DNA of 64,000 bases. It comes from Thiocapsa sp. (GTDB lineage: Bacteria > Pseudomonadota > Gammaproteobacteria > Chromatiales > Chromatiaceae). Under the pieces are notes generated by a model. That model was given only the letters and a program-made list of their open reading frames with translations. It was not told the DNA's origin and made no database searches. Of the stretch, positions 1 to 64,000 are shown piece by piece (within the stretch, counting starts at the first letter, position 1; the number at the start of each line of letters is the position of its first letter). A program made the position numbers and the translations under genes. The stretch is taken from positions 2,918,001-2,982,000 of the forward strand of contig NZ_CP073760.1 of the NCBI RefSeq assembly GCF_018399035.1. Direction: 5' to 3'.

Positions 1-1
1 C

Positions 2-169
2 CGGCAGGCTCAGCGCGTAGGTGTGGATCATCCACATCTGGATGAACAGGATGAAGAAGAACGGGACCATCCAGACGGCCGGGTTGATCACGGTCCAGAT
101 CTTCCAGTCTTCTTCAGGATGATCGGGTTTGGCAATGGAGGGATCGGCCATCATATACGGGACTTGCAT
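2..169 (-). CDS. pucA: Light-harvesting LH2-type alpha polypeptide (partial)
   Basis: Antenna polypeptide of the peripheral light-harvesting complex; a single membrane helix that binds bacteriochlorophyll a and carotenoid in the intracytoplasmic membrane. The start ATG is at 167-169, after a purine-rich leader, and the frame runs off the window edge after 56 codons. A polar N-terminus leads into DWKIWTVINPAVWM, typical of LH alpha chains. A hydrophobic helix follows, with the BChl-ligating histidine in MWMIHTYAL. The gene lies 25 bp downstream of the beta gene, the usual pucBA order. The rather long N-terminus before the KIW motif and the INP sequence fit LH2 better than LH1. The C-terminus is missing, so the spectral type cannot be judged. 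Confidence 0.85.
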   Translation of the reverse strand, partial: MQVPYMMADPSIAKPDHPEEDWKIWTVINPAVWMVPFFFILFIQMWMIHTYALSLP

Positions 170-194
170 AAATATTCTCCTTGTCGCTCAGAGT

Positions 195-338
195 TCAGAA
201 CCAGGGCTGGTAAACCCACGTCATCACGTGGACCAGGGTCGCGATCATGACCCAGCTCTGCACACCATGCTTCCAATGCTCGTGGAACTCCTTCGCTTGC
301 TCGTCGGTGAGACCCGACAGGTTCTTCATTTCGGCCAT
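195..338 (-). CDS. pucB: Light-harvesting LH2-type beta polypeptide
   Basis: A 47-residue antenna beta polypeptide that pairs with the alpha chain encoded just downstream. It contains GLTDEQAKEFHEHW, the conserved beta-chain N-terminal segment whose histidine can bind the B800-type pigment. A single membrane helix follows, with the BChl-ligating histidine in TLVHVMTW, and the chain ends in the hallmark YQPWF. The ATG at 336-338 is preceded by a strong Shine-Dalgarno (GGAGG on the minus strand, 347-351). No longer reading frame is needed; it is a complete small gene. It is the first gene of a pucBA transcript whose likely promoter is at 475-502. Confidence 0.9.
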   Translation of the reverse strand: MAEMKNLSGLTDEQAKEFHEHWKHGVQSWVMIATLVHVMTWVYQPWF

Positions 339-474
339 CGAATTAACCTCCGGTTGAGGGATTGGCGCGAGTGCCGACCGGCGATTCCGGACGGGGCACT
401 CCGACGTGTGGAAGGCGCTGTCTGCTCACTGTCGAACCGGGAAACCCGGATGCGAGGTGCGATCCACGAGTGTT

Positions 475-502
475 AGTTTAACCTGACAGCTGCATGTGTC
501 AA
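475..502 (-). promoter_or_regulatory. Probable sigma70-type promoter of pucBA
   Basis: On the minus strand TTGACA (complement of 497-502) is followed after 16 bp by TAAACT (475-480). This predicts a leader of roughly 130 nt before pucB. The -35 hexamer lies inside the PpsR/CrtJ-type box at 497-514. This is a pattern call only. Confidence 0.55.
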
Positions 503-514
503 GGCCGATTTACA
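497..514. promoter_or_regulatory. PpsR/CrtJ-type operator (TGT-N12-ACA)
   Basis: TGT at 497-499 and ACA at 512-514 are separated by exactly 12 bp, matching the established PpsR/CrtJ recognition palindrome. The box covers the -35 element of the predicted pucBA promoter, a position suited to repression. An overlapping TGACA-N8-TGTCA inverted repeat spans 484-501. PpsR homologues are encoded at 18621-20045 and 24985-26385. Confidence 0.65.
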
Positions 515-589
515 TATAATTCTTGTGGTCAGCCGACTCTGTGATTGGGATGTCGGAGAGCGGCGGGAGATAACAACAGTCTTCGGGAT

Positions 590-1975
590 TCAAGCCTTCG
601 AGGCGGTTTGCGCCATGGCGCGGATCAGGCTCCGGTCATATTTGCCGGAATCAAGGAGCGGGAGCTCGGCGACTCGCCTAAATGCGCGAGGGCGCTCGGC
701 GCCCGACAAGGCTTGCTCGCACCAGCGACCGAGAGCCGGCTCGTCCGGCTGGCCGCGGTAGATCGCAACCATGCGGTGGCCCCAAACCGGATCGTCGAGT
801 GCGACAACCACCACCTCGGCAACACCCGGAGCCTGACACAGCACGGCTTCGACCCGGGAAATCGAGACATTGGTGCCGCCGATGACCAGAGCCTCGTCGG
901 CTCGCCCGACAACCCGCAGCTCACCGTCGTCGCCGACGCCGCCGAGGTCCGAGGTCTCGAACCAGCCGTCATCGAGGCCCCGCCCCGGCAGCCGCTGCGG
1001 ATTGGCGTAGCCGATCATTACCATCGGACCGCGGACTCTCAACCGAGCCGGACTGGTCGCGGGTGGGCTGGAGGCGATCTCGACGCCGGGAAGGAGCGGG
1101 CCGATGCCGCCATCAACGCCAACGCGCTCCAGTGCACGGGCCGAGGTCGCGATCTGGGATGCAGTCTCGGTCATTCCATAGGTGAGATAGAGCGGCCATC
1201 CCGCGGCCAGCGCGCGCTCGGCGAGCACCGGGCTTAGTGCTTGACCGCCCACCAAGAGGACGCGAAGGCTCTTGGGCGGGGTCGCGCCGACACCCAAGAG
1301 ACGGTCCAGCATCGGCGGCACCAGGGAGATATGGGTCACGGCATGCCGGCGCAGATCCTCGGCCAGCGTTTGCGCGTCGAAGCGCTCGTGCAGAACAAGA
1401 CTCGCCCCCGCAAGCGCAGTGCGATCCAGAATCGCCAACCCGCCGACATGGCTTAATCGAAGACAACAGAGCCAGACATCGTCGACGCCGAACCCGAGCT
1501 GTCGATTGACGGCGGCGGCCGAGACCTGGAGATTTTTCGCGCTCAGCATGACGACCTTAGGTTGGCCGCTGCTGCCGCTCGTGTTGATCAATCGAGCAAC
1601 CGGCGTTTCTTGCGGGATCATCGCCGCGGAAAGGACACCGGTGCTTACAAGGTCACCGGACTCGGGCTGCCATCGCCACTCGGTCCCCGTTGCGACAGCC
1701 AGTGCATCCCATTCCGCGCGTCCGAGGCCGGCACGAAAGGGAAACACGGCAACACCGAGCCGCGCTGCGGCGCTGCTCATCAAGAGCACATCAAGGACGG
1801 GGGCGTCGGGACAGAGGACGACGTGGCCGGGCTCGAGACCCCGAGCCTGGAGAAACGAGGCCCGTTGCCGTACGCGCGCGTCGAGCATCGAACCGTCCCA
1901 TCGCTCGCCGCCGACGAGAACGGCGCAATAGGCCGAATCTGGTTGGGAGGGGAGCCGGAGATCGAGACTGTCCAT
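590..1975 (-). CDS. AMP-forming acyl-CoA ligase, MenE-like
   Basis: A 461-residue class I adenylate-forming enzyme, closest in length and layout to o-succinylbenzoate-CoA ligase (MenE) of menaquinone synthesis. Visible motifs are the phosphate-binding loop NTSGSSGQPK (residues 131-140), YGMTETASQ, GWFETSDLG, the hinge region GRADEALVIGGTNVS and the C-terminal catalytic lysine in LLDSGKYDR. The ATG at 1973-1975 was chosen because it lies 31 bp after the bchJ stop, and upstream sequence in this frame is only a shadow of bchJ. It ends the bchE-hemN-bchJ operon, so it is probably co-transcribed with bacteriochlorophyll genes. The role in menaquinone supply is inferred; another carboxylate substrate is possible. 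Confidence 0.75.
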   Translation of the reverse strand: MDSLDLRLPSQPDSAYCAVLVGGERWDGSMLDARVRQRASFLQARGLEPGHVVLCPDAPVLDVLLMSSAAARLGVAVFPFRAGLGRAEWDALAVATGTEWRWQPESGDLVSTGVLSAAMIPQETPVARLINTSGSSGQPKVVMLSAKNLQVSAAAVNRQLGFGVDDVWLCCLRLSHVGGLAILDRTALAGASLVLHERFDAQTLAEDLRRHAVTHISLVPPMLDRLLGVGATPPKSLRVLLVGGQALSPVLAERALAAGWPLYLTYGMTETASQIATSARALERVGVDGGIGPLLPGVEIASSPPATSPARLRVRGPMVMIGYANPQRLPGRGLDDGWFETSDLGGVGDDGELRVVGRADEALVIGGTNVSISRVEAVLCQAPGVAEVVVVALDDPVWGHRMVAIYRGQPDEPALGRWCEQALSGAERPRAFRRVAELPLLDSGKYDRSLIRAMAQTASKA

Positions 1976-2006
1976 CGGATCTGGACGAGCACTCACGAAA
2001 GACGCG

Positions 2007-2633
2007 CTACCAGCGGACCTCGAAGACACAGGACTCGGCGCCGTTGGCCTGGCAGGCGATCTCGGTGACGCGCGCATCCGGATGCACGAGCCGGGAGAAC
2101 AACCGCTCGAAGCTCCCTGAATAGAAGTCACAGAGAGGCTCGTTGGCCGAAGCACCCCGGCAGATCGGGCCGTCCGTTACCGACAGCCTGGTCGGGCGAC
2201 CGGGTTTGCCGTCGAAGACGCCGCTGCCGACAAAGGTCCAGGCGTTGCGACGAATGGCCGTGATCAGAACGCGGCTCGCGAGGCGAGCCGGCAGGATCCC
2301 AAGGAGGCGCTGGACCGGCCGCGGGATGCGGTTGGCGAGCAGGTAGTCTCCCGTGCGCAATCCCGCATCGTGCGACACCGGACGTGCGGCTGCGAGACCC
2401 AATTCCTCCCGCAGCGCTGCCTGGAGACGGGTGACCTCGCGCTCGTCGAGCATCTCGCTCGGGGGCGTCGTCAGGTAGCGCTCGAGGCCTGCGGCCTTGA
2501 ACACCTGCGCGACGGCGTCCGCCCCGCGCGCCTGAGCCAGCGCCTCGGCGACGCGGATGACGGCATTGGGCCCGACCCTCGCGGTCGCGCCGAAATCGGC
2601 GGGCGCCTTCAAGGCCCGGCCGTCGCGCGCCAC
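2007..2633 (-). CDS. bchJ: BchJ, V4R-domain bacteriochlorophyll 4-vinyl reductase family protein
   Basis: A 208-residue protein with a helical N-terminal half and a C-terminal V4R (4-vinyl reductase) domain containing DGPICRGASANEPLCDFYSG and ending in CVFEVRW. BchJ was first assigned as the 8-vinyl reductase of BChl synthesis. Later work favours a role in supplying or channelling Mg-protoporphyrin intermediates, so the catalytic label is uncertain. The GTG at 2631-2633 lies inside the end of hemN (overlap of 25 bp) with GGGGA upstream. A TTG at 2610-2612, overlapping the hemN stop, is an alternative start. Position between hemN and the adenylating enzyme shows it belongs to the bchE operon. 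Confidence 0.85.
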   Translation of the reverse strand: MARDGRALKAPADFGATARVGPNAVIRVAEALAQARGADAVAQVFKAAGLERYLTTPPSEMLDEREVTRLQAALREELGLAAARPVSHDAGLRTGDYLLANRIPRPVQRLLGILPARLASRVLITAIRRNAWTFVGSGVFDGKPGRPTRLSVTDGPICRGASANEPLCDFYSGSFERLFSRLVHPDARVTEIACQANGAESCVFEVRW

Positions 2634-3970
2634 TGGATGCTTCCCCAGTCGACGGAAGCATCCTGCTCGACGCAGAGGCCGTGCAGCAGATAACGACCCT
2701 CCTCGGTGACCCTGATCCCGTCGTCCGTCACCTCGAGCAGGCCGCGCCCGCCGTCGCGGCACAGGCTCTCGTACTCCCGCTCCAATCCCTGCGCGGATGC
2801 CGCGGGGAGCTCCAGGTTGCACATGAGGAAGAGGATGGCCTCGCGCCGCCGTCGATCCTGATCGCTCAGGCGACGCCCCCAGGACACCGGAAGCAGTCCG
2901 GAGGCCAGACGAAGTTGCCAGGTCTTGAGGTCCGGCGCGTTCTGAACAAGCGCGCCGCCGACCTCCCCGATCCCGCTTGGACCGAAGGCAAGAACCTGTT
3001 TGGCCGGCATCGGGGTGTAACCGATCGCATTGCGATAGAGTCGACGCTCGTCTTGGGCACTGGTCAGCTCGTCGGCCTCTCGCGCGAAAACATCCAAACC
3101 GACCCAGCGATAGCCCGCTGCCGAGAAGGACTCCACGGCTTGATGGAAGAGTGCCAGCTTTTCGGCCACGGACGGAAGGTGCTCCGCGCTGATGGCGTGC
3201 TGATGGGGTCTGCTCACGGGATCGTGCGCGTAGCTGAAACAAGCGACCCGGTCCGGTCCGAGCTCGACGATCCGGTCGAGTGTCGCTTGAAAACCCTCGG
3301 GGGTCTGGAAGGGCAGGCCGTAGATCAGATCGAGATTGATGCTCTCGAAACCGGTGTCGCGCGCCGTCAGAAAGACATCGCGAACCATATCGAGTGACTG
3401 GACGCGGCCGATCGCACGCTGCACGTCGGCGTTCAGGTCCTGCACACCGAAGCTGATGCGCTTGAACCCAAGCCCGTAGAGGAGGTCGAGCTGCCCGGCA
3501 GAGGTGCGGCGCGGATTGCACTCGATCGAGGTGCAGGCTTGCTCGGCGATCCGGAAATGGCGCTCGACGATCTCGATCAGCCGTGCAAGCTGGGGCTCGT
3601 TGAGATGGTTCGGCGTACCGCCCCCGACGTGAAGCTGATCCGTCACCCGACCGCGCCCGATGATGTCGGTGACCAACGTCATCTCGCGGTCGAGTGCGTC
3701 GAGGTACTGGTCGACCTTCTCCTCGCTGTGCGTGATGGTGGTATTGCACGCACAGTAGAGACAACGCACGTGACAGAAGGGGACGTGCACATACACGGAG
3801 ACATGCTCATCGGGTCTGTCGCGCAGCCCCATGAGCGCTTCTTTGTAGTTCGAATCCGAGAAGGTCGCGTCACCGCCCATCTGCGATGCCGCCAAGGCAC
3901 ATCCCGGCGGCAAATGTCCGAACCGCTCGAGCAGCTCGAGCGGTAGGCTTGGAGGGAGTGGAGGCGCCAT
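2609..3970 (-). CDS. hemN: Oxygen-independent coproporphyrinogen III oxidase
   Basis: A 453-residue radical SAM enzyme that oxidatively decarboxylates coproporphyrinogen III to protoporphyrinogen IX without oxygen. The cluster motif is CHVRCLYCAC (CX3CX2CXC, as in HemN), followed by HVGGGTPNHL and the SAM-binding SIECNPRRTS. The catalytic and HemN C-terminal domains are both present and the length is standard for the family. The ATG at 3968-3970 starts 13 bp after the bchE stop. Pairing with bchE, another oxygen-independent radical SAM enzyme, suits anaerobic phototrophic growth. Confidence 0.95.
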   Translation of the reverse strand: MAPPLPPSLPLELLERFGHLPPGCALAASQMGGDATFSDSNYKEALMGLRDRPDEHVSVYVHVPFCHVRCLYCACNTTITHSEEKVDQYLDALDREMTLVTDIIGRGRVTDQLHVGGGTPNHLNEPQLARLIEIVERHFRIAEQACTSIECNPRRTSAGQLDLLYGLGFKRISFGVQDLNADVQRAIGRVQSLDMVRDVFLTARDTGFESINLDLIYGLPFQTPEGFQATLDRIVELGPDRVACFSYAHDPVSRPHQHAISAEHLPSVAEKLALFHQAVESFSAAGYRWVGLDVFAREADELTSAQDERRLYRNAIGYTPMPAKQVLAFGPSGIGEVGGALVQNAPDLKTWQLRLASGLLPVSWGRRLSDQDRRRREAILFLMCNLELPAASAQGLEREYESLCRDGGRGLLEVTDDGIRVTEEGRYLLHGLCVEQDASVDWGSIQWRATAGP

Positions 3971-3983
3971 GTCTTGAATCCAT

Positions 3984-5639
3984 TTAGTCAGGTTGGACTG
4001 CTGTCATCTTGGGCTTGGAGACGGCAGCCCTGACCGGCAGATCCGATTCCGAGACCTGCAGATCGTCCGGGGCGCCACATGCCACGACCTTGACGGGCGT
4101 TCCTTTGAAATTCATGTCCGCGGACAGCTCGGGACGATCCCGCTTCAACTGCGCGATCTCGTCTGCGGTGAGGACCTTGGACGCATCGAAGCCCAGATCC
4201 ACCTCGGTCGACATGCCCTTCATCTTGAGCCGCTCGAGGTCGTAGAACTTCTTCGACGCGGTCGTCTTGGCGAATGCCTTGAGGCAGCCGAGCATGTAAC
4301 GTCTGCGGAACTTGTCCTTGATCCAAGGATACTCCAAGAAGCTCTTGCGCATATAGAAGCGCGCATAATTCTTCAGAACACCTTTGAGCACTTGCTCGCG
4401 CGTCATCGCCTCCGGCTTCATGATCGGCGTCACGAAATTGTACTTCGAGTAATCGCGAACCTCCACCCGGTCGCCCAACTCCTCGAACAGCTCCGCGAAC
4501 GGCCACGGCGTATACATATTCCAGTTCGCCATATCGGGCTTCCAATCCTGGGCGAGCTTATAAGTCTCCTCGATGGTCTCGGGCGTCTCGTTCTCGAGAC
4601 CCATGATGAACTGGACCTCGGCGACGATTCCGGCCTGCTGCAGGAGCTTGACCGCCAGCTTGTTCTGCTCGACCGTGGTCTGCTTGCGGAAGGTGTCGAG
4701 GTTCAACTGCGAGACCGCCTCGGTGCCGAGCGAAACATGGACCAGACCCGCCTTGCGGTATAAGGGCAGCAGGTCGCGGTCGCGCATGATGTCGGTCACG
4801 CGGGTGTTGATGCCCCAGTGGAGCGGGAGATCGCGCTTGATCAACTCCTCGCAGAGTGCGACGAACTTCTTCTGGAAGATCGTCGGCTCCTCGTCGGCGA
4901 GGATCATGAAGCCGACATTGTAATCGCGCACCAAGGTCTCGACCTCGTCGACGAACTTCTTGGGGTCGCGATGGCGATACTTGCGCCAGAACTTCCACTG
5001 CGAGCAGAATCGACACGTAAAAGGACAGCCGCGCGCAAAGTTCGGCACGGCAACCCGGCAGTTGAGCGGCGTGTAGATGTACTTGTCCCAGTCGAGCAGG
5101 GACCAATCCGGCGTCAGGGTATCCAGATCCTCGATGACCGGACGCGCCGGGGTCGCGACGACCTGGCCGTCGTCGTCGATGTAGGCGATACCCCAGATGC
5201 GCTTGCGGTCTTGTCGATGGGTACCCGCCTCGATGGACTGCAGGAGTGCGACCGCGATCTCCTCGCCCTCGCCGCGCACGATGTAGTCGATCCAGGGCGC
5301 CTCGCTGAACACCTGGGTGTACATAAAGGTCGGATGGATACCGCCCAAGACGGTGATCACATTCGGCAGCACCTCCTTGGCGATCTGGAGCGTGGTTTGC
5401 GCCTTGTAGATCTGCGGGGTGATGGCGGTCGCCAGAACGACGTCGGGCTGGTTGACCCGGATGATCTCGCGCAGCTTGTCGTCCGGAATATCATAGGTCA
5501 TGGCATCGATGAACCGGATGTTCGTCATGCCCGCGTGCTTGAGCGCACCGCCGATATAGGCAACCCAACCGGGTGGCCAGTTTCCCGCGATTTCCGCACC
5601 ACCACAGTGATAGTTCGGCTGGATCATCAATATACGCAT
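3984..5639 (-). CDS. bchE: Anaerobic Mg-protoporphyrin IX monomethyl ester cyclase
   Basis: A 551-residue cobalamin-dependent radical SAM enzyme that forms the isocyclic ring E of bacteriochlorophyll using water-derived oxygen. A B12-binding domain comes first (from [14 protein letters not shown]), then the radical SAM core with CPFTCRFC (CX3CX2C). A long C-terminal region typical of BchE follows. It is the first gene of a minus-strand operon with hemN, bchJ and a MenE-like ligase. No aerobic cyclase gene (acsF) is present in the window, so BchE is the only ring-E cyclase visible here. Confidence 0.96.
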
Positions 5640-5995
5640 GAGAATTCCTCAGGAACGGGTCGAACGGCAAACGGCCATTCAAGCCTGACCGCATCAGTCC
5701 GATCTCGGGCGGAGCCGAGCTCGTCGAGCCAGCGACACCGGCAATCACACCGAGACGCGAGGGCACCGGGACGCAGTGCCTCCGCGATGCGTTGGCCTAG
5801 AGCTCGAACAGTTCCGAATCGGGTCGTTTCGTATCGCGCCGTCCGGGCGCGCATTGCTTCATACCTTAGCTGATTCCCGAGCATCTCGATATGATTCGCG
5901 TCAACCGCGCCGGGCGCTACGACACGTCTCTCCGACGGTCGCCGTGGCCGACATGCGAGTAAGCCTAGCCGAGTCTCGGGCTCGGATCAAAGCGC
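5640..5995. other. Intergenic leader upstream of bchE
   Basis: 356 bp between the start of bchE and the end of puhE. It should contain the bchE promoter. I found no TGT-N12-ACA box and no convincing FNR-like palindrome or -35/-10 pair. No supported gene is present. Confidence 0.5.
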
Positions 5996-6922
5996 TCACG
6001 GAATCTCCGTGATCGGAGCCCCGCTTCGACCACCCCCGACGGAACGACCGGGTGAAGGCGAGGTCGCCTGCTGCCCCGACGTCTCACGGGAGGCCGCCAT
6101 TCTTCGGGTCGATCCATCGGAAGGCGACCCGCCCTGACCGCGCTCCCCGCCCGGCTCTGCGTCGGCGTCCCGCGGGGGCAGCGCCCAGGCCCAGAGCCTC
6201 TCGTCCGGCAAGGGAAGCACGAGGAACCAGTGCTCGAGGATCCCCATCGCCAAAAGGGTCGCCACCAGAATCAGGCTCACGACCTCGAACGCGCTCGCAC
6301 CCGGACTCAGCGCACTGGACACCATTAGAACCACGATCAGGGTGGCAAGGGTCACCGAGATCGGAAACAAGAGGTTCATGCTCCGCTTGGGCATGTAGGA
6401 CTTCAGATAGGCCAGATGCTCGGGCAACCAGTCGTTCAAATTGGGAACACCCAAGAAGAGATTGAGCTTTGCGCTCCAGCGCATCAGCCAGAGCACAACG
6501 AAGGTCCAGGTCCCGACCTGATTGGGCTCGCCCCATGAGATCAAGACTAGGAAGGCCACCGCCAAGAGGACCGCGAGCTCATGATAGAGGCTGGTCAGAA
6601 TAGCGAGACCGAATCGCTTCCAGGCCGCACAACCGGGCGGGCACGGCGTCTTGCGCGGCCCGGTCAAAAGACCGGTGAAATAGCTCATCTCCAAGACACC
6701 CCAGACCAGCACGCCGGAGGTAAAGGCGATGTAGGCCGCGCTCAGAGAGGTGGAGGTACTGCTGACGACGAGCGCAAAGACGGCAAACGCCAACACCACG
6801 GAGCCGCCGAGCATCGTCCAACCGAAGGTGCGACCCGGCAGATTGTCCAGATAGAGCACCACACCCGTGCTGAACCACCAGAGCCCCAGCGCGAAAAGAA
6901 CGGGGTAACCATATTCGAGCAT
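5996..6922 (-). CDS. puhE: PuhE, photosynthetic complex assembly protein 2 (DUF3623)
   Basis: A 308-residue polytopic membrane protein of the PuhE family. It is encoded near reaction-centre H genes and is needed for normal assembly or balance of photosynthetic complexes. About seven hydrophobic segments are visible, with conserved patches PCPPGCAAWKRFG, LYHELAVL, PNLNDWLPEHLAYLKSYM and ILEHWFLVLPLPDERLW. The last ~60 residues are a Gly/Ser/Arg-rich tail without predicted fold, which looks like an extension beyond the conserved domain. It is separated from puhC by 262 bp of non-coding sequence. Confidence 0.88.
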   Translation of the reverse strand: MLEYGYPVLFALGLWWFSTGVVLYLDNLPGRTFGWTMLGGSVVLAFAVFALVVSSTSTSLSAAYIAFTSGVLVWGVLEMSYFTGLLTGPRKTPCPPGCAAWKRFGLAILTSLYHELAVLLAVAFLVLISWGEPNQVGTWTFVVLWLMRWSAKLNLFLGVPNLNDWLPEHLAYLKSYMPKRSMNLLFPISVTLATLIVVLMVSSALSPGASAFEVVSLILVATLLAMGILEHWFLVLPLPDERLWAWALPPRDADAEPGGERGQGGSPSDGSTRRMAASRETSGQQATSPSPGRSVGGGRSGAPITEIP

Positions 6923-7184
6923 GAAATGCGCCCTATTCTCTGGCCGATGGCGATCGGAAGACCTCTCCTTCCGAGATCACACCTGCACTGCAGCGAAGGA
7001 CCTCGCCAACGCCGGGTCGAGGATCGACCGACGTGTCGCTCGGTTGGAGCCGATCCCGCGGACGCGGAATATCGAGGTCGGAGAGCCGAATAATAACAGG
7101 CGAGACGTCGCACGAGCATTCTTCGCGTCGTCGCGACGGCGGCCGGGCAGAGGGCAACGCTCGCCCGGATACCCGGCCGCAACC

Positions 7185-7640
7185 TCACTGAGGAGATGGC
7201 TGTGCCGATAGAAATCGACCGACAGCGGCTTCGTTCGTCGGGCCGAATGCCCTGAGGTCGATGAAGAAGTCGGTCGTTTGATCCTCCAACGTAAAGCGCC
7301 CGTTCTCGCGGAGGCTCAGCCGATAGGGCCCATCCTGAGCGACGCCGTGCATCCGACGCTCACGCTCAATCGTCCGAAGCACCCCTCGAATGAACCCGTC
7401 CTCAGTCGGCGGGAGCGTTTCCAACAGCACCCCGGACTCGGCATCGTAGACCGCCAGGTCGCCCTGGCCGACCTCGACGAAACTCAGATCGCGAACCGCA
7501 ACCTCGGGCGAGACGGGAGCCTGGCTTGGATCGAAGCCGGTGAGCCTAGCGACCGCGACCGCCAGGATCGTGAAACCGATCAGCAAGGCAACCGCGATGA
7601 GCATGCCCCGCGGGAACGGACGATCATGCAATTCAGTCAA
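7185..7640 (-). CDS. puhC: PuhC, photosynthetic complex assembly protein
   Basis: A 151-residue protein with one N-terminal membrane anchor (MLIAVALLIGFTILAVAVA) and a periplasmic domain. This is the PuhC layout; PuhC family members help organise the reaction centre-LH1 core. It starts 15 bp after puhB and ends the run bchFNBHLM-puhABC. Recognisable features are LSFVEVGQGDLAVYDAESG near the start of the domain and RENGRFTLEDQTTDFFIDLRAFG near the end. Confidence 0.9.
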   Translation of the reverse strand: MTELHDRPFPRGMLIAVALLIGFTILAVAVARLTGFDPSQAPVSPEVAVRDLSFVEVGQGDLAVYDAESGVLLETLPPTEDGFIRGVLRTIERERRMHGVAQDGPYRLSLRENGRFTLEDQTTDFFIDLRAFGPTNEAAVGRFLSAQPSPQ

Positions 7641-7655
7641 GATTCAACCTCTTCT

Positions 7656-8312
7656 TCAGGATGCCGGAGCAGGATCGGATCCGGCGCGATCGTCCGTGCC
7701 CGCTTCGGCGTGCGCAGCATCCTTTTCGGTTTGGGCCAGATAGCGGTTGAGGGCATCCGAGAGGATCTCGGCAACCCGAGCCACATCCGGAATGGCCCGG
7801 AGCATCGGCTGCGGTTTGGTGAAATGCCAGGGGCGAACATGCGGCCACAAGACCGTGTAGGACGTGCGCGTGGACGCCACCAGGATAATGGGGATGTCTC
7901 CGGTATCGTCGCGATGGCGCTTCATCTGCGCGGAGTGGATCTGGGCAAACGGAAAGTTCACGATCATCGGCAGTGCCACACCGAAACGCATCACCACGCG
8001 ACGCGTTGTAATGGTGTAGACCGTGGACCTCGCCATCGCCCAAGCCAGCAGCAAAAGGCCGCCGATCGAGACGACGCCGAGGGCCAGGATCCAGAGCGCA
8101 CCGACCACGACCTCGGCCGTGGCCCCCCCCGCGGAGAGATCCGCGAAGATTCGCCAGATCATAATGATGGCGAAATAGACGGCGACCTTCCGAACATGAA
8201 AGGCGCGCCGCGCCAGAGCAGTCCAACGCGGCGCGCCCTGCCAGAGCATCTCCTCGTCGGGAGGAAGATGCTCGGGCAAGCCCCGAATGGGCTCGGACTC
8301 ATACTCTCTCAC
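7656..8312 (-). CDS. puhB: PuhB, photosynthetic complex assembly protein (bPH2-like)
   Basis: A 218-residue membrane protein of the PuhB family, implicated in reaction-centre assembly. It opens with [16 protein letters not shown], typical of this family. Two or three hydrophobic segments follow, then a bacterial PH-like region ([16 protein letters not shown]). The acidic C-terminal tail is probably flexible. The ATG at 8312 overlaps the puhA stop (8309), so translation is probably coupled. Confidence 0.9.
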
Positions 8313-9076
8313 AGCAGAGGCTCAGACCGATCCGCAGTTGCGTAGAGTTGACCACCGGCATAGTAGGCGCAGACCTTGTCCTCTTCGTAGAGGGTGACCT
8401 GATCCGGCTTGGCCAGACCCGGCACGTTCGCGAAGTGCTTGCCGGCGATCGACTGGACCTTGACCTTGCGGTTCTTCTTGTCGAAGCGCGTGAAGTTGAT
8501 GGGCAACAGAACCTGCTTCCCGCCCTTGGCGACCTTCATCTCGAGATAGCGAATCTGCGGCTCGGAGCGGTCGACCCAGACATCGGTCACGACACCGCCG
8601 ACCTCGCCGTCGAACCCGACGACCGTCATGCCGCGCGGATCCGGATCCTTCTCCGCGATCGAGAAATCCTTCGCGACCCGCAGCGGGACGATCTTGGGCG
8701 CGCCATCGACGGTCAAATCCGGGTGCTTCTCGCGATCGGGCGAGGCTGAAGGACCGAACCCGGACAGCATCGGGTCGCCGTTGGGAATGAGCGGCGAGCC
8801 TGGATAGGGTTGGGCCGGCGTCGCGTTCACCTTGGCGACGGGCTCGACGCGCGGCACGGAGACGGTTCCGCCGTTGTGCGGAAGGATGAAGGTCTTCGGC
8901 TCGGGCATGGACGGGAAGCCTTCGATCTTGATCTTGCCGCCACGCGTGGACTCGAGCGGATAGCCTTCCCGCTTGTTCTCGCGGTGCAGGTGGAAGATCA
9001 GCCCGGCAAAGAAGAACCAGAACACATAGAGCACAAGCTGAGCGACGTCGATATAACTGGTAATGGCTGCTGACAT
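8309..9076 (-). CDS. puhA: Photosynthetic reaction centre H subunit
   Basis: A 255-residue H subunit that caps the cytoplasmic face of the type II reaction centre and guides protons to QB. It has one N-terminal membrane helix ([20 protein letters not shown]) followed by the PRC-barrel cytoplasmic domain. Conserved elements include [15 protein letters not shown] and [17 protein letters not shown]. The acidic stretch [18 protein letters not shown] and [16 protein letters not shown] are also conserved. It precedes puhB with a 4-bp overlap. A 281-bp non-coding gap separates it from bchM, where an lhaA gene often sits in other purple bacteria. Confidence 0.96.
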
Positions 9077-9101
9077 GATGTGACCTCCGTAGGACGAAAG
9101 A

Positions 9102-9122
9102 CTAGCCGAGGACGCCGGCTAG
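9102..9122 (-). promoter_or_regulatory. Stem-loop in the puhA leader
   Basis: CTAGCCG (9102-9108) and CGGCTAG (9116-9122) form a perfect 7-bp stem with a 7-nt loop, 25 nt before the puhA start. No T-run follows on the minus strand, so an mRNA-stabilising or attenuating hairpin is likelier than a terminator. Confidence 0.4.
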
Positions 9123-9357
9123 GCCGAAGCGCGATGACCGCAGATGACCTGGTTCGCTCGGCGAGCGACAAGCGGATCTATGTCGATCAACGTTGGAAAA
9201 CCCGCACTGGATCTCAATGTGATGGACGACTCCCTAGCCAATGAAAGAATCGGCCGACGCCGGACCGAAATCACGCCCGACCGCCTTGCCGCGACCGCTC
9301 TCGGCGGCATGTGCCGAGGCGCACCCACGGCAGACTCGGAGCACTGCACTCGACAGC

Positions 9358-14678
<5,321 letters not shown>

Positions 14679-14704
<26 letters not shown>

Positions 14705-16268
14705 CGTAGAGCGTCTCCACAGTGATGGTCTGGATGCCCTGTTCCTCCGCGAAGCGCTCGGTATTCCGACGCGCCTTGCCGCGCACGAAGAACGGGATCT
14801 TTTTCAGCTCCTGCTCGGCTTCCGGTGCCCAAGTGATGGTGGAAGCATCGTCGGAAACCGGCCTATCCGCCGGCTCGGCCGCTGCTTGCGACTCGGACCC
14901 GGCGGGCCGACTCGTGCCGACACGCGAGCCGAGATGCGACGGTGTCGCCGCATCGTGAAACTCGAAGTCCTCCCGAAACATGGTGATGAGATGCTCTTCG
15001 AGCCCCATCATCAAGGGATGGACCCAGGTGTCGAAGATCACGTTCGCACCTTCGAAACCCATCTGCGGCGCATACCGCGCCGGGAAATCCTGGACATGCA
15101 CGGGCGCCGAGATGACCGCGCACGGCACGCCCAACCGCTTGGCGATATGGCGCTCCATCTGGGTGCCCAACATCAGCTCGGGCTGAAGCTCCGCCGCCCG
15201 TTTCTCGACCTCGAGATAATCGTCCGTGATCAGCGGCTCGACGCCGTAGCGTTTCGCGCACTCGCGCACTTCGCGCGCAAACTCACGGGCGTAGGTCCCG
15301 ATGCCGACGACCGTAAAGCCCAACTCTTCGGCACACATCCGTGCCGCGGCGACCGCATGGGTTGCGTCGGCGAAGATGAAGACACGCTTGCCGGTGAGGT
15401 AGGTCGAATCCACCGACCGCGAGTACCAGGGCATTCTAGACGAAATCGGCGACTTGGCATCAGTCACGTCGATCCCGGCGATGCGCCCGACCTCGTCGAG
15501 AAAATCACGCGTCGCGCCGATGCCGATCGGCACCGTCTTCACCGTCGGCTGACCGAACATGCGCTCCAGCCACAGACAGGTCTGATCGGCCGTCTCGGGA
15601 TAGAGACAGACGTTGAAATCCGCCTCCGGGATCCGGAGCAGATCCTCGGGGGTAGCACCCAACGGCGCGACCACATGGACATCCACGCCGACCGAGGCGA
15701 GCAGCCGCGTGACCTCTTCCACATCGTCGCGGCAGCGGAAACCCAGCGCCGTCGGGCCGAGCAGATTCGCACGCGGGCGCCGATCGGCCGGTCTGGGCTC
15801 GGGATGGCGCCCAGCCTCCGGGACGCGGGGCTTGAGCAGACCACGGACCAGTTGATAGAAGGTCTCGTTGGCGCCCCAGCATTCCTTGCGGGCGTAGGCC
15901 GGCAGTTCGAGCGACAGGACCGGGACCGGAAGCCCCATGCCGCGGGCCAGGGCACCGGGTTGATCCTGAATCAGCTCGGCCGTGCAAGCCTCGCCCACCA
16001 GGAGCACGCGCGGCTTGAAACGCTCGAAGGCATCGGCGACGCTGGTCTTGACCAGCTCCGCGGTGTCGCTGCCCAGCTCGCGCGCCTGAAAGGTCGTGTA
16101 GGACACGGGCGGACGTGAGCCGCGCCGCTCGATCATGGTGAAGAGCAGATCCGCGTAGGTGTCGCCCTGCGGCGCGTGCAGGACCAGATGCACACCTTCC
16201 ATGGAGGCAACGACGCGCATGGCGCCGATGTGTGGGGGTCCTTCGTATGACCAGAGTGTGAGCTGCAT
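14679..16268 (-). CDS. bchB: Light-independent protochlorophyllide reductase subunit B
   Basis: A 529-residue NifK-like subunit that with BchN reduces ring D of protochlorophyllide in the dark. It begins [17 protein letters not shown], the conserved BchB N-terminus whose aspartate/cysteine region helps build the NB cluster. The C-terminal domain ends in the DPOR B-type tail [20 protein letters not shown], a helical segment proposed to interact with BchL. The ATG at 16266-16268 lies 4 bp after the bchN stop. Residues upstream of it in the same frame are a bchN shadow. Confidence 0.96.
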
Positions 16269-16272
16269 CGCG

Positions 16273-18145
<1,873 letters not shown>

Positions 18146-18155
18146 CCAAACTTTA

Positions 18156-18173
18156 CGTAAACCTGACTTGACA
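18156..18173. promoter_or_regulatory. Degenerate PpsR/CrtJ-type box between bchF and ppsR
   Basis: On the minus strand the sequence reads TGT-N12-ACG, one base from the TGT-N12-ACA consensus. It lies just upstream of the predicted bchF -35 element and overlaps the -35 of a plus-strand promoter facing ppsR. The arrangement would let one bound PpsR repress bchF and its own gene. An 8-bp palindrome TTACGTAA overlaps at 18153-18160. Confidence 0.45.
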
Positions 18174-18195
18174 ACCCGGCGCCAGGCACCACAAT
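18168..18195 (+). promoter_or_regulatory. Possible ppsR promoter
   Basis: TTGACA (18168-18173), a 16-bp spacer and CACAAT (18190-18195) face ppsR, giving a leader of over 400 nt. The -35 sits in the PpsR-like box. The interval 18196-18620 holds no supported gene; reading frames there are out-of-frame or extend ppsR without homology. Confidence 0.35.
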
Positions 18196-18620
18196 AGGGT
18201 AGCGAGCCCGACCTTTGGTGGACCGGCGTTTCCGTATTGCGGTCGACTGCAGCTGCGCCCCGCAGCCCATACGTACCGCCTGCAACGACCATCCCCCGAC
18301 TCGGACTCCGCACAACGGCGGGCTCGGGCGATCCTAATCGGATCGGCAGAGCAGCCCGCACCTCGCGCCTCGGCGTGGTAACGTCGGCGATTTTCGGCCC
18401 GAGCAGCGCAAGCGGTCTTTTCTGTGATCATCGACACGACAAGGGAGCCGGCACCAGCCGAAGGTCACGTCGAGCGATCCGATCGGGACTTCGGTGCGCG
18501 ATGGTGCAGGGTGCTGCAAGGCATGCCGACCCGCCAGGATCGTTCCGGCGAGCCAGTCGCTGCCGACCCCGAGGACGGGTGGGCCGGGCGCGCCCAGAGG
18601 CATTGGAGAGTCTGGTCGTC

Positions 18621-20045
18621 GTGAGTCCGTTCAGAGCCCTAAAGGAATCGTTCGGCAGCCTCGATGCCGAAACGGCGGCGGCGCTGGTTGAAGGCGTATC
18701 CGACATCGCCGTCGTGGTCGACCAGGCGGGCATCGTCTGCGACATCTCGTTCGGCAGCGAGGATCTCTCGAGCGAGCTCAGCAGGGACTGGATCGGACAG
18801 CCCTGGCTGACCACCGTGCTGCCGGAGAGCCGCGCGAATCTGGAGGCACTGCTCAGCGAGGCATCCGACTCACGCGTCACCCGTTGGCGACAAGTCAACC
18901 ATCCCTCCGTGCGCGGGACCGATATCCCGATCCAATACCGGGCCTTACGCCTCGGGACGAGCGTCGTGGCGCTGGGGCGCAACCTCCAGGGAATGGCCGC
19001 CCTGCAACAACAGCTCGTCGACGCCCAGCAAGCCCTCGAGCGCGACTATTGGCGCTTCCGCCAGGTCGAGACCCGTTATCGCTTGCTGTTTCGTATGGTC
19101 TCGGAGGCCATCCTCATCATCGATGCGCCGACCCAGCGAGTCGTCGAGGCGAATCCGGCCGCCGGACAGCTCCTCGGCGAATCGCCGACGCGGGTCATCG
19201 GTCGCCCTTTCCCTGAAGGATTCGACACCGAAGGCACACAGTCGATCAACGGCCTGCTGGCCGGTGTCCGTGCCGCCGGGCGGGCGGACGACGTGCGGGC
19301 CAAGCTCGCCGACGGTATGCAGGAGTTCTTGGTCTCGGCCTCGCTGCTGCGCCAGGAAAACCTCTCGTTTCTGCTCGTTCGTCTGTCGCCGATCATCGCC
19401 GAGAGCGCCACATTTACCCTGCCGGAGAACCGGGCTCGCTATCTGCGCGTCCTCGAGAACGCACCGGACTGTGTCGTCATCACGGATGCGGACGGACGGG
19501 TGTTGAGTGCCAACAACACCTTCCTGGCCTTGACCGAGATCGCCGCGGAGCAACAGGCGCGAGGCGAGTCGCTCGACCGTTGGCTCGGGCGTCCGGGCGT
19601 CGACCTCAATGTGCTGATGGCCAACCTGCGCCAGCACGACACGGTCCGGCTCTTCGCGACCACCTTGCGCGGCGAGTATGGATCCACGACCGATATCGAG
19701 ATCTCGGCCGCAGCGGTGCGCAACGGGGAGCGCCCCTATTTCGGGTTCTTCATCCGAGATGTCGGTCGTCGGCTCAATGCCGAGCAACCGACGAGTCCGG
19801 AGCAACCGCGCTGGCTCGATCAGCTCACCGACCGCGTCGGGCGGGTCCCGCTCAAGGAGCTGGTCCGTGAATCGACCGACACCATCGAGCGGCTCTGCAT
19901 CGAGGCGGCACTGAAGCTGACCGGAGACAATCGCGCCTCGGCGGCCGAGCTGCTGGGCTTGAGCCGCCAAAGCCTATACGTCAAAATCGATCGCTACGGC
20001 ATTTCAGACCAAGCAGCCGAGCCATCGGCACCATCCGACAAGTGA
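18621..20045 (+). CDS. ppsR: PpsR/CrtJ-family transcriptional repressor
   Basis: A 474-residue repressor of photosynthesis genes with an N-terminal PAS-like domain (about 20-125), a Q-linker coiled region (VDAQQALERDYWRFRQVETRY), two more PAS domains (about 155-270 and 275-385) and a C-terminal FIS-type helix-turn-helix (NRASAAELLGLSRQSLYVK, 437-455). Cysteines are at 40, 284 and 426. C426 lies at the start of the HTH domain, in the region of the redox-active cysteine described in CrtJ/PpsR. The GTG at 18621 was chosen because homology starts there and GGAGAG lies 10 bp upstream. It overlaps bchG, forming ppsR-bchG-bchP. Confidence 0.9.
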   Translation: MSPFRALKESFGSLDAETAAALVEGVSDIAVVVDQAGIVCDISFGSEDLSSELSRDWIGQPWLTTVLPESRANLEALLSEASDSRVTRWRQVNHPSVRGTDIPIQYRALRLGTSVVALGRNLQGMAALQQQLVDAQQALERDYWRFRQVETRYRLLFRMVSEAILIIDAPTQRVVEANPAAGQLLGESPTRVIGRPFPEGFDTEGTQSINGLLAGVRAAGRADDVRAKLADGMQEFLVSASLLRQENLSFLLVRLSPIIAESATFTLPENRARYLRVLENAPDCVVITDADGRVLSANNTFLALTEIAAEQQARGESLDRWLGRPGVDLNVLMANLRQHDTVRLFATTLRGEYGSTTDIEISAAAVRNGERPYFGFFIRDVGRRLNAEQPTSPEQPRWLDQLTDRVGRVPLKELVRESTDTIERLCIEAALKLTGDNRASAAELLGLSRQSLYVKIDRYGISDQAAEPSAPSDK

Positions 20046-20959
20046 GCGGCATGAATCGAAGCGCGTTACCCGCGGCAGCGTCCGCCTATCCGTCCATGCC
20101 TGCGATCTTGGAAGTGTCGCATCCCATCACCTGGTTCCCGCCGATGTGGGCCTTCGCCTGCGGGGTCGTGTCCTCGGGCGCACCCGTCGTGCAGCAGTGG
20201 TGGCTCCTGCTCGCCGGCGTGCTGCTGGCCGGCCCCCTGATGTGCGGAACGAGTCAGGTCGTCAACGACTGGTACGACCGTCATGTGGACGCCATCAACG
20301 AGCCCAACCGCCCGATCCCCTCGGGGCGGATCCCGGGGCGCTGGGGTCTGTATCTCGCACTCATCTGGACCACGCTCTCGCTGCTGCTCGCGTGGATGCT
20401 CGGACCCTGGGTCTTCGGGGCATCGCTGATCGGCATGGCTCTGGCGTGGGCCTACAGCGCACCGCCGTTCCGACTCAAGGGCAACGGCTGGTGGGGCAAC
20501 CTCGCCGTCGGATTCTCTTACGAGGGATTGGCCTGGGTGACCGGGGCCGCCGTGATGCTCGGCGGCGCCATGCCGGACTGGCGGATCCTCGCGCTCGCGG
20601 TGCTTTACAGCATCGGGGCGCACGGCATCATGACGCTCAACGATTTCAAAGCGATCGAGGGCGACAAACAGATGAACGTGCGCTCGCTGCCGGTTCAACT
20701 CGGCGTCGACGGGGCCGCGCGTCTCGCCAGCATCGTGATGGCCGTGCCTCAGGCGGTCGTGATTGCGCTCTTGTTCGCCTGGGACAAGCCGGCGCACGGG
20801 ATCGCCGTCGGCGTGGTCTTGCTGATTCAACTGCTGCTCATGATCCGTTTCCTGCAAAGTCCGCGCGAGCGTGCGACCTGGTTCAGCGGTCTCGGCGTCA
20901 GCGTCTATGTCACCGGGATGATGATCAGCGCCTTCGCCGTGCGCGGGCTTCTCGCTTGA
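20042..20959 (+). CDS. bchG: Bacteriochlorophyll synthase (geranylgeranyl transferase)
   Basis: A 305-residue UbiA-family prenyltransferase that esterifies bacteriochlorophyllide a with geranylgeranyl diphosphate. The first aspartate-rich motif is NDWYDRHVDAINEPNRPIPSG and the second is NDFKAIEGDKQMN; about eight membrane helices are visible. The GTG at 20042 overlaps the ppsR stop; an ATG at 20051 is the alternative. BchP, which reduces the tail, follows at 21055. The bch2 (PucC-family) gene often found between bchG and bchP in other purple bacteria is absent; only 95 bp separate them. Confidence 0.94.
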   Translation: MSGMNRSALPAAASAYPSMPAILEVSHPITWFPPMWAFACGVVSSGAPVVQQWWLLLAGVLLAGPLMCGTSQVVNDWYDRHVDAINEPNRPIPSGRIPGRWGLYLALIWTTLSLLLAWMLGPWVFGASLIGMALAWAYSAPPFRLKGNGWWGNLAVGFSYEGLAWVTGAAVMLGGAMPDWRILALAVLYSIGAHGIMTLNDFKAIEGDKQMNVRSLPVQLGVDGAARLASIVMAVPQAVVIALLFAWDKPAHGIAVGVVLLIQLLLMIRFLQSPRERATWFSGLGVSVYVTGMMISAFAVRGLLA

Positions 20960-21054
20960 GTCAGACCCGACAGAAGGCTTGATCGCGCCTGCCCGGCGCC
21001 GTTGCTCCGGACGTCGGAACACTTCGTTTTACCCAACCTCAGGGCCAGCATGCG

Positions 21055-22260
21055 ATGACAACTCTTGAAACATTCGACGTCGTGATCGTCGGCGGCGGGC
21101 CCGCCGGTGCAACTGCCGCAACCGATCTGGCCAAACGCGGTCGCCGCGTCCTCCTGCTCGATCGCGGCGGGCGCATCAAGCCCTGCGGCGGCGCCATTCC
21201 GCCGCAAGCGATGCGTGAGTTCGAGATCCCGGAATCCATGCTGGCGAACCAGGTCAACTCCGCCCGCATGGTCTCCCCGTCCGACCAGCGTGTGGACATG
21301 CCCATCAACGGCGGCTATGTCGGCATGGTGGATCGCGAGCATTTCGACGAGTGGCTGCGCGAACGCGCCGCGCAAGCCGGGGCCGAGCGGCGCACCGGCA
21401 CCTTCGAGGCGGTCGAGCGCGACACCGACGGCGTGGCACTCATCCGCTATCGACCGGGTGCCGGGCGCAGCGGCAACGCGTCCGAGCGGGTCCGCGCCCG
21501 TGCCGTGATCGGCGCCGACGGGGCACACTCCGCCGTCGGCAAGCAATGCGTTCCGGGCGCGGACAAGATCAAGTATGTCGCCGCCTATCACGAGATCGTG
21601 CGCACCCCGCCCAACGGCGGTCCGGCCGATTTCGACGGCACGCGCTGCGATGTCTATTATCAAGGCGACATCTCGCCGGACTTCTACGGCTGGGTCTTCC
21701 CGCACGGCGACACCACCAGCGTCGGCGTGGGCACCGCGGTCGAGGGCTTCTCGCTGAAGGGCGCAACCACCGAGCTGCGTCGCCGCGCCGGACTCGAGCA
21801 CGCCGAGACCCTGCGTCGCGAGGGCGCGCCCATCCCGCTGAAACCGCTCAAGTGCTGGGACAACGGACGTGACCTGGTCCTGGCCGGCGATGCCGCCGGG
21901 GTCGTGGCTCCCGCCTCGGGCGAGGGCATCTATTACGCACTGGTCGGCGGACGGCTGGCCGGTGACGCGGTCGACACCTTTCTCGCCACCGGCGACGCCC
22001 GCGCGCTCAAAACTGCGCGGACCCGCTTTATGAAAGCCCACGGCAAGGTGTTCTGGGTGTTGGGAATGATGCAGCACTTCTGGTACGCCAGCGACAAGCG
22101 TCGCGAGCGCTTCGTGAGCATGTGCAAAGACCCGGATGTGCAGTATCTGACCTGGGAAGCCTACATGAACAAGCGTCTGGTCCGTGCCAAGCCGGCGGCC
22201 CATCTGCGGATCTTCTTCAAGGACATGGCGCACCTCTTGGGTTTCGTCTCGGCACGCTGA
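21055..22260 (+). CDS. bchP: Geranylgeranyl reductase
   Basis: A 401-residue FAD flavoprotein that reduces the geranylgeranyl tail of BChl to phytyl. It has the dinucleotide-binding motif VVIVGGGPAGATAA at the N-terminus, GRIKPCGGAIPPQAM, the second flavin motif LVLAGDAAGVVAPASGEG, and the conserved C-terminal SMCKDPDVQYLTWEAYMNKRL. It is downstream of bchG on the same strand and followed after 39 bp by a small membrane protein gene. Confidence 0.95.
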   Translation: MTTLETFDVVIVGGGPAGATAATDLAKRGRRVLLLDRGGRIKPCGGAIPPQAMREFEIPESMLANQVNSARMVSPSDQRVDMPINGGYVGMVDREHFDEWLRERAAQAGAERRTGTFEAVERDTDGVALIRYRPGAGRSGNASERVRARAVIGADGAHSAVGKQCVPGADKIKYVAAYHEIVRTPPNGGPADFDGTRCDVYYQGDISPDFYGWVFPHGDTTSVGVGTAVEGFSLKGATTELRRRAGLEHAETLRREGAPIPLKPLKCWDNGRDLVLAGDAAGVVAPASGEGIYYALVGGRLAGDAVDTFLATGDARALKTARTRFMKAHGKVFWVLGMMQHFWYASDKRRERFVSMCKDPDVQYLTWEAYMNKRLVRAKPAAHLRIFFKDMAHLLGFVSAR

Positions 22261-22299
22261 CGGGACGCGGCCGACACGAGCACTCCGGGAGGCAACATC

Positions 22300-22566
22300 A
22301 TGGCCGAGCTCTTCGCAAGCGGGCGCTTGATCGATCTGATTCTCGGCCTAGTCGTGGTCGAGGCGATCGCACTGACACTTTTCCACCGCCTGACGGGCAA
22401 AGGGGTCGCCCCGCGCGATCTGGTCGGACTGCTGCTCGCGGGCGCGTTCCTGCTGGTCGCCGTGCGCTTCGCCTTGACCGGCGCGGAGTGGACCTGGATC
22501 GGATTCTGGCTGGCCTTGGCCCTGATCGCACATCTCGCCGATCTAGCCCTGCGCTGGCGACCTTGA
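22300..22566 (+). CDS. Small membrane protein downstream of bchP
   Basis: An 88-residue protein with three hydrophobic segments (about 10-30, 41-60 and 66-84). Charged loops include TGKGVAPRD. The start ATG has GGGAGG upstream (22288-22293). I do not recognise a named family. Its place directly behind bchP suggests a link with late bacteriochlorophyll synthesis or membrane assembly, but this is inferred from position only. It converges on the phytochrome gene, with 14 bp between the stops and no visible terminator. Confidence 0.65.
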   Translation: MAELFASGRLIDLILGLVVVEAIALTLFHRLTGKGVAPRDLVGLLLAGAFLLVAVRFALTGAEWTWIGFWLALALIAHLADLALRWRP

Positions 22567-22580
22567 CCCATCCGCGTCAG

Positions 22581-24775
22581 TCAGTTACCGGCAGGCGGAT
22601 CGCCCTTTGTGTACTGCGCCGAATACCAGGCGAGGTGCTCGAGGAGCTGGGTGGTCCGCTGGACCGATGACTGAACGGCGTCGACCAATGCGGGCACCCG
22701 GCCCAAATCGACGCCGTCGGTCACCTCGAGCGCGGCAAGCTGCGCATTCGCGACAATGGCCGAGAGGAGCTCGCGGTACATGGGGTTGGCACTCCATTGC
22801 AACTGCTGGCGCATGATCTTCTGCTGCTCGAGCAGACCGGCCTGAACCCGATGCCGGGCATCCTCGGCCCTTTTGCGCTCGCTCAGGTCGGTCAGCAAGA
22901 GCACAAAGCCCAAGACCCGCTCCGGCGAAGAAAAGACTGGATCGGCGCGCACCAGAAACGGACGAAGGCCGATGTCCCCGGTGTTCAACTCCACCTCTCC
23001 GCGCCAAGCCCGACGATGCGTCACCAACTCATCGAGACGGCGGCGTGCCTCCACCTGCGTCGCCTCCGAGAACAAGTCCAGTAGATCATCCAGGCATCGC
23101 GGGCGGGATTGGTCCGGATGCAGAAGCCGCTCGAAGGACTGTGTGGTCAGCAAAAAAACGCCGTCCGCATCGGCGATGAGGATCGGCTGCTCGGAGGCCC
23201 CGACCTGAGAACGAACCTGGGCGAGCTGCGCTTGGGCGATCAGCACACGGACCGAGCGAAACTGCTGGATGACATCCGCCACGGATTCGCCGATCAGTCT
23301 GGCTGTCGCCAGATTTGCGGAGGTCCAGGGGTCGGATGTGCCCTCCACGACCTGATGCCATTGGGCGAAGGAACGCCGCGGCGAAAGCTGCGAGGGATTG
23401 TCTCCGCTGAAGGCTGGCTTGAAGGGATTGCCACCCCAAGTCACGGTCCGTACCCGCTCGGGACGACACCAGATGAGGTATTCGCCCGTGCAGCTCGAGA
23501 CCGGCGCCGCGAGGATTCCGCTCGCCACCGGGGTCAGATCCGCGAGGCGCAGCTCGTCGCGCCGCAGCGAGGCGGTCGCCATCACTGCGCGCCGCGGCTG
23601 CGTATCGAGCCAGGCGCCGATCTCGCGCAAGTCACGGGTTCCGGGAACATCTCCGGTGGTCAGAATCCTGCCGTCGCAGAGCAAGGCCGCTCCCGCTGCA
23701 TCGACGGTCTGAAGCAAGGTTCGGGGGTCGTCGAAGAGGGCGGATGTCCAGTCACCCTCGCGCGAGATCGCCTCCACCATCCGCTGCTCGAGGCGTCGAA
23801 CCGATAACTCCGCCTGAGCCTGGACAAAGCTCTCCAAAGCGGCGATGCGTGTCGCCACCGCCTCGGCCAGCAGCTCGCAGACGGCGCGAATCTCGTACTG
23901 CACGAAGCGCGGCCCGCAATGATGACACGCGATCAGCCCCCACAGCCTGCCCCCGACCAAGAGCGAGGCGACCAGGGTCGCCCCGACGCCCATGTTCTTC
24001 AAATATTGGATGTGGATCGGCGACATGCTGCGCAGGCTGCACAGCGACATATCCAGATCCTCCCCCGTGACGGGCGAGGCCCGGGGATGGATGCGCACCG
24101 GTGCGTAGTCGACATCGACCAAGAGGCGGATCCGGTTGCGCTCGTAGAGCCGACGCGCGATTTGAGGGATATCGGAATCCGGGTAACGGTTGCCGAGGTA
24201 GGCATCGAGCTCGGGCTCGCGCTGCTCGGAAAAGATCTCGCCGTGGCCCTCGTCATCGAACCGATAGACCATGACCCGATCGTAGCCGGCAATCGACTTG
24301 AAGATGCGCGCGGCCTCGTCGCACAAGGACCGCAACGAAGCCGATGCGATGATCGTCTGCAGCGCGGCATTGATCCGAGCCGATAGGTCGACCGCGGCCC
24401 CCACGGCTCGAGCTCGACGACCAACCCACCCGCCGGCGGACGATGCACGATGGCATCGAAATCCCGCGCCGAGTCCACCCCCACCGGCGTTCGCAACACC
24501 AGCGGGATCTGCGCCAGATCATCGTCGAGTCTCGGACGAACCCTCGCTGCCAGGATCGGTACCAGCTCGTCGAGACGGGCCCCGATCGGATCCCGGTCGA
24601 GCCGCAACAGGGAGCGCGCATTCTCGCTGGCCTGGATCACGACAAGATCCGGCTCCGACAGAACGATCAGGGCGCCGTGCGGTTGGATGGATGCGGCGAG
24701 CTGAATCTGCTCGCGCTCGCAATTGGAAAGATCGGCGTGCCCGAACGCCGGCGAGGAGGAAAGATCGGGGGTCAA
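22581..24775 (-). pseudogene. Bacteriophytochrome, BphP1-like, split by a one-base frameshift
   Basis: A biliverdin photoreceptor. The N-terminal PAS domain is in one frame from a TTG at 24773-24775, with the chromophore-binding cysteine at residue 19 (LSNCEREQIQ). The rest is in another frame from about 24402: GAF (GNRYPDSDIPQIARR and PIHIQYLKNMGVGATL), PHY (LSPRRSFAQWH), a PAS domain and a C-terminal helical region (YRELLSAIVANAQLAALE). There is no HATPase domain, so output would be by protein contact rather than phosphotransfer, as for BphP1 of Rhodopseudomonas. Restoring one G in the G5 tract at 24398-24402 gives a continuous protein of about 731 residues. This could be a real null allele, a sequencing error or slippage. 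Confidence 0.8.
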
Positions 24776-24794
24776 TTGGGCTGCACTCCGATGC

Positions 24795-24987
24795 TTAAAC
24801 CGCGCCCAGCGCGGTATGCGATGTTTTTGGATGGGATCGGCCCCGGCAGACTTGACGACCGTTGGAGTCGGCGCGGTTTAAAATATTAAACAATATATCC
24901 TTTTAAACCGCGCCCCCGCTAAGGGTCGTGGATGCACCAAACGTCGAGCGCACTTGAACATGAGCATCTCGCTCTGGACGCGGTTTA
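24795..24987. repeat. Mosaic TAAACCGCG repeat, copy 1
   Basis: Two modules, each starting (T)TAAACCGCG and ending CGCGGTTTA: type II at 24795-24880 and type I at 24904-24987, separated by an AT-rich spacer. Type II carries the core GCGGTATGCGATGTTTTTGG. Related copies lie at 50367, 51512 and 62581. The right end supplies the TAA stop of the second ppsR gene (24985-24987). It fills the gap between that gene and the phytochrome. Confidence 0.85.
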
Positions 24988-26385
24988 GGTTCGATATCCC
25001 GGGTCCGTGATCGTATCCTGATCCATCCCGTAGCGCTTGAGCTTGACGTAGAGACTCTGACGACTCAAGCCCAAAAGGTCGGCGGTTGCGGTGCGATTGC
25101 CGCGCGTGAGGTCCAACGCCTCTTCGATATAGTGCTGCTCGAGCACGCTGACCGCCTCGTCCACCAGTGCACGCAAGGGACCTTTGCCGATCCGCCCGGT
25201 CAAGGCCGCCAAGCGTCCGCCGAGACGTTCGTCGTTGTCTTGCCGCGGCAGGCGCCTGCCGACATCACGGAACAAGATTCCGATCGACGTCGGATCGCTG
25301 TCCAGATCGCCAGCCGCCGAGATCTCGACCTCCGTCTCGGCACCGAGATCGCCGCGGAGTCTGGTCAAGAACGGACGTACGACACCGAGTCGCGCGATCG
25401 TCGTCAACAGCACGCCCATATCGGCGCCCGGCCGGTCGAGCCAACGCCCCAGGCTCTGCTGCAACACCCCGCCCGAGGTCGGCATTTGAACGAGGTCGAG
25501 GAAGGCCGGATTCACCCAACGAATCATGCCACCTCGATCGGTCACGACGAATCCATCGGGCAAGCGCTCGATCAGGATGTCGGCGAGCTCGCCTTCGGCA
25601 GACTGCCGAGACGCCAACGCGGCCTCGGTGGCGGTCAGTTGGAGAAGGTATAGTGAACCGGCCTCGGACGCGAGCCGCGAAGCACGCACCATCCAAGCCG
25701 CTCGCTCCGTGCCGAGATGCAGCAGAATCCCGGGCGCGCTGCCGTGATCGTCGAGCCGTCGCAGCATCGCGCGAAAGAGGTCGCGCTCGCCGTCGACCAA
25801 CTCGCCGGAAAAGTCTTTTCCGACCAGCGACCGCTGCGCTCCGGTCGGACCAACGAGGGCGCGTGACGCAGCCGGGTTGACGTCCTGGATCGCGAGACTG
25901 TCGACTCGCAACAGAATGACCGCGTCGCTGGAGGATCCGAATAAGAGCCGATACCGTGTCTCGACCTCGCGCAGCTTCCAATAATCACGCTCCATCGTCT
26001 GCTGCGCCTCCACGAGGCGCGTCTGCAGCTCGGTCACGGCTTGGAGACTGCGGCCGATGGCAACCAGACCGGCATCGCCTCCCAAACGCACCGCGGTATA
26101 CTCGATCGGAAGACGCAAACCGGATGGAAAGATCTGGTTGACCTGCCGGAAGGCCGAGACACCCGAATCCCGAGCGTCGTCGACGAGGCGCTGCAGTCCC
26201 TCGCTTCCGAACGACTCGACCGTCTCGGCCCAGGGACGCCCGACCCAGGCATCCAGGGCCTCGCCGCGAATCGCAGGCGACAGCGCCGCCCGCCGGATCA
26301 CACCGGCATGATCGAGAAAGATGGTGACGTCGGGCTGGGCCAGATTGGACATGGACATGGACGTATAGACCTGATCACGCTTCAA
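24985..26385 (-). CDS. Second PpsR/CrtJ-family regulator, cysteine-free
   Basis: A 466-residue paralogue of the PpsR at 18621. It has a shortened N-terminal PAS-like region, the coiled linker VEAQQTMERDYWKLREVETRY, two PAS domains and a FIS-type HTH (NRTATADLLGLSRQSLYVKLKRYGM). It contains no cysteine at all; the HTH position occupied by C426 in the first protein is tyrosine here (EQHYIEEAL). The start is uncertain: TTG at 26385, or ATG at 26358 or 26352. It lies upstream of the phytochrome on the same strand, the arrangement known for PpsR2/BphP1 pairs. Loss of redox cysteines with retention of the HTH suggests control by the photoreceptor rather than oxygen. Confidence 0.88.
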   Translation of the reverse strand: MKRDQVYTSMSMSNLAQPDVTIFLDHAGVIRRAALSPAIRGEALDAWVGRPWAETVESFGSEGLQRLVDDARDSGVSAFRQVNQIFPSGLRLPIEYTAVRLGGDAGLVAIGRSLQAVTELQTRLVEAQQTMERDYWKLREVETRYRLLFGSSSDAVILLRVDSLAIQDVNPAASRALVGPTGAQRSLVGKDFSGELVDGERDLFRAMLRRLDDHGSAPGILLHLGTERAAWMVRASRLASEAGSLYLLQLTATEAALASRQSAEGELADILIERLPDGFVVTDRGGMIRWVNPAFLDLVQMPTSGGVLQQSLGRWLDRPGADMGVLLTTIARLGVVRPFLTRLRGDLGAETEVEISAAGDLDSDPTSIGILFRDVGRRLPRQDNDERLGGRLAALTGRIGKGPLRALVDEAVSVLEQHYIEEALDLTRGNRTATADLLGLSRQSLYVKLKRYGMDQDTITDPGYRT

Positions 26386-26497
26386 TAATCACCGCTTCGC
26401 GGATGGACTTCAACCGATATCGGCCTGGATCGGGATGGTAACCGGTGCCTGCAGTCATTCCCCGGGTTACACTAAAGCCGTTGGTGCTCGACAGCAC

Positions 26498-26574
26498 GCC
26501 CTCGTAGCTCAGTTGGATAGAGCGATCGCCTCCTAAGCGGTAGGTCACAGGTTCAATTCCTGTCGAGGGCGCCA
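26498..26574 (+). tRNA. tRNA-Arg (anticodon CCU)
   Basis: A 77-nt cloverleaf with acceptor GCCCTCG/CGAGGGC, D-arm AGCTCAGTTGGATAGAGC, anticodon loop CTCCTAA (anticodon CCT), T-arm around GGTTCAATTCC and an encoded 3' CCA. Its 3' end is duplicated at 37436-37458, marking it as the attachment site of the mobile element that follows. Confidence 0.95.
26552..26574. other. attL, 3' end of tRNA-Arg
   Basis: A 23-bp segment repeated at 37436-37458 with two mismatches; the last 16 bp, CCTGTCGAGGGCGCCA, are identical. It marks the left boundary of the integrated element and preserves an intact tRNA. Confidence 0.85.
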
Positions 26575-26690
26575 TTAACCTGTAAAGCAACGTACAGCAA
26601 GATACGAACCACCCGCCTAAGTCACCGATTTTCCGGTAAAGTTTGTAAAGCAAGATACGGCAAGGAACATTGACAGCCGACGCCTTCCGA

Positions 26691-26737
26691 GGGTAACTAT
26701 GCGGGTAACCGCGTACACGCCTAAAGCAGTTACCCGC
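26691..26737. promoter_or_regulatory. GGGTAAC site cluster before the integrase
   Basis: GGGTAAC occurs at 26691-26697 and 26703-26709, and inverted at 26729-26735. The second and third form a 9-bp inverted repeat GCGGGTAAC/GTTACCCGC. The pair recurs near the right end (37364-37382). Candidate integrase arm-type or excisionase/regulator sites. Confidence 0.5.
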
Positions 26738-26739
26738 AA

Positions 26740-27954
26740 ATGCCCCTGACAGATGCAGCGATCCGCAACGCCAAGCCGGGCGCCAAGCCGGTCAAACTCA
26801 GCGACGGCGCGGGTTTGTTCCTGCTGATCACAACGAAAGACCGGCGCTGGTGGAGACTGCGCTACCGCTTCGACAGCAAGGAAAAAATGCTCTCGCTCGG
26901 GACGTACCCGCAAGTTACCCTCAAGGACGCCCGACAGAAGCGCGACGAGGCCCGCGCGCTGCTCGCCAAGGGCATCGATCCGTCCGCACAACGCCAAGCC
27001 GAAAAGACCGCCGACGCTGGCGGGGATCGCTTCGCCGCCGTTGCCGAAGAATGGTTCAAAAAGTTCTCACCACGATGGGTACCCGGCTACCGGCTAAAGA
27101 TTCGCGCGTGGCTCGATAAGGATCTGATCCCCTATCTCGGGTTTCTGCCGACCGACACGATCACCGCCCCCGAGCTGCTGGCCGTGGCGCGTCGTGTCGA
27201 GGCCCGGGGCGCGCTGCACACCGCCCACCGCCTGATACGCTGCGCTGGCCAGATCTTCCGCTATGCCGTTGCCACCGGCCGCGCGACCCGCGACCCGTCC
27301 GGGGATCTTCGCGGAGCATTGCCACCCGCCGACGCTGGACACTTCGCATCGGTAACCGACCCCGCCCGTGTCGCCGAGCTGCTGCGCATGATCGACGGTT
27401 ACACCGGCACCCCGACCGTACGCGCCGCCCTTCGCCTTGCGCCGCTGGTCTTCGTCCGACCCGGGGAGCTGCGCAAAGCTGAATGGGAAGCCATCGATCT
27501 CGACGCGGCACAGTGGAGGTATACCGTCACCAAGACCAGGACCGAGCATATCGTTCCCCTGTCCACCCAATCCGTCGAGATCCTCCGGGAGCTCCACCCG
27601 CTCACTGGACACGGGCGCTATGTCTTCCCGTCGGCCCGTGGCGATGATCGACCGATGTCCGAGAACGCGGTTCTCGCCGCGATGCGTCGTCTCGGAATCC
27701 CGAAAGACGAGATGAGTGGTCACGGCTTCCGCGCGATGGCTCGCACGATTCTCGACGAGGTGCTCGGCTACCGGCCCGACCTCATCGAGCACCAGCTCGC
27801 GCATGCCGTGCGAGATCCCAACGGCCGCGCCTACAACCGCACCGCCCACCTTGCGGCCCGCACGACCATGATGCAGGGATGGGCGGATTATCTGGACGGC
27901 ATCAAGATCGAGGGCTCGAACGTGGTCGGAATCCGCCGCGCGGGTAACCGCTGA
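26740..27954 (+). CDS. P4-family tyrosine integrase
   Basis: A 404-residue site-specific recombinase with the N-terminal DUF4102 arm-binding domain (residues 1-80, including GLFLLI and KMLSLGTYPQVTLKDAR), a SAM-like core-binding domain and a C-terminal catalytic domain. Catalytic residues are visible in RPGELRKAEW (R), HGFRAMART (H, R), IEHQLAH (H) and YNRTAH (Y). It sits 165 bp from the tRNA-Arg gene and is transcribed away from it, the usual layout for tRNA-targeting elements. GGGTAAC repeats flank both ends of the gene. Confidence 0.95.
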   Translation: MPLTDAAIRNAKPGAKPVKLSDGAGLFLLITTKDRRWWRLRYRFDSKEKMLSLGTYPQVTLKDARQKRDEARALLAKGIDPSAQRQAEKTADAGGDRFAAVAEEWFKKFSPRWVPGYRLKIRAWLDKDLIPYLGFLPTDTITAPELLAVARRVEARGALHTAHRLIRCAGQIFRYAVATGRATRDPSGDLRGALPPADAGHFASVTDPARVAELLRMIDGYTGTPTVRAALRLAPLVFVRPGELRKAEWEAIDLDAAQWRYTVTKTRTEHIVPLSTQSVEILRELHPLTGHGRYVFPSARGDDRPMSENAVLAAMRRLGIPKDEMSGHGFRAMARTILDEVLGYRPDLIEHQLAHAVRDPNGRAYNRTAHLAARTTMMQGWADYLDGIKIEGSNVVGIRRAGNR

Positions 27955-27982
27955 GGGTAACAACCGAGTCCGGAAACAATCT

Positions 27983-28090
27983 CGGCGACGTGAAACCTGA
28001 CGCTACCGTCGCTACCGACGCTACCGCTTTGAATCCGAAGCCGAAAAGCGGTAGCGACAAGCCGAAATCCAGACGCTACCGTTCGCTACC
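27983..28090. repeat. GGTAGCG/CGCTACC heptamer cluster, locus A
   Basis: CGCTACC occurs at 28001, 28010 and 28019 (9-bp period) and again at 28074 and 28084. An inverted GGTAGCG is at 28050. CGCTACCGCTTT (28019-28030) and its exact complement (28045-28056) form a 12-bp stem with a 14-nt loop. The whole ~108-bp block is a near copy of locus B at 30830-30937. Apart from this block and GGGTAAC sites, 27955-28192 holds no supported gene. Confidence 0.85.
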
Positions 28091-28192
28091 TCGCTGCTGG
28101 CGGATGCGGGTAACCGCCAACGAAATAGGCCCCGAAGCGGCTCCACCCGCGTCGAGGCCCTGGACAACACCGACCTATCGTAGAGGTCCGGC

Positions 28193-28648
28193 ATGACCGA
28201 AGTCGATGATACCGCTCTCGACGAGCTGATAGAACAAGCGCAGAAAGGCGACCAGGCCGCTACCGGCGAGTTATGCAGGATCGCCTCTCGCGCGCTCTAC
28301 GCAGGCGGCCCGGTCGAGATGAATCCAGTTCTACGCCGATACCTCGCCGCGTCCCTGTCGCGCGTCAAAGATGCAGGACTCGCTCGCGCCTTTGCGCCGT
28401 TGGGTCCGCAGCCTGCTTACATCCGAAAGGCCCGGAAGGAGATGAACGATCTCTCGCTGGTGATTTGGGTCGATCGCATCCGCAGCACGATGGGTCTGGT
28501 GACATTCAAGGACGGCACCCCGGGCCCCGTCTTCGAACTCGTCGGCAAGATGCTCGGGCGCTTCCTGCGACAGCCAGAAACAGGTATTACGCCTGGAAAC
28601 ATTCCCGGAAAACGGCCAAAACGCCGAAAAATCGGGAATGGCCAATGA
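28193..28648 (+). CDS. Hypothetical protein of the mobile element
   Basis: 151 residues; no family recognised. The N-terminal half is helical and acidic (DDTALDELIEQAQKGDQAAT). The middle shows RRYLAASLSRVKDAGLARAFAP and the tail is basic (GKRPKRRKIG). AGAGG precedes the ATG at a good distance. Codon use resembles neighbouring genes. It lies between the integrase and the AlpA regulator. Confidence 0.55.
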   Translation: MTEVDDTALDELIEQAQKGDQAATGELCRIASRALYAGGPVEMNPVLRRYLAASLSRVKDAGLARAFAPLGPQPAYIRKARKEMNDLSLVIWVDRIRSTMGLVTFKDGTPGPVFELVGKMLGRFLRQPETGITPGNIPGKRPKRRKIGNGQ

Positions 28649-28704
28649 AGTAGACCGAGCGCAAGAATGGCTCCACGGTGTACGACGACCTACGGAGCCA
28701 GCAA

Positions 28705-28911
28705 ATGAAGACCCCTCCCGCCCCCACCCGAATCATCCGGATACCCGAAGCCAAGCGCCTCGTCGGCGTCTCCCGAACCACCCTCTACACATGGATGCGC
28801 TCCGGTCAATTCCCTGCGGCAGTCCGCATCGGACCCCGCGCGGTCGGCTGGCGTGAATCCGACATCACAGACTGGATGCACTCGCGCGACCGCGTTGGAG
28901 GTGCAGCATGA
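28705..28911 (+). CDS. AlpA-family transcriptional regulator
   Basis: A 68-residue MerR-like winged HTH protein of the AlpA/Cox type, which in related elements controls integrase expression and excision. The fold is visible in RIPEAKRLVGVSRTTLYTWMRSGQFPAAVRIGPRAVGWRE, with the typical wing GWRESDITDWM. The ATG at 28705 is used because GGAG lies 7 nt upstream and homology begins just after it. The stop overlaps the next gene by 4 bp. Confidence 0.88.
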   Translation: MKTPPAPTRIIRIPEAKRLVGVSRTTLYTWMRSGQFPAAVRIGPRAVGWRESDITDWMHSRDRVGGAA

Positions 28912-29249
28912 CCCTCGTCGACACCCTTGATTCCATCGCTCGGGAGATGGACGCGGTAACGCTATTGATCGGGGGCGCCGCCGATTCACCGTGCTATGGA
29001 GTGGCGGATCTCGCCCCGGGTCTGCACGCCATCATGCGCAGGTGGACCGACACCCTTGATTCAATCGCCGCATCGGCCTGCGACTCCGAGACTTTCGACC
29101 TTGAGACCTTCGTCGTCAGTCTGACACCGGCCGAAGCCGCCGCAGTACGCGCTCAAGCTGCTGCGCATGCGGTCACCCCGGAGGCTGAGATCCTCGTCAT
29201 GTTGGACGCAGCAATCCAACGGCATCAAGCCAGCGAGCGGACATCATGA
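28908..29249 (+). CDS. Hypothetical protein
   Basis: 113 residues, unrecognised. TDTLDSIA appears near the middle and an almost identical VDTLDSIA near the start, so the N-terminal part may be an internal duplication. The C-terminal half is alanine-rich and helical (VSLTPAEAAAVRAQAAAHA). Its start overlaps the AlpA stop and its stop overlaps the next small frame, indicating coupled translation. Confidence 0.55.
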   Translation: MTLVDTLDSIAREMDAVTLLIGGAADSPCYGVADLAPGLHAIMRRWTDTLDSIAASACDSETFDLETFVVSLTPAEAAAVRAQAAAHAVTPEAEILVMLDAAIQRHQASERTS

Positions 29250-29377
29250 GCAGCGCAACGAGAAACGCCCCGATCGGCGCAGAACCGATCGAGGCGTTGA
29301 GTGTGGCCGCCAAGCCAAGTATCCTAAAGCCGTCCCCTGGTGCGCTACCAACGCCCCAGGGACGAAGCTCCGACTGA
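29246..29377 (+). CDS. Possible 43-residue protein
   Basis: A short frame starting in an ATGA overlap with the preceding gene. It encodes a proline- and alanine-rich peptide (KPSILKPSPGALPTPQ). No homology recognised; support is only the overlap typical of this operon. Confidence 0.3.
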   Translation: MSSATRNAPIGAEPIEALSVAAKPSILKPSPGALPTPQGRSSD

Positions 29378-29479
29378 GTAAGAGTCCGAGCACCGGCGAG
29401 ACAATGATACCTGTCAGGGTAACCTTTGTCGCGCCCCTGCCCGCCTTCCTTGGTCGGTTTCCAAACTCTGGAGACCACC

Positions 29480-29860
29480 ATGCAACAACACGACGACCCC
29501 ACCGACACCCCCTTGTTCCGCGCGGGCTACGCCCTGCTGAAACAGCTCCCGAGCGCCTACGGGATCTCGTCCAATTACGGCGCTATCGACCTGACCGAAG
29601 ACGACGAGATGCGCGCGGCCGTCATCGCCGCGGTCGAGCCCATCCTCAAGCGCCGGATCCAGGTCGCCAAAGGCGAGCCCAACCCACCGGACCCCGCCGA
29701 CGAGGCGTTGACCGTCGCACTGGCTGCATTCCTCGCCGACGAAGACGTCCGGCGCCTACAGGCCCTCGCCGACGAGCAGTATCTCGGCAGTCCGGGTCTA
29801 GCCGTCGCCGAGATCCTGCAAGCCAGCCTTGACGATCTCGTCGGGGAGGTAGAGCCATGA
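29480..29860 (+). CDS. Hypothetical protein upstream of the primase
   Basis: 126 residues, acidic, no family recognised. Contains FRAGYALLKQLPSAYGISS, an ADEALTVALAAFLADEDVRRLQAL helix and a C-terminal AVAEILQASLDDLVGEVEP. The ATG at 29480 has GGAG 6 nt upstream and is preferred to an upstream in-frame start. Its stop overlaps the primase start (ATGA), so the two are probably co-translated. Confidence 0.6.
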   Translation: MQQHDDPTDTPLFRAGYALLKQLPSAYGISSNYGAIDLTEDDEMRAAVIAAVEPILKRRIQVAKGEPNPPDPADEALTVALAAFLADEDVRRLQALADEQYLGSPGLAVAEILQASLDDLVGEVEP

Positions 29861-30774
29861 GCGCAGCTACCGCAGCAGCAACCCCTCCGACTTGGCGTGT
29901 CATCGACGACTTCGCCGCAGCAATCGCCGCGGCCGGTCTCGGGTCTCCCGACATCATCGCCGACGGACGCATCCATCGGTTCCGCACGGCAGACGACAAG
30001 GCCGGAAAACTGAGCGGCTGGTATCTGCTGCACCTAGATCGATGCGCGGCCGGCGCCTTCGGATCCTGGAAGGTCGGGTTTCAACAGACCTGGAGCGCCA
30101 AGACCGAAGCCGACGAGAAGATCGACTTCCGCGCGATGATCGAGGACGCCCGTCGACAGCGCGCTGTCGAGCAGCAGGCGACACACCGGGACGCAGCCTA
30201 TACCGCCTCCGAGATCTGGTCATCCTGTCGTCGAGCAACCCCTGATCACCCCTATCTGATCGCCAAGGAGATCAAGCCGCACATCGCCCGCGTCGATTCC
30301 GGTAACCGCCTGGTGCTGCCGATCGGCGACGGCTCCGCACTCACCAGCCTTCAATTCATCGGCGCCGACGGCGCCAAGAGGTTTCTCTCGGGCGGCCGGA
30401 TTTCCGGCTGCTTCTTCACCTTGAAGGGCGACGGGCGCCGCGAGTCGATCCTGATCGGCGAGGGCTTCGCCACCGTCGCGACCATGACGGAGGTCACCGG
30501 CGCACCGGGCGTTGTCGCCTTCAATGCGGGGAATTTGCTCCCGGTCGCCAAGAGGATTCGACGGATCAGGCCGCGCGCCGAGATCGTTGTCATCGGCGAC
30601 AACGACCGCTGGACGGAGGGCAACCCAGGCCGCACCAAGGCCCGAGCTGCTGCTTTGGAAATCGGCGCCAAGCTGCTGCTCCCGAATTTCGAGGGCATGG
30701 ATTTCAGCGACAAGCCGACCGATTGGAACGACTGGTACAGGATCGCCCGCGCGGCAGGGAGGGTTTCAGCATGA
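29857..30774 (+). CDS. TOPRIM-domain primase-like protein
   Basis: A 305-residue protein of the phage/plasmid primase type. An N-terminal domain reads the template (GRIHRFRTADDKAGKLSGWYLLH). The C-terminal TOPRIM domain has its catalytic glutamate in LIGEGFATVATM and its acidic pair in VVIGDND. It probably makes primers for element replication. The ATG overlaps the preceding stop; its own stop overlaps the ATG at 30771. Functional pairing with the DUF927 protein downstream is typical of P4-like elements. Confidence 0.85.
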   Translation: MSAATAAATPPTWRVIDDFAAAIAAAGLGSPDIIADGRIHRFRTADDKAGKLSGWYLLHLDRCAAGAFGSWKVGFQQTWSAKTEADEKIDFRAMIEDARRQRAVEQQATHRDAAYTASEIWSSCRRATPDHPYLIAKEIKPHIARVDSGNRLVLPIGDGSALTSLQFIGADGAKRFLSGGRISGCFFTLKGDGRRESILIGEGFATVATMTEVTGAPGVVAFNAGNLLPVAKRIRRIRPRAEIVVIGDNDRWTEGNPGRTKARAAALEIGAKLLLPNFEGMDFSDKPTDWNDWYRIARAAGRVSA

Positions 30775-31175
30775 GTTCGACGACGAAAAGACCGCGCCGC
30801 GGCATCAGGATCAAGCCGGAAGCAATTTCGGGCGACGTGAAACCTGACGCTACCGTCGCTACCGACGCTACCGCTCGGAATTCAAAGGCTAAAAGCGGTA
30901 GCGAAAAGCCGAAATCCGGACGCTACCGTTCGCTACCCCGGACGCTGCCGATGAGGCTGCCGACCTTGGCGCGGATCCGCTGGCGGATGCTGTCGACCCG
31001 GCGACGGAGCCGCCGAACGAGGATGACATCACCGGCACCGAGCCGCCCGAGATCGATCAATGCCCTTGTTGGAGGGTTTATCTGGACTGGTGGATGGCCG
31101 GCGCCGCCAAGCGCCGCCCCGGCGTCTACTATCACGGCGTCGAGGAGGATCTGGACGATAAGAAAAAGCGGGTAG
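30771..31175 (+). CDS. Frame opening the DUF927 gene, possibly frameshifted
   Basis: Starts in an ATGA overlap with the primase and reads SSTTKRPRRGIRIKPEAISG before entering heptamer cluster B (DATVATDAT). After the cluster its sequence looks non-natural. The adjacent frame encodes ADEAADLGADPLADAVD and CPCWRVYLDWW, a natural lead-in to the DUF927 protein but without any start codon. A one-base shift just after the repeats would join them. Either one frameshifted gene or a short leader protein. Confidence 0.4.
   Translation: MSSTTKRPRRGIRIKPEAISGDVKPDATVATDATARNSKAKSGSEKPKSGRYRSLPRTLPMRLPTLARIRWRMLSTRRRSRRTRMTSPAPSRPRSINALVGGFIWTGGWPAPPSAAPASTITASRRIWTIRKSG
30830..30937. repeat. GGTAGCG/CGCTACC heptamer cluster, locus B
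   Basis: CGCTACC at 30848, 30857 and 30866 (9-bp period) and at 30921 and 30931. An inverted GGTAGCG is at 30897-30903. CGCTACCGCT (30866-30875) and AGCGGTAGCG (30894-30903) form a 10-bp stem. The block is nearly identical to locus A and lies between the primase and DUF927 coding regions. Confidence 0.85.
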
Positions 31176-32776
31176 ATCTTTGGCTGTGCTCGCCCCTGAT
31201 CCTGGACGCGACAACCTTCGATCGGCGCGGAGAGTCCTATGGTCGACTGCTGCGGTTCCGCGACGTTCGCGGCCGTTGGCATGAGTGGAATTGTCCGATG
31301 TACCTGCTCCGCGGATCGTGCGAGGAGCTGCGCGGGGAACTCCTCGGGCTCGGGCTCGAAATCGACCATAAGGCCCGCGGGCGCCTCCCGAATTATCTGA
31401 TGCACCGCGCACCCAAGCGCGAAGTCATCGCCGCCCTGTCGCTCGGCTGGCACGACGACACATTCGTGTTCCCTGACGAGGCGATCGGACCCACCGAGAT
31501 CAGGTATCAGTCCGAATCCGCGACCATCGCAGACTTCGACCAGCGCGGCACGCTCGCCGAGTGGCGCGATAGCGTCTCGGTGCTGGCGAGCGACAACACC
31601 GTCATGACCCTCGCGATCTCGGCGTCGTTCGCTGGACCGCTGCTCGCAAGGGTTCACATGGAATCGTGCGGTCTGCATTTTCACGGCGACAGCTCGGGCG
31701 GCAAGACGACCGCGGTACAGGCTGCCGTTTCGGTCTGGGGTTCTCGCGATATGTTGCGCACCTGGCGCGGCACGAACAACGGGCTCGAAGCGGCCGCCGC
31801 CGAATCGACCGACACGATGCTCTCGCTCGACGAGATCAACGAGGCCAACGGCAAGGAGATCGGCGCCATCGTCTACGCCCTGGCCAACGGCCGCGGCAAG
31901 TCGAGGGCAACTCGGTCGGGAGGCGCGCGACGCATCGCCCGATGGCGCACCGTTGTCTTGTCGACCGGCGAGAAAACGCTGGAGGCGCGCATGGCCGAAG
32001 ACGGCGCTCGCCATCATGCAGGACAGGATGTCCGTCTCCTCAACGTGCCAACCGACGGCAGACGCTACGGCACCTTCGACTCGATTCACGGGCGCGACAG
32101 CGCGCGCGCGTTCGCCGACGAGATCAAGACCAGCTCGGGACGCTACTACGGCACGGCCGGGCGCGCGTTCGTGCGCTACCTCGTCGCCAACATCGCCGAA
32201 GACTTTGGCGCAATGGTCAAAACCCTGACCGACCGCATGCCCGCGACCGAAGGCCAAGAGGCTCGTGTTGCGCGGCAGTTTGCCCTGATCGGCACGGCCG
32301 GCGAGCTTGCGACAACGGCCGGCATCACGGGATGGGTACCCGGCGCAGCAACGAAGTCTGCGATGGACGCCTTCGTCATCTGGCGAGATGCGCGCGGCAA
32401 GGGCAACGTCGAGACGACCAAGATACTGAGCGCCGTTCGCGACTTCATCGAGCGGTACGGCGACCTTCGGTTTACGGACTCATCCTACCCTGACGCTCGA
32501 CCGCTCAGAGGAGATCGCGCGGGCTATACGCGCGTCATCGACGGACGTGTCGTCTACATGCTGACACCGGGCGGACTTGGTGAGGCGATCAAGGGTTTTG
32601 ATCGCGCTCGCGCGCTGGATGCGTTGGACGCTGCCGGCTGGTTGCTCTACACGTCCAAGGGCACCAAAGGCGAGCGCCGAACACAATCGAAGATCGGAGG
32701 ACGGAATGTCGGGTTGTATTCGATCCAGCTACCGGATGACGAAAACGTCGATGTCGAGCGCAAGGAGGCAGCATGA
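31094..32776 (+). CDS. DUF927-domain helicase-like protein
   Basis: At least 560 residues. A nucleotide-binding core is clear: Walker A in HFHGDSSGGKTTA (195-207) and Walker B-like LSLDEINEANGKE. Between them lies SVWGSRDMLRTWRGTNNGLE, characteristic of DUF927 proteins that accompany primases in P4-like elements. The C-terminal part resembles a winged-helix region (DALDAAGWLLYTSKGTKGERR). The ATG at 31094 is the first start in frame, but natural-looking sequence (CPCWRVYLDWW) extends upstream of it, so the true N-terminus is probably fused to the frame at 30771. Presumed replicative helicase of the element. Confidence 0.82.
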   Translation: MAGAAKRRPGVYYHGVEEDLDDKKKRVDLWLCSPLILDATTFDRRGESYGRLLRFRDVRGRWHEWNCPMYLLRGSCEELRGELLGLGLEIDHKARGRLPNYLMHRAPKREVIAALSLGWHDDTFVFPDEAIGPTEIRYQSESATIADFDQRGTLAEWRDSVSVLASDNTVMTLAISASFAGPLLARVHMESCGLHFHGDSSGGKTTAVQAAVSVWGSRDMLRTWRGTNNGLEAAAAESTDTMLSLDEINEANGKEIGAIVYALANGRGKSRATRSGGARRIARWRTVVLSTGEKTLEARMAEDGARHHAGQDVRLLNVPTDGRRYGTFDSIHGRDSARAFADEIKTSSGRYYGTAGRAFVRYLVANIAEDFGAMVKTLTDRMPATEGQEARVARQFALIGTAGELATTAGITGWVPGAATKSAMDAFVIWRDARGKGNVETTKILSAVRDFIERYGDLRFTDSSYPDARPLRGDRAGYTRVIDGRVVYMLTPGGLGEAIKGFDRARALDALDAAGWLLYTSKGTKGERRTQSKIGGRNVGLYSIQLPDDENVDVERKEAA

Positions 32777-33360
32777 CCCTCTTGGAGCGATTCTCAGAAA
32801 TTGTCGATGGAGCATTAGGCCCGGTAGCGACGGTAGCGACTCCAAAAACACCAGACGCTACCGATATTCACATTCAAAAACAAAGCGGTAGCGTCGGTAG
32901 CGACGGTAGCGACCGGAAACACTCCGACGAAACGACGACCCGCACGCTAGGCCCGGTAGCGACGGTAGCGACTCCGAAAACACCAGACGCTACCGATATT
33001 CGCATTTCAAAACAAAGCGGTAGCGTCGGTAGCGACAGTAGCGACCGGAAACACTCCGACGAAACGACGACCCGCACGCTACCGCAGCTTTCCGCCGACG
33101 ACCATGCAGTGATCCGCGAAGCGATCGAGGAACGCGCGGCCATCATCGAGTTCGATGCAGGCGAGCCGCGCGCGGTCGCCGAACACCAGGCCGCCGCGGC
33201 GATGCGGATCTACAAGTTCAGGCTCGCCGACAAGCCGGACACATGGCTGACGATGTTGGCGCCGGGTTGCGAGCTTGATCAGGCCCACCGTGATCTGGTG
33301 CTGAGGTTCGGCGCCGATCGCATGCTCGAAGTTTGTTCCGCCAATCCACCAACGAGGTAA
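32773..33360 (+). CDS. Hypothetical protein with two 44-residue repeats made of heptamers
   Basis: 195 residues. Residues ~16-103 are two near-identical 44-residue repeats (GPVATVATPKTPDATDI... and SGSVGSDGSDRKHSDETTTRT) encoded by the heptamer-rich 132-bp tandem repeat. The unique C-terminal domain (LSADDHAVIREAIEERAAIIEFD and AAAMRIYKFRLADKPDTWLTML) looks structured but is not recognised. The start overlaps the DUF927 stop. The repeat part seems to be a by-product of DNA repeats lying inside the gene. Confidence 0.65.
   Translation: MTLLERFSEIVDGALGPVATVATPKTPDATDIHIQKQSGSVGSDGSDRKHSDETTTRTLGPVATVATPKTPDATDIRISKQSGSVGSDSSDRKHSDETTTRTLPQLSADDHAVIREAIEERAAIIEFDAGEPRAVAEHQAAAAMRIYKFRLADKPDTWLTMLAPGCELDQAHRDLVLRFGADRMLEVCSANPPTR
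32816..33083. repeat. GGTAGCG heptamer cluster, locus C, with 132-bp tandem duplication
   Basis: GGTAGCG occurs at 32823, 32832, 32887, 32896, 32905, 32955, 32964, 33019 and 33028, plus an AGTAGCG variant at 33037. CGCTACC occurs at 32856, 32988 and 33077. Neighbouring copies within a group are 9 bp apart. Two near-identical 132-bp units start at about 32818 and 32950. Confidence 0.88.
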
Positions 33361-33366
33361 CACCTG

Positions 33367-33555
33367 ATGCTCGTACAGCATTCGTGCGTCGGCCCTGCAC
33401 GCCTGTACCGGGTCACCGAGACACTGGACGCCGATGTCCGGATCTCGAATGGACTCGCAACGCCCGAGATTCGCGAGGCACTCGCCAGACACTTGAACGA
33501 GATGCTCCAGCGACTCTCGACCACCAACACGACCATCACCGAGGTATCCCGATGA
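33367..33555 (+). CDS. Small hypothetical protein
   Basis: 62 residues, ATG 6 bp after the previous stop; contains LATPEIREALARHLNEMLQRL, a likely helix. No family recognised. Its stop overlaps the next gene, consistent with an operon of small element genes. Confidence 0.5.
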   Translation: MLVQHSCVGPARLYRVTETLDADVRISNGLATPEIREALARHLNEMLQRLSTTNTTITEVSR

Positions 33556-33851
33556 CCCTTCCCGGAAGTCACGAACGTGCGCTCGTCGATCTTGCTCGCG
33601 ATGCGGCCCGCTCCGAATTGGCCGCAGAAGCTGCGCGCTCGGAAGCGCGACGGCTCCGCGCGCAGGTCCGCCGCGTGGAGGTCGAGCGCGAGACAGCTCT
33701 CGCGCAACGCGATGATGCGCGAGCAGCGCTTGCTCGGCTGCGCCAAGAGCTGCTTCTGTTCCAGGCGGATGCTCAGCGTGAGCTTGAGGTCGAGCTCGAA
33801 TCCGTCGGGCGGCTCCGCGACCTGATCGACGACGACGGCGTCGGTCTGTAA
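33552..33851 (+). CDS. Small coiled-coil protein
   Basis: 99 residues starting in an ATGA overlap with the previous gene. Almost the whole chain is a predicted coiled coil with heptad pattern and many Arg/Glu/Ala (ARSEARRLRAQVRRVEVERE). This is the kind of small structural or adaptor protein common in phages. No specific function can be assigned. Confidence 0.55.
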   Translation: MTLPGSHERALVDLARDAARSELAAEAARSEARRLRAQVRRVEVERETALAQRDDARAALARLRQELLLFQADAQRELEVELESVGRLRDLIDDDGVGL

Positions 33852-33904
33852 CCACCATGCCCTGCTGCGGCAGCAGCAGGGCGAACACCGCAAGGTAACC
33901 GACG

Positions 33905-34237
33905 ATGAGATCGAAGACGAAAGCCAGATCGAAGAAGCAGCAGAGCGGGCCGGCCGATGTTGACCCTTGGCGCGAGATCCTCGCCGATCCCGAGATCATG
34001 AGCCGGCGCACCCCGGCCGATCTGGAAACCGACGACATCGCCAGCGATGGAGACGCGGCTTGGTTCCTGGCCCATCCCGGCGAGCGGATGCGGGCTCGTC
34101 ACCCTCTCAATGGCGAATTCGCTTGGGCAACCCCGTCCGGCTGCGACTGCTACGCCGTGCTGGTGTTCGAGGTCGCACCAGGCGTTCGTGCTCGTGGTCC
34201 GCTCTTTCGCCCGCTCGCACCGAGCGAAGTGAATTGA
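33905..34237 (+). CDS. Hypothetical protein
   Basis: 110 residues with a basic N-terminus (RSKTKARSKKQQ) and a compact C-terminal region containing DAAWFLAHPGERMRARHPLNGEF and GCDCYAVLVFEVAPGVRARGPL. The HPGERMRAR stretch recurs in small proteins of integrative elements but has no known function. An ATG with no strong Shine-Dalgarno is used. Confidence 0.55.
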   Translation: MRSKTKARSKKQQSGPADVDPWREILADPEIMSRRTPADLETDDIASDGDAAWFLAHPGERMRARHPLNGEFAWATPSGCDCYAVLVFEVAPGVRARGPLFRPLAPSEVN

Positions 34238-34451
34238 AAGCTGAGGGTCACGGTTTTGAATCCGCCTCTAACTGCCCCCGATGATTTCTATAACTACATG
34301 CTTTCTCGGAAGTTTTCAGCAGGATGGGACCCTGCACACCCCTCAAATACCACGGGAGATTCCAGCCCCGGATTTCGACAGGATTTCATTCCCTTAGGGT
34401 CTCGGCAGCAGATAACCGAAGTATTTGCATCGAAACATCGAGAAACCCGAT

Positions 34452-34898
34452 ATGAAACCGTCTGAGCGCCTCGCCATGCTTGAGCGAGTAATCACCGCGG
34501 CCCGCGTCATCGACCCGACCGCCGCCGCGTTCCTGGCTGATGCGCTGCACCAGGCTGCAACAGGATCTGCCGAGACGATCGACGAGGGTCTCGGGCTGCG
34601 CGGCCCCGGCATCAAGCGCATTGCCTGGCACGCGCGGATGACCCGCCGGAATGAGCACCTCCGTAACGCTTTCACGTTGACGCCGTTCGGCGAGAACACC
34701 GAGACCGACGACCGGATCAAGGATCTCGTCGGCGCTATCCAACGTTTCGAGGCGTCATCATGGAAGTGGTCGCAGCATTACCCTGAGCCGCCTGAAAGGC
34801 TGTCGCCGAGGGCTTGCGAACTTTGGCACGCGATGCGCAACGGCCCCTGCCCCGCATCGGAATCTCAGTTGAAAAGGATCGTTCTCGACAGGCAGTGA
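34452..34898 (+). CDS. Hypothetical protein
   Basis: 148 residues, helical. Starts MKPSERLAMLERVITAARV and contains IKRIAWHARMTRRNEHLRNAF and, near the end, RLSPRACELWHAMRNGPCP. The last segment resembles a winged or DNA-contacting end, but no family is recognised. The 214 bp upstream hold only a weak TTG-initiated frame. Confidence 0.5.
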   Translation: MKPSERLAMLERVITAARVIDPTAAAFLADALHQAATGSAETIDEGLGLRGPGIKRIAWHARMTRRNEHLRNAFTLTPFGENTETDDRIKDLVGAIQRFEASSWKWSQHYPEPPERLSPRACELWHAMRNGPCPASESQLKRIVLDRQ

Positions 34899-34972
34899 TC
34901 ACCAACCCCCGGGTTTTGATGGCGTATCTCTGGGTTCAGAATTGTGTCATTCCATCCACCCAGGACACAGAG

Positions 34973-35323
34973 ATGTCACGAGCCGACCGCCCCGCCAACA
35001 TCATCAACATCGGACCACCGCGTTTCTATCTCGGCGGCCCGCCCGAGGGAGAACTGCGCACTGCGCTGTACCCGGAACAGCGGCAGATGAGCCGAGCCGC
35101 GCGCGAAGAACTGGATCAGGCCCTCGCCGAGATCGCCGCGAACGAGCCGGCCGGAGGCCGCGCCCGTCAATCCACCGCAGCACCCGCGAAAGCAGATCCC
35201 TGGGCGGCCGCGATGGAGGCTTTGAGCGAGGCTTTGAGCACCGGCACCCCCGCGCGCGACGAGCCCATGCGCCAACCCCGGTTTCCCGTGCATCGCCAGA
35301 CCCGCGGAGGGTCTCCGCGATGA
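34973..35323 (+). CDS. Hypothetical protein
   Basis: 116 residues, Ala/Arg/Pro-rich and probably largely disordered after residue 50. The ordered start reads RPANIINIGPPRFYLGGPPEG. The stop overlaps the next start by 4 bp (ATGA). No family recognised. Confidence 0.5.
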   Translation: MSRADRPANIINIGPPRFYLGGPPEGELRTALYPEQRQMSRAAREELDQALAEIAANEPAGGRARQSTAAPAKADPWAAAMEALSEALSTGTPARDEPMRQPRFPVHRQTRGGSPR

Positions 35324-35724
35324 TCTTTGAAGCACCCTTGAGCCTTGAGCGGAAACGGGAGCGCGCGGCAAAGATCGCGCCTTACGAGGAACAGCTGCGC
35401 CGCCTGCGCCGCGAGGCGAAGGGAGCGCATGCTGCCCTGACGCGACTCTGGGACGAGCGCAGAGAATTGCTGCACGAGGTGCAGACCTTGCGCGCGTGGC
35501 TCGGGACCGCGACGTACGTCCGAGCGATCAACCCGCCAAAACGCGACGATACCCCCCAGATTGCAGGCGTGAAGCTCGATCTCGAATATGCCGAGAAGCG
35601 CCTTGCCGAGCTGGACGCCGCCATCGCCGAGGCCCAAGCCGCTTGGCGCCCGCAATCACAACTCATTTCCAGATCTGAGGAATGGTTGCAGGCGAACACT
35701 TCGCGTCTTTGCGAGTACGGCTAG
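35320..35724 (+). CDS. Coiled-coil hypothetical protein
   Basis: 134 residues beginning in an ATGA overlap. Two long amphipathic helices are clear, SLERKRERAAKIAPYEEQLR onward and KLDLEYAEKRLAELDAAIAE onward, separated by a short loop with TATYVRAINPPKRDDTPQ. This predicts an antiparallel coiled-coil hairpin. Function unknown. Confidence 0.55.
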   Translation: MIFEAPLSLERKRERAAKIAPYEEQLRRLRREAKGAHAALTRLWDERRELLHEVQTLRAWLGTATYVRAINPPKRDDTPQIAGVKLDLEYAEKRLAELDAAIAEAQAAWRPQSQLISRSEEWLQANTSRLCEYG

Positions 35725-35725
35725 C

Positions 35726-35977
35726 ATGCAGGTCGGACGGGAATGGGTCGAAATCGCAGGCCCCGGCGTGTGGTTCGAGGCGCAGTCAGACGCCGCGTCC
35801 GGCATTGAGCTGTCCTACGGCACAGACCAACCCGCCGAAGACCTGGCGGGGCTTTGGATTCCTGGCCGTAGAATCTTCCGCCGCTCCGAGATCACCGCGC
35901 GCGCCTGGTGCAGGCTCCCGGCAACTGCGCGAGTCACCACTTCAACCTTACGAATTTTCACGGGATCACAATCATGA
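35726..35977 (+). CDS. Small hypothetical protein
   Basis: 83 residues; beta-rich look with many Trp and aromatic residues (REWVEIAGPGVWFEAQS, DLAGLWIPGRRIFRR). The ATG is 1 bp after the preceding stop and its own stop overlaps the next gene (ATGA). No family recognised. Confidence 0.45.
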   Translation: MQVGREWVEIAGPGVWFEAQSDAASGIELSYGTDQPAEDLAGLWIPGRRIFRRSEITARAWCRLPATARVTTSTLRIFTGSQS

Positions 35978-36435
35978 ACATTGACCTGATCCGCGCCAGC
36001 ATCGCGGCACTCCAGGACGAGCGCGAGGCCATCGAGAAAAGTTTTCCCAGTTGGGATGAAACCGCCGCCGCCCTCGCCGCAGATGTCGGGCGAATGTCGG
36101 AGTCCGGCCGCCGAGCTCTCTCCCCCGCCCAACTGCGCCGCGGCCGCATGCATGGCCGCGGAGTCGATGCGCTACTCTTGGCCGCCGCGTTCGACCCGGC
36201 CGGGCTCACCGAGCGCCTGCTCCGGGTCGCGCGCGCGGAATTCCCCGAAAATGGTATCAGCGCCGCCGACCGCCGCCGACGCCTCGCCGAGATCGACGCG
36301 GAGCTGTTCGCCTTGGAGATTGAAGAGGAGCGCCAGATCCGCGCCGCGGCGACGCCGATCGTTCGCCGTGGCGATGCCCATCCTGCTGTTGTGCTGGCGC
36401 CTTCGCTGGAAGACTTGAATCGCTTTGCGGCTTAA
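35974..36435 (+). CDS. Hypothetical protein
   Basis: 153 residues, predicted helical. It contains RASIAALQDEREAIEKSFPS near the start and AADRRRRLAEIDAELFALEIE near the end, suggesting a dimeric coiled-coil protein. The region RRGRMHGRGVDALLLAAAFD is basic. Overlaps its neighbour by 4 bp at the start. No function assigned. Confidence 0.5.
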   Translation: MNIDLIRASIAALQDEREAIEKSFPSWDETAAALAADVGRMSESGRRALSPAQLRRGRMHGRGVDALLLAAAFDPAGLTERLLRVARAEFPENGISAADRRRRLAEIDAELFALEIEEERQIRAAATPIVRRGDAHPAVVLAPSLEDLNRFAA

Positions 36436-36712
36436 TCGAGGTCGCCGATCCGTGCCACCTCTCACGGATCGCCCGCGCCGGCCGGGAGGCGAAGCCGGCC
36501 CCATCTACCCCGGGGCAGGCGATTGTCCGCTTTGCTCCTCGCCGACCAACGTGATCGACACCAGGCGACCCGACGACAAGACCATTCGGCGCCGCCGAGT
36601 CTGCACGCGCTGCGGGTTTCGGCACAGCACTACCGAGGTCATCGTCAGGACTCCGGCATTGGAATCGGCGGCTCGACTTGCCAGTACCCGATGCGGAGAT
36701 GTTGGCGGCTAA
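36425..36712 (+). CDS. NrdR-like zinc-ribbon protein without ATP-cone
   Basis: Up to 95 residues. The core CPLCSSPTNVIDTRRPDDK...CTRCGFRHSTTEVI matches the zinc ribbon of the ribonucleotide reductase repressor NrdR (two CxxC knuckles and a VIDTR motif). The ATP-cone domain that senses dATP is absent, and the protein ends soon after the ribbon. Possible starts are TTG 36425 or GTG 36452. It may bind NrdR-type sites or serve as a phage-like Ogr/zinc-finger activator. Confidence 0.6.
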   Translation: MRLNRGRRSVPPLTDRPRRPGGEAGPIYPGAGDCPLCSSPTNVIDTRRPDDKTIRRRRVCTRCGFRHSTTEVIVRTPALESAARLASTRCGDVGG

Positions 36713-37027
36713 ACCCGAAGCCGTGAGCTGAGTCGCGCCCCTGTAGTTAGCTGCGATGACCTACCCGAGCCCATCGGCCGCCACCCTGCCCGCACCGGCT
36801 CGGATCCCATCATCCGACATACCTTGTCGCATCGTCGCAGCCTATCGGGCGCGTCCCTTGCTTGAATCGTGCAACCCGCTGAACGGCCGTAGGCGCAAAA
36901 TCCGCGCCTGATAGATGGAGGCGATCAATCGACTCGGCTCCGGGATCATGTAAGGCTGGCGGATGCCTACCGCCGTGCGCGTCGGCCGGCTGGCGTTGGC
37001 AACTGGGTCGGAACAGCCAACACCTAC
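36713..37027. other. Non-coding stretch of the element
   Basis: No supported gene. A minus-strand reading frame here depends on the tandem repeat that follows and has no natural composition. I see no terminator or promoter of note. Confidence 0.5.
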
Positions 37028-37040
37028 TGGTCGAGATCAC

Positions 37041-37340
37041 CGACATCTTGATGGTGAAGATCGCCAACACCTGCCGGTCGAGACCAACTACATCTTCAAG
37101 GTCGAGGGCATGGTCATCTTGATGATGGAGGTCGCCGACATCTTGATGGTGAAGATCGCCAACACCTGCCGGTCGAGACCAACTACATCTTCAAGGTCGA
37201 GGGCATCGTCATCTTGATGATGGAGGTCGCCGACATCTTGATGGTGAAGATCGCCAACACCTGCCGGTCGAGACCAACTACATCTTCAAGGTCGAGGGCA
37301 TCGTCATCTTGATGATGGAGGTCGCCGACATCTTGATGGT
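37041..37340. repeat. 95-bp tandem repeat near the right end of the element
   Basis: Units starting CGACATCTTGATGGTG lie at 37041, 37136, 37231 and 37326, exactly 95 bp apart. That gives three full units plus part of a fourth, with very few differences. The period is not a multiple of three, so it is not a protein repeat. Each unit contains ATCTT-N7-AAGAT and several CATCTT(G/C)A words. Confidence 0.92.
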
Positions 37341-37363
37341 GGCGACCACCCGTGACCACGTGC

Positions 37364-37382
37364 GGGTAACTATGAGGGTAAC
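37364..37382. promoter_or_regulatory. GGGTAAC pair at the right end
   Basis: GGGTAACTATGAGGGTAAC here differs by one base from GGGTAACTATGCGGGTAAC at 26691-26709. Both pairs have 12-bp spacing and the same orientation, and each lies close to an att site (61 bp before the identical core of attR and 117 bp after attL). Candidate arm-type integrase sites. Confidence 0.5.
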
Positions 37383-37435
37383 AACCTGGAGCGAAAGACC
37401 GTTTTACCTTACACATCAAGCGAATGGTGAGCACA

Positions 37436-37458
37436 TTCGATACCTGTCGAGGGCGCCA
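37436..37458. other. attR, duplicated tRNA-Arg 3' end
   Basis: Matches 26552-26574 at 21 of 23 positions, with CCTGTCGAGGGCGCCA identical. There is no tRNA body here, so it is the element's right junction. The coaX end follows 85 bp later. Confidence 0.85.
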
Positions 37459-37542
37459 AATCCCCGCATGTGACCCTCTGCTCGCTCACTTCACGCCGCG
37501 CACCGACGCACCCGTTCCGAGCCCGCCCGGCGAGGCGGACGC

Positions 37543-38295
37543 TTATCCGATGTCCGGGGCTTCGCCCGAGACGAACTCGAACAATCCGCGCAGGACCAAA
37601 TCAGACACCACCCGAGCGGGCCGATCCATCGCCGGGATCAGACGCTCGGCGTCGCCGCCGGTCAAGATCAGCGCCGGGGGCGTCTGCACCTGCTGCTCGA
37701 GTCGGTCGTAGAGCCGCGTCGTCAGGGCCGCGAGTGCCTGAAGACTGCCGGCCGCAACGGCGGGTCCCGTATCGACCGCCCAAGGTTCATCGGTCGGCTC
37801 GGATGCGATCCGCGGGATGAGGGTGCCGGCCAGAAGGCTCGCACGCATCATCTCGACCCCGGGGAGGATCAGGCCGCCGAGATGACGCCCGTCGGCAAGC
37901 AGGAGGTCGAAGGTGGCAGCCGTTCCGGCGTCCACGATCAGCGCCGCCTCGGGAACCAGGCGATGGGCGGCGACCAGGGCGAGCCAGCGATCGACACCGA
38001 AACGTTCCGGCTCGGGATACGCAATGCGCAGGGCGCCGAAGTGTGCTCGCGTCTGCACGCATTCGACGTCGAGCCCCCAATAGGCCCGGGTCACGCGACC
38101 GATCGCTGCGGCGACGGATGCGCCGCCCACGTTGCTCGCAACCACACGCTCGGGCGCATTCAGACGCTCCCAGTCGGCCAGAAGATCGAGCGGCGCTGCT
38201 CCGCCATGGCGAACGATCCGCACCTCGTCGGGAGGGCCGCCGTCCGAGAGCCCCCAGCGCAGGTTGGTATTTCCGATATCCAGCAGCAGCATCAT
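37543..38295 (-). CDS. coaX: Type III pantothenate kinase
   Basis: A 250-residue ASKHA-fold kinase catalysing the first step of coenzyme A synthesis. Phosphate-binding motif DIGNTNLRWGL is at the N-terminus, with RFGVDRWLAL and VDAGTAATFDL in the middle and LTGGDAERL near the end. The ATG at 38293-38295 overlaps the birA stop (38292); a second ATG follows directly. Together with birA it forms the birA-coaX pair common in gammaproteobacteria. Confidence 0.94.
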   Translation of the reverse strand: MMLLLDIGNTNLRWGLSDGGPPDEVRIVRHGGAAPLDLLADWERLNAPERVVASNVGGASVAAAIGRVTRAYWGLDVECVQTRAHFGALRIAYPEPERFGVDRWLALVAAHRLVPEAALIVDAGTAATFDLLLADGRHLGGLILPGVEMMRASLLAGTLIPRIASEPTDEPWAVDTGPAVAAGSLQALAALTTRLYDRLEQQVQTPPALILTGGDAERLIPAMDRPARVVSDLVLRGLFEFVSGEAPDIG

Positions 38296-39155
38296 CGCTC
38301 GCCCTCGCCCTCGCCATCACACTCGCGTCTCAAACTGACATCTCCGGCATGAAATCGCCGTTCCCCGTCGGCGGTCTCGAGCCGTAAAGCGCCGTCCGAC
38401 GCGATCCCGAGCACCCTGCCCCGAATCTCTTGGTCCGCAAGCAGGATGCGCGCCTGCTCGCCGCGAAAGGCGTCGAACCCGTCCCAGAGTGCAAGGAACG
38501 GGGTCAGGCCCTCGCGATCGAAGCGCTCCAATGCATCGATCAGGGCATCGACGATCAGCGCAGCCAGGGTGTTGCGATCGACCCGCGAGCCACCGAGCAC
38601 TTCGGCAAGATCGACCCAAGGCTGGTCGATCGCCCGCCCGTGATCGGGCGTCATCCGCACATTGATTCCGATCCCCACCACCAGAGCACTGGGGCCTTTG
38701 GCCTCGCCGGCCACCTCCAAGAGCATGCCGCCCAGCTTGCGACGATCCCAGAGCAGATCATTCGGCCATTTCAGCGCGAGACCCCCCGCGCCGATCCGTC
38801 GCAGCACGTCCGCAACGACGGCCCCAGCGACCAAGCTAAAGCCACCCAAAGCGGCCGGCGGCGCCTTGTATCGCCAAAGCATCGAAAGATAAAGATTGGC
38901 CCCGAACGGGGAGACCCAGGAACGTCCGAGACGCCCCCGTCCGGCAGTTTGGCACTCCGCGAGGCAAAGCGTTCCGCAGGGCGCGCCTGTCGCGGCCTCG
39001 CGCATCAGGTAGCGATTGGTCGAGTCGATCTCGGCGTGAATCTCCAAACGCGCGATCGCCCGGCGTCCGCCCGGGGAGAGTGCTGCCAGAATCCGCTCCG
39101 CATCGAGGAGATCGGGGGACGCATTCCGGCCGTGAAACGTCGAGCCGGGGATCAC
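38292..39155 (-). CDS. birA: Biotin--[acetyl-CoA-carboxylase] ligase
   Basis: A 287-residue biotin protein ligase that loads biotin onto the carrier subunit of acetyl-CoA carboxylase. The catalytic domain shows DSTNRYLMREA, GRGRLGRSWVSPFGANLYLS and KWPNDLLWDRRKLGGML; the C-terminal SH3-like domain ends near the stop. There is no room for the N-terminal HTH of E. coli BirA, so it is a non-repressor class enzyme. The GTG at 39153-39155 overlaps the upstream stop (GTGA), which fixes the start. Confidence 0.93.
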   Translation of the reverse strand: MIPGSTFHGRNASPDLLDAERILAALSPGGRRAIARLEIHAEIDSTNRYLMREAATGAPCGTLCLAECQTAGRGRLGRSWVSPFGANLYLSMLWRYKAPPAALGGFSLVAGAVVADVLRRIGAGGLALKWPNDLLWDRRKLGGMLLEVAGEAKGPSALVVGIGINVRMTPDHGRAIDQPWVDLAEVLGGSRVDRNTLAALIVDALIDALERFDREGLTPFLALWDGFDAFRGEQARILLADQEIRGRVLGIASDGALRLETADGERRFHAGDVSLRRECDGEGEGER

Positions 39156-40996
39156 GCGTCGTCCCGGCTGTTCAGGACGACGCCGGCACTGGCGAGCCAA
39201 CGCCTGCGGGCCTCGAGCACCTCCGGCGGCACTGCATCCAAGAGCATCAAGTCACAGGTATCGGATCGCGCCGGCGCCGGGACGGCGAGCACCTCGATCA
39301 ACTCGTCACGCCGAAACAGATGGACTCGGACCCCGGACGAGTCCGCAGCGCGTGCAATCAAGGACTCCACATTCTCCGCAGTCGCTCGCAGGCCGTCGAC
39401 CGCGACCACGACGTCACCGGGCGCGATACCCGCGCGCTCGCCCGGACCGCCGCGGATCACATTCTGCACGACCGCCTCGGGGATGCCGGGACGCAGGCGC
39501 AGATCCAGGGTCGGTCGCGCCTCCCGGTGATCGAAGCACTCCGGACTCCCGCCCTGGTCCTTCGGCCCGTCCGCGGGGCGCAGCCGCATCGCGATCCCGA
39601 CCCCGGCCAAGAGAGGCTCGAGATCGAGCTCGTCGGTCCCATCCAAGGCGGACGAGAAGAAACCGCCGAGATCGAGCCCCGACACCTCGGTCGCGACGGC
39701 CTCGACGCCGTACTCCGGAACCCCGAGACCGGTGCGGCCATAGCGGCTCCAGAGCGCGCGCATGACGTCATCGAGCGATGCCCTGCCCTGCGTCCCCGCA
39801 CGAATGGTCAAATCCAGCGCCAAGGCGACCAAGGCGCCCTTGACGTAATAGCTCACGATGGCGTTTGGCGCATTTTCGTCTTGCTTATAGAACTTGGTCC
39901 AGGCATCGAAGCTTGACTCGGCCAGGGTCTGCACCTCGCGCCCGGGGGTTCGCATCAGGCGGGTGATGGTCGCGGCGAGCAAGCCGAGATAGGCCCGTGC
40001 ATCGATACGACCGCTGCGCACCAAGGCGAGCTCGTCGTAGTAGGACGTGATGCCTTCGAAGGCCCAAAGCGTGCGTGTGTGGATCTCCCGATCCAGCCCG
40101 CCATCCATCAAGGCCGCAGGCCGAATGCGCTTGACATGCCAGAGGTGGAAATATTCGTGACTGCACAAGCCCAAGAAGCGGATATAGGCGTCGGTGCGCT
40201 TCTCGTCGGCCGGATAGGGTAGATCGTTGCGCGCGCAGAGCAGACTGGTGGAGAACCGATGTTCCAATCCGCCGTAACCCTCGCCCAGCGCGGTCACGAG
40301 AAAGAGATAACGGTCGATCGGCAATTCGCCGAACAGGGCCGCGTGCTCGGCACAAATGCGTGAGAGGTCGCTCTCGAGTCGTGCCTTATCGGCACGCTGG
40401 CGGCCCGTGATCGCCATGCGATGCGGTACGCCCGCAAGATCGAACGCCACGCGCTCGAAGCAGCCCATCTCCACCGGATGATCGATCAGGTCGTCGTAAT
40501 TCTCGGCGCGATAACGTCCGAAGCCACGCGCGTCGATCTGCTCGGGCGCGAGGCTGGTTGCGACCTCCCACTCTCCGTCGGCGCGCGCATCGGGAGGCAA
40601 TAGATCAAGCAAACAGGGTCGGGCGTCCATCCCGCGCACCCGCATCAGGAGAACCGCTCCGTTGAAATAGGCGTGCGTGTTGTCGAGATGCGCCGCACGG
40701 ACCGAAAGCTCCCGCGCGTAGACTTGATAACGCACCCTGATTGCATGGCCCGCCGTCCGACAAACCCAGGTTTGCTTATCACGCTTTCGACACTCGAGCG
40801 GCGTTCCCTCGGCCGATTCGGCGACCAGCGTCAGGATATTCCTCGCAAAGTCCCTGATCATATAACTGCCGGGAATCCATGCGGGCAAAGAGAGCTCGAC
40901 GATCTCGGCGCCAGAATTCGGGATTTCGATATCGACCTGGAACCGGTGGGCTTGCGGAGCGGCGGGGCAAACGCGATAGAGCAGGTCGAGCGACAT
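39152..40996 (-). CDS. M61-family glycyl aminopeptidase-like protease with PDZ domain
   Basis: A 614-residue cytosolic-type metallopeptidase. The zinc motif HEYFHLWHVKRIRP (HExxH) lies in the centre, after the N-terminal beta domain (LLYRVCPAAPQAHRFQVDIE). A PDZ domain lies near residues 490-590 (RPGIPEAVVQNVIRGGPGERAGIAPGDVVVAVDG, read in parts). The ATG at 40994-40996 is preferred because upstream codons in frame lack homology and run into the RRM gene region. Substrates are unknown; family members prefer N-terminal Gly/Ala. Confidence 0.88.
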   Translation of the reverse strand: MSLDLLYRVCPAAPQAHRFQVDIEIPNSGAEIVELSLPAWIPGSYMIRDFARNILTLVAESAEGTPLECRKRDKQTWVCRTAGHAIRVRYQVYARELSVRAAHLDNTHAYFNGAVLLMRVRGMDARPCLLDLLPPDARADGEWEVATSLAPEQIDARGFGRYRAENYDDLIDHPVEMGCFERVAFDLAGVPHRMAITGRQRADKARLESDLSRICAEHAALFGELPIDRYLFLVTALGEGYGGLEHRFSTSLLCARNDLPYPADEKRTDAYIRFLGLCSHEYFHLWHVKRIRPAALMDGGLDREIHTRTLWAFEGITSYYDELALVRSGRIDARAYLGLLAATITRLMRTPGREVQTLAESSFDAWTKFYKQDENAPNAIVSYYVKGALVALALDLTIRAGTQGRASLDDVMRALWSRYGRTGLGVPEYGVEAVATEVSGLDLGGFFSSALDGTDELDLEPLLAGVGIAMRLRPADGPKDQGGSPECFDHREARPTLDLRLRPGIPEAVVQNVIRGGPGERAGIAPGDVVVAVDGLRATAENVESLIARAADSSGVRVHLFRRDELIEVLAVPAPARSDTCDLMLLDAVPPEVLEARRRWLASAGVVLNSRDDA

Positions 40997-41063
40997 CGGG
41001 AATGCGCAGGGGGCAGTGAGGGGAAAGGTGATCTTTACAAGATCGCGAGGTCGGTCTCGCAAA

Positions 41064-41091
41064 CGACCTCGGGGCAATAGCCCCGAGGTCG
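41064..41091. terminator. Terminator-type hairpin between the RRM gene and the M61 peptidase gene
   Basis: A perfect 12-bp stem (41064-41075 with 41080-41091) closed by AATA, 8 bp after the RRM gene stop. On the minus strand only a short T-run (TTT) follows, so it is a moderate intrinsic terminator. Confidence 0.65.
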
Positions 41092-41099
41092 GAGTCAGG

Positions 41100-41375
41100 T
41101 TACCAGCGCGGCCCGCGTGAGGGACGCTCACCGCGTGGCTTGGCTTGGTTGACCTTCAGATTGCGGCCCTTCAGCGGCGTCTCGTTCAGCCCCTTGATGG
41201 CGGCATCGGCCTCGGAGTTGTTCGGCATCTCGACAAAGCCGAAGCCCTTGGATTCGCCGGTGAACTTGTCGGTGATCAAATTCACGCTCGAGATCTCGCC
41301 ATAGGCGGAGAATGCGGTCTTCAGCTCGTCTTGGGTCACGCCGTAGGCCAGGTTGCCAACGTAAATATTCATCAT
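41100..41375 (-). CDS. RRM-domain RNA-binding protein
   Basis: A 91-residue single-RRM protein of the kind found in cyanobacteria and many proteobacteria, often cold-induced. RNP2 is IYVGNLAYG and RNP1 is KGFGFVEM; a short basic tail (KPRGERPSRGPRW) completes it. Two adjacent ATGs are possible starts. It may act as an RNA chaperone with the DEAD-box helicase encoded just upstream. Confidence 0.92.
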   Translation of the reverse strand: MMNIYVGNLAYGVTQDELKTAFSAYGEISSVNLITDKFTGESKGFGFVEMPNNSEADAAIKGLNETPLKGRNLKVNQAKPRGERPSRGPRW

Positions 41376-41524
41376 TCAAGAGTTCCGTGAGAGCGCATTG
41401 AAGAGAAAGAGAGAACGGTCGAAAAATCAATACGCAACTGTTTCGACGGTCTTTGTCCCCAACCGTTGGAGACGAAGGTGTCGCGGGGCGGGTTGGCCCG
41501 CTTCCCCGCGAGGGCTGCAGAGGT

Positions 41525-42811
41525 TTAGGGCGTCACGGCGCGCCCACGCCGGTCTCCCCCACGCCATGGCCGCTTCGCCGCCGGCGAAGCGGCCGCCGCC
41601 GGCTTGCGTGCCGGTCGGCTCGGTCCACGCGAATCACGGCGTCCGCCGAGGCTTCGATCCGGCTCGCACTCGGGCGGAACCAGCGACGGCTCGAAACCGA
41701 CCACGGGATTCATCGAAATCTCTTTGCGCAGGAGCCGCTGAATCCCCTGCAGCAAACCTTGCTCGTCATGACTGACCAAGGATAGGGCCTTGCCGCCGGC
41801 ACCTGCTCGACCGGTCCGCCCGATACGGTGCACATAATCCTCGGCGACGTTCGGCAGCTCGAAATTCACCACTTGGGGCAGATCGACGATATCCAATCCC
41901 CGCGCGGCGATATCCGTCGCCACCAATGCCCGGACGCTCCCGCGCTTGAAATCATCCAAGGCGCGCGTTCGGGCCGATTGGCTCTTGTTGCCGTGGATGG
42001 CTGCGGCCGTGATGCCCTCTCTGCCCAGGTGCTCGACCAGCCGGTTGGCGCCGGCCTTGGTCCGCGTGAACACCAGCACCTGATGCCAACCCTCGCTGCG
42101 GAAGAGGTGCGCGAGCAAATCGCGCTTGCGGGCCTTGTCGACCGGATGTGCCGCCTGCGTGACCGATTCGGCGGCCATGTTGCGGCGTGCGACCTCGATC
42201 AGCTTCGGCCGCTTGAGCAGTCCGTCGGCCAAACGCCTGATGTCGTCGGAGTAGGTCGCCGAAAACAGCAGATTCTGACGCCGCTCGGGGAGCAGCTGAA
42301 TGATGCGCCGAATGTCGTGGATGAAGCCCATATCCAGCATGCGATCGGCCTCGTCCAAGACGAGGATCTCCACGCGAGACAGATCGACGGTGCGTCGGCC
42401 TGCATGATCGAGCAGGCGTCCCGGAGTTGCGACCAGAACGTCGACGCCCCGCTGCAGCTGATTGATCTGAGGCTGCATACCGACACCGCCGAAGACGATC
42501 GCCGAGCGCAAAGGCAGGTGCAGGCCGTAGGCATGCACACGCTCGCCGACCTGGGCCGCCAGCTCGCGCGTCGGCGTCAAGATCAGTGCACGCGGATGAC
42601 GTTGCGGGTGACCTTTTTCGGAGAGTCGCTGCAAGAGCGGCAGCACGAAGGCCGCCGTCTTGCCTGTTCCGGTTTGAGCCCCGGCAAGCAGGTCGTGACC
42701 GGCTAAGATCTCCGGTATTGCCTGCAGTTGAATCGGGGTCGGACGGGCATAACGCTGCGTTGCCACGGCACGCAGCAAGTCGGCCTGAAGGCCGAGTGAA
42801 TCGAATGACAT
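41525..42811 (-). CDS. rhlE: DEAD-box ATP-dependent RNA helicase RhlE
   Basis: A 428-residue RNA helicase with all core motifs: Q-motif region FDSLGL...[10 protein letters not shown], motif [10 protein letters not shown], Ia [37 protein letters not shown] and [11 protein letters not shown] basic Arg/Pro/Ala-rich tail follows the core, as in RhlE. The ATG at 42809-42811 has GGAG upstream and is preferred to an upstream in-frame start. Confidence 0.92.
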
Positions 42812-43027
42812 GAAAACTCCTGAAACCGGCCTAAAACCGCGCGGGCGCGGGACCGGCCTAGGCAAAATAGAGGCGTTCGAGGATGAAGCCTTGAGACAAA
42901 GGTGGGGTCAGCCGCGAGACGACGCATCGACCGGATGATGCGATGTTTGGAGTCTACGCGATGCGCACAATGAAAGCCAGCGCCGCGCAAATCCTATTTG
43001 TCGGGGTGCTTGCGAGTCAGCTCGGCC

Positions 43028-43053
43028 GGAGGTCGGAAACAGTTCCGACCTCC
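43028..43053. terminator. Hairpin downstream of the H-NS-like gene
   Basis: GGAGGTCGGAA (43028-43038) pairs with TTCCGACCTCC (43043-43053) around a 4-nt loop, about 110 bp after the stop of the minus-strand gene. There is no T-run. The surrounding interval 42812-43160 holds no supported gene and must contain the rhlE promoter. Confidence 0.45.
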
Positions 43054-43160
43054 CATCTCGACACCCGAGCTTGAAAATGTTTCGTGCGATCCGTAGAAGA
43101 CCGCCCGATGCCGAAAAGGATGCCGAGAGGGTTCTCCGGAAATCGCCGAAATAATTGCGA

Positions 43161-43568
43161 CTAGGCGTCGACCGCTTGGAGATAGCTGGATTTGAAGGCT
43201 TCGCGATCGGTCTTGGAAGACGGATCGTAGCCCTGCTCCGCCATCTTCTGCTTCATCCAACCGGGAAGAACGCCACGCACATAGACGTTGTCGCCATTCT
43301 CGGGATCGACATATCGCGTATACTGCCGACCTCCGGTGGGCGAACGCCGGACCGAGCCGACTGCACGCCGACGCTTGGATTCTACCAGAGGCAGAATGTC
43401 TTCCAATTCGTAGCCGTATTGCGCGATCAGACCCCTGATCTGTTGAGCGACATCCGATTTCGCCTCCTGACGACGTACTTCCAGTGCGCGCTTCAGCTCA
43501 GCCTTGCTGCTTTCGATCTCGGCAAGCTGCTGCTGAATCTCGTCGACGCTAAGGTTAGCGTACTCCAC
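43161..43568 (-). CDS. H-NS-like nucleoid-associated protein
   Basis: A 135-residue protein with an N-terminal oligomerisation coiled coil (SVDEIQQQLAEIESSKAELK) and a C-terminal DNA-binding segment (TRYVDPENGDNVYVRGVLPGWM). This is the layout of H-NS histone-family regulators. The C-terminal core lacks the classic GRGRxP loop, having RGVLP instead. The GTG start at 43566-43568 lies 8 nt after a perfect AGGAGG. Likely a global silencer of AT-rich or foreign DNA. Confidence 0.75.
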   Translation of the reverse strand: MEYANLSVDEIQQQLAEIESSKAELKRALEVRRQEAKSDVAQQIRGLIAQYGYELEDILPLVESKRRRAVGSVRRSPTGGRQYTRYVDPENGDNVYVRGVLPGWMKQKMAEQGYDPSSKTDREAFKSSYLQAVDA

Positions 43569-43829
43569 GTGACATACCTCCTAAACGGGTAAAGGGTAAT
43601 CCCTGAAAAGACAAGCGAGCCGTCATGCGGCTCGGTCTCTATAATTTATGCGATCTGCATTGGATGTCAAGAAGAAACGGTAAAAGCGATCGGATGAGGT
43701 GCCGGAATCGATCCATGGGGCATCTTTTATCGGAGCGTCGCTGCGCACGACTTGACGGAGAATACCCGCAGAATCGCACACGCTGATTGACCCATTCGGA
43801 GCCGAATCCGATTCGGCCGAACCGCAGGC

Positions 43830-44888
43830 TCATCGGCTCGATGAGTGGTGAAGCGCCGTATCCTCCTCATTACGGATCAGAAACATCGCATCGCCGTAGC
43901 TGAAGAACCGATACCGAGCATCCACGGCGTGGCGGTAGGCGTCCATCACGGGGCGATAACCCGCAAAGGCCGAAACCAGCATGAGCAGCGTCGATTCGGG
44001 CAAGTGGAAATTGGTGATCATCGCGTCCACCACCCGAAACCGATAGCCGGGCCGAATAAAAAGGCGACTGTCGCCCCGCAAAGGTTTGAGCTCGCCGTCG
44101 GCCGCGGCGGTCTCGAGACTGCGCACGCTCGTGGTGCCGACGGCGACGACACGTCCACCACTCGCGCGCGTAGAATGCACCGCACGGCAGACATCCTCAT
44201 TCACATCGATCCATTCGGCGTGCATCTCGTGTCGGTCGATGTCATCCACTCGGACCGGCTGAAAGGTTCCCGCACCGACGTGCAGCGTCACCTCCGCGAG
44301 CTCGACGCCCATCTCGCGCAGACGGGCCAACATGGCCTCGTCGAAGTGAAGACCCGCCGTCGGGGCGGCGACGGCACCGCTGTGGCGTGCGTAAACCGTC
44401 TGATACCGCGCCTCGTCCGAGGCGTCGTCCGGACGCTGGATATAGGGCGGCAAGGGGATATGACCCTGCTCCGACATGAGATCGGCGAAGGTACCCTCGA
44501 CCAGACCGAGCCGATGCAGATCGCCTTCGCGCTGCCCCACGAGGAGCCGCGCACCTCCATCGAGCTCGATCCAGCCGCCCGGCTTGGGCGACTTGCTCGC
44601 CCGGACCTGGGCCAATGCCGCGCGCGCATCCACGACGCGCTCGATCAGGATCTCGACCCGACCTCCGGTGTCCTTACGCCCGAACAGCCGGGCACGCATC
44701 ACACGTGTGTTGTTGAACACCAGGAGATCGCCCGGCCGGAGCAACCGCGGCAAATCGGAAAAAAGAAGGTCGCGACAGCCCTCGCCCGCGGGGTCGAGTG
44801 CAAGCAAGCGCGACGCTCCGCGATCGGGCAGCGGGCGCTGGGCGATCAAATCGGCGGGCAGGTCATAGTGAAAATCGCGAAGGTGCAT
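43830..44888 (-). CDS. queA: tRNA preQ1(34) S-adenosylmethionine ribosyltransferase-isomerase
   Basis: A 352-residue enzyme that transfers the ribosyl moiety of SAM to preQ1-tRNA in queuosine synthesis. Conserved blocks include [57 protein letters not shown] and [18 protein letters not shown]. Full length. The usual partner tgt is not adjacent. Small hairpins lie at the stop (43829-43845) and just beyond (43801-43817) and may end transcription. Confidence 0.95.
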
Positions 44889-45042
44889 GGAGCGAATAGC
44901 AAGGAGCAGGGTTCAAACGGTCTTCGACAAAGGTCTCGGAGCGGACGATCGGCGAACGCGGCGCGCATCATAGCACCCGAAGGCCGATCGTCTTCGGTTA
45001 TCCTTCACGGCTGGATATCTCAATGACGCCCGCCTGAACATC

Positions 45043-46245
45043 GTGAGACTCGGTATCGATCGGCTATTGGAAGACCACGCGCTGCGCCGACCCCTGCAAG
45101 GTCGCCGAGTCGCGCTCCTCGGGCACCCCGCGTCCTGCACATCCGACGGCCGGCACAGCCTGGATGCACTGATGGACCTCGGCGAGCTGACTGTGACGGC
45201 CGCCTTCGGCCCTCAGCACGGGATGCGCGGGGACAAGCAGGACAACATGGTCGAGACCGAAGACGCCCTGGACCCGCGACACGGCATCCCGGTCTTCAGC
45301 CTCTACGGCCGGGTGCGCTATCCGACCGACGCGATGCTCGATCGTTTCGATGTCCTGTTGGTGGATCTGCAGGACATCGGCACCCGCATCTACACCTATG
45401 TCACGACGCTGGCCTATCTGATCGACGCCTGCGCCGCGGCGGGCAAGGCCATCCGGGTACTCGACCGACCCAACCCCGCCGGCCGCCCGATCGAAGGCAG
45501 CATCCTGGAGCCGGGCTGGGAGAGCTTCGTCGGTGCGGGTCCGCTCATGATGCGCCACGGGCTGACCTTCGGCGAGCTGGCGCGCTGGTTCGTCGACTAT
45601 CGCGGTCAGGATATCGACCTCGAAGTGATCGCGATGGACGGCTATCGCCCCGAGGTCGGCCCCGGTTTCGGCTGGCCGGTCATGGAGCTGCCCTGGATCA
45701 ACCCGAGTCCCAACGCGGCGAGCCTCAACATGGCCCGCTGCTTCCCGGGCACCGTCTTGTTGGAGGGAACGACGCTGTCCGAAGGGCGCGGCACCACGGT
45801 GTCGCTCGAGGTGGTCGGCGCCCCGGATATCGACTTCGAGCGCGTGCTGGCTTGCATGCGCGCTGAATCTGCCGACTGGACCGAAGGCGCACTCATCCGC
45901 CCCTGCTGGTTCGAGCCGACCTTCCACAAGCATGCCGGCCGGCTCTGCTCCGGGCTCCAGATCCACACCGACCATCACGGCTACCGTCACGATCGCTTCA
46001 AGCCATACCGACTGATTGCGCTTCTGTTGAAGGCCGTCCGATCGGAATACCCGGACTATCCGATCTGGCGTGACTTTCCCTACGAATACGAGACCGAACG
46101 TCTCGCCATCGACCTACTCTCGGGCGGCACCTTTCTGCGCGAGTGGGTCGAGGATCCGGAGGCTCGACCGGGCGACTTGGAGCAGCGGCTGCGTGCGGAC
46201 GAGGCGCTGTGGGCGGAGTCGACGGCCGGGTTGCGACTTTATTAG
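45043..46245 (+). CDS. DUF1343 protein, NamZ-type exo-beta-N-acetylmuramidase
   Basis: A 400-residue protein of the DUF1343 family, whose Bacillus member NamZ removes N-acetylmuramic acid from peptidoglycan ends. Motifs include AAFGPQHGMRGDKQDNM, FSLYGRVRYPT, VDLQDIGTRIYTYVTT, LDRPNPAGR and LPWINPSPNA. No signal peptide is evident, so the location is unclear. A GTG start is used. It ends before a large inverted repeat separating it from the convergent kinase gene. Confidence 0.85.
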   Translation: MRLGIDRLLEDHALRRPLQGRRVALLGHPASCTSDGRHSLDALMDLGELTVTAAFGPQHGMRGDKQDNMVETEDALDPRHGIPVFSLYGRVRYPTDAMLDRFDVLLVDLQDIGTRIYTYVTTLAYLIDACAAAGKAIRVLDRPNPAGRPIEGSILEPGWESFVGAGPLMMRHGLTFGELARWFVDYRGQDIDLEVIAMDGYRPEVGPGFGWPVMELPWINPSPNAASLNMARCFPGTVLLEGTTLSEGRGTTVSLEVVGAPDIDFERVLACMRAESADWTEGALIRPCWFEPTFHKHAGRLCSGLQIHTDHHGYRHDRFKPYRLIALLLKAVRSEYPDYPIWRDFPYEYETERLAIDLLSGGTFLREWVEDPEARPGDLEQRLRADEALWAESTAGLRLY

Positions 46246-46273
46246 TGCAGCACGGCAGATGTGTCGAGACCGT

Positions 46274-46349
46274 TCGTTGTCGTTGTCGTTGTCGTAATCG
46301 ACCATCGATACGACGACGACCACGATTACGACAACGACAACGACAACGA
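46274..46349. repeat. 27-bp perfect inverted repeat of GTTGTC units
   Basis: The arm at 46274-46300, made of repeating GTTGTC hexamers and ending GTAATCG, is exactly complementary to 46323-46349. The loop is 22 nt. The stem may extend outward imperfectly through GAGACC and AGTGCAG matches. It lies between the convergent namZ-like and kinase genes, where it could stop transcription from both sides. Confidence 0.9.
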
Positions 46350-46427
46350 AAATGATCTCGGATGGTCTCGGAAATTCTGCACTGCTGCCCCAGTGGTGAC
46401 TGGTAAGTGGCGAGTGGCGATTCGCCG

Positions 46428-47852
46428 TTACGCGGCCGGGGAGCGCACATCGCGGAAGCGGATCGTCACGATGAGCCCGGCGGCATCGCCGCCGAGCGCA
46501 ATGGATGCCTGATGGAGATCGAGCACGGCCTTCACGAGGCTCAGGCCGAGCCCGCTGCCGGGCGTGGAGCGGCTGTCGTCGAGCCGAACGAACCGATCGA
46601 GGACCCGCTCGCGCGCTTGCGGCGGAATGCCCGGTCCGGAATCGCGAATCGTCACGGTCACGCCATCCTCCCCGGACGCCCCTGCAAGCGCGATGCCCCC
46701 GCCCGACGACGTGTATTTGATGGCGTTGTCGACCAGGTTCGCCAAGGCCTGGAACAGGAGGTCGCGATCGCCCATGACCCGGGCCGGTCCGTCGAGCCGA
46801 AGCGTCAAGTCCTGCCCCTTCTCGGCCGCGAGCGGCTCGTAGAGCTCGGCCAGATCCTCCAGCAAGGCGGCGAGATCCACGCGGGCGAAGGCGGCCCGTC
46901 GGGCGCCGGACTCGATACGCGCAATCCGCAACAGCGCATTGAATGTGGACAGCATCTCCTCGGTATCGGCGATCGTCTCGGCGGCAAGCGCGCGGGCGTT
47001 CTCGCAGGCGTCGAGCTCGGTGCGCAGCAGCTCCAGCTTGGTCCGCACCCGGGTCAGCGGCGTGCGCAGATCATGGGCGATGTTGTCCGAGACCTGTCGA
47101 ACACCCGCCATCAGCTGCTCGATGCGCGCGAGCATCCGGTTGAGATTCGCGGCAAGCGCGTCGAAATCGTCGCCGCTGCCGTTGAGCGGGATGCGTCGGG
47201 AGAGGTCCCCGGCCATGATCTCGCCGGCGGTCTGGTTGATCGTCTCAAGCCGCCGCATCACGCCTGCGCTCATCAGCCATCCGCCCAGCAGGGCCAGGGC
47301 CGCGGTCATCGCCAGCCCCCAAGCGAGCGCATCCAGGATCAGGGCACGCGTAGCCTCCAGATCACGCACGTCCCGCCCGACCAGGAGTCGCAGGCCGCCG
47401 CGCAGCAGGAAGACCTGTCCGCGTGCCGCATGCTCTTCCGTGCGATCCGGTCCGCGCTCGCGCAGACGGAAACCGATCCAACCGTCCGGGTCAGGAAAGC
47501 CCGCCGGCCAACGATCGAGATTCCCGGCAAGCGGCTTGAGGCTGTCGTCGACCAGGAGATAGACGTTCGACCCGACCGGATCGCGTGCGACACGCTCGTT
47601 GATCACCGACGACAGACCGGCGAGACCGCGCCGCCGGTACTGCTCGGCAAGCCCGCGGATCTCGGCCTCGATCGTCGCCGCGGTCTGACGGTCCATATAG
47701 CCGGCGGTCGACCAATAGAGAAAGGCCATGAGGATGCCGACCGAGACGCCGAGCAGCAGCACATAGAGGACGGCCAGACGGAAGGTCGAGCTGCGCAGAA
47801 TACTGGTGGCCCGCGCACGCAGGGCCGACGGTGAAGGCACTGCGTCGCTCAC
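46428..47852 (-). CDS. Two-component sensor histidine kinase
   Basis: A 474-residue membrane kinase. TM1 is LAVLYVLLLGVSVGILMAFL, a periplasmic domain of about 125 residues follows, then TM2 (LAWGLAMTAALALLGGWLM), HAMP, HisKA with the phospho-acceptor in DNIAHDLRTPLTRVR, and HATPase_c (NLVDNAIKYT, RDSGPGIP, GSGLGLSLV). The GTG at 47850-47852 overlaps the response regulator stop (GTGA), fixing the start. The stimulus is unknown; the layout resembles metal/envelope-sensing CusS-like kinases. Confidence 0.92.
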   Translation of the reverse strand: MSDAVPSPSALRARATSILRSSTFRLAVLYVLLLGVSVGILMAFLYWSTAGYMDRQTAATIEAEIRGLAEQYRRRGLAGLSSVINERVARDPVGSNVYLLVDDSLKPLAGNLDRWPAGFPDPDGWIGFRLRERGPDRTEEHAARGQVFLLRGGLRLLVGRDVRDLEATRALILDALAWGLAMTAALALLGGWLMSAGVMRRLETINQTAGEIMAGDLSRRIPLNGSGDDFDALAANLNRMLARIEQLMAGVRQVSDNIAHDLRTPLTRVRTKLELLRTELDACENARALAAETIADTEEMLSTFNALLRIARIESGARRAAFARVDLAALLEDLAELYEPLAAEKGQDLTLRLDGPARVMGDRDLLFQALANLVDNAIKYTSSGGGIALAGASGEDGVTVTIRDSGPGIPPQARERVLDRFVRLDDSRSTPGSGLGLSLVKAVLDLHQASIALGGDAAGLIVTIRFRDVRSPAA

Positions 47853-48523
47853 GCGCCGCGGATCATGTAGCCGACACCGCGAACAGTCTGGAGGAGCGGC
47901 GGGTCGAAGTCCTTGTCGATCTTGCCGCGCAGGCGGCTGATGTGGACATCGATGACGTTGGTTTGGGGGTCGAAGTGATAGTCCCACACCTGCTCGAGCA
48001 GCATGGTACGGGTCACCACTTGGCCGGCGTGGCGCACCAGATATTCCAGCAGCCGAAACTCGCGCGGCTGGAGCTGGATCTCGCGGCCGGCGCGGGTCAC
48101 CTCGCGCTTGAGCAGATCCATCTCGAGGTCCGCGACCCGCAAGCGCGTCTCCGGGGTCTCGGCCTTGCCGCGACGCAGCAGGACCTCGAGACGCGCATGC
48201 AGCTCGGAGAAGGCAAAGGGCTTGACGAGATAGTCGTCCCCGCCCGCACGCAGACCCTCGACGCGATCGTCGACCTCGCCCAAGGCGCTGAGAAAGAGCA
48301 CCGGCGTGCGGTTGCCCGAGGCGCGCAACGTCCGCACGATGCCGACCCCGTCGAGGCCGGGCAGCATGCGATCGACGATCAAGGCGTCGTACTCCCCGCC
48401 GGCGGCCTGCAGGAGACCGGCGCGACCGTCCGGGACATGGTCGGTGACCGCGCCGATCTCGGCGAGTGCCTTCAGGAGATAGTCGGCGGTCTGGCGATCG
48501 TCTTCGATCAGGAGGACTCGCAT
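47849..48523 (-). CDS. OmpR/PhoB-family response regulator
   Basis: A 224-residue regulator with a receiver domain (acidic pocket IEDD, phospho-acceptor aspartate in LIVDRMLPGLDG, conserved lysine in VKPFAFSEL) and a winged-helix DNA-binding domain ending RTVRGVGYMIR. It is the partner of the overlapping kinase gene. The ATG at 48521-48523 directly follows five copies of a heptanucleotide repeat, with no Shine-Dalgarno, which is unusual. Confidence 0.93.
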   Translation of the reverse strand: MRVLLIEDDRQTADYLLKALAEIGAVTDHVPDGRAGLLQAAGGEYDALIVDRMLPGLDGVGIVRTLRASGNRTPVLFLSALGEVDDRVEGLRAGGDDYLVKPFAFSELHARLEVLLRRGKAETPETRLRVADLEMDLLKREVTRAGREIQLQPREFRLLEYLVRHAGQVVTRTMLLEQVWDYHFDPQTNVIDVHISRLRGKIDKDFDPPLLQTVRGVGYMIRGA

Positions 48524-48558
48524 GGGTTCGGGGTTCGGGGTTCGGGGTTCGGGGTTCG
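48524..48558. repeat. Heptanucleotide tandem repeat abutting a start codon
   Basis: Five perfect copies of GGGTTCG (plus strand), read CGAACCC toward the gene. They touch the ATG of the response regulator and occupy the place of its ribosome-binding site. Copy-number change would alter the leader. Confidence 0.9.
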
Positions 48559-48617
48559 GGGCATAGAATAGCGCGGAATCCGCTCGGTCAAGGCATGTGG
48601 CGGGTCGCGCGGTTGCG

Positions 48618-48653
48618 CGATCGTGGCCTTGCCCTCGGGCAAGGCCACGATCG
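48618..48653. terminator. Strong hairpin after the DegP-like gene
   Basis: CGATCGTGGCCTTGCCC (48618-48634) pairs perfectly with 48637-48653. It lies 41 bp downstream of the minus-strand protease gene stop. It is likely a transcription terminator or 3' stabiliser, although no T-run is present. Confidence 0.6.
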
Positions 48654-48694
48654 GGTGTCGACCTGCGTTCGATGCGCCCGAGGTGCGCCCGGGA

Positions 48695-50233
48695 TCAGGT
48701 TGCGAAGGGGACTGCGATGAAGAGGGGCCGCCCGTCCTTCACGACACGCAGGATCAGGCTGTCGCGCTTCTCCTCGGCGGCCGCTCGCACCGCGGTCACG
48801 ACCTGCTCCGGCGTGCTCACCGACTCCATCCCGACCATCGAGATGAGGCTGCCCGCCTCCACCCCGGCGCGATCGGCCGGACTGTCGGGCTCGACCTGCG
48901 ACACGAAGACGCCGGCGGCATCCGCGCCCAGTCCGCGCTCGGTACGCAGCTCGGGGGTCAGCGGCGACAGATAGAGCCCCAGACGGGGGCGGCCCGCCGC
49001 ATCGGCGTCCTCGCTCGGCGCCGCGGCGATCCGTTCCTCCTCGGGCATCCGGCCGATCGTCAACGTCAGGTCAAGTTCCCGACCGTCGCGCACCACGCGC
49101 AGGGTCATTTCGGTGCCGGCCTTGGTCTCGGCGACCAGCTTCGAAAGGTCCTTCGGCGTGCTCAACGGTTGACCCGACGCGCTCAGGATGACATCGCCGG
49201 TTCGTAGATCGGACGCGGCGGCGGGAGCACCGGGCACGAGATCAGCGATCAAGACCCCGGTCGCCTGCTCGAGCCCGAGCCCGGCGGCCAACTCCTCGGT
49301 CACCGGCTGGATCTGCACGCCCAGCCAGCCGCGCTCCACGCGCCCGTTCTCGCGAAGGTCGGCCACCACACGCTCGACGGTCTCGGCCGGGATGGCGAAG
49401 CCGATCCCGACATTCCCGCCGCTCGGGGAGAAGATGGCGGTGTTCACACCGATCACCCGGCCCTCGATATCGAACAGCGGTCCACCCGAGTTGCCGCGAT
49501 TGATCGGTGCGTCGATCTGCAGATAGTCGTCGTAAGGACCCGAGTTGATGTCGCGTCCCCGAGCGGAAATGATCCCGGCATTCACCGAGCCGCCGAGACC
49601 GAAGGGGTTGCCGACCGCGAGCACCCAATCGCCGACGCGGGCCTTGCTCGAATCACCCAGCTCGACGGCGACCAGCGGGCGATCGACGTCGATCTTGAGC
49701 ACGGCGAGGTCCGTCTTGGGATCGACACCGACCACGCGCGCCACATGGCTGGTGCCGTCGTTCAGGACGACCGTCACCTCTCCCGCACCTTCGATTACAT
49801 GATGGTTGGTGACGATATGACCGTCGCTGTCCACGACGAAGCCGGAGCCCTGCCCCGTCGCCTGGCGCGGCATCGACCGCCCCGGCTGCTCGAAGAAACG
49901 ACGGAAGGATTCGGGAACGGCGGCGTCCGGCGGAAGCGCCGGGTGGCCGCGCAAACCCATGGGTTGCACGCTCTCGGCCTTGACCGACACGTTGACCACT
50001 GCGGGGGTGACCCGCTCGGCCACGTCCGCGAAGCCGGGAAACGCCGCGGACGCAACGCGCGCATCCACGGCGATCGGTTGATCCGCCGCGACGGCAGCGC
50101 GGCCGTTCCAATAGACGGCACCGGATGCGAGGGCAAGGGCCAAGGTCGCACTGACGAGTGCCGGGCGACGCAAGTGCAGCGACGGGGCCACGGCGATCGA
50201 ACGAGTCGGGGGCGTGATTCGGCGTTGTGACAC
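48695..50233 (-). CDS. DegP/DegQ-family periplasmic serine protease (Do type)
   Basis: A 512-residue HtrA protease/chaperone. An N-terminal membrane or signal segment ([16 protein letters not shown]) is followed by the trypsin-like domain with catalytic His in VTNHHVI, Asp in KTDLAVLKI and Ser in NRGNSGGPL. Two PDZ domains follow ([35 protein letters not shown]). The GTG start at 50231-50233 has GGAG 6 nt upstream. Likely part of envelope quality control; no adjacent rse genes are seen. Confidence 0.93.
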
Positions 50234-50366
50234 GGTATTCTCCTGACCAAGATCCGGTCGACATCGCCATCGAGACGGATGCGCACCGGTACGTTGCTGA
50301 ACAGACCGGGAGTATCCGGGCGTCGCCATTGCCCGAGGATGTCCGATGTCTTAATTCTTGTTCATC

Positions 50367-50599
50367 TAAACCGCGTCCAGAGCGAGATGCTCACTTTCGA
50401 GCGAGCTAAACCGCGTCCAGAGCGACATGCGTCATTTTCATTTTGCGTTTAGCTTCGGAGATGTCCTCGATCTCGGTGAGACGCGGTTTAAAATTTTATA
50501 TTTTTTAATACTTTAAGCCGCGCCGGCTCCAGCGGTTCTGAAATCCGCCGAGGCCGAGCCCATCCTTAAACATTGCATACCGCGCTGGGCGCGGTTTAA
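50367..50599. repeat. Mosaic TAAACCGCG repeat, copy 2
   Basis: A truncated type I piece (50367-50406), a complete type III module (50407-50490, containing CTTCGGAGATGTCCTCGATC), an AT-rich spacer and a type II module (about 50511-50599). It lies in the 586-bp interval between the protease gene and the gene at 50820. The rest of that interval shows no supported gene. Confidence 0.85.
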
Positions 50600-50819
50600 G
50601 CACCGTCTTCGGGGCTCCGTCCTCCGGGTGCTTGCGGGAGGCGCGCGTACGGGGTACCGTGCGGGCGCCGTCTGCACTGCTTCGGTGTTGGTCGCAGCTC
50701 GGCGGGAATCCGAAAAACCGTACCTTCGCGCAAGCACCATTCACTGGTATAAGCAGGCGGGTCGCGGGCTCCGACAACAGGATCCGAGTCGATCCGACGG
50801 CACAACAGGAGAGCGCATC

Positions 50820-51395
50820 ATGACTGGAAAACCAATGGCCTTGACCTTGGCTTTCGCACTTGCAGGCGGGATCATCGTCGTGTCTTCGACAGCGCAGGCG
50901 GACGTGACCGTCATTCCGGTGACGGGCTCCGAGGTCACCTCGGAGATCAGCGGGATCGTCGAGATCGTCAACGTCGAGCGACGCATGCTCACGATCAAGA
51001 CCCCGGATGGTCGGTTCCACGTCATCCATGCGCCGGAGCAGGTCGGGCGTCTCGACGAGATCAAGATCGGCAACAGACTCACCATCACCGAGACCGATGC
51101 GGTCCTTATCGATCTGGTCAAGGGGTCCGACGAGGCCGCTGTCGGGACGACTCAAGAGACGGTCGTCGACCGCGAGCGCGGGGTTAAGCCGGCGGGCACC
51201 ATCACCGACACCATGACCCTGTATGGTCGGATCGCTGCAGTCGATACGGCCAACCGTAAGGTCAGCGTCCAAGGCGCGCAGGAGACGGTCGACTTCACCG
51301 TCAACGACCCGGCACTCCTCGCCGAGCTTGCGGTGGGCGACGGCGTGGTCGCGACCTTCATCCGATCGGTCAAAGGCAAGGTCGAGGTTCGCTAA
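50820..51395 (+). CDS. Secreted hypothetical protein with two related beta domains
   Basis: 191 residues with a signal peptide (MALTLAFALAGGIIVVSSTAQA, read in part, cleavage after AQA). The mature part has two similar halves: SGIVEIVNVERRMLTIKTPDG...GNRLTI and YGRIAAVDTANRKVSVQG...GDGVVATF. Each resembles a small OB- or DUF-type beta barrel. The ATG at 50820 is the natural start; upstream residues in frame come from the repeat and intergenic DNA. It is flanked on both sides by mosaic repeat copies. Periplasmic, function unknown. Confidence 0.75.
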   Translation: MTGKPMALTLAFALAGGIIVVSSTAQADVTVIPVTGSEVTSEISGIVEIVNVERRMLTIKTPDGRFHVIHAPEQVGRLDEIKIGNRLTITETDAVLIDLVKGSDEAAVGTTQETVVDRERGVKPAGTITDTMTLYGRIAAVDTANRKVSVQGAQETVDFTVNDPALLAELAVGDGVVATFIRSVKGKVEVR

Positions 51396-51511
51396 GTACT
51401 GGTTTTCATAGCGTACATCGGCTCGGAGCAGCACCGACAGCATCGGCGTTGCCCGAGCAGCCGGTCGACTCGAAGCAAATCCGCTCGGTGCAGCCGGCAT
51501 CCGAATCGATG

Positions 51512-51707
51512 TAAACCGCGTCCAGAGCGAGATGCTCACTTTCGAGTGAGTTCGAAGTTTAGTGAATCCACGACCCTTAGCGGGGGACGCGGTTTATAAA
51601 TTTTATATTTTTTAATACTTTAAACCGCGCCGGCTCCAGCGGCTCTGAAATCCGCCGGGGCCGATCCCATCCAAAAACATCGCATACCGCACTGGGCGCG
51701 GTTTAAA
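51512..51707. repeat. Mosaic TAAACCGCG repeat, copy 3
   Basis: Type I module (51512 to about 51597), AT-rich spacer, type II module (about 51620-51707). It is the reverse-complement arrangement of copy 1 and highly similar to it. It fills most of the interval 51396-51735. Confidence 0.88.
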
Positions 51708-51735
51708 TCCTTCCCGAAAACGATTGGAGGTCGAT

Positions 51736-51921
51736 ATGGCAACGATCGAAGAAGTCGAGATGGGACGTTACGCCCAAGAGCTCGAAGACGATGTCCGCCA
51801 CTTGGTGCGCAAGTATTGCCGCATCATGGCCTGGGACATCCCCGACCTCGACGAGCAAGCTGCGCGTCGGCTCATCCTGGCGGCACTGCGCGCATCCGTC
51901 ACCCGGGTCGAATCCGAGTAA
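51736..51921 (+). CDS. Small hypothetical protein
   Basis: 61 residues, helical and acidic (ATIEEVEMGRYAQELEDDVRH), with a single cysteine in VRKYCRIMAWDIPDLDE. A perfect GGAGG lies 6 nt before the ATG. The next gene starts 12 bp downstream, so both may share a transcript. No family recognised. Confidence 0.6.
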   Translation: MATIEEVEMGRYAQELEDDVRHLVRKYCRIMAWDIPDLDEQAARRLILAALRASVTRVESE

Positions 51922-51933
51922 CCGGGCATCGAC

Positions 51934-52314
51934 ATGTCCAACGGCGTCGCCGCCGTCGCGGCTCGCCGACGCGATCGGGGATGCGGGAAACCGCCGGCAG
52001 GCCGACTCGGGGCGCTTTCCGTCACACTCGGCGCTGTGATCTGCATGCTTGCGGTGACCGGCTGTCAATCCACGGCGTCGAGCCCGCGCCGGGATGCCTG
52101 CACCTTCGCCCCCGGCATGACGACGGATGACTTGGCGCGTTGCGGCTGCGTCGCCGGAAACTCGCGCGGCGACGGCTCCGTCATGCTGATGTCGGAGGAG
52201 GCGCTCAACAACACCCGCACCGTTGCGATCATCAACTATATGTGTCCGCTCGGCGCGGCCGGTGTCGCGAGGGTCACCGTCATGAACGGCATCGCCACGA
52301 CCGTCTACGAGTAG
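51934..52314 (+). CDS. Small cysteine-rich putative lipoprotein
   Basis: 126 residues. A positively charged start is followed by a hydrophobic stretch and a lipobox-like LAVTGC at about residues 39-44, so lipid attachment is likely. The mature part contains DACTFAPGMTTDDLARCGCVAG and several further cysteines. No family recognised. It lies in a plus-strand run with the gene before it and the adenylating enzyme after it. Confidence 0.65.
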   Translation: MSNGVAAVAARRRDRGCGKPPAGRLGALSVTLGAVICMLAVTGCQSTASSPRRDACTFAPGMTTDDLARCGCVAGNSRGDGSVMLMSEEALNNTRTVAIINYMCPLGAAGVARVTVMNGIATTVYE

Positions 52315-52343
52315 ACGAGACTCTACCGAGCGGGGCGAATGCG

Positions 52344-53786
52344 ATGAGAGCACTGGACAAGCTCGTGCGGCGATGGCAGCTCAAGGCGATGGAGCACATC
52401 GATACGGCGGCGCTCGTACGGACCGGCAATCGACGTCTCCTCGAGCGGTTTCAACGTGTGGCGCGCGACGTGCCGGCCTACGCAGCCCTTCTGAAGACGC
52501 GCGGCATCCTTGCCGAGAAGATCCGCACGCCAACCGATTTCCAGGCACTGTGCCCGATTCTCGACAAGCAGGACGTTTTCGGCAGTGTTCCGATCGAGCA
52601 ACTGTGCGTCGGCGGAAGGCTCGGGCCGTTGGCGGGTGTCCTGACGAGCTCGGGACAGGGCGGACGATTCGCATTCGGCCTCTCCACGCATCGGCAAAAC
52701 AAGCGTGCGGCCAAGGCGATCGAGCTGGCGATGGAATACGCCTTCGGGACCGACCGCTGCCGCACCCTCCTGATCAATGCGCTCCCGATGGGCGTACGCT
52801 TTTCCTGCTCGACCGTCACGGTCGCCGAGACCAGCGTGCGCGAGGATATGGTGTGCGCCTTGGTCGAGCAGTTTTCTCCAAGTTATGACCAGACCGTCCT
52901 AGTCACCGACCCGCTCTTCTGCAAACGTATCCTGGATTACAGCCGTGCGACGGGGCTTGAGTGGGAGCGATTCAAGATCCACGTCATCCTCGGCGAGGAA
53001 ACCTTCGGTGAAGCATTCCGCCACTATGTCGCGAGCCGACTCGGGCAAGATCCGGAACGCTGGACGCGCGGGTTCGTCGGCTCCTCGATGGGCGTGGGCG
53101 AGCTCGGCCTCAATCTTTTTTTCGAGACCCGGGAGACGGTCCGGATTCGGCAACTAGCGTATCGCCGACGCGATGTCCTGAGCCCTGCGCTCGGCGATTG
53201 GCCGGGCCGAGTCCCGCCGCTGGTCTTCGTTTACAATCCGATGCGCATCTTCGTCGAGATCATCGAGCCCGATATGAACGGTTTCGGTGCCTTAGCCCTA
53301 TCGACGCTCGACCCCTCGTTGATGCTTCCGCTCATCCGTTACCGCACGGGTGATCGCGCCAGGCTGGTGAGCAACGCGGAGATCGCCCACGCCCTGCAGC
53401 GCGCAGGCGAGAAGGGCATCGCGATCCCGAAGCTGCCCATGATCGCGGTGGCGGGCCGGGAAAAGGATGTCCTACCCGACGGGCGCACCCTTCTCGATAT
53501 CAAGGACGCGCTCTACGCGCGGACGGACCTTGCGGACGGGCTCAGCGGGGCTTTTCGGGTCGAGACGCAGGGCAGCGGCTTATGCCTGCACCTTCAAATG
53601 CGCGAGGGCGCGAAGGGCCGCCAAAACAACATCGCCGAAGGCATCGCGGCATGCATCCCTCACCCGGCATCCGGTCCGCCCGACCGGATCGAGCTTTGGA
53701 CCTACGACGCATTCCCCTTCGGTCGGTGCCTCGACTACGAACGGAAATTCAACTACTACACGGGGGCTAGTCTGCACCCGGACTAG
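52344..53786 (+). CDS. PaaK/CapK-like adenylate-forming enzyme
   Basis: A 480-residue protein resembling phenylacetate-CoA ligase and CapK-type proteins. Recognisable parts are SSGQGGRFAFG in place of the usual Ser/Thr/Gly loop, LGEETFGEAFR, RYRTGDRARL and REKDVLPDGRTLLDIKDAL. The ATG at 52344 was chosen; upstream residues in frame are shadows of the lipoprotein gene. It converges with the exosortase-type acyltransferase gene (7 bp between stops). CapK-like enzymes are common in exopolysaccharide/exosortase loci, but the substrate here is unknown. Confidence 0.75.
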   Translation: MRALDKLVRRWQLKAMEHIDTAALVRTGNRRLLERFQRVARDVPAYAALLKTRGILAEKIRTPTDFQALCPILDKQDVFGSVPIEQLCVGGRLGPLAGVLTSSGQGGRFAFGLSTHRQNKRAAKAIELAMEYAFGTDRCRTLLINALPMGVRFSCSTVTVAETSVREDMVCALVEQFSPSYDQTVLVTDPLFCKRILDYSRATGLEWERFKIHVILGEETFGEAFRHYVASRLGQDPERWTRGFVGSSMGVGELGLNLFFETRETVRIRQLAYRRRDVLSPALGDWPGRVPPLVFVYNPMRIFVEIIEPDMNGFGALALSTLDPSLMLPLIRYRTGDRARLVSNAEIAHALQRAGEKGIAIPKLPMIAVAGREKDVLPDGRTLLDIKDALYARTDLADGLSGAFRVETQGSGLCLHLQMREGAKGRQNNIAEGIAACIPHPASGPPDRIELWTYDAFPFGRCLDYERKFNYYTGASLHPD

Positions 53787-53793
53787 TCGAGTC

Positions 53794-54618
53794 CTAAGCC
53801 GCAGAGCACGCCGACTGCCAATCACCGTCGCCGCGAGTCAGACAAGGCGGCACCAGCGCCGGCTCGAGACCCTCGGCCATGTAGGCGAGAGTCCCGGGCG
53901 ACACACGGTACAGCCCTTCTTCGAGCGCTTCAATACTCGCAACATAGGGGCGGACGGGACCGTAGTAATCCACCTCGGGGCCGGCCGGGGTATATGTGAA
54001 TCCCATTCGCTTGAGCAGCACGTATAGACTTCGCTCCATCGCGAGCACCCAATGTGTAATACCGCGCCGCTTGCTGTGCTGATACAGCAGACGACAGATC
54101 CCCATGAGGATCTCCGGTGTATTGCGCGGCGGCGCAAAGGCGATGACTTCGGCCTCATCCGCCGGCGCAGGATTCTCGCGCGGCGGCCCCCCGTACAAGG
54201 TGTCACCCTCTCGCCTGCGGAAGGATTTCGCGATCGCAAGGCGAGATACCTCGGCGAAGTCGGGCAATGCCGAGTGGAAAGGGTCGTTCAGAAACGCGTA
54301 CTCCTCCGTGAAGACGCAATGCCGCGTCGCCGGGAAGCCAAGCGGCGAACTCATCACCAAGCGCGCCGTGCCCGCAGGATGGCCGGCCCGATGCGTCGCA
54401 AGGATGTGCAGAGAGTGCGCGTCGTACTCGTCCGACTCCAACTCGTCCGGATGTTCTTCTTCAGCCAGGAACCCGCGCTCGACGCAGTAGACCTGATAGC
54501 GAATTGAATACACGGTTTCCAGCTCGGACGCATCCGTGACGCAGCTGAACCGAAAGTAGGGGTCTTGGCCGTGAGCCCCCCCCGGATGACGCGCTGACTC
54601 CGACGCATTCAAGCTCAT
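53794..54618 (-). CDS. PEP-CTERM/exosortase system-associated acyltransferase
   Basis: A 274-residue GNAT-fold protein resembling acyl-homoserine-lactone synthases. It has FRFSCVTDASELETVYSIRYQVYCVERGF at its start (read in parts), SLHILATHRAGHPAGTARLV and PDFAEVSRLAIAKSFRRRE. A C-terminal half with HWVLAMERSLYVLLKRMGFTY follows, matching the family found in exosortase loci. No exosortase, PEP-CTERM protein or LuxR receptor is in the window. The ATG at 54616-54618 has a G-rich Shine-Dalgarno. Product unknown. Confidence 0.82.
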   Translation of the reverse strand: MSLNASESARHPGGAHGQDPYFRFSCVTDASELETVYSIRYQVYCVERGFLAEEEHPDELESDEYDAHSLHILATHRAGHPAGTARLVMSSPLGFPATRHCVFTEEYAFLNDPFHSALPDFAEVSRLAIAKSFRRREGDTLYGGPPRENPAPADEAEVIAFAPPRNTPEILMGICRLLYQHSKRRGITHWVLAMERSLYVLLKRMGFTYTPAGPEVDYYGPVRPYVASIEALEEGLYRVSPGTLAYMAEGLEPALVPPCLTRGDGDWQSACSAA

Positions 54619-55196
54619 GCAACCCCCCGGTGACATTATCGAACCACGCGACCAAAGGCCCCGAGCAAGCAAAACAGAAAGCGAGAGTGCGCTTAAGCAT
54701 CTCGTAGCGGTTTCGCCGACACGCGTTCTACCTACCCCCGACGTCAGCCTCGTCCATCGAAGGAGGCTATCACAACAACAACATGTCGCGTAATCCCGGG
54801 GATTGAGGATCCGCTGCACCCGCCATCTTCGGCACCGACGCGACATGCAGCGCTTTGCGCACTAGCGCAACCCTTGTGTCTACGCACCCGCACCGACTAG
54901 ACTTGGAGCATCGCCTTATCTCCCCAAGCCCGGTCGCGACTCGCGCTACCGCGCTCGATCATGACGAGAGTTGCGACTTGCAGACGCCCGGAAAAAACGA
55001 TCCACTTCCGCACTCCTTAGAACGGGAGAGGGGTGATGCATCGATGCTGGTTTACAAGGCGGCCTGCCCGCAACCGCTTGGGCTGCGACCGTCTTCGATA
55101 CTGTACACCGGCGCATGTAGAAGGATCTCGGCACGGGGCCTCGAGTCTTAGCGCACCCGTGATGGATGAGTCGATTCAGGACTTCTGGAACACGCT
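54619..55196. other. Intergenic region between divergent genes
   Basis: 578 bp between the acyltransferase start and the next plus-strand gene. It presumably holds promoters for both. The only structure I see is TTGCGC-ACTA-GCGCAA at 54855-54870, a possible operator. Short frames here lack natural composition. Confidence 0.45.
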
Positions 55197-55634
55197 TTGA
55201 TCTCCCGACGGTCTGTGCGCAACATCATCAAGAGCTCGGTCGGTGCGGCCTTGTGCTGCGTATCGCTGCACGCTTGGCCGCAAGACTTGATCGCTCACCG
55301 AGACGCGGATGTCGAGACCTTGACCCGCAACGAGGCACGTCTTTTCTTCACGATGCGCCTCAAGAACTGGCCCAACGGAACGTTGGTCAAGGTTTTCGTG
55401 CTCCCCGACAACAACGCTCTTCACAATCGCTTCTCCAACGAAGTCCTCGGACTCTACCCTTACCAACTTCGCCGCGTTTGGGACCGACAGATCTTCTCCG
55501 GGACAGGGCAGGCACCGACAACCGTATCGAGCGAGCAGGAAATGCTCGACCGCGTCGCCACCACGCCGGGAGCGATCGGCTATGCAGACGGGCCGATCGA
55601 GAATCCAAGCATTCGCCTGCTGGAGGTGCGTTGA
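55197..55634 (+). CDS. PstS-like small periplasmic binding protein
   Basis: 145 residues with a signal peptide (GAALCCVSLHAWPQ). The single-domain fold recalls the phosphate-binding PstS superfamily: LTRNEARLFFTMRLKNWPNG, VFVLPDNNALHNRFSNEVLG and TTPGAIGYADGPIE are typical of this short clade. A TTG at 55197 is taken as start; a GTG at 55215 is possible. It is the first gene of an operon with a porin-like protein (1 bp later) and a GGDEF/EAL protein, suggesting it senses a periplasmic ligand for c-di-GMP control. Confidence 0.75.
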   Translation: MISRRSVRNIIKSSVGAALCCVSLHAWPQDLIAHRDADVETLTRNEARLFFTMRLKNWPNGTLVKVFVLPDNNALHNRFSNEVLGLYPYQLRRVWDRQIFSGTGQAPTTVSSEQEMLDRVATTPGAIGYADGPIENPSIRLLEVR

Positions 55635-55635
55635 G

Positions 55636-56829
55636 ATGCGTACCCGGCTCTCTATCGCGGTCATGCTGGCATGGATGACTCCGAGCGCGGCTCCTGCCCT
55701 TGAGTTTGTCGAAGGGAAACTGCAGGTCCACGGCTTCGCCAGCCAGGCCGTCCTCAAGTCGACCGACAACGCCTATTACGGCAATAGCCCCGGCACCTCG
55801 TTCGACTTCACCGAGATCGGACTGAATGCCTCCTACCAAAGCACGCCGAATCTGCTGTTTTCGGGGCAACTCCTCGTTCGACGCGCGGGAGAAATGTATG
55901 ACGGCACCCCGTCTCTGGACTATGGTTTAGTCGATTTTACGCCCATCTCCGATGCCGAGCGTCGCCTTGGGGTGCGCCTCGGACGCATCAAAAATCCGTT
56001 CGGACTCTACAACGAGACCCGCGACGTTCCCTTCACACGCCCAAGCATCTTTCTCCCGCAGGTCATCTACTACGACAAGGTTCGCAACGCCTTGCTGTCG
56101 TATGACGGGATCATGTTCTACGGCGATCGCTATCTCGACCAGGGCAATCTCTCCCTGAACCTCGGCGTCGGGCAGTCCGTCATCGACAACAACGTCGAAT
56201 GGGCCTATCTCGGCGGCGACTTCGAGGGCGATCTCCGAGCGGAAGGCATCAACTGGGGGATCGGAAGCCTATGGTTTTCAACCCCGGCCGACGAGGTAAA
56301 GCTGGGACTCAGCGCCATCTTGACGGAAATGAATTTCAACGCAGCCCCGGACTCGATCTTGACCTCCGGCACGATCGATGTCTACGACTGGGTCGCGTCG
56401 TTCCAGTTCAACTCCGAGGACTGGACTGTTTCCGCCGAGTACTCGCGAGCACCGACACACTGGAACGATTTGGGCCCCTATTTCCCCTTCGAAGATCAGG
56501 TGATGGAAGGGTATTATCTTCAGGGTGCCTACCGACTGCGCCCGAACCTCGAGATCATGACACGTTACGAAGAAGGCTTTGCGAACCGCAAAGATCGCGA
56601 CGGCCGGGATTTTTCCGACCTCACCGGGGGAAGCACCCCGAGGTTCGATTTCTTCTCCAAGATCTGGACGACGGGTCTGCGCTGGGACATCAACCCGAAC
56701 ATCATGTTCCGCCTCGAATTCCAACGGCACGATGGAACCTATGCCTTGTCGATCCGCGAAAACCCGGAGTCGGGCGACCTCGTTCGTGAGTGGGATGTCT
56801 TCGCCGCGTCCATCTCCGTGCGTTTTTGA
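55636..56829 (+). CDS. Porin-like outer-membrane beta-barrel protein
   Basis: 397 residues with a signal peptide (cleavage near APALEF) and alternating amphipathic strands throughout, ending in the outer-membrane C-terminal phenylalanine (SISVRF). Strand patterns such as LQVHGFASQAVLKSTDNAYYG and RRLGVRLGRIKNPFGLYNETR resemble trimeric DcaP/phosphate-type porins. The ATG follows the previous stop by 1 bp. Probably supplies the ligand for the upstream binding protein. Confidence 0.8.
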   Translation: MRTRLSIAVMLAWMTPSAAPALEFVEGKLQVHGFASQAVLKSTDNAYYGNSPGTSFDFTEIGLNASYQSTPNLLFSGQLLVRRAGEMYDGTPSLDYGLVDFTPISDAERRLGVRLGRIKNPFGLYNETRDVPFTRPSIFLPQVIYYDKVRNALLSYDGIMFYGDRYLDQGNLSLNLGVGQSVIDNNVEWAYLGGDFEGDLRAEGINWGIGSLWFSTPADEVKLGLSAILTEMNFNAAPDSILTSGTIDVYDWVASFQFNSEDWTVSAEYSRAPTHWNDLGPYFPFEDQVMEGYYLQGAYRLRPNLEIMTRYEEGFANRKDRDGRDFSDLTGGSTPRFDFFSKIWTTGLRWDINPNIMFRLEFQRHDGTYALSIRENPESGDLVREWDVFAASISVRF

Positions 56830-56840
56830 GGCACCCCACG

Positions 56841-59291
56841 ATGGACGAAGCCCGTGTCGCGACCACGCCATCGGTCGATCTGAGTCTGCGGTGGAAGGCA
56901 CTCATCGCCATGACCCTGGCGCTCGTGCTCGTGAATGCATCGCTCGCGCTGATCTCGAACTTCCAGCTGACCAGTCAGTTCGAGCTCCAACAGAGTGCCG
57001 TTCGCGATCAGCAAGCCAGGCAGTTGCGCGCTCTCGTGGAAGAGGGCACCCAAGCGATGTCCAAGCTCGCCAGCCTGGTTCCTCTCCTCGGAGTCAGCGA
57101 ATCGGCAATGACGGACGCGGACGCTGCAATCGAGGAGGCGTTGCTCACCAACGGTGCCATGCTCGATCTGGAATGGGACATTCGGTCCGTCCACTGGATT
57201 CGACCGGACGGCAGCACGGCCATCGGATGGCCGGCGGGTGCTCAGGATATTCCGGACGCATTGCGCGCCGAGCTGAGAAGAACGCCCGAGCAGGCAATTG
57301 CCACGCTCTTGTGCAGCCCGAAATGTCGGCAGTACAAGGCAACGCCACTGCTCTGGGAGGGCTCCTTCGCCGGCAACCTGGTCCTCGGCCGCTCACTCGC
57401 CGATGCCTTGCTGGCCTTCAACGCGCTGACCGGTGCCGAGGTCGCCATCACTTGGCGCGATGATGCCCGCTCCGCGGAGCTGTTGAATCCGCGCAGCTCG
57501 GACTACCTGCAGTTTCCCGCCGTGACCTACCCGGACAACACCCTGCCCGTTCTGCGCGCCGCCGCGCCGACGCTCAAAAGCGGCGACACGATGCAGGAGC
57601 CGCTTCTGATCCCGCATGGGGCGGGCTGGTACGAGATCTTTCGCATCCCGGCACTCGCCGCCGGCATCGATGCCCTAGTTGTCAACGACGTGACCACTCA
57701 GCGCGAGGCGATCCGCACCGCCACCTCAGGCAGCATCCTGCTCGGAATCCTGGGTCTGATCCTCTCGGCCTCGTTGCTCTTGCTGATCATCAAGGGCCCC
57801 TTGTACCGACTCAGAGATCTGGCCACGGTGATCCCCTTGCTGGCGGAAAACCGCTATGCAGATCTGCGCCGCCAGCTCCCGGGGCGCTCGAAGTCGCTCA
57901 TGCTGCGCGACGAGATCGATCTCATGACCGACACGGTCAGAAGCCTCACCGACCGCATGGAGCTGCTCCAGTCCGACCGCGAGCAGGCCGAGGCCCGTCT
58001 CGTCTGGCTCGCCGACCACGACCCCTTGACTCAACTCTGCAACCGGCGCCGTTTCAACGACGATTTCGAGCGCATCCTGGATCAAGCCATCCGATTCGGT
58101 CATCAGGGCGCGCTCCTGTTCCTGGACCTCGATCAATTCAAGGACGTCAACGATCTGAGCGGCCACCGCGTCGGCGATACCTTGCTGCAACGCGTCGCCG
58201 CGCAATTGAGAACCGTTACACAGTCAAGCGATCTGCTCGCACGCCTGGGTGGAGACGAGTTCGCCCTGGTCTTGCCCGAAGCGACCGAGGACGACGCCCT
58301 CGCCAGCGCGGAGTCGGTCCAAGAGGCGGTCTGCTCGATCAGTCTCCAAGAGCACGGCCGCCACCACAGGGTGACGGCGAGTATCGGCATCGTCATGTTT
58401 CCGACCCAGGGCACCGAGATCGGCCATCTCATGGCGAGTGCCGATCTCGCCATGTATCAGGCCAAAGAGAAGGGCCGCGGGCGCTGGTATCTCTTCTCCG
58501 AGGACGACCAGGGCAAGGAGCAGCTCGATGCCCGCGTGCTCTGGCGCGAGCAGATCAGTCAGGCATTGACCCAGGGGCGATTCGAGCTGCACGTGCAACC
58601 GATCATCGAGATCGCCACCGGGCGGATCCGGCACATGGAGGTCTTGCTCAGGATGCGCGACGCACGCGGCGGGATGGTGTATCCGGACCGGTTCATCCCC
58701 GTCGCCGAACGCACCGGGCAGATCCAGGCCATCGATCGGTGGGTCATCGACAATGCCCTCGCCGCCATGGAGCTGCGGGCCGACTTGAGCCTCTCGATCA
58801 ACCTCTCCGCCAGCGCCATGGACGATCCCTTGCTGCTGACGGACCTGCGACACCTTTTGGAAAGACACCGCATCGCACCCAAGCGAATCTCCTTCGAGGT
58901 CACCGAGACCGCCGCGATCAACAGCCTGCTGAATGCGACGCGCCTGATGCGCGGCATGCAGGAGCTCGGATGTCGTTTCGCACTGGATGACTTCGGCAGC
59001 GGCTATGCCTCTTACGCCTACCTGCGCAAGCTTCCGGTCGACGAGGTCAAGATCGACGGGGCCTTCGTGCGCGACATCGCCAAGAACCCGGAAGACCGGA
59101 TCTTCGTCAAGGCGATCACCGACATGGCCCACGGCATGGGTAAGCGCGTCATCGCCGAGTTCGTCGAGAACGCCGAGATCTTAGGGATTCTGAAGGGGCT
59201 CGGCGTCGACGACGCCCAAGGGTACTATTTCAGCAAGCCGGTCAAGCTGGAGCAACCGGGCAAGCCGATCGCATTCGACGGCGTTCTTTGA
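56841..59291 (+). CDS. Membrane GGDEF/EAL c-di-GMP signalling protein
   Basis: 816 residues. An N-terminal membrane segment (ALIAMTLALVLVNASLALIS) and a second near residue 300 (ILLGILGLILSASLLLLIIK) enclose a periplasmic sensor domain. A linker leads to a GGDEF domain with intact LARLGGDEFAL (about 470) and an EAL domain. The EAL signature reads EVLLR (about 600), a tolerated variant, with DDFGSGYASYAYLRKLP and DEVKIDGAFV intact. Either synthesis, hydrolysis or both could be active. The ATG at 56841 lies 11 bp after the porin gene stop. Confidence 0.9.
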   Translation: MDEARVATTPSVDLSLRWKALIAMTLALVLVNASLALISNFQLTSQFELQQSAVRDQQARQLRALVEEGTQAMSKLASLVPLLGVSESAMTDADAAIEEALLTNGAMLDLEWDIRSVHWIRPDGSTAIGWPAGAQDIPDALRAELRRTPEQAIATLLCSPKCRQYKATPLLWEGSFAGNLVLGRSLADALLAFNALTGAEVAITWRDDARSAELLNPRSSDYLQFPAVTYPDNTLPVLRAAAPTLKSGDTMQEPLLIPHGAGWYEIFRIPALAAGIDALVVNDVTTQREAIRTATSGSILLGILGLILSASLLLLIIKGPLYRLRDLATVIPLLAENRYADLRRQLPGRSKSLMLRDEIDLMTDTVRSLTDRMELLQSDREQAEARLVWLADHDPLTQLCNRRRFNDDFERILDQAIRFGHQGALLFLDLDQFKDVNDLSGHRVGDTLLQRVAAQLRTVTQSSDLLARLGGDEFALVLPEATEDDALASAESVQEAVCSISLQEHGRHHRVTASIGIVMFPTQGTEIGHLMASADLAMYQAKEKGRGRWYLFSEDDQGKEQLDARVLWREQISQALTQGRFELHVQPIIEIATGRIRHMEVLLRMRDARGGMVYPDRFIPVAERTGQIQAIDRWVIDNALAAMELRADLSLSINLSASAMDDPLLLTDLRHLLERHRIAPKRISFEVTETAAINSLLNATRLMRGMQELGCRFALDDFGSGYASYAYLRKLPVDEVKIDGAFVRDIAKNPEDRIFVKAITDMAHGMGKRVIAEFVENAEILGILKGLGVDDAQGYYFSKPVKLEQPGKPIAFDGVL

Positions 59292-59304
59292 TTGCCGAGG
59301 AGAT

Positions 59305-60186
59305 CTACCCTTCGCCAACCGCCCCGCGGATCACCTCGAAGATGGCCGCGGAATCCTCCTCGCCCAGTCCGCGCTCGACGAGCAGGTCCAGCCATTCCGA
59401 GACCATCGCCGCAGTGGTCAAGGAGATGCCCAACTCCTGCGCAGACTCGCGCACGATCCGCATGTCCTTGCGGTGCAGGCGTGACTTGAACCCCGGGGTG
59501 TAATCGCCCTCGATCATCCGCAGGCCGTGCACCTCCAGGATTCTGCTGCCCGCAAAGCCGCCGAGCAGGGCCTCGCGCACCTTCCGCGGATCGACACCGC
59601 TCGCCTGCGCCAGCAAAACCGCCTCCGAGACGCCGGCAATGGTCGCGCCGACGACGATCTGATTGCAGGATTTGCAGACCTGGCCGGCACCATTGGGGCC
59701 GACGTGTACGACATTCCCGCCCATTGCCTCGAACAGCGGTTGCACTCGCGCAAAGGCGGCCGGCTCGCCCCCGACCATGATGGACAGGGTACCGGCCTTC
59801 GCCCCGGCCTCGCCGCCCGAGACCGGGGCGTCGAGCATCTCGGCCCCGGCGGCCCGGAGCCCCTCGGCCATCATCCGCGTGGACGCGGGCGAGATGGTAC
59901 TCATGTCCACCACCACTGCAGCGGGTCGGACTCCGTTGATGACGCCCTCGGGGCCGAGGATCACCGCTTCGACATCCGGCGTATCCGAGACCATCGTGAA
60001 GACGATCGACGCGTCTCGGGCGACCGCCGCCGGGCTCGAAGCGGTCCGGGCACCGGCTTCGGCCAACGGCGCCATCGACTCGGGCCGACGAGCATGTACG
60101 ACGAGGTCGTAACCGGCCTTGATCAGGTTCAGGGCCATCGGCCGCCCCATGATGCCGAGGCCGATGAAGCCGACAGATTCGGTCAT
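59305..60186 (-). CDS. 2-hydroxy-3-oxopropionate (tartronate semialdehyde) reductase family protein
   Basis: A 293-residue beta-hydroxyacid dehydrogenase. The NAD(P)-binding motif is VGFIGLGIMGRPMALNL, the substrate motif DAPVSGGEAGAKAGTLSIM, and the catalytic lysine lies in GAGQVCKSCNQIVV. GarR/GlxR enzymes reduce tartronate semialdehyde to glycerate. It follows glcE and glcF on the same strand, which fits recycling of glycolate/glyoxylate. A related 3-hydroxyisobutyrate dehydrogenase role cannot be excluded. Confidence 0.88.
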   Translation of the reverse strand: MTESVGFIGLGIMGRPMALNLIKAGYDLVVHARRPESMAPLAEAGARTASSPAAVARDASIVFTMVSDTPDVEAVILGPEGVINGVRPAAVVVDMSTISPASTRMMAEGLRAAGAEMLDAPVSGGEAGAKAGTLSIMVGGEPAAFARVQPLFEAMGGNVVHVGPNGAGQVCKSCNQIVVGATIAGVSEAVLLAQASGVDPRKVREALLGGFAGSRILEVHGLRMIEGDYTPGFKSRLHRKDMRIVRESAQELGISLTTAAMVSEWLDLLVERGLGEEDSAAIFEVIRGAVGEG

Positions 60187-60248
60187 GATGTGATCCTCAT
60201 GGATTGCCGACTTGACCGCAAAACCGCACCGAGCGGACCGACCGCGGC

Positions 60249-61457
60249 TCAGCCGTCGAGCAGCTCGAGCCAGTGGACGACGGGGATCGCGGTGCCGCCG
60301 CCGATCTGGAGCTGGCAGCCGATATTGGCCGTCGCGATCAGCTCCGGTCGGCCCGACTCCAAGGCATCGACCTTGTTCGCAAGCAGACGCGCGGAGAGCT
60401 CGGGCTGCGTGATTGAATAGGTTCCGGCGGAGCCGCAGCACAGATGGCCGTCCGGCACGGGAGTCATCGCGAAACCCAGCCGACTCAGGATCGGCTCGAC
60501 GACCTGCTTGAGCTGCTGGCCGTGCTGCAGCGTACAGGGTGCATGGAAGGCGACCTTGCGACCTGCGCCAGGCGAGCCGAGCGGTGCGAGATCCAGGCTC
60601 GCGATGACCTCGATCGGATCGCGCGCCAAGGCCGCCACACGCGCGGCCCGCTCGGCATAACGGGGATCCTCGGCCAGCGCATGTCCGTAATCCTTCACCA
60701 TGGCACCGCAACCGCTCGCGGTGACCAGGATCGCCTCGCAGCCCGCCTCGATCTCGGGCCACCAGGCGTCGATATTGCGCCGCATGGCGTCGAGCCCGTC
60801 CGTCAAGGCGTTCAGGTGATAGGCCGCAGCACCGCAGCAGCCGGCGTCGGGCGACTCGATCAGATCGACGCCGAGCCGCGCCAGCACCCGCGCCGCCGCG
60901 GCATTGGTCTTGGGTGTGGCGACCGACTGGACGCACCCGCCGAGCACCAGCATACGACGACGCCCGGCGGGCTTCGGCCAGGCACCGGCCGGGCGCGGTG
61001 TCGGCAGCTTCGCCTTGAGCTTGGCCGGCAGCAGCGGCTTCACCCAGCGCCCGATCCGCATCAAGGGGCCGAATCGCGACGGATAGGGCACGGTTTTGAC
61101 GAGCGCCCAGCGCAGCAGACGCTCGGACACCGGACGCTCCACGCGCTCCTCGACCAGGTGTCGCCCGATATCGAGCAGACGCGCATAACGCACACCCGAC
61201 GGACAGGTCGTCTCGCAGGAGCGGCAGGTCAGACAGCGGTCGAGATGCTGCTGGGTGATGCGGGTCGGCGCCTGGCCTTCCATGACCAGCTTGATCTGGT
61301 AGATGCGTCCGCGCGGTCCGTCAAGCTCGTCGCCGAGCAGCTGATAGGTGGGGCAGGTCGCCGTGCAGAAGCCGCAGTGCACGCAGGTGCGCAGGATGGC
61401 GTCGGCCTCGCGGCCGGCGGGCGTGCTCAGAAACTCGGGCAGGATCTCGGTCTGCAT
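60249..61457 (-). CDS. glcF: Glycolate oxidase iron-sulfur subunit
   Basis: A 402-residue electron-transfer subunit. Two 4Fe-4S motifs are visible, CVHCGFCTATCPTY and CLTCRSCETTCPSG. Two CCG-type cysteine-rich domains follow (GCCGAAAYHLNAL; HAPCTLQHGQQLKQ; LCCGSAGTYS). It works with GlcE and GlcD to oxidise glycolate to glyoxylate. Phototrophs using the Calvin cycle form 2-phosphoglycolate, which explains the need. GlcD is not seen next to it. Confidence 0.94.
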   Translation of the reverse strand: MQTEILPEFLSTPAGREADAILRTCVHCGFCTATCPTYQLLGDELDGPRGRIYQIKLVMEGQAPTRITQQHLDRCLTCRSCETTCPSGVRYARLLDIGRHLVEERVERPVSERLLRWALVKTVPYPSRFGPLMRIGRWVKPLLPAKLKAKLPTPRPAGAWPKPAGRRRMLVLGGCVQSVATPKTNAAAARVLARLGVDLIESPDAGCCGAAAYHLNALTDGLDAMRRNIDAWWPEIEAGCEAILVTASGCGAMVKDYGHALAEDPRYAERAARVAALARDPIEVIASLDLAPLGSPGAGRKVAFHAPCTLQHGQQLKQVVEPILSRLGFAMTPVPDGHLCCGSAGTYSITQPELSARLLANKVDALESGRPELIATANIGCQLQIGGGTAIPVVHWLELLDG

Positions 61458-61466
61458 GCCTGGCTC

Positions 61467-62564
61467 CTAGAGGGTCGCGTAGAGTCGACCGAGGTTCAGG
61501 ATGCCGTTCGGATCGAAGGCCCGTTTCATCTCGTAATGCAGTGTCATGAGTCGGGCCGGGAGCGGGTGGAAGACCTCGGAGCGGCGATCCCCTCCGCGAA
61601 AGAGCGTGGCATGCCCGCCGACCGAGCCGACCGCGGAACGGATGACGTCGGCCGAGGCATCGCTGCGCAGCCAGCGTTGCGCCCCGCCCCACTCGATCAG
61701 CTGGGCGCCCGGCAGCGACAGGGGCGCGACGGTCGGCGGTACCGACAAGCGCCACAAGGGTGCACCGCCGGCAAAGAAGGGATGACCCTGCTCGCGTATC
61801 CGATCGCGCCAGAAGACGAGCGCCTCGCCGTCATCGACCGCCTCGCCCCCGATGCGCTCGGCGGCGGCGGAGACGCCGCCGTGGTTGCCGGACAATCGAA
61901 CCCACAGCTGCTCGCCGTCGAAACAGGTCGCGCTGATCGGCAGGGGCTTCGCGGCCCAGCCCGTCATACGGGCGATCGCCTCGGCCTGCGAGCAGGTCTG
62001 GACCAGCGTCCGGCCGGTCGTCGGAATCGGGAGCACCTTCACGCTGATGTCGAGCAGGACACCGAGTGTGCCGAAGGCCCCGGTCATGAGTCGCGAGATG
62101 TCGTAGCCGGCAACGTTCTTCATCACCTCGCCGCCGAAGCGCAGGATCTCCGCTCGCCCGGTCAGCACGCGCGTGCCGAGCACCAAGTCGCGGGCCGAGC
62201 CCGCGTAGGGTCGCGCGGGACCGGAGAGACCGCAGGCGATGGTTCCGCCCAAGGTCGCACCCGAAGTCGAGTTGTCCCCGCCAGCGGCATCGTCGAAATG
62301 CGGGGGCTCGAACGGGAGCATCTGGCCCTGCTCGGCGAGCGCGGCCTCGATCTCGCGCAGCGGCGTACCGCAGCGCGCGGTGACGACCAGCTCCTTGGGC
62401 TGGTAGTTGAGGATCCCGGTATGCCCGGACAGGGACAGGACCTCGCCATCGACCGCACGTCCAAGACCCGACTTGGTGCCCTTGCCCTCCAAGCGCAGGT
62501 GCAATGAGGCATCGGCTGCGGCGCGGACCCGATCTTGAAGCTCGGCGGTCTGGTCGTTGGTCAC
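61467..62564 (-). CDS. glcE: Glycolate oxidase FAD-binding subunit
   Basis: A 365-residue flavoprotein of the FAD_binding_4 type. Motifs include EGKGTKSGLG, SGATLGGTIACGLSGPARPY, GEVMKNVAGYDISRLM and a C-terminal FDPNGILNLGRLYA. The GTG at 62562-62564 with GGGGA upstream is preferred; upstream residues in frame derive from a mosaic repeat starting at 62581. The usual upstream glcD is missing, its expected position being taken by that repeat and ruvA. Confidence 0.93.
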   Translation of the reverse strand: MTNDQTAELQDRVRAAADASLHLRLEGKGTKSGLGRAVDGEVLSLSGHTGILNYQPKELVVTARCGTPLREIEAALAEQGQMLPFEPPHFDDAAGGDNSTSGATLGGTIACGLSGPARPYAGSARDLVLGTRVLTGRAEILRFGGEVMKNVAGYDISRLMTGAFGTLGVLLDISVKVLPIPTTGRTLVQTCSQAEAIARMTGWAAKPLPISATCFDGEQLWVRLSGNHGGVSAAAERIGGEAVDDGEALVFWRDRIREQGHPFFAGGAPLWRLSVPPTVAPLSLPGAQLIEWGGAQRWLRSDASADVIRSAVGSVGGHATLFRGGDRRSEVFHPLPARLMTLHYEMKRAFDPNGILNLGRLYATL

Positions 62565-62580
62565 CCGTTTCCCCTTGTCG

Positions 62581-62965
62581 TTTAAACCGCGCCCGGTGCG
62601 GTATGCGTCATGTGTTGGAGTGGTTTGGCCGCGCCGGCTCCGACGACTGTCGGAGCCGGCGCGGTTCAAAGTATTTAAAAAGATTAAGTTCTAAACCGCG
62701 TCCAGAGTGAGACGCTCACCTTCGAGTGGGCTCGACCTTTGGTGCATTCACGACCCTTGACAGGGGCGCGGTTTAAAATAATATATTTTTTAATATCTTA
62801 AACCGCGCCGCCTCCAGCGGTCGTCAAAACTGCCGGGGTCGACCCCATCCAAAAACATCGCATACCGCTCCGGGCGCGGTTTAAACCGCGTCTCACCGGG
62901 ATCGAGGACATCTCCGAAGCCCAACCCAAAATGAAAACAACGCATGTCGCTCTGGACGCGGTTTA
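62581..62965. repeat. Mosaic TAAACCGCG repeat, composite copy 4
   Basis: Four modules in a row: a shortened type II (62581 to about 62672), type I (about 62692-62777), type II (about 62797-62883) and type III (about 62882-62965). AT-rich spacers separate the first three. Neighbouring modules share their TTTAAACCGCG ends. It begins 17 bp upstream of the glcE start. The rest of the interval to ruvA has only the hairpin at 63017. Confidence 0.88.
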
Positions 62966-63016
62966 GGAACGATTCAAAATCAACATGAACAGGTCGGTTG
63001 GGCAGTGCCGGAGCTT

Positions 63017-63052
63017 GGAGGATGGGTTTCGCTGCGCTCTACCCATCCTACG
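63017..63052. repeat. Short palindromic GGATGGGT repeat element
   Basis: AGGATGGGT (63019-63027) and ACCCATCCT (63041-63049) flank a GCTGCGCTCT-type loop. I recognise this as a short palindrome dispersed in many proteobacterial genomes. It lies downstream of ruvA and could also end transcription. Confidence 0.6.
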
Positions 63053-63120
63053 GCCTCTGTACACCTTGCTTTTGATCAAGGCTACCAAGTGCTCTAGCCC
63101 GCAAGGACGCGGGATATGGT

Positions 63121-63729
63121 TCAGCGCCCGCTGGCAGCCCGCAGGGCGCTGCGGATGATCTCCTCGGCGCCGCCGCTGCCGTCATCCGCTGCGCGGGCCA
63201 TTCGCGTCGCATCGACGGGGCGATAGCCTAGGGCCACCAGCGCGCTGACCGCATCGGCGAGGGCCTGCTCGCGCGGGTCGGCGCCGCCGGCCCGCGTCTC
63301 GGGGAGATGGGGTGCGCTGCCCGGAATCACATCCAGGCTGTCGCGCAATTCCATCACCAGGCGCTGGGCCGTCTTCCGGCCGATCCCCGGGACCCGGATC
63401 AGCACGTCGAGGTCTTCGTGCTCGATACAGTGCGCAAAGCGCGCGGCGTCCATCGAGGAGAGGATCGCCAAGGCCATCTTGGCACCGACGCCGGTGACCT
63501 TGAGCAGACGCCGAAAGAGCGCGCGCTCCTGCTCGCGGCCGAATCCGTAGAGCGACCAGGCGTCCTCGCGTACGACTAAATGGGTGACCAGGGCGACGGT
63601 CTCGCCGACGGCGGGTAGGTCGTAGAAGGTCGACATGGGGGCCTCGACCTCGTAGCCGACACCGCCCACGTCCAACAGCAGCTGCGGTGGGTGCTTGGCG
63701 AGGATCCGGCCGTGCAGACGGCCGATCAC
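63121..63729 (-). CDS. ruvA: Holliday junction branch migration protein RuvA
   Basis: A 202-residue protein that binds four-way junctions and loads RuvB. It begins [20 protein letters not shown], with the HhH motifs [16 protein letters not shown] and [19 protein letters not shown] and a C-terminal RuvB-binding domain ([13 protein letters not shown]). The GTG at 63727-63729 is used because it matches the family start (MIGR) and overlaps the ruvC stop (GTGA). RuvB is not encoded downstream in the window. Confidence 0.95.
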
Positions 63730-64000
63730 GGACGCCAATCCCGCCAGGAGGCGGACGCCCGTCCGCGCGCCGGGATACCCATCGAGTGGGCATGACAGAG
63801 CGCGATCGCCAAGGCGTCGGCCTCGTCCTCGCAGGGTGTCTCGGTCAACGCAAGCAGGACCCGAATCATATGTTGGACCTGGGCCTTGTCGGCCCCGCCG
63901 GTGCCGACGACGGCAAGCTTGACCGTCTTGGGACTGTATTCATGCACCGTCACACCGGATTTGAGCCCGGCGCAGAGTGCCGCGCCGCGCGCCTGACCGA
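63726..64000 (-). CDS. ruvC: Crossover junction endodeoxyribonuclease RuvC (partial)
   Basis: The C-terminal ~90 residues of the Holliday junction resolvase; the start lies beyond the window. Recognisable are [26 protein letters not shown] and [15 protein letters not shown], the latter containing the conserved acidic residues near the active site. Its stop overlaps the ruvA start, the common ruvC-ruvA order. Confidence 0.93.

Follow-up and report, generated by a model that had tools for sequence, protein, structure and literature searches.

A probable BphP1/PpsR2-type light-regulation module, with a frameshifted phytochrome gene, in the photosynthesis gene cluster of a Thiocapsa genome

In Rhodopseudomonas palustris, a kinase-less type-3 bacteriophytochrome (BphP1; PAS-GAF-PHY-PAS-HOS) adjoins PpsR2, a PpsR without the HTH cysteine; the photosynthesis gene cluster that holds the pair also contains ppsR1-bchG-bchP. 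The binding between RpBphP1 and PpsR2 is light-dependent and is proposed to occur through HOS (PMC6899989). The BrBphP/PpsR2/PpsR1 system of Bradyrhizobium has the same gene neighbourhood, which includes ppsR1-bchG-bchP, and the same two PpsR clades, but PpsR1 is reported to be an activator there (PMC10569730). Rhodobacter, in contrast, has a single CrtJ/PpsR under redox control (together with AppA in R. sphaeroides) and no paired phytochrome (PMC6899989). The Thiocapsa locus described here shares the protein types and gene neighbourhood given for R. palustris, but belongs to a purple sulfur gammaproteobacterium and has its module convergent with bchP; with Rhodobacter it shares the PAS-PAS-HTH repressor, the TGTN12ACA operators and, in PpsR1, the redox cysteine position. 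The pair is a further member of the known module, in the Chromatiaceae, where the searchable papers do not describe it (subscription papers lay outside the search, and novelty for the group is unproven). A textbook light-control module is thereby extended to purple sulfur bacteria and shown to be old and widespread across Proteobacteria.

The window, that is, the whole stretch of 64,000 nucleotides that was analysed, comes from a Thiocapsa genome of 5.73 Mb in a single contig, which encodes one phytochrome and one heme oxygenase. The genes ppsR1, bchG and bchP follow one another on the plus strand, a neighbourhood common to alpha- and betaproteobacterial loci, and are followed by bphP and ppsR2 on the minus strand:

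471 to 514, no strand given: PpsR-type operator in tandem form (TGTN12ACA-N8-TGTN12ACA), with a light-harvesting operon downstream of it.
18237 to 20045, plus strand: ppsR1, the main PpsR, with three cysteines, the HTH cysteine present; the true start lies inside the ORF.
20042 to 20959, plus strand: bchG, for bacteriochlorophyll synthase, flanked by ppsR1 and bchP.
21055 to 22260, plus strand: bchP, geranylgeranyl reductase, convergent with bphP.
22581 to 24404, minus strand: 3' part of bphP, encoding GAF-PHY-PAS and a C-terminal two-helix output region, kinase-less.
22725 to 22748, minus strand: codons for NAQLAALE in the HOS-like region.
23999 to 24775, minus strand: 5' part of bphP, encoding PAS_2 with the bilin-binding cysteine (LSNCEREQ); the frame exits the gene past the G-run.
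24398 to 24402, minus strand: site of a one-base deletion in bphP, five Gs here and six in T. marina (L034/L065), which places PAS and GAF in different frames.
24985 to 26385, minus strand: ppsR2, a 466-residue PpsR paralogue with N-PAS, PAS, PAS and a Fis-type HTH; cysteine-free, with tyrosine at the HTH-cysteine position.

The original prediction, made from the DNA letters, had claimed a PpsR paralogue with no cysteine in its 466 residues and a main PpsR with three cysteines, one at the HTH. Both statements hold: the ppsR2 product has zero cysteines, with PAS and Fis-type HTH domains found, and the HTH cysteine of PpsR1 lies in IERLCIEAA. In a tree of 116 PpsR rows, PpsR1 and PpsR2 are the two sides of one branch (100% SH-aLRT), with each window copy on its own side; this tree and the BphP tree below are 'quick' trees with support by SH-aLRT only. 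The 20 Chromatiaceae PpsR2 rows form one group (90% SH-aLRT). Nothing here supports a recent acquisition of the module from either Bradyrhizobium or Rhodopseudomonas, as the Chromatiaceae PpsR2 proteins are a group of their own and, in the BphP tree, the Chromatiaceae BphPs branch outside the group holding the alphaproteobacterial ones.

The residue at the HTH position is cysteine in 28 of 36 PpsR1 proteins (serine in 7, alanine in 1), while among 80 PpsR2 proteins it is tyrosine in 60, as in the window copy, cysteine in 14, and serine, histidine and phenylalanine in 2 each; several of the cysteine-bearing PpsR2 proteins are from Acetobacteraceae or Roseomonadaceae. Most PpsR1 proteins examined from Bradyrhizobium and Rhodopseudomonas carry serine here, whereas the Thiocapsa PpsR1 keeps the cysteine, so that Thiocapsa shows a sharper contrast between PpsR1 and PpsR2 than the textbook cases do and offers a clean natural comparison of a PpsR with and one without the redox cysteine. 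Being 'cysteine-free' is ruled out as the defining trait of PpsR2, since only 43 of 100 PpsR2-type sequences have zero cysteines; judged from these sequences, the conserved trait is the absent HTH cysteine, and lacking cysteine altogether is a local detail.

The phytochrome had been described as a kinase-less PAS-GAF-PHY-PAS photoreceptor directly downstream of the PpsR paralogue. Its position, on the same strand, is confirmed, as are GAF, PHY, PAS and the lack of a kinase domain; it is not, however, one open frame, since the 607-residue ORF at 22581-24404 lacks the N-terminal chromophore PAS, and PAS_2 sits in the ORF at 23999-24775, in another frame. The Pfam architecture is that of the Rhodopseudomonas rhenobacensis orthologue (PAS present, no HisKA/HATPase), the alignment with Rhodopseudomonas runs full-length, and the closest solved structure is RpBphP1 (665 bits over GAF-PHY-PAS, compared with at most 267 for other phytochromes). 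The BphP tree (75 rows) places the window copy in the type-3 clade with Rhodopseudomonas and Bradyrhizobium, and this clade is split from 13 other phytochromes, kinase-bearing ones included, with 99% SH-aLRT; the protein groups with BphP1, away from kinase or GGDEF phytochromes. The original prediction had overlooked the C-terminal two-helix, HOS-like output region, for which a structure model of moderate quality (mean pLDDT 65, about 55-65 in the HOS-like helices, used for helix layout only) predicts two helices, 540-561 and 569-599. The motif NAQLAALE falls within this predicted helix pair; 71 of 79 named type-3 proteins carry it exactly, and it does not vary among the 18 that were aligned. 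HOS is the region of RpBphP1 proposed for PpsR2 binding (PMC6899989), and NAQLAALE is a candidate PpsR2-binding or dimer surface.

The supposed linkage between the two genes proved general. In a survey of 194 genomes of the family, with type-3 phytochromes and PpsR2-type proteins assigned by reading the score gap, PpsR2-type proteins occur in 27 genomes and type-3 phytochromes likewise in 27; in all 22 genomes that hold both, ppsR2 and bphP are adjacent on one strand. Five genomes (G035, G107, G127, G156 and G083) have a PpsR2-type protein and no type-3 phytochrome. Among 80 named loci from Alpha-, Beta- and Gammaproteobacteria, which were found by the phytochrome alone and are best matches, no random sample, ppsR2 lies directly upstream of bphP in 78 of the 79 that are informative; L071 is ended by a contig edge, and L123 (Beijerinckia) has a PpsR1-type protein only. 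Elsewhere in the class, only 4 sampled genomes have any PpsR at the threshold used. We consider it likely that the locus represents the light-regulation module BphP1/PpsR2 known from photosynthesis gene clusters, long established in Chromatiaceae and no one-off.

In an intact module that works as in R. palustris, PpsR2 would repress photosynthesis genes via TGTN12ACA operators, red/far-red light acting on biliverdin would switch BphP, and BphP would bind PpsR2 through the HOS helices, whereupon repression would be lifted; PpsR1, with its HTH cysteine, would carry the oxygen/redox signal. The HTH residues of PpsR1 and PpsR2 are distributed as such a redox/light split predicts, and by analogy with known proteins (PMC6899989) we infer that the difference reflects a division of labour. 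The original prediction of a split between a redox-sensing and a light-sensing repressor, parallel to BphP1/PpsR2, is thus backed by the clades, the linkage and the HTH residue, but qualified by the broken bphP frame and the local nature of the cysteine-freeness. Of the two outcomes that it had named as refuting, a phytochrome of kinase-bearing type and related genomes without linkage, neither occurred. The activator role reported for Bradyrhizobium PpsR1 (PMC10569730) means that roles should not be copied blindly. We regard it as unlikely that the pair works without light control in purple sulfur bacteria, with PpsR2 as a second oxygen-type repressor: PpsR2 does persist in the five genomes without a type-3 BphP, and several other phytochromes have lost chromophore-site residues, but intact type-3 members conserve the bilin cysteine, the PxSDIP aspartate, the pocket histidine and the PRxSF tongue, and PpsR2 lacks the HTH cysteine used in redox sensing.

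The genome contains five perfect tandem operators of the form TGTN12ACA-N8-TGTN12ACA, confined to a stretch of 18 kb (G000:C1 positions 2900162, 2904651, 2909519, 2910176 and 2918471, the last being window 471-514), and the reversed-pattern control gave 0. By inspection of nearby ORFs, they lie upstream of three light-harvesting operons, a crtE-like gene and a carotenoid desaturase-like gene, in favour of the module reading. Against it, the motif scan found no perfect tandem operator close to ppsR2, to bphP or to any of the window's bch genes.

The bphP reading frame of this genome is not intact: the G-run at 24398-24402 is one G short (window GAGCCGTGGGGGCC, T. marina GAGCCGTGGGGGGCC), in flanking DNA that is nearly identical. 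In each of the other seven Thiocapsa genomes with bphP, the gene is one uninterrupted frame (737-777 residues), and a comparison of the window's bphP with that of T. marina over 606 codons gives a dN/dS of 0.14, indicating purifying selection; together with the intact sister copies, this value implies that the break is either recent or an artefact. Programmed frameshifting is ruled out by the uninterrupted frame of the relatives. Across the bphP segment, from about 22500 to 24500, identity to T. marina is 96-97%, whereas most of the segment's flanks are closer to a sister genome, G185, which suggests that the allele probably arrived by recombination, as a gene replacement from a T. marina type.

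The chance that the deletion merely reflects faulty sequencing or assembly, and that BphP and PpsR2 form a normal, working pair in the strain, is put at a little short of even. A single base in a G-run is a common type of error, purifying selection acts on the coding sequence and none of the seven other Thiocapsa copies is broken. On the other hand, clear in-gene frameshifts are very few: the comparison with G185 covered 400 kb, of which about 260 kb was conserved coding sequence, and the only cases accepted were bphP and one of 2 bases. Eight cases were judged by eye, and most automatic candidates turned out to be antisense or extended ORFs with no break inside a gene. This low count also weakens poor assembly as a blanket explanation. 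Moreover, R. palustris CGA009 is known to carry a frame-shifted bphP1 (PMC6899989), and bphP is disrupted in another related Chromatiaceae MAG (L046/L100), by an in-frame TAG near residue 332, with ppsR2 intact. On balance, a real mutation is slightly preferred over an assembly error, and the BphP-PpsR2 module is probably broken in this strain. With the frame broken, the light arm may be dead in this genome; if the deletion is real, there would be no full-length photoreceptor, and PpsR2 would act without a light-dependent antagonist. A shorter GAF-PHY-PAS-HOS protein made from the internal GTG at 24404, binding PpsR2 without light control, seems quite improbable. An ORF with that start codon exists, and a light-independent role is conceivable since other Chromatiaceae keep chromophore-site-deficient relatives under selection, but no relative is known to use the GTG start, and the bphP frame was intact until recently.

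In sister genera, six phytochromes of the family (from G027, G104, G075, G101, G070 and G122) lack the bilin cysteine, the PxSDIP aspartate and the PRxSF tongue motif, and that of G049 (L219) also lacks the PxSDIP and tongue motifs. The deficient phytochromes (L050, L051, L053, L056, L057, L058 and L219) retain the spot next to bchP, but ppsR2 is absent from 5 of the 7 genomes and NAQLAALE has drifted in all 7. The dN/dS of the first six, in the three pairs compared, is 0.10-0.19, similar to intact controls (0.10-0.17), indicating purifying selection. Six of the seven form one group in the BphP tree (98%), although their long branches leave a single origin uncertain. From these sequences, they are predicted to be an interesting light-independent offshoot, which may matter more than the main finding: deficient yet selected, they give a route to studying the function of a phytochrome output module that no longer responds to light. 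We tentatively suggest, though the balance leans somewhat against it, that purple sulfur bacteria repeatedly disconnect the light switch from light, by a frameshift or stop in some strains and elsewhere by a selected, chromophore-site-deficient phytochrome that keeps its place in the photosynthesis gene cluster, whether PpsR2 is present or not, and would probably use a signal other than light to regulate PpsR or another target.

Next to ppsR2, an integrative element of ~10.9 kb (window 26554-37457), with a tyrosine integrase and phage-type primases, is inserted in the adjoining tRNA-Arg(CCT), an imperfect copy of whose 3' end lies at 37438-37457.

Follow-up and report, generated by a model that had tools for sequence, protein, structure and literature searches.

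The kind of origin that we propose here is already known from the PICI ori and from the ori and crr regions of phage P4. In SaPI, the C-terminal domain of Rep recognises iterons that lie directly downstream of rep (PMC7581432). For Gram-negative PICIs, PMC6092414 places the ori directly 3' of rep, with iterons in two sets whose sequences are given for each element, and reports a rep-ori segment that maintains a plasmid in E. coli. DUF927, the family of the rep-like gene described below, is still named a "domain of unknown function" and is little mentioned in the literature searched.

The window, a 64,000-nucleotide stretch of the Thiocapsa sp. genome (NZ_CP073760.1, positions 2,918,001 to 2,982,000), contains a mobile element of 10.9 kb (26559–37458) integrated in tRNA-Arg, with the PICI-like gene order int-alpA-primase-DUF927. 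The attL core, CCTGTCGAGGGCGCCA (26559–26574, plus strand), forms the 3' end of tRNA-Arg(CCT) (26498–26574) and recurs as an exact 16-bp repeat at attR (37443–37458, plus strand). The following genes are on the plus strand: a tyrosine integrase (26740–27954; Pfam Arm-DNA-bind_3, Phage_int_M and Phage_integrase), an AlpA-type excisionase/regulator (28678–28911; Pfam Phage_AlpA, 1.4e-17), a Toprim primase, pri (29857–30774; Pfam Toprim_3, PHROG DNA primase 1e-56), the DUF927 gene, rep (30902–32776; Pfam DUF927, 1.3e-82), and a 195-aa frame that we call the C-ORF (32773–33360), with homologues in loci L040–L042 of our comparison set. Pairs of GGGTAAC lie near both element ends (26691/26703 and 37364/37376). 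The 33.3–36.7 kb part of the element gave no terminase or capsid match; one NrdR/Ogr-Delta-like zinc finger is encoded there.

A preliminary description of this DNA had reported about 23 copies of GGTAGCG/CGCTACC in three clusters around the primase and DUF927 genes, mostly 9 bp apart. We counted 24 exact clustered copies, with steps of 9–10 bp. Cluster A has minus-strand sites at 28001, 28010, 28019, 28074 and 28084 and a plus-strand site at 28050; cluster B has minus-strand sites at 30848, 30857, 30866, 30921 and 30931 and a plus-strand site at 30897. In cluster C the plus strand carries sites at 32823, 32832, 32887, 32896, 32905, 32955, 32964, 33019 and 33028, and the minus strand at 32856, 32988 and 33077. 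The whole region 27983–33083 holds 27 heptamers, against a mean of 1.9 and a maximum of 7 in 300 second-order Markov copies of it. Equal frequency of the heptamer in the rest of the genome would have spoken against any special role, and it proved to be rare there: beyond the element, the other 53.1 kb of the window has six copies, no cluster was found elsewhere in the 5.73-Mb genome, and 10 of the 11 genome-wide places matching the tandem GGTAGCGNNGGTAGCG with at most one mismatch are inside the element. Across another 193 genomes from the family, no comparable cluster was present; exact tandem pairs there were scattered, with at most two overlapping per genome.

The clusters resolve into four copies of one six-site module, RR(24)L(31)RRR. 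Module A (27984–28093, minus strand) lies between int and alpA, either intergenic or within a doubtful 68-aa ORF. Module B (30831–30940, minus strand), just 3' of the primase, and modules C1 (32816–32947) and C2 (32948–33079), both on the plus strand, are in coding sequence. B falls within the 5' part of the DUF927 gene; C1/C2 start 40 bp past the DUF927 stop, within the 5' part of the C-ORF. Modules A and B share 92% identity across 110 bp; C1 and C2 are tandem copies with 96% identity across 132 bp and have the opposite orientation to A and B. The L-RRR spacer of C1/C2 is 67–71% A+T, compared with 37% for the whole element. The "perfect stems" of the preliminary description come down to the lone inverted site in each module. 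Single-strand folding is weak to modest; with folding z-scores of -1.1 to -2.5, we rejected an RNA or hairpin function. A separate direct-repeat family at 37028–37350 is unrelated to the modules.

The DUF927 frame is open from 30902 to 32773 plus the stop (624 aa), and its first in-frame ATG is at 31094. The homologous DUF927 N-terminus (ATG 30771) is in a different frame, and the change of frame falls inside module B. We considered a programmed frameshift there, but by eye there is only a weak slippery run, and a one-base difference from relatives is the simpler explanation. As its N-terminus is out of frame, this copy of DUF927 could be impaired, judging from the reading frames. Many relatives have a single long frame of 900–1200 aa, which may represent a primase-helicase fusion. 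Profile searches matched SaPIBov1 Rep (8TCH, 2.5e-41) and SCCmec Cch (5DGK, 9.5e-31), with both matches extending into the C-terminal domain, and a structure model aligned with the same two entries at Z-scores of 26.6 and 30.1, respectively. The DUF927 protein is thus a homologue of these initiator helicases, which have a C-terminal winged helix. Its wing (residues 582–610, within a C-terminal domain covering about residues 540–624; 32645–32731, plus strand) has a predicted beta-hairpin (E594–598/E601–608) and, from the covariation described below, is our candidate for the surface that reads the repeated word.

Relatives were gathered by a genome search plus an alignment query, which succeeded where a single DUF927 protein as query returned none from genome or viral contigs. 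We compared 91 DUF927 loci. Module geometry was kept in 71 of them (127 modules, beside DUF927 genes across the phylum), and most of these 71 spell the site differently, with words that fit [T/G]GTNNCN. Among loci that have a word, roughly one in five yielded no complete module that passed, and some others gave no clear word. As controls we used Markov copies, alternative spacings and DNA from the flanks; reversed sequence was unfit for this, since the module spacing survives reversal. A module score of at least 0.8 was reached by 30 of 81 genome loci, by none of 81 Markov copies and by one or two for two alternative spacings. One set of other spacings scored at least 0.7 in 12 loci, because 9-bp arrays partly fit several spacings. 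The RR-to-RRR distance peaks at 54–57, 63–67 and 77–78, with the strongest period at about 11 bp. Each of the 21 upstream modules has the opposite orientation to the main type found downstream. The position that varies least is directly 3' of DUF927, where three plasmids, a linear protelomerase plasmid and a packaged satellite also have an array. The earlier suggestion that each sister element might have its own heptamer therefore holds for most of the elements sampled, which keep the geometry and change the heptamer; conservation, whose absence would have counted against the idea, is one of geometry, not spelling. The overlap with coding sequence, which had seemed odd in one element, recurs in related ones. 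We found no account, in the literature searched, of a geometry fixed across the phylum while the word drifts, or of its embedding in coding sequence.

Differences between words, which we read from consensus by eye, correlated with differences in the wing at a partial r of 0.59; no window beyond the C-terminal domain exceeded 0.33. In one pair of relatives, L054 (GGTTCGC) and L060 (GGTTCCC), the proteins differ by 42% in the wing and by 6% elsewhere. In 45 phylogenetically independent pairs the partial r for the wing was 0.40 (p 0.004), with residues 506–530 higher at 0.44, and in the viral-contig set alone the wing (0.24) came below residues 347–371 (0.28). Word changes apparently follow the wing better than they follow most of the DUF927 protein.

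Taken with the geometry in sister elements and the DUF927 homology, this tracking of word and winged helix supports the original proposal of replication-origin iterons or sites for an element-encoded regulator. We consider it highly probable that the GGTAGCG repeats serve as iterons for the replication of a PICI-like satellite or integrative element, in an origin of the PICI/SaPI type, and that the C-terminal domain of DUF927 binds them; from sequence comparison, the element's own DUF927 helicase is the likely binder. The origin unit would be the six-site module, with A and B upstream of or at the DUF927 start and C1 and C2, reversed, right after the gene. After excision, DUF927, as a hexameric initiator helicase of the SaPI Rep/Cch type, would recognise the sites with its C-terminal winged helix, whose wing would determine which word is read. 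Once assembled on the phased module, it would melt the A+T-rich L-RRR spacer of C1/C2 and load itself, and the adjacent Toprim primase would then prime. This model gives module A, adjoining int, no evident function.

Initiators commonly autoregulate, and the sites could instead be operators through which an element regulator (DUF927, AlpA or an unknown protein) mainly controls int/alpA and pri-rep transcription. Module A indeed precedes alpA and the ORF before it, and B is at the pri-rep junction. We nevertheless think this unlikely: the least variable location lies just past the 3' end of DUF927 and not ahead of the gene, the word tracks the DUF927 C-terminal domain, and one plasmid has the array beside DUF927 with neither alpA nor integrase among its listed genes, in a gene table that is incomplete. 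Modules A and B may have an additional operator role. It is very improbable that the repeats are integrase arm sites, excisionase sites or a packaging (pac/cos) signal; such elements require arm sites and packaging signals and module A adjoins int, but the GGGTAAC pairs at both element ends fit arm sites better, and in relatives the modules follow DUF927, not int, and also occur on plasmids. Least credible of all is selection on a flexible VATVAT/GSDGSD linker with the DNA repeats as by-product: B and C do lie in open frames, and a 9-bp step spans exactly three codons, but one DNA word is used in various frames and orientations within the element (DATVATDAT, VATVAT, GSDGSD), the peptide in relatives changes along with the word (VASVAS, VPSVPS/IGPIGP, VPAVPAVP), the lone inverted site and its spacing are conserved, and coding sequence is not evident at module A or at many of the arrays.

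With the repeats read as iterons, the peptides are the by-product: C1/C2 encode the N-terminal half of the C-ORF (VATVATP...GSVGSDGSD), and VATVAT, GSDGSD and the VPAVPAVP of relatives arise because a DNA module has been placed in coding sequence, so that the low-complexity heads and tails of these proteins would be explained as DNA-driven. Phased [T/G]GTNNCN arrays at DUF927 gene ends would give a rule for locating origins in many satellites, plasmids and islands, and the natural word/wing pairs, of which there are dozens, offer material for probing initiator specificity and incompatibility. There is perhaps an even chance that a broader picture holds, of a Pseudomonadota-wide initiator family that keeps a helically phased six-site module whilst its word drifts freely and the wing reads it: an alignable protein-DNA specificity code setting replicon compatibility among satellites and plasmids, from an origin nested in initiator-operon coding sequence and even dictating peptide.

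Compared with Gram-negative PICIs such as EcCICFT073 (PMC6092414), the element shares the int-alpA-pri-rep order, the common gene direction and site-specific integration, here with direct 16-bp att repeats at a tRNA-Arg end and a length of 10.9 kb (PICIs, about 10 kb upward). By position, C1/C2 match the PICI origin directly 3' of rep. In the PICI layout two iteron sets flank a short A+T-rich stretch, whereas here inverted sets flank the rep gene itself, one within the first part of the rep coding sequence and a second in the ORF that follows, with an extra copy beside int, and an A+T-rich spacer (67–71%) is inside C1/C2; the passages of PMC6092414 consulted did not mention a fixed 24/31 spacing common to a phylum. 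Homology to SaPIBov1 Rep and SCCmec Cch spans the AAA+ core and the C-terminal winged-helix domain (8TCH, 5DGK), but those proteins are from Gram-positive hosts, identity is 16–18% over the structural alignment, and the primase here is a separate Toprim gene. SGI1 (PMC7433901) is also an integrated element with an iteron oriV directly after rep; unlike the element here, it has 17-bp iterons, a RepA_C-type initiator and a putative DnaA box. The type I iteron of phage P4, TGTTCACC, fits the [T/G]GTNNC form, and P4 ori1 has the same RR-L-RRR topology, but with a spacing of 43/22 instead of 24/31 and a different word. The P4 alpha protein belongs to another helicase family than DUF927, and in place of a P4-type alpha primase-helicase there are separate Toprim and DUF927 genes here, the best family matches being DUF927 and Cch1. 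In P4, too, there are two iteron regions, ori1 and crr, one of them just 3' of the initiator gene, but those arrays are intergenic.

The window contained 34 copies of GGTAGCG or its complement CGCTACC, of which 28 lay inside the 10.9-kb mobile element (26559-37458) and 24 of these in three clusters. The same module, R(9-10)R(24)L(31)R(9)R(9)R, underlay all three clusters; here R is GGTAGCG, L its complement and the figures are start-to-start distances between sites. Module A (27984-28093), between int and the next ORF, and module B (30831-30940), inside the DUF927 gene towards its 5' end, read RR-L-RRR on the minus strand and were 92% identical. Modules C1 (32816-32947) and C2 (32948-33079), on the plus strand and 96% identical, began 40 bp past the DUF927 stop, inside the following ORF; the last R of C2 carried one mismatch. 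The region held 27 heptamers against 1.9 expected under a second-order Markov model, and tandem heptamer pairs were almost absent elsewhere in the 5.73-Mb genome. This confirmed the clustering at three loci of the element given in the preliminary description, and showed steps of 9-10 bp and an enrichment over the rest of the genome.

The last 16 bases of tRNA-Arg(CCT) recurred at 37443-37458, which sets the length of the element at about 10.9 kb. It encodes an integrase, AlpA, a Toprim primase and DUF927, along with small unknown ORFs. Pairs of GGGTAAC with a spacing of 12-13 bp occurred close to each att site and also past int (26691-26709, 27942-27961, 28108 and 37364-37382); they are likely to be arm sites of the integrase or sites for AlpA, and form a second set of repeats separate from the iterons. 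Just inside the right end, a 95-bp unit stood in three nearly identical copies (37028-37350; CATCTTGATGGTGAAGATCGCCAACACC...). A small protein encoded at 36425-36712 has an NrdR-like zinc ribbon and a weak likeness to Ogr/Delta. P2-type late genes are switched on by Ogr/Delta proteins, and a link to a helper phage is possible.

Relatives of DUF927 (27-76% identity) were found in 38/194 genomes of the host family (its own genome counted), 27/369 of the class and 48/398 of the phylum, as well as on 121 viral-contig stretches. The heptamer with the strongest clustering adjoined DUF927 in most of the loci examined and was spelled differently there (GGTCGCG, GGTCCCA, GGTAGCA, GGTAGAC, GGTTCCC, GGTTACG, GGTTCGC, TGTCCCC, TGTCCAC, TGTTACG, TGATACC, TGCAACG and others), with nearly all words matching [T/G]GTNNCN or nearly so. 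Searching each locus with its own word gave 127 RR-L-RRR modules in 71 of 91 loci, overlapping sites making some modules count more than once. RR-L spacing was mostly 23-25 and L-RRR mostly 31-34, plus longer versions; the totals fell into groups at 54-57, 63-67 and 77-78, successive groups lying roughly one helical turn apart. A word-free fixed-spacing score reached 0.8 in 30/81 genome loci, which none of the Markov copies did, and was at most 0.62 in flanking window DNA. The question whether sister elements carry their own heptamer was thus answered in the affirmative, the words differing in most loci and the RR-L-RRR spacing being conserved. Every upstream module had the opposite orientation to the main downstream one, the pair bracketing the DUF927 gene in the host's close relatives and lying wholly 3' of it in others. 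At one compared locus, L087, adjacent arrays at 9730-9943 (TGTTGCC) and 10529-10743 (TGTTCCC) had identical internal spacing and different words, as would follow from duplication and later re-spelling of an origin. At another, L090, TGTAACC/TGGTTAC arrays (3291-3396 and 12790-13031) stood on both sides of DUF927 but more than 3 kb off, a departure from the usual position.

Module B translates to DATVATDAT and the C modules to VATVAT...GSVGSDGSD. Relatives with other words gave VASVAS and VPSVPS/IGPIGP, and DUF927 C-termini reading VPAVPAVP, GVQGVQ and AVHHVH; since the peptide differs with the word, it is dictated by the DNA word. In 30771-31094, the frame of the homologous DUF927 start (ATG 30771) does not match that of the remainder beyond module B's L site, where the L-R spacer is 24 bp, one base shorter than the 25 of the compared loci L040 and L043. 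Translation of DUF927 may instead begin at ATG 31094, lying six codons ahead of the Pfam match, or the window's copy may be impaired or damaged; frameshifting is a further candidate reading of the break.

The DUF927 sequence profile matched SaPIBov1 Rep (8TCH, 2.5e-41) and SCCmec Cch (5DGK, 9.5e-31), both initiator-type helicases, and its predicted structure (mean pLDDT 84) aligned with them at Z 26.6 and 30.1, the C-terminal domain included. This domain of SaPI Rep recognises iterons directly after the rep gene (PMC7581432). Were DUF927 the reader of the word, the part of it that contacts DNA would be expected to vary with the word. Among 62 proteins, the 25-residue window best following word differences fell in the wing of the C-terminal winged helix (582-609 in the 624-aa frame; partial r 0.59, whole-protein distance removed), the best window outside the C-terminal domain reaching 0.33; label permutation for residues 570-612 gave p = 0.0005. 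Once 29 viral proteins were included, the three top-ranking windows for closer pairs all lay at 573-612, the viral set taken alone not being decisive. In this enlarged set, nearest-neighbour prediction of the word by the wing missed 1.03 of 7 letters (41% exact), against 1.29 (27%) by the rest of the protein. Across 45 phylogenetically independent pairs the wing covariation held (partial r 0.40, p = 0.004), and the seven top windows were all within residues 506-612. Two loci one word letter apart (L054 and L060) differed by 42% in the wing and 6% elsewhere in the protein.

We infer a mechanism in which the wing domain of DUF927, the candidate reader, would bind the sites, the A+T-rich spacer (67-71% A+T against 37% for the element) would melt, the helicase would be loaded and the Toprim protein would prime; the word would set replicon compatibility.

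DUF927 with such an array directly 3' also occurred on circular plasmids of Legionella fallonii (14.6 kb), Skermanella rosea (35 kb) and Methylobacterium nodulans (20 kb), and in the packaged satellite phiAH14b (PMC4936722). The linear protelomerase plasmid pCECT9189-4 of Photobacterium toruni (L204) had DUF927 and iterons directly 3', placing the element's initiator type also on a linear replicon. The gene tables of these plasmids are incomplete, so further initiators on them are possible; pTAO100 has a repM. The gene was present and the array weak in P. aeruginosa pHS87b and vB_Pae_U10.

The phylum-wide spacing rule, the wing-tied word drift and the coding overlap are new, no description of them for DUF927 being found in the literature searched, which lay mostly outside subscription journals. 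According to PMC6092414, Gram-negative PICIs follow the order int-alpA-pri-rep-ori and carry two sets of iterons behind rep, iteron sequences are given element by element, and cloned rep-ori DNA was maintained in E. coli; the present element agrees in gene order and ori position. The P4 iterons (TGTTCACC) share the word form and RR-L-RRR topology of the element but differ in spacing. The modules would thus work like a PICI/SaPI origin, and probably are one.
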